From a virus, in the IMG/VR virus record IMGVR_UViG_3300021963_000315, positions 1 to 37,744 of that record: 37,744 nt of DNA. One strand, given 5' to 3'. The notes beneath the pieces were generated by a model. That model saw only the letters and a list, made by a program, of their open reading frames with translations. It was not told the DNA's origin and did no database searches. Below are positions 1-37,744 of the stretch, in pieces; the stretch's first letter is position 1, and each line of letters starts with the position of its first letter. The position numbers and the translations under genes were made by a program.

Positions 1-1
1 T

Positions 2-601
2 ACAGTTGCTAAGCTAGGTTCGCCTGCTACTGCTACTGCCGGTACATTCAACCTAGACGTTGACTCTAACGGTCGTTGGTCTGTTGAGCGTTTCAAAGGT
101 CTATTGTTTAACATCGAACGCGATGCTAACCACATTGGTCAAGACACTCGTCGTGGTAAAGGTAACTTCATTGTTTGCTCTGCTGACGTAGCTTCCGCAT
201 TGGCCATGGCTGGTGTGTTGGATTACACTCCCGCATTGTCTACAAACTTGAACGTTGATGATACTGGTAACACATTTGCTGGTGTATTGAACGGTCGTTT
301 CAAAGTATATGTTGATCCATATTCTGCCAACCTCGGTTCTGCTAACCAGTTCTACGTTGTTGGTTACAAAGGTACTTCACCTTATGACGCAGGTATTTTC
401 TACTGCCCTTACGTTCCATTGCAAATGGTTCGCGCAGTTGATCCTAACAGCTTCCAGCCAAAAATCGGCTTCAAGACTCGTTACGGTATGATTGCTAACC
501 CATACGTTACAACTTCTGCTTCTGGCGCTGCTGATGCATCGACCTTTACAGCTAACCGTAACCAATACTATCGTCGTACCAAGGTTACTAACTTGATGTA
601 A
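2..601 (+). CDS. 23: Major capsid protein gp23, C-terminal part (5' truncated by window)
   Basis: The reading frame is open from base 2 and ends at TAA 599-601, giving about 199 residues of a protein that starts outside the window. The segment RWSVERFKGLLF followed by IERDANHIGQDTRRGKGNF and ASALAMAGVLDYTPAL matches what I know of the C-terminal half of T4 gp23, the HK97-fold hexamer subunit of the head. It is the last gene before a strong terminator, as expected for the end of the late head operon. An internal ATG at 104 is in frame, but the homology clearly extends upstream of it. Assignment is by family recognition; identity is very likely. Confidence 0.95.
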   Translation, partial: TVAKLGSPATATAGTFNLDVDSNGRWSVERFKGLLFNIERDANHIGQDTRRGKGNFIVCSADVASALAMAGVLDYTPALSTNLNVDDTGNTFAGVLNGRFKVYVDPYSANLGSANQFYVVGYKGTSPYDAGIFYCPYVPLQMVRAVDPNSFQPKIGFKTRYGMIANPYVTTSASGAADASTFTANRNQYYRRTKVTNLM

Positions 602-640
602 TCTAAAGCCGTCGAGAAGAACGGATCCCGGCAACGGGTT

Positions 641-670
641 AAAAGGGAGCCTAAACAGCTCCCTTTTTTT
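641..670 (+). terminator. Rho-independent terminator after gp23
   Basis: AAAGGGAGC, a short loop CTAAACA, then GCTCCCTTTTTTT: a perfect stem followed by a T run, 40 nt after the capsid stop codon. Confidence 0.93.
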
Positions 671-673
671 CGT

Positions 674-681
674 TATAAATA
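674..681 (+). promoter_or_regulatory. T4-type late promoter
   Basis: TATAAATA is an exact match to the T4 late -10 consensus read by gp55-bearing RNA polymerase. It lies directly after the capsid terminator and 18 nt before the ATG of the tail-tube-like gene. The presence of gp55 in the same window supports its use. Confidence 0.85.
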
Positions 682-699
682 TTGTAAAGGAAACAATTA

Positions 700-1287
700 A
701 TGTTTACAGCCAATCTTTCAACAGTATTAAATGAAGTTAGTAGCATTACTACTACCCCTGTTACTAACTTTCTTAGACCGAACGCTTTTAGGTTTTTAAT
801 TAAAAATTTACCAAGCGTAGCATTTACATGTCAGTCGGCTAATCTCCCATCGTTGACATTAGGGTTTACAACTCAGCCAACACCGTTTATTGATATTCCG
901 CATGTGGGAGACAAGAATTTATTTGGAGATTTTACAATTCGGTTTTTAATTACCGAAGATATGTCAAATTATATCGAATTATATGAATGGTTAGTTGCAC
1001 TTGGCTTTCCAAACGACTATAATCAATATAGAAATTTTACTGGTGAACGGTTAAATAGGTTTCCTTTTGTTAAAGATGCTCGTGGAGCCCCGATGGCGGT
1101 AGCTTACTCAGATGCAACATTAACTATATTGGATAGTAATAATGTACCGAAGACGAATATTAATTTTAGAGATGTTTTTCCTGTTTCAGTAGAAGCTCTT
1201 GATTTTGAAATTACTTCTTCCTCGGTTGATTATTTCGTTGGTATCGCTTCTTTTAAATATAAACTATTTGATATTGAAGTATTATAA
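700..1287 (+). CDS. Tail-tube-like structural protein (gp19/gp54-type fold suspected)
   Basis: 195 residues. Segments such as RPNAFRFLIKNLP, FTCQSANLPSLTLG and IPHVGDKNLFGDFTIRFL have the layout of T4-like tail tube proteins and their baseplate-junction paralogues: an N-terminal RPN(x)F strand, a 'QSANLP' strand and a 'GD..F.D.T..FLI.ED' strand. The likely role is tail tube or tube initiator in the virion. It has its own late promoter with exact TATAAATA, consistent with a structural gene, and an AAAGGA ribosome site before the ATG. The family call rests on pattern memory; a baseplate or tail-completion role is equally possible. Confidence 0.55.
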   Translation: MFTANLSTVLNEVSSITTTPVTNFLRPNAFRFLIKNLPSVAFTCQSANLPSLTLGFTTQPTPFIDIPHVGDKNLFGDFTIRFLITEDMSNYIELYEWLVALGFPNDYNQYRNFTGERLNRFPFVKDARGAPMAVAYSDATLTILDSNNVPKTNINFRDVFPVSVEALDFEITSSSVDYFVGIASFKYKLFDIEVL

Positions 1288-1308
1288 TTCTTTTTTTGGA
1301 GCTAAATT

Positions 1309-2175
1309 ATGGCAACTAAGCAAGTTCAACTTTCCGTTGATGAAATTCGTAAAAATAAATTCTTTATCGCTACACCATGCTATGGTGGTCAGCTAAATGA
1401 ACCCTACTTTCGTTCAGTTATTAAGATGATGACATTCTTTAACGGTCATCAAATCCCTCTCGCTTTTGGTACTATTGCTAACGAGTCCTTAGTTACTCGT
1501 GCACGTAATGTATTAGTAGCATACTTTCTTGCATCTGATTATACCCATCTTATGTTTATCGATGCCGATATTGAATTTCAGACAGAAGATGTTTTGAAAT
1601 TATACGCGCATAAGAAAGATGTAGTCGTAGGTGCATATCCTAAAAAAGGTGTTGCATGGGATAGAATTCGTAGTAACTTAACAGACCCTGCTAACAAAGA
1701 TAAGCAAATAACTGATCGTGAGATTGCTGCTTTTGGTTCTGACTATGCTATTAACTTTAAGTTTGTTGATAAAGAGACCAAGACAATTGGTGTCGAGAAC
1801 GGGTTAGTTAAACTACATGATGCAGGTACAGGCTTCATGATGATTAGCCGTGAAGCTATCCTTAAGATGATTAAAGCATATCCTGAACTTAAGTATAACA
1901 ATGATGTTAACATCAACAATGCCGATCTGAAAGATCATTTCTATGCATTGTTTGATACGATGATCGACCCTATTGACCGTCGTTATCTGTCTGAAGACTA
2001 TACGTTCTGCCGTCGTTGGCAAGAACTTGGTGGTGATGTTTGGCTTGACCCTTCTATCTCCTTAAACCACTACGGTCATTTCTGCTTCCAAGGCAACCCT
2101 GAGGCTATTATTAACTTTGGCCCTCCTCCTGAAGAAGAAAGAAAAGACATTGTTACTTTAGATCTACCTGAATAA
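1309..2175 (+). CDS. GT-A type glycosyltransferase
   Basis: 288 residues. The N-terminus FFIATPCYGGQLNEPYF and the metal-binding DxD motif (D85-A-D87 in FIDADIEF) mark a GT-A fold nucleotide-sugar transferase, like those common in T4-like cyanophages. The C-terminal WLDPSISLNHYGHFCF segment also fits that group. The acceptor cannot be read from sequence: virion protein, host envelope or modified DNA are all possible. It sits after the tail-tube-like gene with a GGAGC ribosome site and may be co-transcribed from the late promoter at 674. Confidence 0.75.
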   Translation: MATKQVQLSVDEIRKNKFFIATPCYGGQLNEPYFRSVIKMMTFFNGHQIPLAFGTIANESLVTRARNVLVAYFLASDYTHLMFIDADIEFQTEDVLKLYAHKKDVVVGAYPKKGVAWDRIRSNLTDPANKDKQITDREIAAFGSDYAINFKFVDKETKTIGVENGLVKLHDAGTGFMMISREAILKMIKAYPELKYNNDVNINNADLKDHFYALFDTMIDPIDRRYLSEDYTFCRRWQELGGDVWLDPSISLNHYGHFCFQGNPEAIINFGPPPEEERKDIVTLDLPE

Positions 2176-2193
2176 AGTTACATTACCTATATT

Positions 2194-2634
2194 ATGAAAT
2201 TGAGTGAACTGACAGAGGAGTGGTCCAAGGACGCCCCTATTAATGAGACAAACCTAGGGCACGAAGCTGCCCGGGTCCCTATTCTACACTCCAAATATAT
2301 CACTGTGATGTCTACCACCAAGCTCCAACTCCGTAAGGCGGAGTCAGAGTATCTTAATACCAGACGTATGAAATACAAATACTTCAGGGGTGAAATGACT
2401 AAGCAGGAATTGGAAGATGAGGGCTGGTCTCAATACCAAGGTAATAAGCCATTGAAGAACGAGATGGATGAATTACTTGAATGTGATAATAAATTGATTG
2501 AGTTACAAGATAAGATAGAGTATTTTAAAACTACTATCTATACGCTAGAGCAAATAATCAGATCACTTAACTCTCGTACCTGGGATATTAAATCAAGTAT
2601 TGAGTGGGCTAAGTTTACTAACGGTATGATGTAA
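2194..2634 (+). CDS. uvsY: Recombination mediator UvsY
   Basis: 146 residues with the T4 UvsY pattern: N-terminal KLSELTEEWSKDAPINETNLG, then YxSKY..., an alpha-helical middle, and the C-terminal AIKSRxW-like segment SRTWDIKSSIEW. UvsY loads the UvsX recombinase onto gp32-coated single-stranded DNA. It overlaps the next gene, uvsW, by one base (TAATG), the gene order typical of T4-like phages. Confidence 0.9.
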   Translation: MKLSELTEEWSKDAPINETNLGHEAARVPILHSKYITVMSTTKLQLRKAESEYLNTRRMKYKYFRGEMTKQELEDEGWSQYQGNKPLKNEMDELLECDNKLIELQDKIEYFKTTIYTLEQIIRSLNSRTWDIKSSIEWAKFTNGMM

Positions 2635-4121
2635 TGGCCGATATAGCAATCAAAAAGAAAAATGAAGTATACTTAACAGTACAGACAGATCCCTCTATTG
2701 CGCAGGAGCTGGTAGATCATTTTTCTTTTGATGCCCCTGGTGCTAAGTTTCATCCTCTCTTTCGTAATAAAATATGGGATGGTAAGATCAGACTCTTCTC
2801 TATGTTTACAAAAGAGTTATATGTTGGTCTTAAAAGTTATTTGGAGCATTTTGCCGAGGTTAATCAATACACAATTGATTATAGCGAGTATATTGACCAA
2901 GCTGATTCCGTAACATTAGAACTTGTAAGAGATTTTATTAATGAACTTAACCTATCATTGCCCGGTGGCGAATCCATCAGAGATTATCAGCTCGATGCGG
3001 TTTATAGAGCAATTACCGATGGAAGACGTCTTCTTCTGTCCCCTACAGGTTCCGGTAAGTCACTCATTATCTACTGTCTATTGCGTTGGAATGAAAAGTT
3101 TGGAAGGCGCCAACTTATCCTGGTCCCTACAACCTCTTTAGTAGAGCAAATGTATGCAGATTTTCAATCCTATTCACAAAATAATGGATGGAAGTCATCA
3201 GAAAACTGCTCGCGTATATACTCCGGGCACTCTAAAGAAAACCTACTTCCAATAGTAATTTCTACTTGGCAATCTATCTACGAATTACCTAAGAAGTTCT
3301 TTGAGAACTACCAGGTTGTGTATGGAGATGAGGCGCATACATTTAAAGCTAAATCGCTAACTGGTATCATGCATAAGATGGTTAATACACCTTATCGTAT
3401 TGGTACGACTGGTACGTTAGATGGTACTAAGACTCATAAGTTAGTACTAGAAGGTCTATTTGGTTCTGTATACAAGGTAACATCTACCAAGCAGTTGATG
3501 GATAATGATCAGCTTGCAGAGTTAAAGATCTTTGGTCTGGTACTTCAATACCCTGATGATGTTAAGAAAGCTTGCAAGGATAATAAGTACCCCGATGAGA
3601 TGACTTTTCTTTGTGGATATGAGCCTAGAAATAAATTCATTCGTAATCTTGCTCTCAGTCAAACAGGTAACTCGTTAGTGCTATTTCAATATGTTGAGAA
3701 GCATGGTCAAATACTCTTTGATATGATTAAGGCTAAAGCCGGAGATAGAAAAGTATTCTTTGTATTCGGAGGTACTGAGACTGCTGATAGAGAAAACATA
3801 AGACGTATTACCGAACAAGAGAATGATGCTATTATTGTTGCATCCTACGGTACGTTTTCTACAGGCATAAATATTAGGAACCTTCACAATATTATATTTG
3901 CATCGCCAACTAAATCAAGAATTAGAAACTTACAATCGGTAGGTAGGGGGTTAAGAAAAGGTGATGCAAAGACGCATTGTAATTTATACGACATTGGTGA
4001 TGATCTGACTTGGAAAACAAGAAAAAATTATACATTATTGCATATGATCGAAAGAATTAAAACCTATAATGATGAGCACTTTGACTACAATCTAGTAAAG
4101 GTATCTCTAAATGTACTGTAA
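2634..4121 (+). CDS. uvsW: ATP-dependent DNA helicase UvsW
   Basis: 495 residues, usual length for UvsW. Superfamily 2 motifs are in order: a RDYQLDAV Q-like motif near 116, Walker A SPTGSGKS at 136-143, DEAH at 232-235, GTTGTLDG motif III near 258, and motif VI QSVGRGLRKG. UvsW unwinds branched intermediates and R-loops and moves T4-like phages from origin- to recombination-dependent replication. It is translationally coupled to uvsY by a one-base overlap. Confidence 0.95.
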   Translation: MADIAIKKKNEVYLTVQTDPSIAQELVDHFSFDAPGAKFHPLFRNKIWDGKIRLFSMFTKELYVGLKSYLEHFAEVNQYTIDYSEYIDQADSVTLELVRDFINELNLSLPGGESIRDYQLDAVYRAITDGRRLLLSPTGSGKSLIIYCLLRWNEKFGRRQLILVPTTSLVEQMYADFQSYSQNNGWKSSENCSRIYSGHSKENLLPIVISTWQSIYELPKKFFENYQVVYGDEAHTFKAKSLTGIMHKMVNTPYRIGTTGTLDGTKTHKLVLEGLFGSVYKVTSTKQLMDNDQLAELKIFGLVLQYPDDVKKACKDNKYPDEMTFLCGYEPRNKFIRNLALSQTGNSLVLFQYVEKHGQILFDMIKAKAGDRKVFFVFGGTETADRENIRRITEQENDAIIVASYGTFSTGINIRNLHNIIFASPTKSRIRNLQSVGRGLRKGDAKTHCNLYDIGDDLTWKTRKNYTLLHMIERIKTYNDEHFDYNLVKVSLNVL

Positions 4122-4533
4122 GTTTATAAAGTTAACCAGTGGAGAAAATTTAATTGTCTCTACTGAAGATGAGTGTGTGGATCTGACTGATAATAAGTAT
4201 ATTGAAGTTTCAGAGCCTGTAGAAATACATTCGATGAAAATGCCCTATGCTGGTGGAGTTATTGAGTCCTATATTATGCAACCATGGCTTAAAATGTCTG
4301 CAAAAGAAGTTTTGAGAATTCCGGCTCGTAACGTTATAATTGCAACAAATGTGTTAGAGAAAGCCGAATCTCAGTATAAACAATTTATAATAGAGTACGA
4401 TAGTTTTGCAATGGCTACTGAAGAAGATATTGATGAAGCACTTTTAGGTGATATCGATATTGAAGGAAATGAAATCACCGAGGAGGATGATAATGATAGT
4501 TGGAGAAGTGGTTCCGATAGGACCTATCACTGA
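4111..4533 (+). CDS. Conserved phage protein, LSm-like N-terminus suspected
   Basis: 140 residues. The opening FIKLTSGENLIVST and later MPYAGGVIESYIMQPWLKMS resemble small beta-barrel, Hfq/LSm-like phage proteins found between uvsW and gene 55 in related genomes; the C-terminus is acidic. It overlaps uvsW by 11 nt and gene 55 by 41 nt. Function unknown: an RNA-binding or structural role is a guess from the N-terminal pattern. Confidence 0.75.
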   Translation: MYCKFIKLTSGENLIVSTEDECVDLTDNKYIEVSEPVEIHSMKMPYAGGVIESYIMQPWLKMSAKEVLRIPARNVIIATNVLEKAESQYKQFIIEYDSFAMATEEDIDEALLGDIDIEGNEITEEDDNDSWRSGSDRTYH

Positions 4534-5068
4534 AAAAAAAGCACCTGCACATTATGTAGACAATAAAAAGTTTTTCGAAGCTTTAGTTGAGTATCGTAAG
4601 CTGGTGCTTGATGCAGCTGCTAAGGGTGAAGAGAGACCGAGAGTAACGGAATATATTGGGGAGTGCTTTCTCAAGATAGCTACCCACCTTTCATATAAAG
4701 CCAATTTTATTAACTACACCTATAAAGATGATATGATATCAGACGGTATCGAAAATTGTCTTACAGCAGTTATTAAGTTTGACCCCGAGCGGGGTATGAA
4801 CCCATTTGCCTACTTTACGCAAATTACTTTTTTTGCATTCGTAAGACGGATTCAGAAAGAAAAGAAACAACAAGCAACCAAGTACAAGTTAATGGAGAAC
4901 ATTGATATTGATATGCTGATAGCTCATTCTGAAGGTAATGAAGAATTCGCAAATTCTTTAGTAGAAATGATGAGAAAACAAGTAGATAACATCGATGTTG
5001 ATAAGAGAACGGTAAAAAAACCTAAGAAAAAAGCCGTTTCTGACGAAGGAACCCTTGACATTGAATAA
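4493..5068 (+). CDS. 55: Late-transcription sigma factor gp55
   Basis: 191 residues from the ATG at 4493, chosen because a full AGGAGG site lies at 4481-4486, six bases upstream; an in-frame ATG at 4448 has no such site. The central region (DDMISDGIENCLTAVIKFDPERGMNPFAYFTQITFFAFVRRI, split here by function: 'DGIENCLTAV' and 'NPFAYFTQI') is the sigma region 2 core conserved in T4 gp55. gp55 directs host RNA polymerase to TATAAATA late promoters. The C-terminus is Lys-rich, where T4 gp55 contacts the gp45 clamp. Confidence 0.92.
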   Translation: MIVGEVVPIGPITEKKAPAHYVDNKKFFEALVEYRKLVLDAAAKGEERPRVTEYIGECFLKIATHLSYKANFINYTYKDDMISDGIENCLTAVIKFDPERGMNPFAYFTQITFFAFVRRIQKEKKQQATKYKLMENIDIDMLIAHSEGNEEFANSLVEMMRKQVDNIDVDKRTVKKPKKKAVSDEGTLDIE

Positions 5069-5083
5069 GGTATAGTATATAAT
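5055..5083 (+). promoter_or_regulatory. Sigma70-type promoter inside the end of gene 55
   Basis: TTGACA at 5055-5060 and TATAAT at 5078-5083 with a 17-nt spacer, a perfect consensus. The expected start point, 7 nt after the -10, is the A of the next gene's ATG (5090), so the mRNA may be leaderless. Confidence 0.88.
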
Positions 5084-5089
5084 AGGCTT

Positions 5090-5404
5090 ATGCCTGTTAA
5101 AGTATATTATTACACTAAAGATAAAGATGGTTACGTCACCCCAGACGCAACCTACGAGAGTACTCCGGAAGACGAGGATGGTCTTTTCCTATGGCAGCAC
5201 ATTAATAAAGCTCGTAAGCAAGCTGGTGTACCCCGAGAACGTTTCTTTATAATTAATACTTCTTGCTCACCTCGTAAGAAGTCCACCTGGATTAATCCAG
5301 ATTGGCCTGTAGTACCTTTTCCTAAGCTTAAAAAAGCTAAACTGGCTTTCGGTAGATATGTTATCGAGAAACCACCAGAACCCGTTGATCCTGATTATGA
5401 CTAG
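5090..5404 (+). CDS. Hypothetical protein (104 aa)
   Basis: Not recognised. Soluble, Lys-rich and Pro-rich C-terminus (EKPPEPVDPDYD). Central CSPRKKSTWINPDWPVVPFPK. No ribosome site stands at the usual spacing, and the ATG is placed exactly where transcription from the 5055 promoter should begin. Codon use resembles its neighbours. Confidence 0.75.
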   Translation: MPVKVYYYTKDKDGYVTPDATYESTPEDEDGLFLWQHINKARKQAGVPRERFFIINTSCSPRKKSTWINPDWPVVPFPKLKKAKLAFGRYVIEKPPEPVDPDYD

Positions 5405-5414
5405 CCTATATAAT
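5385..5414 (+). promoter_or_regulatory. Sigma70-type promoter ahead of the 7-deazaguanine cluster
   Basis: TTGATC at 5385-5390 and TATAAT at 5409-5414, 18-nt spacer, overlapping the end of the preceding gene. It is the only clear promoter before the queE-queD gene run and may drive it. Confidence 0.75.
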
Positions 5415-5450
5415 GGATCGTGCCCTTCCACGTACAACTAGGAGAATCTA

Positions 5451-5627
5451 ATGATTCAATTTGACTTTGATCTGCTTCCAGATCCCGACCGCCACCGTAA
5501 GATTAGCTTTGTAAAAAGCGGTCTACGTATTCTAGCTGGCATTGCCCTCATTTTCGGTAGTCTCATTACTACTGGTATCCTCTTAATCATTGCTGAAATT
5601 CTCGGCATTGCGGAGGAGCTTGTCTAA
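5451..5627 (+). CDS. Small membrane protein (58 aa)
   Basis: Starts at ATG 5451 behind AGGAGA (5440-5445) and ends in a TAATG overlap with queE. The N-terminus (FDFDLLPDPDRHRKISF) is polar; residues about 29-50 (ILAGIALIFGSLITTGILLI) form one transmembrane helix. Similar short proteins with the DPDRHRKISF signature occur in T4-like cyanophages as far as I recall. Function unknown. Confidence 0.8.
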   Translation: MIQFDFDLLPDPDRHRKISFVKSGLRILAGIALIFGSLITTGILLIIAEILGIAEELV

Positions 5628-6484
5628 TGGCTAAACTAAAAGTAGCAGAACTATTCTACTCCATTCAAGGCGAAGGCCGGTATATGGGTGTACCTTCTGT
5701 ATTCCTTCGCACCTTTGGTTGTAACTTTACCTGTAGTGGTTTTGGTATGCCTAAGGGTGAGTCTAGTAAAGAGGTTGACTATGTGGCTGCAGAGGTTGGT
5801 AAGTTTCTTTCATATAAAGAACTACCGCTTGTTAGTACAGGTTGTGATTCATACGCTAGTTGGGATCCTCGTTTTAAGCATCTATCTCCCGTTCTTGATA
5901 CTGACTCGATTGCCGAAGCTGTTGTTGACTCTCTACCGTACAAAGAATGGAAGGAAGAACATCTTGTAATTACCGGGGGCGAGCCTTTACTAGGTTGGCA
6001 GAGAGCGTACCCTGACTTGCTCGAACATCCAAAGATGAGAGCATTAAAGGAGATTACATTTGAGACCAATGGTACTCAAGAACTTACCGAAACGTTTAAA
6101 GACTATCTTGATAGATGGGGCTGGGGGGTACCTGGTAACTTCGATCGTCAAATTACATTCTCAGTATCACCTAAGCTATCGGTATCAGGTGAGAAGTGGG
6201 ATGAAGCTATTAAACCTGAAATTGTTGCAGACTACAGTAACGTAGGTTATGTGTATTTAAAGTTTGTAGTTGCATCTCAAGAAGATGCTGATGAAGCAGA
6301 AAAAGCAGTAGAAGCATACCGTGCAGCTGGCTTTGTGGGGCCGGTATACTTGATGCCTGTTGGTGGTGTTGAGTCGGTATATCATATGAACAACCGGGCT
6401 GTGGCAGAACTTGCCATGAAGAAGGGGTATCGTTACAGCGATCGTCTTCAAGTGCCTTTATTTAAAAACGAATGGGGAACCTAA
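5627..6484 (+). CDS. queE: 7-carboxy-7-deazaguanine synthase QueE (radical SAM)
   Basis: 285 residues. QueE converts 6-carboxytetrahydropterin to 7-carboxy-7-deazaguanine (CDG). Family marks seen: the N-terminal ELFYSIQGEGRYMGVPSVFLR, the FITGGEPLL-type motif (VITGGEPLL) and FETNGTQ. The iron-sulfur cysteines are unusual: C32 and C36 (GCNFTCSG) are present, but the third appears to be C73 in TGCDSYASWD, so the normal CX3CX2C motif is split by about 36 residues. It leads the biosynthetic run, overlapping the small membrane gene by one base. Confidence 0.9.
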   Translation: MAKLKVAELFYSIQGEGRYMGVPSVFLRTFGCNFTCSGFGMPKGESSKEVDYVAAEVGKFLSYKELPLVSTGCDSYASWDPRFKHLSPVLDTDSIAEAVVDSLPYKEWKEEHLVITGGEPLLGWQRAYPDLLEHPKMRALKEITFETNGTQELTETFKDYLDRWGWGVPGNFDRQITFSVSPKLSVSGEKWDEAIKPEIVADYSNVGYVYLKFVVASQEDADEAEKAVEAYRAAGFVGPVYLMPVGGVESVYHMNNRAVAELAMKKGYRYSDRLQVPLFKNEWGT

Positions 6485-6485
6485 A

Positions 6486-7163
6486 ATGTCATTACAAATT
6501 GGAAAAACGGACGCCGAACTCGGCTATAAAGTAGAAGAATATCTTATCTCTAAAGGCGTTCATACACCTATTGTATTGGATAGACTTGGAGTTAAAGATG
6601 AGCGTAAGATTGCAAAGATCGAAAAGAACTTTGCTGTTATTATGGAGACGTTGGGTCTTGACTTGACCGATGACTCGTTGATGGATACTCCTAAGCGTGT
6701 AGCTAAGATGTTTGTACGAGAAATCTTCTGGGGCTTGAAACCTGAGAACTTTCCTAAGTGTACTGTCATTGAGAATAAGATGGGGTACGACGAAATGGTG
6801 GTTGAGAAAGACATTACTATGATGTCTAACTGCGAGCATCACTTTGTTACCATCGACGGTAAGGCACATATTGGTTATATTCCTAAAGGTAAGGTACTTG
6901 GTCTATCTAAGTTAAATCGTATTGTAGAATACTTTGCCCGTCGCCCTCAGGTACAGGAACGTATTGCCGAACAGGTATACCATGCATTGTGCTTTATTCT
7001 TGGTACTGAAGATGTTGCCGTTGTGATTGAAGGTACTCATTACTGCGTTAAGTCACGAGGTGTTGAAGATCATTCCTCATCTACCCTTACAGCCAAGCTT
7101 GGTGGTTGCTTTAAGAGTGAGCCCGATTGCCGAGCTGAATTTATGTCTTTAATTAAGAGGTAA
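6486..7163 (+). CDS. folE: GTP cyclohydrolase I
   Basis: 225 residues, normal length. Clear GCH-I motifs: MSNCEHHFVTIDGKAHIGYIP (zinc and substrate residues), GLSKLNRIVEYFARRPQVQE and a C-terminal EGTHYCVKSRGVED with the second zinc cysteine. It makes 7,8-dihydroneopterin triphosphate from GTP, the first step to preQ0. Starts one base after queE's stop, consistent with co-transcription. Confidence 0.96.
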   Translation: MSLQIGKTDAELGYKVEEYLISKGVHTPIVLDRLGVKDERKIAKIEKNFAVIMETLGLDLTDDSLMDTPKRVAKMFVREIFWGLKPENFPKCTVIENKMGYDEMVVEKDITMMSNCEHHFVTIDGKAHIGYIPKGKVLGLSKLNRIVEYFARRPQVQERIAEQVYHALCFILGTEDVAVVIEGTHYCVKSRGVEDHSSSTLTAKLGGCFKSEPDCRAEFMSLIKR

Positions 7164-7166
7164 TTT

Positions 7167-7604
7167 ATGACATGGTATGCAAACTCCGAAGGTCGCTATG
7201 GTGCCAAGGGTGCCAAAGGTGACCTTGGTGAAGCAATTGTTGCAGAATATTGCAAGACTAATAATATCTTATATGAGGATAAAAACGATATTAAGAGTCA
7301 AGTAGTACTAAAAATTGATTGTATTATTGATGGAGTTGCTATAGATGTTAAGTCAAATTATTATAAGGGTACCCTTTGTGTAGAATTGTTTAATAACAGA
7401 AAACAGCGCGCAGGGTGGTTATATACTACAATGGCTAAACAAATTTACGGGGTAGATGTGGATACTAGATCTATTTACCGTTATAATATAGAAGATATGA
7501 TAGCTTATGTAAGTATGAATGAGCACCGAGCAAAGAAGACTAAGTACGATGATACCGTCATCTGGGCCCCTGTTGCATTAGATATTATTGAGAAACTACA
7601 ATGA
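7167..7604 (+). CDS. PD-(D/E)XK-type nuclease-like protein
   Basis: 145 residues. KGDLGEAIVAEYCKTNNILYED followed by KIDCIIDGVAIDVKSNYYKG matches the restriction-endonuclease fold order: a helix with Glu, a beta strand with Asp (D in KIDCIID) and the x-D-V-K motif. This suggests a DNA nuclease or resolvase. It lies between folE and dpdA and overlaps dpdA by 4 nt, so it is produced with the DNA-modification enzymes; a link to degrading unmodified DNA is inference. The Hjc-type Holliday junction nuclease is another possibility. Confidence 0.65.
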   Translation: MTWYANSEGRYGAKGAKGDLGEAIVAEYCKTNNILYEDKNDIKSQVVLKIDCIIDGVAIDVKSNYYKGTLCVELFNNRKQRAGWLYTTMAKQIYGVDVDTRSIYRYNIEDMIAYVSMNEHRAKKTKYDDTVIWAPVALDIIEKLQ

Positions 7605-8401
7605 AAATTAGTCATGAATCCCCGCTTTGCCTTCTTGATCGGTCTCGTAGTTATAACGATTACGATTACGCTCTTGTCCACTTGTTCGAGACCGAACCAA
7701 CCTACCTACAATTCTTTAAAGACTCTCTAGCTCAAGGTCGAACTGTATTACTAGATAATTCTATCTTTGAGTTAGGTACTGCTTTTGATTCCGATAAGTT
7801 TGCCCATTGGATTAAAGAGCTACAACCAACTGAGTATATTATCCCTGATGTACTTGAAGATACTCTCGGTACAATGGATAATGCCCTGGACTGGAAAGAA
7901 AAGTATTCTGATCTACCGGGTAAGACTATTGGTGTTGTCCAGGGTAAGAGTTATGCAGATCTCGTACAATGCTATGACTATCTAGATAATATTATTGGTG
8001 TAGATAAGATTGCTATTTCTTTTGACTATTCGTACTACCTTGAGGTTTGCCCTCATCCAAATAAATGGATGGGGTATGCGTTAGGTAGAGTACAAACTTT
8101 GACTAGGTTACTAAATGACGGTGTTATCAATACTAAGAAACCACATCACCTCCTTGGTTGTGCGCTTCCAATTGAGTTCATGTTCTATCGTGAAGGATTC
8201 GAATGGTTGGACTCGTTGGATACTTCCAATCCTATTGTCCATGCTTTGTTGGACTTTGGCTACGAGCCTGGTGGTCTGGTTAGTAAAAAATCCATTAAGC
8301 TCATTGAATTACTTAACACTCCTGAACCCTCGGTAGCTGCTATGCATACCATTAATCATAATATTAAGTATTTCAGATCATACGTTCATGGTTACAGATA
8401 A
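7601..8401 (+). CDS. dpdA: DpdA-like DNA (7-deazaguanine) transglycosylase
   Basis: 266 residues. The pattern LLDNSIFELG (50-59), IIPDVLED (80-87), GVVQG (111-115), HLLGCALPIEF (183-193) and WLDSLDTSNP (202-211) matches the phage DpdA branch of the tRNA-guanine transglycosylase superfamily, which exchanges guanine in DNA for preQ0 or preQ1. D52, D83 and D207 are candidate catalytic or binding residues by analogy with TGT. No TGT zinc-binding Cys cluster is visible. Its neighbours provide every step of preQ1 synthesis and a formyltransferase, which strongly supports a DNA-modifying role rather than tRNA queuosine. Confidence 0.85.
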   Translation: MKISHESPLCLLDRSRSYNDYDYALVHLFETEPTYLQFFKDSLAQGRTVLLDNSIFELGTAFDSDKFAHWIKELQPTEYIIPDVLEDTLGTMDNALDWKEKYSDLPGKTIGVVQGKSYADLVQCYDYLDNIIGVDKIAISFDYSYYLEVCPHPNKWMGYALGRVQTLTRLLNDGVINTKKPHHLLGCALPIEFMFYREGFEWLDSLDTSNPIVHALLDFGYEPGGLVSKKSIKLIELLNTPEPSVAAMHTINHNIKYFRSYVHGYR

Positions 8402-8943
8402 TGAATTGGATTGCATTCTTTAGTCAAACAGGTTCAGAGATTGTTGAGTTATCTAAGTCTATTAATCGTAAACCAGACTTAATAGTAACTAATAACTTCG
8501 AAGATAAAATTAAATTTCACCCGGGCATTCGTGACCTGGGTGTTACTATTATGTCTGCCAAGCATGACATGCTAATGAACTACTTTAGAAATCAGGTGGT
8601 ATATAATGTTCCTCAGACCCTTATTAGTCTTCATGGCTACCTTCGCATTCTACCAGCTGATATATGTGAGAAATATCAAGTATATAACGGTCACCCTGGA
8701 GCAATTACTCTCTTCCCTGAGTTAAAAGGAAAAGATCCGCAAGAAAAAGTATGGCAAGAAAACGACAAGTATAATATAATAGGTAGTGTTGTACATAAAT
8801 GTACAGCTGAACTAGATGGTGGTGATGTACTGAAATCTGTTTATGTACGTAATAGAAATTATACTAGAGAAGATCTTTATGCCTCTCTTAAGATGACTTC
8901 GTTATCGGCATGGAATTTCTTCTTGAGGGAAAAAGGATTATGA
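8401..8943 (+). CDS. Formyltransferase (PurN/Fmt-like), probable base-modifying enzyme
   Basis: 180 residues. The formyltransferase core is visible: SLHGYLRILP, then YNGHPGAITLFPELKGKD with N96/H98/P99, and ELDGGDVL with D139, matching the Asn-His-Asp catalytic triad of PurN. These enzymes use 10-formyl-tetrahydrofolate. It overlaps dpdA by one base and P-loop gene by 4 nt. With QueF present to make preQ1, whose aminomethyl group is a natural acceptor, the best inference is formylation of preQ1, before or after insertion in DNA. A role in purine synthesis is less likely given the context. Confidence 0.85.
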   Translation: MNWIAFFSQTGSEIVELSKSINRKPDLIVTNNFEDKIKFHPGIRDLGVTIMSAKHDMLMNYFRNQVVYNVPQTLISLHGYLRILPADICEKYQVYNGHPGAITLFPELKGKDPQEKVWQENDKYNIIGSVVHKCTAELDGGDVLKSVYVRNRNYTREDLYASLKMTSLSAWNFFLREKGL

Positions 8944-9473
8944 GAATTGGTATAACGGGTGCGCAGTCGGTAGGTAAAACTACTCTACTAAATGCATTGC
9001 GTTCAGAAAAACTATTTAAAGATTATGTAATATGTGACGAGGTAACTCGTCGCGTAAAGGGTTATGGCTTACCTATTAACGAAGACGGTACTGATAATAC
9101 TCAACGTCTGATTATGAATGAGCATATTGTTAATGTTTTCATGCATGGTAATATGTTAACTGATCGTACCGCATTAGACGGTCTGGTATATAGTACGTAT
9201 CTTTATAAAAATAATAAGATAACAAATAATACTTTAAAATATGCAAAAGATGTATTTAATAAAGTATGGAATTCCTACGACTATGTGTTCTATATTGAGC
9301 CTGAGTTCGAGATTGTAGACGATGGTGTACGTAGTGTTGATAAGCAGTTTAGAAATGAGATTGCTGATCTGTTTGAAACTACTATTGAAAAAGAAAAGTT
9401 AAGCTTGCGTAGAGTTAAAGGCTCAGTACGCGATAGAGTTAATACGATTATAGATTATTTAGAAGGAAGATAA
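8940..9473 (+). CDS. NadR-like P-loop ATPase/kinase
   Basis: 177 residues from ATG 8940, chosen because AAGGA lies at 8934-8938 and the start overlaps the upstream stop as ATGA; an ATG at 8910 adds 10 residues but lacks homology. Walker A GAQSVGKTT is at residues 7-15, with TDRTALDGLVYSTYLY and YIEPEF further on, the layout of AAA_28/NadR nicotinamide-riboside kinase-type proteins. It may phosphorylate a nucleoside or nucleotide. Placement between the formyltransferase and queF suggests a part in the base-modification pathway, but no substrate can be read. Confidence 0.75.
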   Translation: MRIGITGAQSVGKTTLLNALRSEKLFKDYVICDEVTRRVKGYGLPINEDGTDNTQRLIMNEHIVNVFMHGNMLTDRTALDGLVYSTYLYKNNKITNNTLKYAKDVFNKVWNSYDYVFYIEPEFEIVDDGVRSVDKQFRNEIADLFETTIEKEKLSLRRVKGSVRDRVNTIIDYLEGR

Positions 9474-10396
9474 TGAATAACCAAGAAGAATTGAATAAGC
9501 TAGTTGGCGTTCACCTAGGTAAAGCCGGTGATGGGACTGCAGTTAAGCCATATGTAACTCCTGATACTGTAGACCCTACTCTATTAGTATCTGTTCCGAG
9601 AATCTTAAATAGAACAGCATATGAGATTGATGAGTCGAACTTACCGTTCGTAGGTGTAGATGCATGGAATGCTTATGAATTCTCTACCTTACTTGTAAAC
9701 GGGTTTCCTGTATCAGGTTGGCTAAAGTTTACCTATCCTTCTGATTCTCCTAATATTGTAGAGTCAAAGTCGGTTAAGTTATATTTGAACTCTTATAATA
9801 TGGCTAAGCTAGTTACTACTACCGATGATATGTGGCAGGTAGAAGATAAGATTGCAAAGGATATATCTGAAGCAGTAGGTGCTGAGGTAGACGTGTTTGT
9901 TCGTTGGGGTGATGTTGATACCGTCAGGCCTATTGTTGGTGATTTTATTTCCTTAGAGCATTATTGCAATATTGGTAAGATGACGTTTGATGAGTATAAT
10001 GAAAGCCCTAATACATTACAAGTCGTACCTTCTATTGGTCGATATGAAAAGTGGCGATCATATTCGCTAAGATCTAATTGCCGGGTAACTAACCAGCCAG
10101 ATTGGGGTGATGTGTATATTCATATTAAAGGTGAGAGAGCTGTTACCCCGGAGTCATTACTTAAGTATATTGTATCGATGCGTAAAGAGAATCACTTTCA
10201 TGAAGAGATTGCCGAATGCATTTATAAGCGTCTCTTTGACTTACTTCAACCTGAAGAGCTATTTGTAGCGTGTTTGTATACGCGTCGAGGTGGTATTGAT
10301 ATTAACCCTGTACGTGCAAGTGATAACAGAGTACTCTATAAGTATGCAGCAATCGCCGATGTAACTAACTTCTGTACAAAGACTGCAAGACAATGA
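9473..10396 (+). CDS. queF: NADPH-dependent 7-cyano-7-deazaguanine reductase QueF
   Basis: 307 residues, the long two-module QueF type. NADPH-binding motif ESKSVKLYLNS at 97-107; catalytic Cys203 and Asp210 in SNCRVTNQPDWGD (same seven-residue spacing as in E. coli QueF); H243-E244 in HFHEE. It reduces the nitrile preQ0 to the amine preQ1. The intact ESKS motif argues against the archaeosine-forming QueF-like amidinotransferase. One-base overlap with the upstream gene and a 4-nt overlap downstream. Confidence 0.93.
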   Translation: MNNQEELNKLVGVHLGKAGDGTAVKPYVTPDTVDPTLLVSVPRILNRTAYEIDESNLPFVGVDAWNAYEFSTLLVNGFPVSGWLKFTYPSDSPNIVESKSVKLYLNSYNMAKLVTTTDDMWQVEDKIAKDISEAVGAEVDVFVRWGDVDTVRPIVGDFISLEHYCNIGKMTFDEYNESPNTLQVVPSIGRYEKWRSYSLRSNCRVTNQPDWGDVYIHIKGERAVTPESLLKYIVSMRKENHFHEEIAECIYKRLFDLLQPEELFVACLYTRRGGIDINPVRASDNRVLYKYAAIADVTNFCTKTARQ

Positions 10397-10638
10397 CCAG
10401 ACCAAATAAGTTAGTTAAATTTGAAATGTGTGTTGAAGATAACAACGTTAATGAAATATGTCTTGAGTACATGAAGAGAGCCGATCATGGATTTAAGAAG
10501 TATGGGGTAACTACCGAGCGTAGAGACCTAGACTTAATGGATTGGATTCAACATTTAAAAGAAGAGCTGATGGATGCAACGGTCTATATCCACCGTATTC
10601 AAAAAGAATTGAAAGTGAAACAAGATGACCTCAAGTGA
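10393..10638 (+). CDS. Small protein, all-alpha NTP-pyrophosphatase-like pattern
   Basis: 81 residues. The segment RADHGFKKYGVTTERRDLDLMDWIQHLKEELMDATVYIHRI (given by parts: KKYG, DLMDWIQHLKEELMDA) resembles short phage proteins with an EExxD helix reminiscent of MazG-like nucleotide pyrophosphohydrolases. A full MazG metal site (two EExxE/ExxD pairs) is not visible. It overlaps queF by 4 nt and queC by 14 nt. Function unproven. Confidence 0.7.
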   Translation: MTRPNKLVKFEMCVEDNNVNEICLEYMKRADHGFKKYGVTTERRDLDLMDWIQHLKEELMDATVYIHRIQKELKVKQDDLK

Positions 10639-11386
10639 AGCGCTAGCATTATTGCCCGATGTGAAGGGCTGTGTTGTGATCCTATCCGGTGGTATGGATA
10701 GTACTATTGCAATGAGATTGGCTGTACATAAGTATGGCAAAGAAAATGTATCTGCATTAACCTTCTACTATGGCCAGAAGCAGAGACGAGAGATTGAGAT
10801 GGCTAGGATGTCTACCCAGATGCTGGGGGTTAAGCATCGAGTTGTAGATGCATCGTTCCTTGGCGATATCAGTAAAGGCTTTTCTGCTAACGTTGATACC
10901 GATATGGCTATGCCTACGATTAAAGACGTTCTTGGTGATCCTCGCCCTAAGACATACGTACCTAATCGTAATATGATCTTGATGTCTATTGCTGCCGCTT
11001 TTGCAGAGACACAAAACGTTGAAACTGTTGTATGCGGGTTACAGGTGCATGATGAGTATGGGTATCATGATACGACTCAGCGCTGGGTAGATAAAGTAAA
11101 TGACTTGCTATCTGAAAATCGTATTATTAAGATTAAGCTTACTGCTCCCTTCAGTCAACTATCTAAGTACGATGAGTTACAGATCTTGCAAGAGCTGGAT
11201 GGTAACTTAACGCTTACATCGTTTACTATGACCTGTTACAACCCAGATGACCAGCATCGTTCTTGTGGTGAGTGTCCTAGTTGCTCCGAACGTATTGCCA
11301 ATTTCGCTAAAATAGGTTATAATGATCCAGTTGAGTATTCTAAAGTAATCCCCTGGCAAGACCTAATCGAAAGAATGAAGGTGTAA
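10625..11386 (+). CDS. queC: 7-cyano-7-deazaguanine (preQ0) synthase QueC
   Basis: 253 residues. PP-loop SGGMDST at 21-27, YVPNRNMILMSIAAAFAE near 111-128, and the four-cysteine zinc site C204, C214, C217, C220. QueC converts CDG to preQ0 using ATP and ammonia. It overlaps the upstream small gene by 14 nt and is followed after one base by a stand-alone class II glutamine amidotransferase, the domain that is fused to QueC in Gat-QueC proteins. Confidence 0.95.
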   Translation: MTSSEALALLPDVKGCVVILSGGMDSTIAMRLAVHKYGKENVSALTFYYGQKQRREIEMARMSTQMLGVKHRVVDASFLGDISKGFSANVDTDMAMPTIKDVLGDPRPKTYVPNRNMILMSIAAAFAETQNVETVVCGLQVHDEYGYHDTTQRWVDKVNDLLSENRIIKIKLTAPFSQLSKYDELQILQELDGNLTLTSFTMTCYNPDDQHRSCGECPSCSERIANFAKIGYNDPVEYSKVIPWQDLIERMKV

Positions 11387-11387
11387 A

Positions 11388-12005
11388 ATGTGCGCAATAA
11401 CCGGATCATTGTATAAAGAAAAACTTAAAGATTTATATACTCTAAATGCTTATAGAGGTGAGTTGAACTACTCATTAGCTACCTTTAAACCATATAAGGG
11501 TAAGATAGAGTTTCAAACTCTATTCCAAGATGCCGGTAAAATGCCTGATACATTAATTGAGAATATACCTTGTAAAGAAGGTGACTTTATAATCGCTCAT
11601 TCTCAAGCACCTACAACGAATTCGAATAATATTCACCCAGCGGTATATGGTGATGCTATGCTATGGCATAATGGTATTATTAAGCAGAATAAACTTAGCC
11701 CTGGTACTTGGGATACCGCTTGGTTGCTTGAACAAATTACTGACTACGGCTGGTCATCATTATCTAGGGTAGATGGAACGTTTGCCTGTATTATGTACAT
11801 GAGTGGTAGTCTTTATGTATTCAGAAATGAAATTTCACCTCTGTTTATAGATGATCACTTTAATATATCTTCAACAAAGTATCAAGGCAGTGTATCGCTT
11901 ACTCCGAATCAAGTCTTTAAATTAAATTTTGAAACTAAGTATCTTGACACCGTAGCTTATTTCGCGACGAAAGAGAATCCATATTATATACCGGAGAATG
12001 CATGA
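11388..12005 (+). CDS. Class II glutamine amidotransferase (Ntn-hydrolase)
   Basis: 205 residues. It begins MCAITGSL, exposing Cys2 as the N-terminal nucleophile after Met removal. Further marks are FIIAHSQAPT, LWHNGIIKQ (the W/V-H-NG motif) and RVDGTFACIMY. It lacks a synthase domain, so it should release ammonia from glutamine for a partner. The partner is most likely QueC, whose gene ends one base earlier, by analogy with Gat-QueC of archaea and of some modified-DNA phages. The alternative is the PP-loop protein encoded at 35333. Confidence 0.85.
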   Translation: MCAITGSLYKEKLKDLYTLNAYRGELNYSLATFKPYKGKIEFQTLFQDAGKMPDTLIENIPCKEGDFIIAHSQAPTTNSNNIHPAVYGDAMLWHNGIIKQNKLSPGTWDTAWLLEQITDYGWSSLSRVDGTFACIMYMSGSLYVFRNEISPLFIDDHFNISSTKYQGSVSLTPNQVFKLNFETKYLDTVAYFATKENPYYIPENA

Positions 12006-12532
12006 CAGTTACATATAAATTATATTCAGAACCCTTTAGTATGAAGCACGTAATGGGTGAAAGTAGTAGGACTAAGCTAACCAATGTTGTTGATGGAGAT
12101 ATTCAACCTAATGCTGTAGATCTACGTTTAGGTAAGGTATTTCAAATTAACAATGAAGTGTTTGAGGTAAGCAATGATCACAAAAAGCATAGAGGCTCTA
12201 CGGAACTCAATCCAGACGGAGAAGGTTATTTTACGCTATACCCGGGGAGTTATGAGATCGTTATGGAAAACGTCATCCATGTGGGTGAAGGTGAAGCTGG
12301 TTGGGTCATTACTCGTAGCACTCTTAACCGCAATGGTTGTTTTATTACTTCAGGTCTTTATGATTCTGGCTATCATGGTGTCATGGCCGGGGTACTACAT
12401 GTTACGACTGGCCCGGCTCGCATTAAGCAAGGTACGAGAGTAGGTCAGTACTTGTCTTTTGATGCAGAAGCGCTTAAAATGTACGACGGCAGTTATGGTA
12501 TTGGTAAAGAGCACGATAAAAAGTATACATAA
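12002..12532 (+). CDS. dUTPase / dCTP deaminase superfamily protein
   Basis: 176 residues. IQPNAVDLRLG (35-45), TRSTLNRNG (104-112) and SGLYDSGYHG (117-126, D121 as the motif III Asp) are the trimeric dUTPase/dCTP deaminase fold. The Dcd-specific catalytic Glu (position after 'G..VLE') is not evident, since MAGVLH stands there; dUTPase activity is therefore at least as likely as deaminase. It acts on the pyrimidine deoxynucleotide pool. 4-nt overlap with the amidotransferase gene. Confidence 0.8.
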   Translation: MTVTYKLYSEPFSMKHVMGESSRTKLTNVVDGDIQPNAVDLRLGKVFQINNEVFEVSNDHKKHRGSTELNPDGEGYFTLYPGSYEIVMENVIHVGEGEAGWVITRSTLNRNGCFITSGLYDSGYHGVMAGVLHVTTGPARIKQGTRVGQYLSFDAEALKMYDGSYGIGKEHDKKYT

Positions 12533-12604
12533 TGAACAAGCGGCCTCCGGCGTCATCCCGCTCTATAAACTCTGCTGCCTATGCTAACTAACATAGGATT
12601 AAAA

Positions 12605-13081
12605 ATGGCAAAAAAATATATTTCAACTAAAACTTATAAGCAGATCGGGCCTGTTGCGTACCGTCAGTGGCGAGCTGATAGTCATTGCAATATGGTGCAT
12701 GGTTATGCTTTATCATTTCACTTTGAGTTTGAATCCGATACACTAGATGTTCGCAATTGGGTAATGGATTTTGGTGGTCTGCGTCCATTAAAAGATAAAC
12801 TAGAAGAATGGTTTGATCATACATTACTCGTTGCTCAAGACGACCCTAAAAGAGAATACCTACTTGAACTTGGTCGCCATGGTATTGCTAAGATTACAGA
12901 AGTAGAAAAGACCGGGTGTGAAGGTCTTGCAGATTTCTTGTACGAGTATATTAATACTATCTTTTTACCAAGCTACGGTGAGCAAGATCGTATTTGGTGC
13001 TGTAAAGTAGAGGTACGGGAGACTGATAGCAATATGGCTATGCGCGTTGGTCATCAAGAAGACAATGAGTACAATGATTAA
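12605..13081 (+). CDS. queD: 6-carboxy-5,6,7,8-tetrahydropterin synthase QueD-like
   Basis: 158 residues from ATG 12605 (AGGA at 12595-12598); an in-frame ATG at 12581 is less well placed. QueD/PTPS marks are C28-NMV-H32-GY, MDFGGLRPLKD (54-64), FDHTLLV (70-76) and the C-terminal KVEVRET. It supplies carboxy-tetrahydropterin to QueE. The canonical zinc motif HGH reads HGY (Tyr34), and the upstream zinc His is not obvious, so the metal site looks altered. About 70 nt of non-coding sequence with a weak AGCGG/CCGCT hairpin (12539-12562) separates it from the previous gene. Confidence 0.87.
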   Translation: MAKKYISTKTYKQIGPVAYRQWRADSHCNMVHGYALSFHFEFESDTLDVRNWVMDFGGLRPLKDKLEEWFDHTLLVAQDDPKREYLLELGRHGIAKITEVEKTGCEGLADFLYEYINTIFLPSYGEQDRIWCCKVEVRETDSNMAMRVGHQEDNEYND

Positions 13082-13236
13082 TGTGGCGTTTGTGGGCTAA
13101 AGCATTGGGTGAGAAAGCCTCCGATAACGATTGTGAGGCTGATCGCGTTGCAGTAATACGAACTATTATTGTTCTTTCCTATATAATAACTAACCTGTTT
13201 ATTGTTGCAGGAGTAATAAGGCATTGGTATGACTAA
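13081..13236 (+). CDS. Small conserved phage membrane protein (51 aa)
   Basis: ATG overlaps the queD stop by one base. The sequence starts MWRLWAKALGEKASDNDCEADRV (N-terminal part MWRLWAKALGEK) and continues into a single hydrophobic helix, residues about 24-47, ending RHWYD. I recall nearly the same small protein in T4-like cyanophages just before gene 47. Function unknown. Confidence 0.82.
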   Translation: MWRLWAKALGEKASDNDCEADRVAVIRTIIVLSYIITNLFIVAGVIRHWYD

Positions 13237-14290
13237 GATAGCGCTTGTAACCGATACTCACTTCGGTGCCCGCTCAGATAGTATCCCTTTCGATAACTTC
13301 TTCAGAAGATTTTATGAAGAGATCTTCTTCCCTGAAATCGATAAGAGAGGTATAAAGCATGTTATACATCTTGGTGATTGTTTCGATCGCCGTAAGTATA
13401 TAAACTTTAATACCTTGTCTTCTTGTCGTAATTACTTCTTTGACGAGATTAAAAAGAGGGATATCGAACTACATATGATTGTAGGTAATCACGATACCTT
13501 CTTTAAGAATACCAACGACGTTAACTCACCTCGTCTATTGCTTAAGGACTATGAGTTTAATGTTATTGATTCGCCTTCTGAATTAGTCTTCGATGATGGG
13601 TCTAAGATATTCATGATGCCATGGATATGTACAGATAATTATAATCAGAGTATGGAAGCTATCAAGACTACCGATGCCCAGGTACTGTTCGGGCATTTTG
13701 AGATTGCAGGCTTTCAGATGTATAAAGGTCACGAGAACGATGAAGGATTTGATCCTAAGATATTTGAAAAGTTTGATCTGGTCTGTTCTGGCCACTTTCA
13801 CCACCGTAGTAGTAATGGTAACATTAACTATCTTGGAAATCCTTATGAGCTTACCTGGGCGGATTTCGAAGACCCTCGTGGCTTTCATATATTTGACACC
13901 GGTACGAGAGAATTGGATTTTATTCAGAACCCGTTTTCGATCTTTTCTAAAGTCTATTACGACGACGAGAAAGTAAATCCGTCTACTGTAGATGTAAGTC
14001 AGTATGCCAACCAGCACATTAAGTTAATAGTTGTTAATAAAAAAGATTACTATAAGTACGATCAGTTTATTGAGAGGTTGTATAAGGTTAACCCCTTAGA
14101 GTTAAAGATTATTGAGGATCTGTCTGAGTTTGAATCTGATGCTCTTGGTGATCAAGAAATAGACTTAGAAGATACTGTTACTCTACTATCGCAATATGTT
14201 GATAGTCTTGAGACAGAAGCTGATAAGGATCGCATTAAGACTTTAATGAAGACATTATATGTTGAAGCGCAAAATTATGAAGAAGCATGA
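13229..14290 (+). CDS. 47: Recombination nuclease subunit gp47 (Mre11/SbcD-like)
   Basis: 353 residues. Calcineurin-type phosphoesterase motifs in order: TDTHFG (D8, H10), LGDCFDRR, VGNHDTF and SGHFHHR. With gp46 it forms the Mre11/Rad50-like complex that resects double-strand ends for recombination-dependent replication and host DNA breakdown. It overlaps gene 46 by 4 nt, the normal T4-like order. Confidence 0.95.
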   Translation: MTKIALVTDTHFGARSDSIPFDNFFRRFYEEIFFPEIDKRGIKHVIHLGDCFDRRKYINFNTLSSCRNYFFDEIKKRDIELHMIVGNHDTFFKNTNDVNSPRLLLKDYEFNVIDSPSELVFDDGSKIFMMPWICTDNYNQSMEAIKTTDAQVLFGHFEIAGFQMYKGHENDEGFDPKIFEKFDLVCSGHFHHRSSNGNINYLGNPYELTWADFEDPRGFHIFDTGTRELDFIQNPFSIFSKVYYDDEKVNPSTVDVSQYANQHIKLIVVNKKDYYKYDQFIERLYKVNPLELKIIEDLSEFESDALGDQEIDLEDTVTLLSQYVDSLETEADKDRIKTLMKTLYVEAQNYEEA

Positions 14291-14838
14291 TAAAATTTAA
14301 AGTTATAAGATGGCAAAACTTCCTATCAACTGGCGCACAACCTACCGAAGTTAGATTTGATAAGTCACCTACTACTCTTATTGTAGGTGAGAATGGTGCA
14401 GGTAAGTCTACTATCCTAGATGCGTTATGCTTTGCCCTATTCAATAAACCATTCCGTAATATCAATAAGCCTCAGTTGGTTAACTCTATCAACGGTAAGA
14501 ATATGTTGGTAGAGGTTGAGTTCTCTATTGGTAGCAAGGACTATAAGATATGTCGTGGTGGTAAGCCAACGGTATTTGAAATCTATCTTAATGGTGAGTT
14601 ATTGAACCAGGATGCGGCCGCTAGAGACTATCAAAAGTATCTGGAAGAGCATGTACTTAAGTTAAACTATAAATCGTTTACTCAGATTGTTATTCTGGGC
14701 TCTGCCTCCTTTACCCCCTTCATGCAATTACCTGCCGCTCACAGACGAGAGGTGATTGAGGACCTGTTAGATATCAAGATCTTTACTGTAATGAATACAG
14801 TACTGAAGGATAAAGCTAACGATGTAAGACTAAGTTAA
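14287..14838 (+). CDS. 46: gp46 (Rad50/SbcC-like), N-terminal part, cut by a frameshift
   Basis: 183 residues. Walker A GENGAGKST at 34-42, Q-loop region with FTQIVILGSASFTPFM, and LPAAHRREVIEDLLDIKIF, all typical of T4 gp46. The frame ends at TAA 14836-14838 inside what should be the first coiled coil (…LKDKANDVRLS). Homologous sequence resumes in the -1 frame: reading ACT from 14829 gives TKLTDLENKIELGKSKV. A missing A near 14828 would restore one 570-residue protein. No slippery heptamer is visible, so mutation or sequence error is more likely than programmed shifting. Confidence 0.88.
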   Translation: MIKFKVIRWQNFLSTGAQPTEVRFDKSPTTLIVGENGAGKSTILDALCFALFNKPFRNINKPQLVNSINGKNMLVEVEFSIGSKDYKICRGGKPTVFEIYLNGELLNQDAAARDYQKYLEEHVLKLNYKSFTQIVILGSASFTPFMQLPAAHRREVIEDLLDIKIFTVMNTVLKDKANDVRLS

Positions 14839-14906
14839 CCGATCTAGAGAATAAAATTGAACTGGGCAAGTCCAAGGTAAAGATACAACAGGACTATATT
14901 AAGACG

Positions 14907-15998
14907 TTGGAAGAGGATAAGCAGAAGAAGGTAGAAGATGTACAAAAACGAATATCTGAATCGAATGCCGAGATTGCACATCTTCAATGTAGTGTCGAGG
15001 AAGAATGTAGCGGGGCGAATTTACTTCAATCCAGTATTGTGGACAACTCGGAGAAGCGTACTAAACGTACGGAATTGGATGCGCTCCTTAGAAAATTATC
15101 CGAGAGAATTAAGACGCAAGAAAAACATGTTTCGTTTTACGACGAACATGATGTATGTCCGACATGTAACCAAGCGCTGGAGGCAGAAGTCAAAGAAAAT
15201 GCAAAGGCGACTCACCAGCATAAAATTGGTGAAATTGAAGCCGCTGTACAGACCCTTACCGAACAACTTAACGCTATTGAGACACGACTTGATGAGATTG
15301 CTCTTGTCGAAGAGAAAATCGCTCAACATAAGAGCGCTATCATTAGTCTCAACACCAGAATCATTGCCAGTCAAAACTATATCCAGAAGCTTAATCAAGA
15401 CATCCCGACAGCAGGAGCAGACGTATCTAAGCTTGCTGAAGAGCAATCCAAGCTCAAAGCAATTGCTAAGGAAGTGGTCGTTCATTCGGAAGCAAAGAGC
15501 GCATTGGTTGAAGAGAGGCACTATCTTGAGATTGCCTCTTTACTCCTTAAGGATACAGGGATCAAGACAAAGATTATTAAACAATACCTCCCGGTCATTA
15601 ATAAACTAGTCAATAAGTACTTACAGGCAATGGACTTCTTTATCTCGTTTGAGATAGATGAGGCGTTTAACGAGAAGATTAAGTCCAGGCATCGTGATGA
15701 GTTTAGTTATGCATCGTTCTCAGAAGGTGAAAAGGCTAAGATCGATCTGGCTCTATTGTTTACCTGGCGTACTATTGCTAGAATGAAGAACTCAGCCTCT
15801 ACCAATCTATTAATGTTGGACGAAGTATTCGATGGCTCGTTAGATATTAACGGAACAGACTTTGTTATGACTATCCTAAATACTATAGGTGAAGATAATA
15901 ATATCTTTATCATCAGTCATAAAGATGCTTTGTTTGATAAGTTTAGATCTGTAATTAAATTTGAGAAGCATCAGAACTTTAGCAGGATTGCAAAATGA
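14907..15998 (+). CDS. 46: gp46 (Rad50/SbcC-like), C-terminal part after the frameshift
   Basis: 363 residues from a TTG at 14907, but the frame is open upstream to 14829 and belongs to the same protein as the preceding piece. It contains two coiled-coil arms flanking the zinc hook CPTCNQ, then the signature FSEGEKAKIDLALLFTWR and Walker B LLMLDEVFDGSLD. On its own it lacks Walker A, so it cannot hydrolyse ATP without the N-terminal part. It overlaps the following gene by 4 nt. Confidence 0.85.
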   Translation: MEEDKQKKVEDVQKRISESNAEIAHLQCSVEEECSGANLLQSSIVDNSEKRTKRTELDALLRKLSERIKTQEKHVSFYDEHDVCPTCNQALEAEVKENAKATHQHKIGEIEAAVQTLTEQLNAIETRLDEIALVEEKIAQHKSAIISLNTRIIASQNYIQKLNQDIPTAGADVSKLAEEQSKLKAIAKEVVVHSEAKSALVEERHYLEIASLLLKDTGIKTKIIKQYLPVINKLVNKYLQAMDFFISFEIDEAFNEKIKSRHRDEFSYASFSEGEKAKIDLALLFTWRTIARMKNSASTNLLMLDEVFDGSLDINGTDFVMTILNTIGEDNNIFIISHKDALFDKFRSVIKFEKHQNFSRIAK

Positions 15999-16570
15999 TT
16001 ATTAAAAAGAGTGACATAAAACTAAAACCAGCTAACGAGCTTCCTTTATATATTGCAGAAGAGGTAGACTTTAGTAAGATTGATGCTCCAATGCTTACTA
16101 ACGTTATGATGGATAGAATGACAGAGATGGGAGGGGTTGCTCTATCTGCCCCTCAAGTAGGCCTAGATATGTCTATGTTCGTAATGGGTATTAAAGAGGC
16201 AAAGCTAGAAGTTTTTAACCCTGTGATTAAGTCATACTCGAAGGAAGAAGAGTTAATGAATGAGGGCAGTCTCACCTTCCCCGGTGTCTTAGTTATCGTT
16301 AAAAGACCTAAATCTATCGTTGTAGAATACTACAATAAGAAGGGTGAGCTACAAGAAAATGAGTTTCACGGGTTAACAGCTAGAATTTTCCAGCATGCAT
16401 ATGATCACCTTCAAGGTATTACTATTAAAGAGAAGGTATCTAAACTAAAATGGGATATGGCTACAAAGCGTCTTAATAATTATAAACAAAAACTAGTTAA
16501 GAAGTATACTCAGAAAAAACTTTTTGAAATTAAGAAAGCAATGGAAGAACAAACAAATGGCAATACCTAA
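15995..16570 (+). CDS. Peptide deformylase-like protein lacking catalytic residues
   Basis: 191 residues. All three PDF motifs can be aligned but two are altered. Motif 1 GVALSAPQVG (47-56) is intact. Motif 2 is EGSL (90-93), with Ser92 where the metal-binding Cys belongs. Motif 3 is QHAYDH (133-138), with Ala135 replacing the catalytic Glu, while H134 and H138 remain. Active PDFs, common in cyanophages, remove N-terminal formyl groups of new proteins; this copy is predicted inactive for that reaction or to do something else. It has a Lys-rich C-terminal extension. Confidence 0.85.
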   Translation: MIIKKSDIKLKPANELPLYIAEEVDFSKIDAPMLTNVMMDRMTEMGGVALSAPQVGLDMSMFVMGIKEAKLEVFNPVIKSYSKEEELMNEGSLTFPGVLVIVKRPKSIVVEYYNKKGELQENEFHGLTARIFQHAYDHLQGITIKEKVSKLKWDMATKRLNNYKQKLVKKYTQKKLFEIKKAMEEQTNGNT

Positions 16571-16952
16571 AGAATATCTAGATTCAGAATTTGATTTTGG
16601 TTTCTCAACATCCGATGATGATAACGTTGCTGTACAATCATCACCAGCGGTAACTTCTCAAGAAATCTCAGAGCCTATTCTAGAAAGAATTCGTAACCTA
16701 GAGGTTAATGTTGGAGAGGTGTTAAATATTTTAGAGCGACTAGAGAATGCTTCTACACCTTTGGATACAGATGAATATAAAGCGTTAATTGAAAAAGATG
16801 TTAAGGCTAAGTTAGCTAGTTTAGAAAAATTAATTCTACCGCTGTTAGTTAACTTAATGAAGAACCCTGAGAAGGATACTATTAAATGGCCAGGTCGAGC
16901 ACCTATAATTGAAAAGCAAATTGAGAAGATTTTAGCTATTACGCGCTCTTGA
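16557..16952 (+). CDS. Conserved T4-like hypothetical protein (131 aa)
   Basis: Start at ATG 16557 (MAIPKEYLDSEFDFGFS) fits the recurring phage N-terminus; an ATG at 16524 lies within the previous gene. The N-terminal third is acidic and probably disordered, the middle predicts a coiled coil (ILERIRNLEVNVGEVLNILERL), and the C-terminus WPGRAPIIEKQIEKILAITR is conserved in related phages as I recall. Possibly a head or assembly-related protein; function not established. Confidence 0.8.
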   Translation: MAIPKEYLDSEFDFGFSTSDDDNVAVQSSPAVTSQEISEPILERIRNLEVNVGEVLNILERLENASTPLDTDEYKALIEKDVKAKLASLEKLILPLLVNLMKNPEKDTIKWPGRAPIIEKQIEKILAITRS

Positions 16953-17480
16953 TTTTCTATGTTCGTCTATATGGTAGAGACCAACTTCAATTGAGTCATA
17001 ATCTCTTCCTAGTTGGTAACCGGGGGGAAGGTTGTTTCTATCTCTAACTCTTGTTTCTTTATCTGATTTAGGATCGTATGCCCAATAAGAGTCTTTTGTA
17101 TGCTGATTACCTAACTTCTTTTCAGCCATTATATCTTTGGTATCAGCGGTATGCTTCTTACCCTGAAAGTTGGATCTACCTTTTAACCCAGCTGATATCT
17201 TCAGCTTTGTGGCATCGTCTCTAGGCTTACCCATCTTTGCCTCTGACATCTTACGCTTGGTCTCATCAGACATTGGTTTACGAACAATTTGATACCATTC
17301 CACAAACTCATACCTACTGTAACTTCGTAACAGTCTAGTTCTTATAACGTCCACAGCAGAATTATCTCTAATTGAATTCAGTAACTCGTAACGATAGCCA
17401 TACTTAGCCCTTACCTTGTCAACAGGCTGGTCAGAAATTAGAATTGTTTTAGTTACGTCGTAACAGTAGAAGTGAATCAT
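16932..17480 (-). CDS. NUMOD3-containing homing-endonuclease-like protein
   Basis: 182 residues on the reverse strand, its 3' end overlapping the forward gene by 21 nt. The middle holds tandem NUMOD3 DNA-binding repeats: PMSDETKRKMSEAKMGKP and TKLKISAGLKGRSNFQGKKH. No GIY-YIG or HNH catalytic motif is visible at the N-terminus. The C-terminal YWAYDP...NNLPPGYQLGRDYDSI resembles the same part of the second NUMOD3 gene at 25375. Typical of free-standing homing endonucleases or remnants that insert between phage genes. Confidence 0.75.
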   Translation of the reverse strand: MIHFYCYDVTKTILISDQPVDKVRAKYGYRYELLNSIRDNSAVDVIRTRLLRSYSRYEFVEWYQIVRKPMSDETKRKMSEAKMGKPRDDATKLKISAGLKGRSNFQGKKHTADTKDIMAEKKLGNQHTKDSYWAYDPKSDKETRVRDRNNLPPGYQLGRDYDSIEVGLYHIDEHRKSRARNS

Positions 17481-17489
17481 AAACTAGTA

Positions 17490-17495
17490 TATAAT
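17490..17495 (+). promoter_or_regulatory. Probable promoter -10 box
   Basis: TATAAT 29 nt before the next ATG, in the gap between the divergent NUMOD3 gene and gene 17524. No good -35 is present. The opposite strand of the same AT-rich spot contains TATACT, which could start the NUMOD3 gene. Confidence 0.5.
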
Positions 17496-17523
17496 TGGTC
17501 CTATCAATATTTAGGAGTCAATT

Positions 17524-17937
17524 ATGTTTCCAGCTGGCAAGTACTATGTAGGTGATTTGTGCTATGTAATGCATGATGAGTGGGATGAGGTATGTGGTTT
17601 GTTCTTTAAAGGGCGAGATGACCATGGTTGTAACCAAGGTATGTTTGAGTTGAAAGATGGCCGAAGGTTTGCATCGTTTAATACCAAATGGGGTGATGGA
17701 AGCTATCGAGACCAATACGGTGAAGAGTATGGTGTAGATGCCGGATTGATTGGCTGTATTGCATTGAATGATATTGACTTGAATGCTGATGGTAATTCTA
17801 CCCGAGGCGGTCAGATTATTCAATTTGATAGCGACTTTACCGTTTCAGGGGGAGATCGTTATGAGAATCGCCGTGATTGGGATGGTGAAATTCGTATCGG
17901 TCACATTGTAATTAAAACTGATGATTATGAGGATTAA
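17524..17937 (+). CDS. Conserved phage hypothetical protein (137 aa)
   Basis: Opens FPAGKYYVGDLCYVMHDEWDEVCGLF (first part FPAGKYYVGDLCYVMHDEW), a pattern seen in many phage proteins of unknown role. Rich in Gly, Asp and aromatic residues, probably beta-structured. Good GGAG ribosome site. No catalytic motif recognised. Confidence 0.8.
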   Translation: MFPAGKYYVGDLCYVMHDEWDEVCGLFFKGRDDHGCNQGMFELKDGRRFASFNTKWGDGSYRDQYGEEYGVDAGLIGCIALNDIDLNADGNSTRGGQIIQFDSDFTVSGGDRYENRRDWDGEIRIGHIVIKTDDYED

Positions 17938-17938
17938 T

Positions 17939-18142
17939 ATGTATAATTTTGTGGATTCGTTTTTTGGATGGTGTAGAAAGCATGATTTTTTTATTAGTGG
18001 TACTGTAGTATCTTTGAATATAATTTCAAGTATTCAAAGCTTTGAGAAAGGTGATAATACCTTGGGCTACATTAGCCTGGTAATTGCTTTTGCTTTTTGG
18101 TATATTTACTTTAAAAATGTAAACAAGGAAGAGCCTAAATAA
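17939..18142 (+). CDS. Small membrane protein (67 aa)
   Basis: ATG 17939 chosen because ATGAGG lies 7 nt upstream and the gene follows the previous stop directly; an ATG at 17921 would add six residues. Two hydrophobic segments (about 18-31 and 43-58) suggest two membrane passes, then a Lys/Glu tail. Not recognised. Confidence 0.65.
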   Translation: MYNFVDSFFGWCRKHDFFISGTVVSLNIISSIQSFEKGDNTLGYISLVIAFAFWYIYFKNVNKEEPK

Positions 18143-18166
18143 TAGGAATAATCCCTTGGAGAACCA

Positions 18167-19498
18167 ATGAAGTCATTTAAATCTATCAGAGAAGGTAATT
18201 CGGTTGAACCTGGAGTATCGCAAATAGACGATGTTCCAGAAGATCCGTTATCTTTTGTAGAGATCAAACCCAAGAAGACTAAAATAGTTAAAGAGGATCT
18301 CCAGGAGGCTGTCTCTGTAAAAAAAGAAAAGCACTCATGGGGAACCATGATGACCGTTCATCACGGCTCTGATACCTCTTATCCTCTCCACCCTGAACAC
18401 CAGTCTGCTATTAAAAAGCTAAGACCTGGTATGAAGACGACATTTAAAGACGAGACTAATTCTACAGTTCATGCTCACCGTGAAGGCGATACAGTTCATT
18501 TGACTCGTCCTAAGTCAGGAAGTACTCTTACTTCATTACCCTATCATCACTTTGATACTTCTGAGCATGCTAAACCCGCTACTAAGAAACCTGCCGGGGA
18601 ATATGATCGCAAGGTGACCGATCATCTTAAAAAGAAATACAACGAGGAAAATATGGTAGAAACTAAAGGTGCCCCTAAAGGCTTTCACTTTACCAAAGAT
18701 GGTAAGCTTAAACGCGGAGACGCTAATCAAGACGGTAATGGCGGGCCTATGCTTCGCTCTGATCCTTTAGATAAGCAACGTAATAAAATACCCGCAGTAT
18801 CTGAAAAAGTAGAACCAATTACATCAAAAGATATTAAGATGGCTGTTGGTGTTGCCAAAGATAAGCGCTATGCAGGGGGTAACATGACAGGAGCAGTAAA
18901 AACAATGGAAAAGATGAAACCTGGTCTTTCTAAGCACCCAAGAGTTCAACAAGTACTTAAGTCAACAAATGAAGGTATTGACTTCTTAAAAATATGGAAC
19001 GGTATCAAACCTGTTCATGAAGCTATCAAGACAACTCATGAAGATCCTTTAGTGGTTACTAAGGATGCAGAAGGTCATATTCACACTCATGCTAACCTAT
19101 CTGTTGCTAATGCTATTCATGGTACAGATGTAAAGCATCAAGCTATTCATACTGGTAAGCCGGTTAAGGGTGGAATGTTTACATTCGAGTTATCAAAGCA
19201 CCATGAAGGAGCCTTGAAAGAAGATGCTCCCTTTGATGCTGTTGCTCACAAGAAAGAGCTAGATCGATTGATGGGAAAGCACATAGAAGCTCACAAAGCA
19301 GTTTCAAAAGCATTTGCAGATATGAGAGCACAAGGTAAATCTCCTAGCTTTGATATCCCTGAAAATAAAAAGCTTAACGCTATCAAGCAAGAAATTGCTC
19401 AACACAAGGCTAAAGTTCCTCGAGGCCCTGCTCCTGCTCCTGGAAGCGCGGCTGAATACTACGCCAGTAAAAAACCCGGTGAATATACTGGAGACTAA
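18167..19498 (+). CDS. Large Lys/His-rich conserved phage protein (443 aa)
   Basis: Starts MKSFKSIREG, an N-terminus used by several structural or accessory proteins in T4-like aquatic phages. The protein is low in hydrophobic core segments and rich in Lys, His, Pro and Ser, with stretches such as KPAGEYDRKVTDHLKKKYNEE and, near the end, GPAPAPGSAAEYYASKKPGEY. A DGNGGP-like segment (GDANQDGNGGPML) may bind calcium. Could be a virion or DNA-associated protein; function unknown. Followed by a terminator. Confidence 0.75.
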   Translation: MKSFKSIREGNSVEPGVSQIDDVPEDPLSFVEIKPKKTKIVKEDLQEAVSVKKEKHSWGTMMTVHHGSDTSYPLHPEHQSAIKKLRPGMKTTFKDETNSTVHAHREGDTVHLTRPKSGSTLTSLPYHHFDTSEHAKPATKKPAGEYDRKVTDHLKKKYNEENMVETKGAPKGFHFTKDGKLKRGDANQDGNGGPMLRSDPLDKQRNKIPAVSEKVEPITSKDIKMAVGVAKDKRYAGGNMTGAVKTMEKMKPGLSKHPRVQQVLKSTNEGIDFLKIWNGIKPVHEAIKTTHEDPLVVTKDAEGHIHTHANLSVANAIHGTDVKHQAIHTGKPVKGGMFTFELSKHHEGALKEDAPFDAVAHKKELDRLMGKHIEAHKAVSKAFADMRAQGKSPSFDIPENKKLNAIKQEIAQHKAKVPRGPAPAPGSAAEYYASKKPGEYTGD

Positions 19499-19518
19499 TT
19501 AGTTCCTTTGGTCCTTTT

Positions 19519-19548
19519 AGCCCGGTCTTTATGGCTGGGCTTTTTTTT
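19519..19548 (+). terminator. Rho-independent terminator
   Basis: AGCCC, a 12-nt loop, GGGCT and eight T residues, just after the 443-aa gene. Confidence 0.88.
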
Positions 19549-19554
19549 AGCTGT

Positions 19555-19560
19555 TATAAT
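19555..19560 (+). promoter_or_regulatory. Probable promoter -10 box directly after the terminator
   Basis: TATAAT, whose expected start point falls on the ATG at 19567. TATAAATG at 19562-19569 also resembles a T4 late promoter with one mismatch, so late control is an alternative. Confidence 0.5.
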
Positions 19561-19566
19561 ATATAA

Positions 19567-19701
19567 ATGACTGATGATGAACTTACCGCTATCTATAGTG
19601 AATTTTTAACCTTCTTTAATAATAACGTTCCTAGTATGGAACACGAGCCCAAGCGGTTCGAATATTTCGTTAAGCTATTTCTTTACTGCAGGAGAAAATA
19701 A
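19567..19701 (+). CDS. Small conserved phage protein (44 aa)
   Basis: MTDDELTAIYSEFLTFFN, then NNNVPSMEHEPKRFEYFV: an acidic-basic helical protein that I recall in several cyanophages next to the following gene. It ends with a TAATG overlap into the next gene. No ribosome site; possibly leaderless. Function unknown. Confidence 0.72.
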   Translation: MTDDELTAIYSEFLTFFNNNVPSMEHEPKRFEYFVKLFLYCRRK

Positions 19702-19952
19702 TGGATGAAGAAGCCAAGATCAAGCACTCTAAACGTATTCTTCAAAAAGAGAATCACATCAAAAGACAATTAAAGATAGCTAAGGCACATAATATACCTG
19801 TAAAGGAACCTCACACACTTCAAGATCATTCAGCTGTTACCTGTGGTGACTCTAACTGTGTGATGTGCGGTAATCCTAGGAAGTTCTTTAAGGAGCCTAC
19901 AATACAGGAAAAATCATTCAATCAAAAGCAATTACAGCTGTGGGATGAATGA
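19701..19952 (+). CDS. Small Cys-motif protein (83 aa)
   Basis: Basic helical N-terminus followed by LQDHSAVTCGDSNCVMCGNPRK: three Cys (C-x4-C-x2-C) and a His that could bind zinc. The CGNPRK ending of the motif recurs in related phage proteins. Probably nucleic-acid or protein binding; exact role unknown. Confidence 0.8.
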   Translation: MDEEAKIKHSKRILQKENHIKRQLKIAKAHNIPVKEPHTLQDHSAVTCGDSNCVMCGNPRKFFKEPTIQEKSFNQKQLQLWDE

Positions 19953-19953
19953 C

Positions 19954-19994
19954 GTAACGTAACAGTTGACGTAACTACCAAAGTAGCATATAAT
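19954..19994 (+). promoter_or_regulatory. Sigma70-type early promoter with GTAAC elements
   Basis: TTGACG at 19966-19971, TATAAT at 19989-19994, 17-nt spacer, preceded by CGTAACGTAACAG. The same upstream block recurs before the promoter at 21911. Confidence 0.88.
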
Positions 19995-20018
19995 TCAGAC
20001 ATTAATTAGGAGAACTTA

Positions 20019-20369
20019 ATGTCTGAATGGAAATACTTTTTTAATGATACTCAGGTTACTGAATCTGAGTATAAGGACCTGATGTCAGGTTCTAAGGTCG
20101 ATGTTCCTGCAAAGTTTCATATGACCAAGCCGGTTGAGTATATTACAGAGAAAACTGTAAGAGAAGGTAAGAAGATGCCTAAGAAAGTTGTAACGAACGT
20201 TTCTTCAGGTAAGTCTAAAATCGAGCAGGCTATTGAGATTGTAAATGAGTTGAAAGGTTCTTTAACTAAAGACCAGCTCATTACTCAACTCCAGCTCAAG
20301 CTAGGCGATATCACCAAAGGTAACGCTACCATTTATTATAACAAAGCAATAGCTCGAGGAGCAAAATGA
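20019..20369 (+). CDS. Conserved phage protein, helix-turn-helix-like C-terminus
   Basis: 116 residues with a GGAGAA ribosome site. The C-terminal half (IEQAIEIVNELKGSLTKDQL, ITQLQLKLGDITKGNATIYY) has the 'L...LGmskgNAxiYy.kA' pattern also seen in the gene at 28416, suggesting a small DNA-binding HTH. Possible transcription or accessory regulator. Confidence 0.75.
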   Translation: MSEWKYFFNDTQVTESEYKDLMSGSKVDVPAKFHMTKPVEYITEKTVREGKKMPKKVVTNVSSGKSKIEQAIEIVNELKGSLTKDQLITQLQLKLGDITKGNATIYYNKAIARGAK

Positions 20370-20863
20370 GAACGATTTTTATAGATATGGATGGAGTGGT
20401 GGCAGACTTTGATACGTTTGCCGAGAAGATTCTTGAGCGAAAGATTGGGTGGGGGACAACACAAGATCTAACTGATGGAGAATGGGTAAAGCTTGCATCA
20501 GTTGATCGTCTCTATTATCAGCTTCCCATGATGCCTGATGCAACAAAACTCATAGCTTATATTAAGAGTCTAAACACCAGATTCCAGATTGGATTTCTAA
20601 CCGCTATTCCTCGGCGTACTACCATTCCTACTGCCCAGGCAGATAAGCAAGCATGGGTCGATAAGTATTTTCCGGGTATGAAGATGGATATTGGACCGTA
20701 CAGTCATGATAAGCAAAAATGGTGTACTCCAGGAGATATCTTAATTGATGATCGCCCATCTAACATCGAGCAATGGACGGCGGCAGGTGGTATTGCTATC
20801 TATCATACAGGTGATGTAGATGCAACGATTAAATATCTTAACAAGGTGCTTGTAAATGAGTGA
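20366..20863 (+). CDS. HAD-family 5'(3')-deoxyribonucleotidase-like protein
   Basis: 165 residues. HAD motif I FIDMDGVVADFD (D7, D9), motif II LTAIPR, motif III Lys in SHDKQKW and motif IV LIDDRPSN. The size and motifs match the NT5C-type nucleotidases that dephosphorylate deoxynucleoside monophosphates. It may help to adjust nucleotide pools, possibly relevant to modified-base metabolism (inference). 4-nt overlap with its upstream neighbour, 8-nt overlap downstream. Confidence 0.85.
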   Translation: MRTIFIDMDGVVADFDTFAEKILERKIGWGTTQDLTDGEWVKLASVDRLYYQLPMMPDATKLIAYIKSLNTRFQIGFLTAIPRRTTIPTAQADKQAWVDKYFPGMKMDIGPYSHDKQKWCTPGDILIDDRPSNIEQWTAAGGIAIYHTGDVDATIKYLNKVLVNE

Positions 20864-21281
20864 AGATTTTGACTTTGACTTCCCCTTCGAAGTTAACTAT
20901 GAAAAGGTATTTAAAACCAACAGCGTTCTTCCTATGGCTAGGCTGCTTGCGGCTACACTTATGGAGAACCCCTATATGACCGTTGGTATGTATATGCAAA
21001 AGGCAAGGGATTCAGAGTTGGCTTTAATTATGGAAATATCTGAAGATGAAGATGACGAACGCATGAGTGATCTTCTTCTTATGGCTGAAATGTTAGCAAG
21101 AGCCGAAGGTGTAGAGACAAATGATATTGAAACAGTTCAAGATCACATTCAAGCTTTTATATCCTTTGCCGCTATTGCCTCCCTTCATCGTAAGGATTTG
21201 ATAGATGCTCACTTCGAAAATATGTCGTTTGGAGAAGAGTTTCATAAGCATATTATAGCTAAGAGGAAGCCAAATGTCTGA
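20856..21281 (+). CDS. Conserved T4-like cyanophage-type hypothetical protein (141 aa)
   Basis: N-terminus DFDFDFPFEVNYEKVFKTN then LPMARLLAATLMENPYMTVG, and C-terminus HRKDLIDAHFENMSFGEEF. I recall this arrangement from cyanophage genomes, where it is uncharacterised. Acidic, mostly helical. Confidence 0.8.
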   Translation: MSEDFDFDFPFEVNYEKVFKTNSVLPMARLLAATLMENPYMTVGMYMQKARDSELALIMEISEDEDDERMSDLLLMAEMLARAEGVETNDIETVQDHIQAFISFAAIASLHRKDLIDAHFENMSFGEEFHKHIIAKRKPNV

Positions 21282-21462
21282 TGGGGGTAAAGGGTCTAAG
21301 TCTCGTCCTCTGGGAGTTGAGTATGATAAATACAGTAGTAACTGGGACACTATTTTTCGTAAGTCTCCTAAAGAAGTAGATGACGCAGTTATAGAAGACG
21401 AAGCCTTTAAATTAGTAGAAGAAAGAAACAAAAATGTTATATCAGATCAGAAGCCTGACTGA
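21274..21462 (+). CDS. Small conserved phage protein (62 aa)
   Basis: Begins MSDGGKGSKSRPLGVEYDKY and continues NWDTIF. The MSDGGKGS...F..NWD.IF pattern is frequent in aquatic T4-like phages. Function unknown. Overlaps both neighbours. Confidence 0.8.
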   Translation: MSDGGKGSKSRPLGVEYDKYSSNWDTIFRKSPKEVDDAVIEDEAFKLVEERNKNVISDQKPD

Positions 21463-21865
21463 TAGCTTTTTTAGTTTGTTAAATCAAGACCCCGTACGCC
21501 CGCACATACCACATACACAGAGACTTGGCGATAGCAAGGACATTTTTGTTCTTAGAGATGATGAAAACAAAGCAAAAGCTATCACGTGTGTATCGTATCA
21601 ACAATCTATTCCTACCTCCGAGAGTGAATTGTTCCTAGACGGACAAGCCGACACCGCGGTATTTTATACTATCTGGAGTTATGTTCCGGGTGCTGGTAGG
21701 GCACTTATCTTTGATGCGGTAAAACATATCAAAGAAACTAAACCAGAAATTAAACGATTTGTTACTCTTTCTCCCAAGACAGAGATGGCAAAGAAGTTTC
21801 ATCATAAGAACGGAGCGATTACCTTCAGGGAGAATCACGAATCCGTTAACTATGAGTACTGCTGA
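21434..21865 (+). CDS. GNAT-like N-acetyltransferase
   Basis: 143 residues. AVFYTIWSYVPGAGRALIFD corresponds to the beta4-alpha3 region where GNAT enzymes bind acetyl-CoA with a Q/RxxGxG/A loop (here VPGAGRAL), followed by FVTLSPKTEMAKKFHHKNGA, the usual C-terminal part. Target unknown. Similar proteins are annotated in cyanophages. Confidence 0.65.
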   Translation: MLYQIRSLTDSFFSLLNQDPVRPHIPHTQRLGDSKDIFVLRDDENKAKAITCVSYQQSIPTSESELFLDGQADTAVFYTIWSYVPGAGRALIFDAVKHIKETKPEIKRFVTLSPKTEMAKKFHHKNGAITFRENHESVNYEYC

Positions 21866-21870
21866 CAAAT

Positions 21871-21888
21871 GTAACTAGTTATAGTTAC
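21871..21888 (+). repeat. GTAAC-containing inverted repeat
   Basis: GTAACTAGTTATAGTTAC is a perfect 7-bp dyad (GTAACTA/TAGTTAC, 4-nt centre) between a stop codon and the next terminator/promoter. It shares the GTAAC motif with nearby promoter-upstream elements, so it may be an operator. Confidence 0.6.
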
Positions 21889-21893
21889 TTTAG

Positions 21894-21928
21894 AACCCGT
21901 AACGTAACAGTTGCGGGTTTCCTTTTTT
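21894..21928 (+). terminator. Terminator overlapping the next promoter
   Basis: AACCCG ... CGGGTT with a 14-nt loop, then a T-rich run (CCTTTTTT). The 3' arm overlaps the -35 (TTGCGG) of the promoter at 21911-21939. Confidence 0.6.
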
Positions 21929-21939
21929 GGGACTATAAT
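21911..21939 (+). promoter_or_regulatory. Sigma70-type early promoter
   Basis: TTGCGG (21911-21916), 17-nt spacer, TATAAT (21934-21939), preceded by CGTAACGTAACAG exactly as at 19966. Confidence 0.82.
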
Positions 21940-21963
21940 TGATACATCAACAGGAGAAACGAA

Positions 21964-22191
21964 ATGCAAGATTATTACAAAGCCAAGTTTACATGGGATT
22001 ACGATGATAAGCGTATGCGTTACGATGTAACGGAATGGGATAACCCTGTTAATGGCGTTCGTCTTGGTAAGGTTGTATTTTACTCTGACGTAATGGAAGA
22101 ATGTATTGCAATGGCTGAAGAATATAACTATAATTACAAATGCGGTCAAGAGTGGGAATTGTTCAATAACCAAGAATGTGAGTTTGTATGA
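21964..22191 (+). CDS. Hypothetical protein (75 aa)
   Basis: First gene behind the 21911 promoter, with CAGGAGAAAC as ribosome site. Acidic and aromatic-rich (Tyr, Trp). Not recognised. Confidence 0.75.
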   Translation: MQDYYKAKFTWDYDDKRMRYDVTEWDNPVNGVRLGKVVFYSDVMEECIAMAEEYNYNYKCGQEWELFNNQECEFV

Positions 22192-22553
22192 AATTGTATA
22201 TCTTTACCCAGAATCAAGAAAACTACGGCGCCCATGATTGGGACGGTGAGGGCGAAGTTCCTCAGTATTGGAAGATGAAAGGCAGTACCGATTACATCGT
22301 CGATGTAGAGGGCTTTCGTTGGAATGATACGTTTGCCGATAAGAACCTTCGTATGATCGTTGATGAACTCCGCTTCATCATCGATGAGTCTAACGACTTC
22401 TATCGTAGTAATATTATTGGCTTTGAGAAAGTCGAAGACGACTTCATGACAGAGTTTGAGCAGTCACAATTGGATTATGAAGGTAAGGTAATGTACCCTG
22501 CCATTCGTAAGACTTACAACGAAATGATGTTGGTTAACTCGGAGAATGTATAA
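22188..22553 (+). CDS. Conserved hypothetical protein (121 aa)
   Basis: N-terminus KLYIFTQNQENYGAHDWDGE followed by VPQYWKMKG is a pattern widespread in phages and plasmids, of unknown function. Overlaps the previous gene by 4 nt and the next by one base. Confidence 0.8.
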   Translation: MKLYIFTQNQENYGAHDWDGEGEVPQYWKMKGSTDYIVDVEGFRWNDTFADKNLRMIVDELRFIIDESNDFYRSNIIGFEKVEDDFMTEFEQSQLDYEGKVMYPAIRKTYNEMMLVNSENV

Positions 22554-22879
22554 TGTCTTATTTGTATGATAAATTGAACTCCCTTCAATGGGAAATTAAC
22601 GAAAAAGTCGAAGCTATCATTGACGATATGCGAGAGGTACGCCCTGCCGATCTAGGTTTGGATAAACGATGTGCCTATCAATTGTTTATTGATGAAGAGT
22701 ATATCGCTATACAGAAGGCCGATCTTAAGAATCTTCGCTACTATGGCGGCTTTGAGTATGTGAGTGAAGAATATGTTCAAGAGTTAGGCGAATATGTTTT
22801 TTATAATGCTGAAGACGAGCGTGTAGCCGGTCACCTGGGAGAATATTTTCAAGATCAAGAAGAGAAAGAAGAGGTCTAA
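22553..22879 (+). CDS. Hypothetical protein (108 aa)
   Basis: Very acidic (EDERVAGHLGEYFQDQEEKEEV at the end, in part), helical. Translationally coupled on both sides. Not recognised. Confidence 0.75.
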   Translation: MSYLYDKLNSLQWEINEKVEAIIDDMREVRPADLGLDKRCAYQLFIDEEYIAIQKADLKNLRYYGGFEYVSEEYVQELGEYVFYNAEDERVAGHLGEYFQDQEEKEEV

Positions 22880-23209
22880 ATGGAATACCGCCCCGATCGT
22901 TGGCTGATGGTTAGCCTTACTACTGATAGTAAGGTTCATTATCGAGTATTTGCTACCTGGGGCGGCGGATACCTGAACGGAGACTCATGGAAGCTTAATT
23001 CCGGAGTTACAGCACTAAGGGAAACCAAGGATGATTTTTACTTTGAAGGCTCTTCTGGTTCTACCTACATCTGTAATAAGAAGTCGTATGGGTCTACGGG
23101 CTATGGGTTCGGGGTGCTGAATGATCTCATTACTAAGTCTGTTAAGCATGGAACGGTGATTAAAGCGTTACCAGAAGAAACTGACTTTACCTCTATTGCG
23201 TATGAATAG
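22880..23209 (+). CDS. Hypothetical protein, paralogue of gene 30988 (109 aa)
   Basis: Pattern YRPDRWLMVSL...ATWGGGYLNGDSWKLNSGVTAL...FEGSSGSTYICNKKSYG matches YTPDKWVIIEI...SSWYGGWAGSDSWRLSSGITEI...NESGSVYTCFKGRYG in the gene at 30988. A duplicated small phage family of unknown role, probably all-beta. Confidence 0.8.
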   Translation: MEYRPDRWLMVSLTTDSKVHYRVFATWGGGYLNGDSWKLNSGVTALRETKDDFYFEGSSGSTYICNKKSYGSTGYGFGVLNDLITKSVKHGTVIKALPEETDFTSIAYE

Positions 23210-23363
23210 ATTTAATGCCTTTAAAGTATTTGTTGTTGCCTTTATCTTGTACTTTGCTATTCATATGATTGTGGGTTTCGTTCATTGCATTAATACCGAT
23301 TATGCCAATTGCCCGGGTAATGAGGAACTATTTTCAGACAAAGAGGATGACTTTGATGACTAG
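23202..23363 (+). CDS. Small membrane protein (53 aa)
   Basis: ATG overlaps the end of the previous gene, and the end overlaps denV by 8 nt. A hydrophobic segment covers residues 7-27 (FKVFVVAFILYFAIHMIVGF), then a Cys pair and an acidic tail (EELFSDKEDDFDD). Function unknown. Confidence 0.7.
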   Translation: MNRFNAFKVFVVAFILYFAIHMIVGFVHCINTDYANCPGNEELFSDKEDDFDD

Positions 23364-23763
23364 GATTAATGCTGATATAGATCCTTCTCTGTTAGAGAGA
23401 CGTCACCTGGTAGCAGAATTAAGAGAGATTGCTATGGTGCCTGCATCATTAAAGAGGTCTCTTCGTACGTTGACTCCTGAATCTATTCTTCCTAGAATAC
23501 CTAAAGAGTTTACGCTAAATAGTGGGCATGTCTTGTTCTTCTATGATAAGATAGAATTCCTTAGAAGGCGTTTTAAAAGGCTTTGTGAGGAGATGGAGAA
23601 TAGAGACTATCGCCCTGATTGGTCTAGGGAGGTTGTATTCAATGGTTTCGATGATTGTTGGAATAACGATTGGGAAGCTACCGATAAAGACAATCAGATA
23701 GTTTGGGATAGAATTGGTAAGAGGATTCAGGAGAAGCCTCATTTGTACGAACGAAAAAATTAA
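23356..23763 (+). CDS. denV: Pyrimidine-dimer DNA glycosylase/AP lyase DenV (endonuclease V)
   Basis: 135 residues. The start at 23356 is set by homology: MTRIN places the catalytic Thr2, and ATGs upstream at 23347 and 23269 would bury it. H17, R23 and E24 (RRHLVAELREIAMVP) correspond to T4 H16, R22 and E23; GHVLFFYDKIEFLRRR matches the conserved core. It repairs UV dimers in phage DNA. GAGG at 23344-23347 serves as ribosome site. Confidence 0.92.
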   Translation: MTRINADIDPSLLERRHLVAELREIAMVPASLKRSLRTLTPESILPRIPKEFTLNSGHVLFFYDKIEFLRRRFKRLCEEMENRDYRPDWSREVVFNGFDDCWNNDWEATDKDNQIVWDRIGKRIQEKPHLYERKN

Positions 23764-23785
23764 TATGTGGAGAAAAAGAGAAATT

Positions 23786-23944
23786 ATGGAAGCTCAAAAG
23801 TCTATTTTGGATACGCTTGTTGAAAAAGTTCCTACCGATGTATCAGGAAAGTGGGTCAATAAAGACGAACTTAAACCTTTTGCTATTGCTGTAGCGGATT
23901 ACGTTCTTACAAGAGTAGAAGAATCAAACAATGCCCCTCTTTAA
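23786..23944 (+). CDS. Hypothetical protein (52 aa)
   Basis: Short soluble protein (start MEAQKSILDTLVEKV, then PTDVSGKWVNKDELKPF). The ATG at 23765 would add MWRKREI; the downstream ATG has the more plausible GAGA upstream, so the start is uncertain. Not recognised. Confidence 0.6.
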   Translation: MEAQKSILDTLVEKVPTDVSGKWVNKDELKPFAIAVADYVLTRVEESNNAPL

Positions 23945-23952
23945 GGATAATA

Positions 23953-24585
23953 ATGAGTTATATCATAGGGTCATTGCCGCCTATTAAATGTTTTGTTAAA
24001 CGAGAATTTCTTTATAACTTTGAAAAAGGTCATGGGGAATTAGAACCTGCTATATGGGTCAGTCTTAAAGCCCTCAGGGGGCAGGTATTTCGTATCGAAA
24101 GCCTGTTACCCAATTATGGTGCTCTTTATGATAAACTACCTATTCATGCCTATGTATGGCAAGAGAACTTCAGCGGAACCTTGCCAATAGATACATTACA
24201 GTTGTGGGACTGTATGGGTTATAGTTTTACTATTGTTGAAAAAATAGGTCTTCGTAATTTAGGAGTAAAGTTTTTAGGAAAAGACAAAGAATGGCATTAT
24301 GGTAACTATTTGTTTACTGTAGATTTCTGTGCCGATGGTATGGATGTTGATACAGGTTTTACAGAGGTTGCGGAAGAGCATAAGAGTTTTAACTTTATAA
24401 AATTGGAAAATGGTCAGTTTGCATGCCAACCTAATAACAGATGTTTGTGGTATGATCAGAGTTTAATTTCAGGAGTAACAAAATTTCCTGATTTTAAAGC
24501 CGCCCAGACCTTATACACAGTAGATGGTACCCGTAAGTGGACTTCGGGGGATGATTGGTTTTATTCAATCACAGAAAGACAATAA
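23953..24585 (+). CDS. Conserved phage hypothetical protein (210 aa)
   Basis: Starts MSYIIGSLPPIKCFVKREFL and continues GHGELEPAIWVSLKALRGQVF, LPNYGALYDKLPIHAYVW. The 'LPP.KC.V+.E.L....GHGE..PA.WVS' pattern recurs in T4-like phages, always uncharacterised to my knowledge. Probably globular, mixed alpha/beta. Confidence 0.8.
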   Translation: MSYIIGSLPPIKCFVKREFLYNFEKGHGELEPAIWVSLKALRGQVFRIESLLPNYGALYDKLPIHAYVWQENFSGTLPIDTLQLWDCMGYSFTIVEKIGLRNLGVKFLGKDKEWHYGNYLFTVDFCADGMDVDTGFTEVAEEHKSFNFIKLENGQFACQPNNRCLWYDQSLISGVTKFPDFKAAQTLYTVDGTRKWTSGDDWFYSITERQ

Positions 24586-24587
24586 GT

Positions 24588-24902
24588 ATGGTAAAAATTG
24601 AGAATTGTAAGCAAAAGCCGGCCAAGGGAACTAAAGGTTGCCTTCTGTATACGATGAATGATGAGTATGTGTTCAGGGTATATAAGGAAGATCATACGTT
24701 CATCGACTACGATATCTTACATTGTGATCTAGATGTAACGATTGATAGCGATGATGCAACGTTTTATGAGTTTGAAGACGGGAGAAGTATCCTGGATCAT
24801 AGTTTTGTAATGGAGGGAGAAAGCCATCATACAGATAAAGGATACGAGTTAGGTACGGAGGAAGGCTATAATGAATTCGTTAAAAAGAGGAATAAAATAT
24901 GA
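24588..24902 (+). CDS. Hypothetical protein (104 aa)
   Basis: Start MVKIENCKQKPAKGTKGC chosen after the previous stop. Acidic middle with EYVFRVYKEDHTFIDYDILH. Conserved-looking but not recognised. Ends in an ATGA overlap with a tiny membrane protein. Confidence 0.75.
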   Translation: MVKIENCKQKPAKGTKGCLLYTMNDEYVFRVYKEDHTFIDYDILHCDLDVTIDSDDATFYEFEDGRSILDHSFVMEGESHHTDKGYELGTEEGYNEFVKKRNKI

Positions 24903-24997
24903 TGGAAGCCTTATTGATTATCGCATTCATTATTATTGTAGTAAAGGTATCAATAATAGTATCGCCAAAGTTTAGGCGCTGGGTATATAGTAAATGA
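24899..24997 (+). CDS. Tiny membrane protein (32 aa)
   Basis: MMEALLIIAFIIIVVKVSII followed by a basic end (PKFRRWVYSK): a single membrane helix with a cytoplasmic positive tail. The overlaps on both sides (ATGA) support translation. Confidence 0.6.
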   Translation: MMEALLIIAFIIIVVKVSIIVSPKFRRWVYSK

Positions 24998-25188
24998 AAA
25001 TTGATAGAATTAATAACCGCAATATAGAACTAGATAGGTTAGAAAGAACTAATCATCAGTTTAAAATAGAAGAAGACTATAGAAAGACTATAGAAAAAAA
25101 GAACTTTGATAGGATAATTGCCGAAAGAATACAAAGAAATATTAGATTGGGTTTAGATAAAGGTAGGCATATAGATGTGGACGTTTAA
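24994..25188 (+). CDS. Hypothetical protein (64 aa)
   Basis: Arg/Lys/Asn-rich helical protein (start MKIDRINNRNIELDRLERT), possibly nucleic-acid binding. Coupled to the genes on both sides. Not recognised. Confidence 0.6.
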   Translation: MKIDRINNRNIELDRLERTNHQFKIEEDYRKTIEKKNFDRIIAERIQRNIRLGLDKGRHIDVDV

Positions 25189-25261
25189 TGATTTTATCTT
25201 CATTACCATTATAGTAACGGTGGTAGGAATAGTATTATGGGATATGAGAAAGAATGACTGA
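25175..25261 (+). CDS. Tiny membrane protein (28 aa)
   Basis: MWTFNDFIFITIIVTVVGIV then LWDMRKND: one membrane helix. Overlaps the previous gene by 14 nt and the next by 8 nt. Confidence 0.5.
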   Translation: MWTFNDFIFITIIVTVVGIVLWDMRKND

Positions 25262-25412
25262 TATTATAGAATTTAAAGACCTAGAATCAGAAGATGAATT
25301 CATAAAAAAAGAGCTTGAACTACTCCAAGCCCTTAATCCCATCTTTCTCCGTACAGAAGAGTTACCTGAAGACTTTATCTTTGAGAATCCAGATAGTCTC
25401 TCATCTCATTGA
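25254..25412 (+). CDS. Hypothetical acidic protein (52 aa)
   Basis: Starts MTDIIEFKDLESEDEFIKKE. Its last 38 bases overlap the convergent NUMOD3 gene, so its C-terminus may have been altered by insertion of that gene. Not recognised. Confidence 0.55.
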   Translation: MTDIIEFKDLESEDEFIKKELELLQALNPIFLRTEELPEDFIFENPDSLSSH

Positions 25413-25704
25413 ACTTTCTCTTACCTATCTTATAGCCATCGGGTGCATTATCTCTACGATAAGTCTTATCCGAACGATTTACAATCCATCTGGCACCATC
25501 GATTCTATCATCGTGACCCCTTGAATGCCGTATCCTATCCTTAGAGGCAGTAGAGTGTTTCTTACCTAGATGGTTTGCCTTACCAGACATAGAAGAAGAA
25601 ATCTTAGACTTAGTTTCGGCATCGTGCCTAGAACCGCGATGGGCGGAGGCAATGGCAGCCTTATGGAGACCGGTCATACGATATTCTCTTAGAGTCTTAG
25701 ACAT
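25375..25704 (-). CDS. Second NUMOD3 homing-endonuclease-like protein (109 aa)
   Basis: NUMOD3-type repeat RHDAETKSKISSSMSGKANH then LGKKHSTASKDRI, and a C-terminal RWIVNRSDKTYRRDNAPDGY like the end of the gene at 16932. No nuclease catalytic domain is visible, so it is a remnant, a DNA-binding piece or an atypical nuclease. A perfect late-promoter box stands upstream on the same strand (25858-25865). Confidence 0.7.
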   Translation of the reverse strand: MSKTLREYRMTGLHKAAIASAHRGSRHDAETKSKISSSMSGKANHLGKKHSTASKDRIRHSRGHDDRIDGARWIVNRSDKTYRRDNAPDGYKIGKRKFNEMRDYLDSQR

Positions 25705-25748
25705 TATGGATGGATAAAGGGATTAAAGGATTCTTATTATTTATGTTT

Positions 25749-25799
25749 TATTGACTTAAACTAATACATTAGGAAACGGTCTATTGACTTAAACTAATA
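25749..25799. repeat. 18-nt direct repeats, 33-nt period
   Basis: TATTGACTTAAACTAATA occurs exactly at 25749-25766 and 25782-25799. Related AAACTA(G/A)TTA motifs lie on the other side of the C-free operon. Confidence 0.85.
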
Positions 25800-25857
25800 T
25801 ACTTGTAAGAGAAAGTAGTAAGGTAAACTTACTAATATTTTATTTTAAATTGGTATG

Positions 25858-25865
25858 TATTTATA
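25858..25865 (-). promoter_or_regulatory. T4-type late promoter on the reverse strand
   Basis: The reverse strand reads TATAAATA exactly. It points to the NUMOD3 gene, whose ATG is about 155 nt downstream. T4 homing endonuclease genes are often under late control. Confidence 0.6.
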
Positions 25866-26055
25866 GGTAAGAAAATAGAGAATTTTCAGCCTCTTAAACG
25901 CTTTCTCTAAGACACCCTCCCGTACACCTATACTTTAACAGCCCCCCACTTCTGTATACCTATATGTTAACCTCTCTACAATTTTCAGCCACACCCTATC
26001 AGGGCCCCCATTATAATCTGGGCCCCCACACCTAATCCTCCAAACTCAATTAGAT

Positions 26056-26089
26056 CTTTAAAAACAAAAAAAAGGACCTATCAGGTCCT
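26056..26089 (-). terminator. Rho-independent terminator of the C-free operon
   Basis: Reverse strand: AGGACCTGATAGGTCCT followed by an eight-T run, then GTTTTT. It needs C for its stem and is where C reappears in the transcript. Confidence 0.9.
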
Positions 26090-26114
26090 ATACTACTATC
26101 AACCCCATTTCCAC

Positions 26115-26282
26115 TTAATTATAAAAGTCTTCTTCACCACTTATATAAACCCCATCATTATCATAACTAACTTCAACACTCTCATTACTACCACTTAATC
26201 CCCTACCTCTCTCTACACTAATATTAATATCCAAATCACCATTAACATCTTTCAAAATCTCCAACAATTCACTTACTTTCAT
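26115..26282 (-). CDS. C-free operon gene 4: acidic protein (55 aa)
   Basis: Begins MKVSELLEILKDVNGDLDIN, ends GEEDFYN. AAAGGAG ribosome site 7 nt before the ATG. The coding strand has a single C (26127, third base of a GAC codon), so the protein has no Ala, Pro, His, Gln or Thr. Strongly acidic. Not recognised; last gene before the terminator. Confidence 0.8.
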   Translation of the reverse strand: MKVSELLEILKDVNGDLDINISVERGRGLSGSNESVEVSYDNDGVYISGEEDFYN

Positions 26283-26298
26283 TACTATCTCCTTTAAA

Positions 26299-26505
26299 TT
26301 ATAAACCTAATAACTCTTTTTCATTATCATTTAAATCATAATTTTCTTCAATATAACCTATTAATCCACATCTCTCTTCATCAATATCACCCAAATAATC
26401 ACCATCTAACCCCATACAACCCAATTCATTAATAATCTCATTAATTCTATTATTCAAATTAATCAACTCTTCTTTACTCATTCTATAAAAATTATCTTCA
26501 AACAT
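26299..26505 (-). CDS. C-free operon gene 3: acidic protein (68 aa)
   Basis: No C at all in the coding strand. Helical, acidic (MSKEELINLNNRINEIINEL, then GDYLGDIDEERCGLIGYIEE). AAAGGA ribosome site. The protein lacks Ala, Pro, His, Gln and Thr, because every codon for those needs C. Not recognised. Confidence 0.8.
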   Translation of the reverse strand: MFEDNFYRMSKEELINLNNRINEIINELGCMGLDGDYLGDIDEERCGLIGYIEENYDLNDNEKELLGL

Positions 26506-26516
26506 TATATAATCCT

Positions 26517-26870
26517 TTATTCAACAATATAAAAATAAATTCTACCATCTTCTTCACCTAAACATTCAAAATAACTTTCTACATCATTAACATTATCCTC
26601 TACTTTTCCACTCTCACAAAACTCATCCCAATAATCATTATCAATACTTTCACCATCTTCTTTACACTCTTCTATTAACTCTTCTTTACTACTTAATTCA
26701 AACTCATTATTATCACTTACCTTAATAATATCATCTATCTCACCCCTACAACTAGTAATAAAACAATAAACACCTTCACCTTTATAATCTTCTACACTAT
26801 AATCAAAATTATTAAAATTATCACTAATATCTTTAAAACTACTACCTTTAACAAATTTAATCTTTTTCAT
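26517..26870 (-). CDS. C-free operon gene 2: acidic protein (117 aa)
   Basis: One C in the coding strand (position 26755, an ACT Thr codon in FITSC). Basic start MKKIKFVKG, then strongly acidic: about 33 Asp/Glu against 12 Lys/Arg. Contains EELIEECKEDGESIDNDYWD. AAAAAGGAAATAAA precedes the ATG. The charge would suit a DNA-mimic or inhibitor, but acidity is partly forced by the base composition. Not recognised. Confidence 0.82.
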   Translation of the reverse strand: MKKIKFVKGSSFKDISDNFNNFDYSVEDYKGEGVYCFITSCRGEIDDIIKVSDNNEFELSSKEELIEECKEDGESIDNDYWDEFCESGKVEDNVNDVESYFECLGEEDGRIYFYIVE

Positions 26871-26886
26871 TTTATTTCCTTTTTAA

Positions 26887-27111
26887 TTAACCAATTAATT
26901 CAACAAAACCTAATCTCTTCAATACTTCAATATCTTCTTCTTCATAAAACAAATAATCCTCTACTCCATATCCTTCAAACTCCATTATCTCTTTATAATC
27001 CTTCAATATAACAATCATCTCATTATCACTTAAATTATTCTTTTCAATAATCTCCTTAACACTCAATCCACCTAAACTACAATCTATATCAAAATTATCT
27101 ACATTATACAT
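26887..27111 (-). CDS. C-free operon gene 1: acidic protein (74 aa)
   Basis: First gene of the reverse-strand operon, with a strong AAAAGGAGATAAA ribosome site. No C in the coding strand. Sequence features: VKEIIEKNNLSDNEMIVILK then FEGYGVEDYLFYEEEDIEVL; helical and acidic. Not recognised. A 5' leader of about 96 nt, also C-free, separates it from the candidate promoter. Confidence 0.82.
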   Translation of the reverse strand: MYNVDNFDIDCSLGGLSVKEIIEKNNLSDNEMIVILKDYKEIMEFEGYGVEDYLFYEEEDIEVLKRLGFVELIG

Positions 27112-27213
27112 TTTATCTCCTTTTAAATTTAACTTACTTTTTTCTTTTTCCTTACCCCTATTATAAACTATTTCCCCTTTTTCCCCTAATTTTAAACAAT
27201 ACCCAATTAAATT

Positions 27214-27219
27214 AGTATA
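27214..27219 (-). promoter_or_regulatory. Candidate -10 box of the C-free operon
   Basis: Reverse strand TATACT, with expected start near 27207, about 96 nt before the first gene. No good -35 is visible, so an activator or other sigma may be needed. The C in this box is the last C before the C-free transcript. Confidence 0.5.
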
Positions 27220-27229
27220 GTATTATTCT

Positions 27230-27353
27230 AATATAAACTAGTTAGTAAAATATCTTTTCTTAATATAAACTAATTAACAGAAAAATAATTTAAATTTATT
27301 TTAGTTCAATGAACTAGTTACCCCTCCCCCCTTCCTGCATATAAACTAGTTAC
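27230..27353. repeat. Repeated ATATAAACTA(G/A)TTA motifs
   Basis: AATATAAACTAGTTA at 27230-27244, AATATAAACTAATTA at 27261-27275 and CATATAAACTAGTTAC near 27339-27353. This gene-free region (27112-27465) lies between divergent transcription units and probably holds their control sites. Confidence 0.7.
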
Positions 27354-27413
27354 TTTAACCATCGGTACACGGCCAAGAGACCATCCTGGGAGGAAGGTTG
27401 TTATGCATGTTAC

Positions 27414-27442
27414 TTGACGTTTGGACCGAAAGAGACTATAAT
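27414..27442 (+). promoter_or_regulatory. Sigma70-type early promoter
   Basis: TTGACG (27414-27419), 17 nt, TATAAT (27437-27442). The 20-mer GGACCGAAAGAGACTATAAT ending in the -10 recurs exactly at 27668-27687. Confidence 0.9.
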
Positions 27443-27465
27443 AACTTATGTTTAAAGGAAATCAA

Positions 27466-27630
27466 ATGAAAACCACTATCACCCTCACAGAAAAGCAAGT
27501 CGCTCTTCTCCTTCAGATTCTCGACGAACAAATCTCAGTCGGAAATATCGATCCTTCCGATAAAGATTTAGCCGACGAAGTTCTCGAAATTCTGGAAACA
27601 GCCGAAAACAAAATTACTTCTCTCTATTAA
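27466..27630 (+). CDS. Hypothetical protein (54 aa)
   Basis: ATG 27466 follows AAAGGA, preferred over an ATG at 27448. MKTTITLTEKQVALLLQILD and an acidic helical remainder. Sole gene between two early promoters. Not recognised. Confidence 0.75.
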   Translation: MKTTITLTEKQVALLLQILDEQISVGNIDPSDKDLADEVLEILETAENKITSLY

Positions 27631-27658
27631 TAACCATCCGTAACGTAAGGTTACTAGG

Positions 27659-27687
27659 TTGACGATCGGACCGAAAGAGACTATAAT
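27659..27687 (+). promoter_or_regulatory. Sigma70-type early promoter
   Basis: TTGACG (27659-27664), 17 nt, TATAAT (27682-27687), preceded by CCGTAACGTAAGGTTAC. Spacer and -10 are identical to the previous promoter over 20 nt. Confidence 0.9.
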
Positions 27688-27717
27688 CATTACATGAACA
27701 ACGAAAAAGGAACCAAA

Positions 27718-27960
27718 ATGACAGATTACGCAGAAACTAAAATGTACGGCATGACAGCCGTTCAGATCCGTGCTCAATACATGGAATCTTTGACCGCTAA
27801 AATGTCCGGTCAAGAGATGGTGGTCATGGGCATTCTCAGCGATTGCCAGGAGATGCTTTCAATGGGAGCTGGTCCTCGTGCTGTAGAGCATGTTCGCCAG
27901 CAGATGAATGTTGCAAAGTTCATTCTTTGCGAAATGATGGATAACAAGGAGTCTGTATAA
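27718..27960 (+). CDS. Hypothetical protein (80 aa)
   Basis: ATG 27718 behind AAAGGAACC; an ATG at 27694 is upstream of that site. Met-rich, helical (MTDYAETKMYGMTAVQIRAQ). Coupled to the next gene by a TAATG overlap. Not recognised. Confidence 0.75.
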   Translation: MTDYAETKMYGMTAVQIRAQYMESLTAKMSGQEMVVMGILSDCQEMLSMGAGPRAVEHVRQQMNVAKFILCEMMDNKESV

Positions 27961-28121
27961 TGTCTAAGATGTCTAACCTGCACATGGTGATCACAGATGC
28001 TATTGCATGTGATCTTTCTGAAGACCTCATCATCGATCTGATGGTTGAAGAAGGCCTGCCACGCGAAGCCTGTCCCGAAATCTTGCGTGTTTTTAAACAA
28101 GTGGAGTCTGTAAATGAGTAA
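27960..28121 (+). CDS. Hypothetical protein (53 aa)
   Basis: MSKMSNLHMVITDAIACDLS, then an acidic helical region. Starts within the previous stop and overlaps the next gene by 8 nt. Not recognised. Confidence 0.65.
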   Translation: MSKMSNLHMVITDAIACDLSEDLIIDLMVEEGLPREACPEILRVFKQVESVNE

Positions 28122-28326
28122 TTGGAAATCTTTAGACCAGTCTTACGAGACTATGAGCCAGGCGGAAGCCCTGGATATCGTTCAGCAAGAGGCCGTGTCG
28201 ATGGGCATGGGTCTTCTGGAAGCCCTGACCTGGATGTCTGATAACTACGACGAACTGGATTCAGTTCAGAGGAACGCCTTCAGAACCGCATTCCGTGGAT
28301 TCCAACGCCTTCTGGCGCCGGCGTAA
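28114..28326 (+). CDS. Hypothetical protein (70 aa)
   Basis: Helical, Met/Gln-rich (MSNWKSLDQSYETMSQAEAL). Last gene of the three-gene unit begun by the 27659 promoter. Not recognised. Confidence 0.72.
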   Translation: MSNWKSLDQSYETMSQAEALDIVQQEAVSMGMGLLEALTWMSDNYDELDSVQRNAFRTAFRGFQRLLAPA

Positions 28327-28353
28327 TAACCTTACGTAAAGATCCGGTATTAC

Positions 28354-28382
28354 TTGACTTTTATCCGGATCCAGACTATAAT
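28354..28382 (+). promoter_or_regulatory. Sigma70-type early promoter
   Basis: TTGACT (28354-28359), 17 nt, TATAAT (28377-28382). AATAACCTTACGTAAAG lies upstream, like the other early promoters. Confidence 0.88.
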
Positions 28383-28415
28383 AAGGCATCTTAACACAAA
28401 CACACAAGGAACTAT

Positions 28416-28742
28416 ATGACTAAAGTAACTAACCTCGAGACCGCTGTTTCCATCGTTCGCAATACTCCTGATAAGGCCCTGGCTTTGTCTGAGATCATGA
28501 ACATCTTGGGCGTGTCACGCTCTAACGCCTTCGTATACCATACCAAGGCTTCGAAGATCCTTTTCTCTGCCGATAAGGTCGATGGTGTTATGGCTAAGGT
28601 TTCTCCTCAGTATAAGAAAGTCACCGAGTCCGTTCAAGGTACGTCTAGTACTAAGAAAGCTCAGAAGCTGGCTGAGATTGATGCCTTCTTGGCTAATGCT
28701 CCTACTGCCAAGGGTAACCCCTTTGCCGCGCTTGGTGCCTAA
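28416..28742 (+). CDS. HTH-like DNA-binding protein (108 aa)
   Basis: LSEIMNILGVSRSNAFVYHTKASKI (in part, ILGVSRSNAFVYHTKA) is a helix-turn-helix-like segment near residues 27-45, related in pattern to the C-terminus of the gene at 20019. The C-terminal part is Ala/Lys-rich and ends FAALGA. Probable early regulator or accessory DNA-binding protein; target unknown. Confidence 0.75.
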   Translation: MTKVTNLETAVSIVRNTPDKALALSEIMNILGVSRSNAFVYHTKASKILFSADKVDGVMAKVSPQYKKVTESVQGTSSTKKAQKLAEIDAFLANAPTAKGNPFAALGA

Positions 28743-28769
28743 TAACCGTACAGTTTAGTCAGGTACTGC

Positions 28770-28798
28770 TTGACGTAACGTAAGAAATCGGTTATAAT
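28770..28798 (+). promoter_or_regulatory. Sigma70-type early promoter
   Basis: TTGACG (28770-28775), 17 nt, TATAAT (28793-28798); CGTAACGTAAG is in the spacer, and TAGTCAGGTACT upstream is shared with the promoter at 36544. Confidence 0.9.
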
Positions 28799-28823
28799 TG
28801 GACATCGTTTAAAGGGATATATT

Positions 28824-29714
28824 ATGAATACAGAGATCAAGTTTATCGACGGCAAGTTTGTCGGTTTCGTTAACGGTAAATCCGTTGTTAAGTCTACTTC
28901 TAAGTACTATGTTCAGCGTCAGTTGGACGGTCAGAAGTTGGCTTTTCGTGACGCGCCTGCCCCGGTGGTCTCTGAATTCGGTATCAATCAGCGTTTTAGC
29001 TTTGTTGAGCAGATGGTGGATATGATCGTTCAGAAGACTTTGCCTTCTGCTGTGATTACCGGCGAAGGTGGCCTGGGTAAGTCTTATACGGTTTTGAAGT
29101 CTTTAGAAAAGAACGGTTTTACTAATATTACCGATCTGTCTAACTTCGAAGTTGGTGCTAAGATCAATAAGGCTAAGTCCTATACCGTGGTTAAGGGTTA
29201 CTCGACCGCTAAAGGTCTCTATAGAACGTTGTTTGAGAATAACGGTATGGTCATTGTATTCGATGACTGCGACTCTATTCTTAAGGACGACGTGGCTAAG
29301 AACCTCTTAAAGGGTGCTCTGGACTCTTATTCTAAGCGCTATATCTCCTGGATGGCTGATATGCGTGATGATGATCTGCCTAAGTCCTTTGAGTTTACTG
29401 GCTCTATCGTCTTTGTATCTAATATGGCTTTAGATAAGATCGATCAGGCTATACGTACGCGTTCTTTGGTGGTAGATCTGACGATGACTGAAGAGCAGAA
29501 GGTCGAGCGCATGGAGGTGATAGCTAAGAGCGATGAGTTCTTGCCTGAGATCTCTCCTGTGGCTAAGAGTCATGCGCTTGCCTTCTTAAAGGCTAATGCA
29601 GGTAAGATCCCTAATATGTCTCTCCGGAGTTTGATTGCGGTAACGAAGATTGCTAATACTGGTAATCCTCAGTGGAAAGATCTTGCTAAGTATGTTCTTA
29701 CTCAAGGAAACTAA
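28824..29714 (+). CDS. AAA+ ATPase
   Basis: 296 residues. Walker A GEGGLGKS (80-87), Walker B MVIVFDDCDS (141-150), sensor-1-like IVFVSN and an arginine-finger-like AIRTRS. Single-domain AAA+ ATPase as found in the early regions of T4-like aquatic phages; the fold group resembles MoxR/clamp-loader-like ATPases. Partner and substrate unknown. Single gene behind a strong promoter. Confidence 0.85.
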   Translation: MNTEIKFIDGKFVGFVNGKSVVKSTSKYYVQRQLDGQKLAFRDAPAPVVSEFGINQRFSFVEQMVDMIVQKTLPSAVITGEGGLGKSYTVLKSLEKNGFTNITDLSNFEVGAKINKAKSYTVVKGYSTAKGLYRTLFENNGMVIVFDDCDSILKDDVAKNLLKGALDSYSKRYISWMADMRDDDLPKSFEFTGSIVFVSNMALDKIDQAIRTRSLVVDLTMTEEQKVERMEVIAKSDEFLPEISPVAKSHALAFLKANAGKIPNMSLRSLIAVTKIANTGNPQWKDLAKYVLTQGN

Positions 29715-29715
29715 G

Positions 29716-29811
29716 ATGAATTTTATTAAAGAGATAGGCCAGGCTATGATCATAGCCTTGCTAATCGGCGGTCCCCTTTTCTACTATTTCCTTTTTATGA
29801 TGAAGCCCTGA
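29716..29811 (+). CDS. Tiny membrane protein (31 aa)
   Basis: MNFIKEIGQAMIIALLIGGP followed by LFYYFLFMMKP: one hydrophobic helix. Starts one base after the ATPase stop, ends one base before the next ATG. Confidence 0.6.
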   Translation: MNFIKEIGQAMIIALLIGGPLFYYFLFMMKP

Positions 29812-29812
29812 T

Positions 29813-30040
29813 ATGTCTTATATAAAAGAACTTGTTTGTGAGGCGGCCGAGATGATGTGTCTTGGCTACACCGATCACGAGATTATCCGCATCCTCCGAG
29901 TCCCGGCCAGTCAGGCTAATGATCTGATCATAGCGGCCGAAGACTGGAACTACGAGGTAGACATGAACAATCGTCTAGGTGCAGAGTCGTATACAGAAGA
30001 GATCGTAGATGACATGGCCGCCTTCTATAACGAAGACTAA
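29813..30040 (+). CDS. Hypothetical protein with HTH-like pattern (75 aa)
   Basis: YTDHEIIRILRVPASQANDLI resembles a helix-turn-helix, followed by an acidic tail. Could bind DNA. Not otherwise recognised. Confidence 0.7.
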   Translation: MSYIKELVCEAAEMMCLGYTDHEIIRILRVPASQANDLIIAAEDWNYEVDMNNRLGAESYTEEIVDDMAAFYNED

Positions 30041-30216
30041 AAGCATAAGGGGTATCGGGTAGAATAGCGCTAAGACAGAGCCCGGTTTAAATGGCTACCC
30101 GTATTGGGACCAGCCCCACCTTACAGAAAACAGTAGTAAAAACAGTAGTACTCACTTTTCTAAAAAAAAGTATAGTTACTCTATCAACCAGGTTTCAGGC
30201 ACAGTTACTTATACCT

Positions 30217-30459
30217 ATGTTTAAATTTTTTCGCGCGCAGAAAATCCTGCGGATAGAATTTCCCGCTATAAACTCCCTTCTGAAAAATTTTTGCGCTAGA
30301 ATTCACCTTCTAAAGATTCCCTATATTATAGGATGGATCTGGAAAATTTTCTGGCGTACGTTTTTCATTATCGTATACTCCTTTGTTGGCCTTTTAATGT
30401 TATTCCTTGTTGGAGGTCTCAGTTATGCGGGGTTACTACACCTATGGAAGATGTTATGA
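30217..30459 (+). CDS. Probable basic membrane protein (80 aa)
   Basis: MFKFFRAQKILRIEFPAINS, then two hydrophobic stretches (IIGWIWKIFWRTFFIIVYSF and VGLLMLFLVGGLSYAGLL). The frame is open from an ATG at 30091, but that extension looks non-coding. Its stop overlaps the next ATG as ATGA, which supports translation; no ribosome site is seen. The preceding 30041-30216 holds a GC-rich hairpin segment near 30050-30115 and no clear gene. Confidence 0.4.
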   Translation: MFKFFRAQKILRIEFPAINSLLKNFCARIHLLKIPYIIGWIWKIFWRTFFIIVYSFVGLLMLFLVGGLSYAGLLHLWKML

Positions 30460-30572
30460 TGAATCAGTACAGTTACTACTCTGTTGCCCTGGTAGTAAAG
30501 CTTGCCTTTGTTGCGTTTATCCTCTATAATGATCTATCGGCCTGGTGGCTGTTATTACTATTACTTCTATGA
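30456..30572 (+). CDS. Small membrane protein (38 aa)
   Basis: MMNQYSYYSVALVVKLAFVA then FILYNDLSAWWLLLLLLL: a membrane protein like one I recall in T4-like cyanophages. ATGA overlaps on both ends. Confidence 0.65.
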   Translation: MMNQYSYYSVALVVKLAFVAFILYNDLSAWWLLLLLLL

Positions 30573-30832
30573 AACAGAAACTACAACAATTGACCTGGAC
30601 TATTAAAGAGACCGGGGAAACCCAGAGTCATATAGCCGAGGAGGACTACATTGATATACTGGTTGGGCGGTTAATGGATACGTATTGGGATCCCGAAGGG
30701 GGTTGGGCTATTAAGTATAAGATTAAGAATGTCAGAGTTAATTCACCTAAGAAGCTAAAACCTCCTATTCACGATCCGATTCAAACGGCTATGGATCTTG
30801 CCTACTTTAATAAATTAAAAAATGAAACCTAA
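30569..30832 (+). CDS. Hypothetical protein (87 aa)
   Basis: ATG 30569 overlaps the previous stop. Sequence EDYIDILVGRLMDTYWDPEG in the middle; soluble, Lys-rich end. Not recognised. Confidence 0.75.
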   Translation: MKQKLQQLTWTIKETGETQSHIAEEDYIDILVGRLMDTYWDPEGGWAIKYKIKNVRVNSPKKLKPPIHDPIQTAMDLAYFNKLKNET

Positions 30833-31001
30833 GATTTTACCAGTGTTAGAGATGTGTATTGAGAATGGGTTGGCCTATGGTTATACCCGTGCATTTAAGC
30901 ATGATGATAACCCTTCAGAAGAGTTCATTACCAATACCATTAAAGAGTCTATTATGCATGAACTGTATGAATGGTTTGACATGGAGAATGTCGGTGAGTG
31001 A
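30822..31001 (+). CDS. Hypothetical protein (59 aa)
   Basis: Starts MKPKILPVLEMCIENGLAYG, with HELYEWFDMENV near the end. The pattern 'CIenGi..G..RA.KH.dnP' recurs in many phages. Overlaps both neighbours. Function unknown. Confidence 0.72.
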   Translation: MKPKILPVLEMCIENGLAYGYTRAFKHDDNPSEEFITNTIKESIMHELYEWFDMENVGE

Positions 31002-31296
31002 ATATACACCCGATAAATGGGTAATCATTGAGATTGACCATGAAGGTGTGAAGACTCAGAAGATCCTTTCTTCATGGTACGGCGGATGGGCGGGATCTGA
31101 TAGTTGGCGTTTATCCTCCGGTATCACCGAGATAGAAGAGTTAGAAGATTCGTTTATCTTTAAAAACGAATCAGGATCAGTTTATACCTGTTTTAAGGGT
31201 AGGTACGGTATGTCTTTCTATACCAGTAATATATTGGAAGGCTTTAAGAAACAGGCTCTTGTGATCATAGTGGAGAAGTATGAATTTAAAGATTAA
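30988..31296 (+). CDS. Hypothetical protein, paralogue of gene 22880 (102 aa)
   Basis: Shares the WxxxSDSWRLSSGIT...SGSVYTC...YG pattern with the protein at 22880. The start may instead be GTG at 30994. Function unknown. Confidence 0.75.
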   Translation: MSVSEYTPDKWVIIEIDHEGVKTQKILSSWYGGWAGSDSWRLSSGITEIEELEDSFIFKNESGSVYTCFKGRYGMSFYTSNILEGFKKQALVIIVEKYEFKD

Positions 31297-31495
31297 ACAA
31301 TTTGCCGAGTTATCTAAGTCCTATAAGACCATTCTTGTAGATGGTCAGATGCAGTCCGTTTTACTGATTGATCCGGAAAGGTTTGCCCACATGATCGTTC
31401 AGGAATGTGTCGATATTAATAGAGAAGAACTCTCGTTTGTTGCATTTAATGTATTACTAGATAGATACCATGAACATTTTGGAATTAAAGAATGA
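31280..31495 (+). CDS. Hypothetical protein (71 aa)
   Basis: MNLKIKQFAELSKSYKTILV, then ERFAHMIVQECVDI. The '+I+qf.el.....f..eeFA.mIv.EC' pattern occurs in many T4-like small proteins. Overlaps the upstream gene by 17 nt. Confidence 0.75.
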   Translation: MNLKIKQFAELSKSYKTILVDGQMQSVLLIDPERFAHMIVQECVDINREELSFVAFNVLLDRYHEHFGIKE

Positions 31496-31659
31496 AAAAG
31501 AAGATTAAGAAATTAGCCAAGAAAGCCGGCTTTGTCATATGGGATGACTCGTCCTGGGGTCCCGGAAAGGGCAACATCGATTGGTCTTCAAACTACGATA
31601 AAGAACTTAAAAAGTTTGCCAAACTGATAAGGAAAGAATATGCAAAAAAAGACCGTTGA
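31492..31659 (+). CDS. Small Lys-rich protein (55 aa)
   Basis: MKKKIKKLAKKAGFVIWDDS, then WGPGKGNIDWSSNYDKELKK. Strongly basic, ATGA overlap with the gene before. Not recognised; might bind nucleic acid. Confidence 0.68.
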   Translation: MKKKIKKLAKKAGFVIWDDSSWGPGKGNIDWSSNYDKELKKFAKLIRKEYAKKDR

Positions 31660-31951
31660 TGGAAGGGTAGCCGTACTCTATTCTCCCGGTTTTGGTGCCG
31701 GTTGGTACTCGTGGCACAATATAGAGGAACTTTTGTTTGATCCCAAAGTTGTGGATATGGTACTGGAGAAAACCTCTGCCGAAACCATAGAACTATACTG
31801 TCAAGAGGTTTACGGTACTAAGTCATATTATGGTGGTGCCGAAGACCTAGAGGTTAAGTGGTTACCAATTGGTACACATTTCCATATCCATGAGTACGAT
31901 GGATCTGAAACGATTGAAATTCGTGAAGAAATAGATTGGAAAGTAGCATGA
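31640..31951 (+). CDS. Conserved phage hypothetical protein (103 aa)
   Basis: VAVLYSPGFGAGWYSWHNIE and YGGAEDLEVKWLPIGTHFHI form a pattern that I recall in many phage and bacterial small proteins of unknown function. Coupled on both sides. Confidence 0.78.
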   Translation: MQKKTVDGRVAVLYSPGFGAGWYSWHNIEELLFDPKVVDMVLEKTSAETIELYCQEVYGTKSYYGGAEDLEVKWLPIGTHFHIHEYDGSETIEIREEIDWKVA

Positions 31952-32481
31952 GAGAAGAACTAGATAAACAACTGTGTGAAAAGTATCCTTTACTCTTTAA
32001 GGACCGTAATGCCGATATGAGAACCACTGCCATGTGCTGGGGGTTTGCCCATGGTGATGGCTGGTTTAATATTATTGATGTTCTCTGCTGGCACCTTCAC
32101 CGTAAATACGATGATTCAAAGTCTCGGTATGAATACCTGGTCTCCCGCCTGGGTAAATCCCGCTTTGGTGAAAGTAATAGACATATCGTAACTCAGGAAG
32201 ATATCGATGATGCAAAGACCAAAATGGATGAAGAAGCCGAGAAGGTCCCTACTGTAGTTCAGGTTAAGGAAAAGTTTGGAACTTTACGTTTCTATATCCA
32301 GGCTGGTACCGATGAGCATTACAATTACATCTCCTTTGCCGAATCCATGTCCGGTCGTACTTGTGAGCAATGCGGTAACCCTGGTAAACGTCTGGGCCGT
32401 GGGTGGATCTATACTGCCTGTGAAACTCATGCGCATGATGACGATTGGGCTCAATCCCTGATTACTGACGAAGAAGAATAA
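31948..32481 (+). CDS. Conserved phage protein with Cys/His zinc-like motif (177 aa)
   Basis: ATG 31948 overlaps the previous stop as ATGA. MCWGFAHGDGWFNIIDVLCW, VKEKFGTLRFYIQ and C-terminal CEQCGNPGKRLGRGWIYTAC-x-THAH suggest a zinc ribbon. This is a widespread phage family of unknown role. Confidence 0.8.
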   Translation: MREELDKQLCEKYPLLFKDRNADMRTTAMCWGFAHGDGWFNIIDVLCWHLHRKYDDSKSRYEYLVSRLGKSRFGESNRHIVTQEDIDDAKTKMDEEAEKVPTVVQVKEKFGTLRFYIQAGTDEHYNYISFAESMSGRTCEQCGNPGKRLGRGWIYTACETHAHDDDWAQSLITDEEE

Positions 32482-32545
32482 GGTTACGGTAACGTTTTTT
32501 AAGGTTACGGTAACAAGTTGATTTTCTCGCTCAATCGCCTATAAT
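32480..32545 (+). promoter_or_regulatory. Early promoter with tandem GGTTACGGTAAC elements
   Basis: AAGGTTACGGTAAC occurs at 32480-32493 and 32501-32514. TTGATT at 32518-32523 and TATAAT at 32540-32545 (16-nt spacer) follow. GTTAC-G-GTAAC is a dyad, suggesting a protein-binding operator. Confidence 0.8.
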
Positions 32546-32570
32546 AGGGTATGAGAAGGAGTTATATATT

Positions 32571-33056
32571 ATGATTAAAAGTACCGATAAACTAGTTACC
32601 AAGGGTGTCTACATGTCCCTCTCGGCCATCTATACCCATACTAAAACTGCCAAAGTCATTGCGCTGATAATCCAGCGTTCTCTACCGGAGTTTCGTAAGC
32701 AATTAAATCTACCCCGAGACGTAAAGTTTCGTATTGCACCTATTAAGGCTAAAAATACGAATGGTTACTACGAGGTAGAAAATAATATGGCTACCATTGA
32801 CTGTAGACTTGGGTGGGCGAAGGCCTTGGAAGTCATTGCCCATGAACTCGTGCATGCCGAACAATACCATACTGGTAAACTTAAGAGAAAGTACGTCCAG
32901 AGAAAAGGTTGGTTGCATTCATGGAACGGTACTCCTGGTAAAAAAGGTACTACCTATAAGGCTTACCGTGATCAACCGTGGGAGCAAGAGGCCTGGAATC
33001 GTCAAATGTATCTGGCCGAAACAGTTTGCCGTATTTTAGAGGAAAAATATCCATGA
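32571..33056 (+). CDS. SprT-like zinc metallopeptidase
   Basis: 161 residues. Zincin motif HELVHAEQYH at 91-100 (H91, E92, H95) with a downstream Glu in QPWEQEAW as a possible third ligand. The layout fits the SprT/SprT-like family, which in other systems acts on DNA-protein complexes. AAGGAG lies at 32556-32561. Physiological substrate unknown. Confidence 0.78.
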   Translation: MIKSTDKLVTKGVYMSLSAIYTHTKTAKVIALIIQRSLPEFRKQLNLPRDVKFRIAPIKAKNTNGYYEVENNMATIDCRLGWAKALEVIAHELVHAEQYHTGKLKRKYVQRKGWLHSWNGTPGKKGTTYKAYRDQPWEQEAWNRQMYLAETVCRILEEKYP

Positions 33057-33313
33057 ACCGTAATGAAGAGATCATGACCATACTCCAGGAGGAGTGCGCC
33101 GAGGTGATTCAAGCAGTTTCTAAGGTTCGTCGCTTTGGAATGTCAGAAAATCACGCTGCACTCGTCGTAGAGTTGTGTGATTTACAGGCAATGCTTGACC
33201 TGATGTATGAATATGAGGTGGTTCACTGCAGTTACGAGCAACGACTCGATAATATTTTCACGAAACGTGAAAAATTAAAGAAATTTTCCAAGATTTTCGA
33301 AAGTAACAGTTGA
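33053..33313 (+). CDS. MazG-like NTP pyrophosphohydrolase
   Basis: 86 residues from ATG 33053, which overlaps the upstream stop. EECAEVIQAVSKVRRFG and ELCDLQAMLDLM are the paired acidic helices of the all-alpha pyrophosphatase fold. Probably hydrolyses (d)NTPs; substrate not determined. The following promoter overlaps its last codons. Confidence 0.82.
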   Translation: MNRNEEIMTILQEECAEVIQAVSKVRRFGMSENHAALVVELCDLQAMLDLMYEYEVVHCSYEQRLDNIFTKREKLKKFSKIFESNS

Positions 33314-33338
33314 TTTTATCGCAAAACCGCGTTATAAT
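33310..33338 (+). promoter_or_regulatory. Sigma70-type early promoter
   Basis: TTGATT (33310-33315), 17 nt, TATAAT (33333-33338), preceded by AGTAACAG as in other early promoters. Confidence 0.85.
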
Positions 33339-33368
33339 TAGTACATCTTAACTTAAAAGGACTATATC

Positions 33369-34343
33369 ATGGCTCATGAACTTGAAATTCAGAAAAACGG
33401 CGAAGCTAATATGGCATTCGTCGGAGAAACCCCCTGGCATGGCTTAGGAAAACGCGTTCCTAACGATGTTTCACCTGAGCAGATGCTCAAAGCGGCAAAT
33501 CTTGACTGGTCTGTCAGTAAGAAACAGTTATTTTTCAATTCCGATGGGGGTCCAGTACCAACGACCGCCCAGGCTTTGGTACGTTCTACCGATAGTAAGG
33601 TCTTGACTATTGTTTCTGATAATTGGAACCCAGTTCAGAACCTGGAAGCGTTCGAATTCTTCAATGATTTCGTTCACGCAGGTGATATGGAGATGCATAC
33701 CGCTGGATCCCTTAAAGGTGGTAAGATGGTCTGGGCTATGGCTCAGATTAAGGATTCGTTTACCCTATTTGGTGGAGATAAAGTTGAAGGTTACCTACTA
33801 TTTTCTAATCCTCACGAGTTTGGTCGCTCTATTGATGTTCGTTTCACGCCTGTACGAGTTGTATGTAACAATACCTTGACTATGGCGTTGGATAGTAAGG
33901 CCAAGCATGCCGTTAAGATTAACCATCGTTCTAAGTTTAATGGTGACCAGGTTAAAGAAGTACTTGGTATCGCTGGAGACCAGTTGGCTCGATATAAAGA
34001 GCAGGCCCAGTTCCTGGGTCAGAAGAAGTATAATAAGGAAACGATCGTTGAGTACTTTAATCGTGTATTCCCATCTATGTCTAAGGATGAGATGAAACGT
34101 AGCAATACTGCATTCCCTATCAGCCGTCAGGCAGAAGAGGCAATGGCGATTGTTCATACCCAGCCCGGGGCTAACTTTGCAGAGGGTAGTTGGTGGCAGG
34201 CATTCAATGCCGTTACCTATATGACTGATCACAAGATGGGTCGTTCACGCGATAGTCGTTTGACTTCTGCCTGGTACGGTCTGAATCGTGTAAAGAAAGA
34301 ACGTGCCCTTGACCTGGCCGTTGAGTACGCAGAAACTGCTTGA
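33369..34343 (+). CDS. DUF932 phage/plasmid-like protein
   Basis: 324 residues. TPWHGLGKRVP near residue 21, then ALVRSTDSKVLTIVSDNWNPVQN, FTPVRVVCNNTLTMAL and the C-terminal WQAFNAVTYMTDH are the marks of the DUF932/TIGR03299 family. Widespread in phages and plasmids; molecular role not established. It has its own early promoter. Confidence 0.9.
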   Translation: MAHELEIQKNGEANMAFVGETPWHGLGKRVPNDVSPEQMLKAANLDWSVSKKQLFFNSDGGPVPTTAQALVRSTDSKVLTIVSDNWNPVQNLEAFEFFNDFVHAGDMEMHTAGSLKGGKMVWAMAQIKDSFTLFGGDKVEGYLLFSNPHEFGRSIDVRFTPVRVVCNNTLTMALDSKAKHAVKINHRSKFNGDQVKEVLGIAGDQLARYKEQAQFLGQKKYNKETIVEYFNRVFPSMSKDEMKRSNTAFPISRQAEEAMAIVHTQPGANFAEGSWWQAFNAVTYMTDHKMGRSRDSRLTSAWYGLNRVKKERALDLAVEYAETA

Positions 34344-34362
34344 TTAAATTTAAAGGAATCTT

Positions 34363-35328
34363 ATGAAGAAAATTGCAGCCATTTTAACCCTTACAGTCAG
34401 TAGCTCTGTATTTGCGTGGGAGCCTCAGAAATCTATTAAGGCATATAGCCCATTCACTGTCGGTAGTGCAAATGATATTGCGTTAAGAATTACCTCATCT
34501 GCAGTAGAGAAAAATACTAAGGTAACTTTTATAGTTGATACAAAACCTGGTGCTGGTGGTTATTTGGCAAATGATTATATTAATAAACAGAAACCAGATG
34601 GGTATGAAATGGGAGCTCTTTCCATCCCGTCACTCGGTGCTACGGATAAAATTATGATGCCAAATAAATCTTTTTCGGCAACAGATTTTACATACGCGTT
34701 GAACATTGCATCTATTCCTATGACAATTGTTGCTCTTCCAAATGATCCTGTTAGTAATATTAAAGATTTTGCTAGGGTTATGAAGACAGAGAAAGTTACA
34801 ATTGGGGATCCAGGTGCCGCCGCAAGACTTGTATACGAGTTAAGTGCCGAGTATATCGGATTTACAGAGGGACCAAACAATGTCGTTCGAGTTGAATATA
34901 AAGGCCCGGCAGACACTTTGAGAGATGTGATGGGAGGGCAGATTAGATTCGGTATTATGCCACTTGCAGTTTCTAAGACAGCCCATGATGCAGGTAAGGT
35001 TAAGATCATTGCTGTTACATCTAAAAACCCATTGAACGCTCTCCCAGGAGTCCAGACAGCTTCATCTGCTTATCCGGATTTTATTTTTAACCTAGAGGTT
35101 GTAATAGCACTGCCACCAAATACTCCAAAAAATATTTTGGATTGGTATACTACCCAATTTAATAAAGTATTGAGTCAAAAGGAAGTTGTAGAAACTCTTG
35201 AAAAGAACATGATGTTTGTCAATAAAGATCTGCTTACAAGTGAATACTTAACTGAATATATTAGGAGTTATGAAAAAAGATATTCTCGTATTGTAGAAAA
35301 AGTTATTAATAGCTCAAATAACAAGTAA
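34363..35328 (+). CDS. Bug/TctC-family periplasmic solute-binding protein (auxiliary gene)
   Basis: 321 residues, the usual family length. A Sec signal peptide (MKKIAAILTLTVSSSVFA, cleavage after A18) precedes the mature protein. PGAGGYLANDYINKQKPDGY, TIGDPGAAARL and VEYKGPADTLRDVMGGQIRF are typical of tripartite tricarboxylate transporter binding proteins, which capture small carboxylates in the periplasm and hand them to TctAB. No transporter membrane subunits are seen here. AAAGGA ribosome site. Probably acquired from a host, to boost organic-acid uptake during infection. Confidence 0.85.
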   Translation: MKKIAAILTLTVSSSVFAWEPQKSIKAYSPFTVGSANDIALRITSSAVEKNTKVTFIVDTKPGAGGYLANDYINKQKPDGYEMGALSIPSLGATDKIMMPNKSFSATDFTYALNIASIPMTIVALPNDPVSNIKDFARVMKTEKVTIGDPGAAARLVYELSAEYIGFTEGPNNVVRVEYKGPADTLRDVMGGQIRFGIMPLAVSKTAHDAGKVKIIAVTSKNPLNALPGVQTASSAYPDFIFNLEVVIALPPNTPKNILDWYTTQFNKVLSQKEVVETLEKNMMFVNKDLLTSEYLTEYIRSYEKRYSRIVEKVINSSNNK

Positions 35329-35332
35329 CTAT

Positions 35333-36226
35333 ATGCAGCAGGTATACAATACGGGAGAATATAAGATACTTGTCGATAGGGGTATGCAGCATGAGCTTAG
35401 TCCTAATGATTATAAGTTAATTATTGACTATACTGTTGAAAAGGATCTTAAGCCCTTTAAAGAAGAAGTTTTAAATCACCTGTATGAATACCATAAACTG
35501 AACGACATGCCGTTGCTTTTCAGTGGAGGTATGGATAGCACCTTTCTACTTAGATCGTTGGTAGAGCTTGGTATTAAACCCAAAATTATTACAATGTCAT
35601 TTTCGAAGAATAATGACGACTATGATTGCGTAAGAGCTAAGAACTTATGTCAGCAGTACGGGGTGTCCCAGCCAGAATTTATTTACTATAAAAGAGACGC
35701 TGTATTTAAACATGTTAATGAGCTTATTTATGATAGAGGAATAGCTTATCCGATGATTCATGGGTTCTACATGAGCTATATGTTAAAGTTATTTCCACAG
35801 ACACAATTTTTATGTGGTTTTGGGAGTGAGTTTAAACTAGTAGATGATAATATTATCATGCCAAGTCGTCCGCTACTTGTTAAATTAGACAACCCTGGTG
35901 TATTATTTGATTTTACTTCATCAAGAACCTTTCTTTCATATCTTAACCACGAACAGTTTTATACTAACTATAAAAAAATATTAAAATTACCGCTTATTGA
36001 AAGACCCGATGCTTATTATGTTAGAAATTTAATATATCAAAATTGTTACCCGGATATAGATATTGAAGAAAAGAAACTCCCAGAAGATAGATATATTTCT
36101 GAAGATTTTTATCATCAAATAAATCCTCTTATACAGCAAAAATTTCTACTGATAAACACCCCCAGCTTCCTCTTTAATATAGAGGATTATTTAAAACGCA
36201 ACCCTAAGGAAAATAATGATTGTTAA
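35333..36226 (+). CDS. PP-loop ATPase, asparagine-synthetase-like
   Basis: 297 residues. PP-loop SGGMDSTFLLRSLVELG with SGGMDS at 64-69; the rest resembles the synthetase half of AsnB without its glutaminase domain. Such enzymes adenylate a carboxylate and pass ammonia to it. The stand-alone class II amidotransferase at 11388 could in principle serve it, but the genes are 23 kb apart. The frame ends 11 nt inside groES. Substrate unknown. Confidence 0.7.
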   Translation: MQQVYNTGEYKILVDRGMQHELSPNDYKLIIDYTVEKDLKPFKEEVLNHLYEYHKLNDMPLLFSGGMDSTFLLRSLVELGIKPKIITMSFSKNNDDYDCVRAKNLCQQYGVSQPEFIYYKRDAVFKHVNELIYDRGIAYPMIHGFYMSYMLKLFPQTQFLCGFGSEFKLVDDNIIMPSRPLLVKLDNPGVLFDFTSSRTFLSYLNHEQFYTNYKKILKLPLIERPDAYYVRNLIYQNCYPDIDIEEKKLPEDRYISEDFYHQINPLIQQKFLLINTPSFLFNIEDYLKRNPKENNDC

Positions 36227-36479
36227 ACCTCTTAAAGACAAAGTACTGATTGCTGAAGGCAAGAAGGATACCACAACAGAGAGTGGTATTATTTTAGATG
36301 GCCGCGGCCTGGGTAACACAACACCTGGGATCGTCTTAGCTGTAGGTCCTGATGTTAAAGAGGTTAAAGAAGGTGACACCGTCTACCTTGACTGGAGTAA
36401 ATCATCTCCTGTTAACGTAGACGGTGCACAACGGGTTATGATTTCTGAGAAAGAAATTATTGCAGTAATTGAAGAATAA
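36216..36479 (+). CDS. groES: GroES-type co-chaperonin
   Basis: 87 residues. KPLKDKVLIAEGKKDTTTES, a mobile loop ending GIILDGRGLGNTTPGIVLAVG (GIIL interacting motif) and EGDTVYLDWSKSSP match Cpn10. It probably replaces host GroES to fold the capsid protein, as gp31 does in T4. Slightly shorter than E. coli GroES. Confidence 0.9.
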   Translation: MIVKPLKDKVLIAEGKKDTTTESGIILDGRGLGNTTPGIVLAVGPDVKEVKEGDTVYLDWSKSSPVNVDGAQRVMISEKEIIAVIEE

Positions 36480-36543
36480 GGGTAAGGAAGCCTATATATT
36501 ACACGGTGGTAAATAATAACCATACGTAATAGTCAGGTACTAG

Positions 36544-36572
36544 TTGCCAGTAACTCAAAAGTAGGATATAAT
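36544..36572 (+). promoter_or_regulatory. Sigma70-type promoter before leader region
   Basis: TTGCCA (36544-36549), 17 nt, TATAAT (36567-36572), with TACGTAATAGTCAGGTACT upstream as at 28770. Start point would be the ATG at 36579. Confidence 0.8.
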
Positions 36573-36578
36573 CATTTT

Positions 36579-36704
36579 ATGTTAACGAACAAAGTCAATT
36601 CAATGCATCAGTTTAGAGTAGCCAAGCCGCTACCCGGCTATTGCTTTGGCTCAAGCTCTGATCGCAATACATGGGGAGAGATTAGCCATCCGAGGGACGT
36701 GTAA
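36579..36704 (+). CDS. Possible leaderless 41-aa peptide in a structured leader
   Basis: MLTNKVNSMHQFRVAKPLPG, then YCFGSSSDRNTWGEISHPRD. The ATG coincides with the predicted start of transcription. Its last codons overlap the first arm of alternative hairpins, so its translation could decide which hairpin forms. It may instead be untranslated RNA. Confidence 0.4.
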   Translation: MLTNKVNSMHQFRVAKPLPGYCFGSSSDRNTWGEISHPRDV

Positions 36705-36758
36705 CCAGTACTTACTGTACCAATTACCAGAACCCTCGGAAAGCGAAAGTCCCGAGGG
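36690..36758 (+). promoter_or_regulatory. Possible attenuator: three mutually exclusive hairpin arms
   Basis: CCGAGGG (36690-36696), CCCTCGG (36733-36739), CCGAGGG (36752-36758). The middle arm can pair with either flank; only the second pairing makes the terminator. Confidence 0.5.
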
Positions 36759-36764
36759 TTTTTT
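36732..36764 (+). terminator. Rho-independent terminator before the tRNA cluster
   Basis: CCCTCGG, loop with AAAGCGAAAGT, CCGAGGG and six T residues. Confidence 0.9.
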
Positions 36765-36811
36765 AATGTGTAAAGTTCATCGTAACATGTGCACATAACG
36801 TTTAGGTAGTA

Positions 36812-36817
36812 TATAAT
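36812..36817 (+). promoter_or_regulatory. Probable tRNA-cluster promoter -10 box
   Basis: TATAAT 40 nt before the first tRNA, in GTATATAATAAACG. No clear -35. Confidence 0.55.
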
Positions 36818-36856
36818 AAACGTTGTTCTTTAATAATTTGCATACCATAAAAAATG

Positions 36857-36930
36857 GTCCGGTTAGCTCAATAGTAGAGCAATGGCTTGATAAGCCAGAG
36901 ACAGAGGAGCGTTACCTCTACTGGATACCA
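36857..36930 (+). tRNA. tRNA-Ile (GAT), atypical loops
   Basis: Cloverleaf with acceptor GTCCGGT/ACTGGAT, anticodon loop TTGATAA (GAT) and encoded CCA. The T loop reads AGCGTTA instead of the usual TTCRANY form, and the D loop (AATAGTA) lacks GG, so the normal D/T loop contact is missing. 74 nt. Confidence 0.8.
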
Positions 36931-36936
36931 TAATAT

Positions 36937-37011
36937 GCTCCTGTCGTCTACTGGCTAGGACGCTGCCCTTTCAAGGCGGAAAAGAGGGATCGAAACCCTT
37001 CAGGAGCACCA
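36937..37011 (+). tRNA. tRNA-Glu (TTC)
   Basis: Acceptor GCTCCTG/CAGGAGC, anticodon loop CTTTCAA (TTC), T loop ATCGAAA, encoded CCA. Confidence 0.92.
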
Positions 37012-37052
37012 TATTAAAGAGCATTAAGCTAGTGTTTTTTAATATGGTTAAT

Positions 37053-37128
37053 GTACGTGTGACCCGAATGGCTAGGGAGCAGATTGCAAATCTGTTACAT
37101 GCAGGTTCAACTCCTGTCACGTACTCCA
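37053..37128 (+). tRNA. tRNA-Cys (GCA)
   Basis: Acceptor GTACGTG/CACGTAC, anticodon loop TTGCAAA (GCA), T loop TTCAACT, encoded CCA. Confidence 0.9.
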
Positions 37129-37134
37129 AGATCC

Positions 37135-37330
37135 CGTTCCTACTTTTCGTTAAAGTAGCGTTTGACTAGCGATAGAGGTCCGGTGGCAGAAAACCGTTAG
37201 TGCAGGGATGGGGACTACCCCTGCTGACTCTGATAGGCAGACTCCTTACTGCACACAGACATCGAGAATAAAAAGGACGGACAGAGTAACCGCTCAATTA
37301 GGGGCTTGTTGGGAGACAAGTAGCCTATCC
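37135..37330 (+). ncRNA. Structured RNA of unknown type within the tRNA cluster
   Basis: About 200 nt with many hairpins: CTACTTTTCGTTAAAGTAG, CGGT...ACCG, GTGCAG...CTGCAC enclosing GCAGGG...CCCTGC, and GGCTTGT...ACAAG-TAGCC. No tRNA fits. T4 encodes two stable RNAs (C and D) among its tRNAs, a possible parallel. Confidence 0.5.
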
Positions 37331-37336
37331 TTATTT

Positions 37337-37412
37337 GGTCTTAAAGTGTTCATGGACGCACGACGGCTTGTCACGCCGTAAGAGTGGGGATCGTTACCCC
37401 CTAAGACCGCCA
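37337..37412 (+). tRNA. tRNA-Asp (GTC)
   Basis: Acceptor GGTCTTA/TAAGACC, anticodon loop TTGTCAC (GTC), T loop ATCGTTA, encoded CCA. Asp and Asn tRNAs with G34 are normal queuosine targets. Confidence 0.88.
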
Positions 37413-37419
37413 AATTTTA

Positions 37420-37494
37420 GCCCTTGTATCCTTAGTGGTAGAGGTCCTGTCTTGTAAGCAGGGTGTGGAGGTTCGATTCCTTCCTGGGGCACCA
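37420..37494 (+). tRNA. tRNA-Thr (TGT)
   Basis: Acceptor GCCCTTG/CTGGGGC with one mismatch, anticodon loop CTTGTAA (TGT), T loop TTCGATT, encoded CCA. Confidence 0.9.
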
Positions 37495-37498
37495 TATT

Positions 37499-37573
37499 GG
37501 GGGATTAGTGATAATGGGAGCACATGTGCTTTGCAAGCATGAAGTGGGAGTTCGATCCTCCCATCCTCCACCA
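37499..37573 (+). tRNA. tRNA-Ala (TGC)
   Basis: Acceptor GGGGGAT/ATCCTCC, anticodon loop TTTGCAA (TGC), T loop TTCGATC, encoded CCA. Confidence 0.92.
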
Positions 37574-37579
37574 ATTTTT

Positions 37580-37653
37580 CTCGGGTTAGTTTAATGGCAG
37601 AATTCGTGGTTTGGGACCATGAGACGAAAGTTCGATTCTTTCACTCGAGACCA
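37580..37653 (+). tRNA. tRNA-Pro (TGG)
   Basis: Acceptor CTCGGGT/ACTCGAG, anticodon loop TTTGGGA (TGG), T loop TTCGATT, encoded CCA. Confidence 0.9.
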
Positions 37654-37660
37654 TTTATAT

Positions 37661-37735
37661 TCCAGTGTAGCACAGCGGTAGTGCAGTTGACTGTTAATCA
37701 ATTGGTCGTAGGTTCGATCCCTGCCACTGGAGCCA
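37661..37735 (+). tRNA. tRNA-Asn (GTT)
   Basis: Acceptor TCCAGTG/CACTGGA, anticodon loop CTGTTAA (GTT), T loop TTCGATC, encoded CCA. The cluster probably continues beyond the window. Confidence 0.92.
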
Positions 37736-37744
37736 ATTTTCGGA

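Follow-up and report, generated by a model that had tools for sequence, protein, structure and literature searches.

An operon of four small genes in a viral genome carries almost no cytosine (C) on its RNA-sense strand, from a promoter-like sequence to a predicted terminator and with the untranslated parts included; this property defines the kind of unit that is here called a C-free viral operon. The sequences argue for a standing pressure against C along one operon's transcript, be it selection or another form of maintenance. The window, that is, the whole stretch of DNA analysed, is an entire IMG/VR virus record of 37,744 bp, which is probably a fragment of a genome; its T4-like genes include a late sigma factor, an nrdC.10-type ATPase and tRNAs.

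A recount of the + strand between 26128 and 27214 (1,087 nt) gives T 423, A 384, C 279 and a single G at 26755, as the preliminary description had stated. The minus (RNA-sense) strand of 26087-27214 contains two C in 1,128 nt, at 26127 and 26755, both in an ACT context. The leader and spacers are C-free as well, including about 170 untranslated nt. A G-free run of 184 nt is found in none of 100 dinucleotide shuffles, against 720 overlapping matches in the window, and the remainder of the 37.7-kb window has no other run of at least 80 nt that lacks a base. The 5′ limit is set by the + strand G at 27215 within AGTATA, which is the C of the minus-strand TATACT. The terminator folds with −10.6 kcal/mol over a 60-nt stretch, and its arms contain four C; the RNA is C-free as far as the hairpin, not to its end. 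The limits of the tract thus coincide with promoter-like and predicted terminator sequences. The + strand tract and its edge at the −10 box had been placed correctly before; the minus-strand unit reaches further, to 26087, where it meets the stem of the terminator. The features of the unit and its surroundings are as follows (L handles denote loci in other records).
26066..26089, minus strand: predicted intrinsic terminator, AGGACCT-GAT-AGGTCCT followed by T8, from sequence and fold; 3′ limit of the tract
26087..27214, minus strand: C-free transcription unit, from base counts and contexts of residual C
26115..26282, minus strand: gene 4, 55 aa; the homologue in L011 is 76% identical and C-free too
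26299..26505, minus strand: gene 3, 68 aa; L011 retains only its tail
26517..26870, minus strand: gene 2, 117 aa, acidic, SRG family; shared with L037, L046, L048, L054, L073 and gp143 of phage immuto_2-6A
26887..27111, minus strand: gene 1, 74 aa; family matches not above noise
27112..27213, minus strand: untranslated leader, C-free by base counts
27214..27219, minus strand: candidate −10 box TATACT, from sequence; the same element is kept in L011
27231..27352, no strand assigned: ATATAAACTAGTTA repeats before the operon, with copies at 27231, 27263 and 27339 and a weaker copy near 27307
25375..25704, minus strand: NUMOD3 homing-endonuclease-type ORF, found in L011 and missing at this place in L010

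None of the four proteins has a confident match in Pfam, PHROGs, NCBIfam or PADLOC, and no toxin, antitoxin or known defence family is matched among the PADLOC, Pfam or NCBIfam models.

Relatives gathered by a search with the neighbouring ATPase comprise 13 loci. In two of them (L011 and L012), a shorter cassette occupies the same place. It is about 80% identical and retains the leader, gene 4 and the tail of gene 3; the 323 nt that lie between the same limits as in the window are free of C. This form amounts to a one-gene version, and in five others the site is empty. Where the cassette is present, a motif of the AACTAGTTA type is repeated ahead of the operon; most empty sites hold a single copy, and none of the cassette-free relatives has more than one related motif there. 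L010 also lacks the nearby homing-endonuclease gene (the NUMOD3 ORF), which is an insertion separate from the C-free cassette. In a 159,688-bp relative, the tract is the sole G-free run of at least 120 nt; ten further records of the window's family contain none of this length. No intermediate states are seen among cassette-free relatives. Judged from these comparisons, the C-free operon is an optional, horizontally variable cassette.

The preliminary description had regarded the depletion as selected, and had suggested a comparison of homologues to see whether the C-free state is conserved while the proteins diverge. It is. Of the 1,076 substitutions counted in comparisons of homologous tracts, 12 involve C; for the flanks, the figure is 3,218 of 8,394 (38%). 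The window and L011 differ by 59 substitutions, one of which involves C. The purge is therefore maintained, by selection or otherwise, through hundreds of substitutions. Substitutions fall on the three codon positions in the numbers 225, 180 and 265, which means that the proteins evolve quickly.

Such tracts are not peculiar to the window. Viral contigs were scanned with patterns in which a short anchor precedes 150 to about 180 letters other than C, and several dozen contigs proved to have C-free tracts bearing intact genes; the rest of these viruses' sequence has roughly 6-25% C. An antisense-ORF control is powerless here, because a C-free strand yields no ATG on the opposite strand. Examples of long tracts are listed below.
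L056: 2,339 nt, 2 C
L068: 1,959 nt, 1 C
L048: 1,929 nt, 1 C
L061: 1,493 nt, 0 C
L062: 1,206 nt, 0 C
L047: 1,163 nt, 0 C
L034: 1,024 nt, 0 C

The carriers are some viruses of bacteria and probably also of archaea; L034 and L036 look archaeal, with TATA-like boxes and oligo-T ends. For cellular genomes, the first pattern was extended to 180 non-C letters, a stricter form that 8 of 10 viral stretches pass. In 257 Gb of bacterial and archaeal genomes, this one pattern gave five matches and no C-free tract other than repeats or an apparent artefact: four matches (L039, L040, L042, L043) are simple repeats, and the fifth (L041; NZ_JADBGF010000002.1, Streptomyces stelliscabiei assembly, 1-8000) is an anomalous contig with 4.6% C and 31.8% G over 8 kb, which looks like a sequencing or assembly artefact. 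Among the later viral matches, L272, L285 and perhaps L281 look like repeats too. For the viral tracts themselves, an assembly artefact was rejected on the grounds of independent samples, intact frames, divergence that preserves the absence of C, and the occurrence in an isolate of a gene almost free of C; skew around a replication origin was rejected in view of the sharp edges at terminators and the empty cassette site in relatives. In the large records (for example G027, G029, G033, G041, G046, G048, G104 and G124), C-free tracts often lie within a few kb of a contig end; such an end may be the terminus of the genome or a break in the assembly. G104 (L319, L324) is a self-closing 105-kb viral contig with a 114-bp end overlap; within its 2.3-kb G-free tract, about 640 bp consist of A and T only.

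Many tracts start near a promoter and stop within the 3′ arm of a terminator hairpin or immediately ahead of it. Some viruses have several successive C-poor units. Compared by eye, the C-free unit's leader in L046, L076 and immuto is recognisably that of neighbouring units, copied with its C replaced. Back to back with the operon, L061 and L073 each have another C-free stretch (318 nt in L061, 217 nt in L073) that runs divergently, so that the C-free strand switches at the promoter. With promoter and terminator edges in many unrelated viruses and divergent transcripts in two, the earlier proposal that the depletion belongs to the transcription unit is borne out. A codon-level tRNA effect was rejected, as leaders and spacers are likewise C-free. 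In L061 (626-967, minus strand), the leader and about the first 35 codons of a gene are C-free; beyond these, the encoded protein suddenly becomes rich in Pro, His, Gln and Asp. The C that remain within tracts stand in ACT in 16 of 48 cases, against 14% (p=5e-4, for the best of nine contexts and in part a Thr codon effect); this bias argues mildly for a sequence-dependent agent.

Most proteins of C-free operons are small and acidic and match nothing, and intact frames of up to 197 aa do without Gln, Pro, His, Ala and Thr. One recurrent family, SRG, is named for its motif (S/C)RG(E/G/S) and is common to unrelated viruses; other recurrent families include one that is probably coiled-coil and one that is winged-helix-like. 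L062 encodes a nucleotide-kinase-like protein whose P-loop contains neither Pro nor Thr. An AlphaFold model of the SRG family has a pLDDT of 48, too low for a structure search. When 23 C-free proteins were concatenated and compared by tblastn with 50,697 phage records, no match came up; the search missed the SRG protein of immuto, which was found through its C-free run, so this family lies beyond the reach of tblastn.

Flavobacterium phage immuto_2-6A, which infects Flavobacterium sp. LMO8, is the cultured example. Among 18 diverse QueC-bearing isolates, it alone has C-free runs of at least about 112 nt. Its gene gp143 (68,330-68,686), an SRG family member, has 5 C in 357 nt, compared with roughly 8-15% in most neighbouring genes. 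The phage carries the same 7-deazaguanine gene set as the window, and together with LMO8 it forms a phage-host pair that makes the question testable.

Presence or absence between relatives together with fast protein change is typical of counter-defence genes. The cassette, which is optional and horizontally variable and encodes fast-evolving proteins, resembles counter-defence in this respect, and for this reason a host attack on C is favoured here. The operon is an accessory one, probably with a counter-defence role. On the reading preferred here, to which slightly less than an even chance is given, it is kept C-free to stay expressible when C-containing viral operons cannot be expressed. The pressure would come from the host, through an attack on the C of RNA or on its synthesis, for which ddhCTP (a chain terminator), CTP loss, a C-to-U deaminase and a C-directed RNase are candidates. 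The operon would encode the counter-defence proteins needed during that attack. Of the four bases, C alone is needed neither in start and stop codons nor in ribosome sites, which would explain why only C is droppable. The preliminary description had listed an attack on C first among its hypotheses, and the optional, fast-evolving cassette appears to fit it. A chain terminator that mimics CTP, such as the ddhCTP of prokaryotic viperins, would leave RNA without C untouched; evasion by C-free transcripts is not described in the viperin papers found.

Some observations count against this preferred reading. The ACT bias of residual C would not be expected under ddhCTP or CTP loss. In L278 (IMGVR_UViG_3300025137_008346, 1-8409), one strand of the entire 8.4-kb contig has 34 C. 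The contig encodes two serine recombinases, and a gene on the opposite strand, at 8-298, is G-poor instead; depletion here follows the DNA strand irrespective of gene direction, not the transcript, and an RNA-level cause does not fit. The preferred reading also explains an association with 7-deazaguanine genes only indirectly, as co-occurring counter-defences.

That association starts in the window itself, which encodes, by homology, FolE, QueD, QueE, QueC and a DpdA-type transglycosylase, the gene set of a 7-deazaguanine-modified phage.
5627..13081, + strand: 7-deazaguanine island, correlated with C-free operons
5627-6484, + strand: QueE
6486-7163, + strand: FolE
7601-8401, + strand: DpdA-like, 53% identical to the protein annotated DpdA in immuto
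8401-8943, + strand: formyltransferase-like
9473-10396, + strand: QueF-like
10625-11386, + strand: QueC
12581-13081, + strand: QueD

The phosphoribosylglycinamide-formyltransferase-like gene (8401-8943) adjoins the DpdA-like gene in the window, in immuto and in the T4-like relatives G007 and G009; its product may decorate the deazaguanine base. 7-Deazaguanine-modified phages such as 9g, CAjan, HVTV-1 and Vibrio nt-1 have been described in connection with restriction resistance (Hutinet et al. 2019, PMC6884629). Their pathway genes, those for DpdA-like proteins among them, recur in the window, in immuto and in many C-free viruses; for the known phages themselves, a C-free operon is not described.

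C-free RNA corresponds to a G-free template strand. The main alternative reading is that viral guanines are replaced by 7-deazaguanine derivatives, that unaided host RNA polymerase reads modified template G badly, and that one early operon with a G-free template supplies proteins which then adapt the polymerase. In a first set of C-free records, 11 of 40 have QueC, FolE or QueD; a second set shows QueC or FolE in 8 of 28 records. Together this is 19/68 against 2/45 random viral records (p=0.001), where the random controls were searched for QueC and FolE, without QueD, which added no record beyond those two. The difference holds for records of 30-100 kb (9/32 versus 0/22, p=0.005); at 100 kb and above, the excess is not significant (8/11 versus 2/6). 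DpdA-like proteins are present in five fetched C-free records besides the window, the full island in the window and immuto, and the ACT bias of leftover C would fit a sequence-dependent modification. Against this stand G007 and G009, which have the full island and no C-free run. Relatives of the window's QueC occur in 309 of 50,697 isolate records, and no C-free tract is present in 17 of the 18 QueC-bearing isolates compared, among them HVTV-1 and relatives of 9g and CAjan. Conversely, no island genes were detected in G104, which is apparently complete. The remainder of each genome is, moreover, transcribed with G in the template. In view of G007, G009 and G104, modification is a correlate and not a sufficient cause; its genes are over-represented in C-free viruses, yet neither sufficient nor always present. 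The earlier idea of a template that avoids 7-deazaguanine gains a real statistical association, with the exceptions just named, and this reading of the G-free template is considered doubtful.

A mutational origin, in which strand-specific C-to-T change on the exposed non-template strand empties the unit, would track the direction of transcription and could yield limits at promoter and terminator, and the nearly C-free strand of L278 would suit it. Relative to the genome average, however, the gain in A within the window tract at least equals that in T; terminator stems retain C, although the rate needed to empty intact frames of such length should ruin terminators too; and the cassette arrives and remains C-free. 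Strand-biased C-to-T editing, which the preliminary description had also raised, is unlikely as sole cause, and mutation in place of selection is very improbable. Still less probable is simply good expression through escape from Rho-dependent termination or secondary structure: C-free RNA can form no G:C pairs and contains no C-rich Rho-binding sequence, but neither property requires 0-2 C per kilobase, the archaeal-looking L034 and L036 would have no Rho, relatives show no intermediates and the one-pattern scan of cellular genomes gave no such unit. The unstructured mRNA proposed earlier does not demand a total absence of C.

C-less and G-less cassettes, units without one base, serve in in vitro transcription. 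These are artificial and non-coding, whereas the viral C-free operons are natural, coding and multigene. The literature searched, including that around viperin, CTP depletion and deazaguanine, describes no C-free or cytosine-devoid transcripts, which is weak evidence, as most subscription journals lay outside the search; within it, the earlier statement that there is no described equivalent holds.

The finding points to strong and hitherto undescribed selection, common to unrelated viruses, that acts on a single base in the RNA of these viruses or in the template of that RNA. Tentatively, and at a little under even probability, viruses of bacteria and archaea would have repeatedly evolved operons written in A, G and U, immune to a widespread host attack on RNA cytosine or template guanine, which encode the proteins that switch this attack off. 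C-free tracts are a simple, alignment-free marker by which operons of this kind can be found in any genome, and the proteins they encode are candidates for new counter-defence factors. The viruses concerned seem to keep a protected channel for certain proteins when C-containing messages or guanine-altered DNA would fail.
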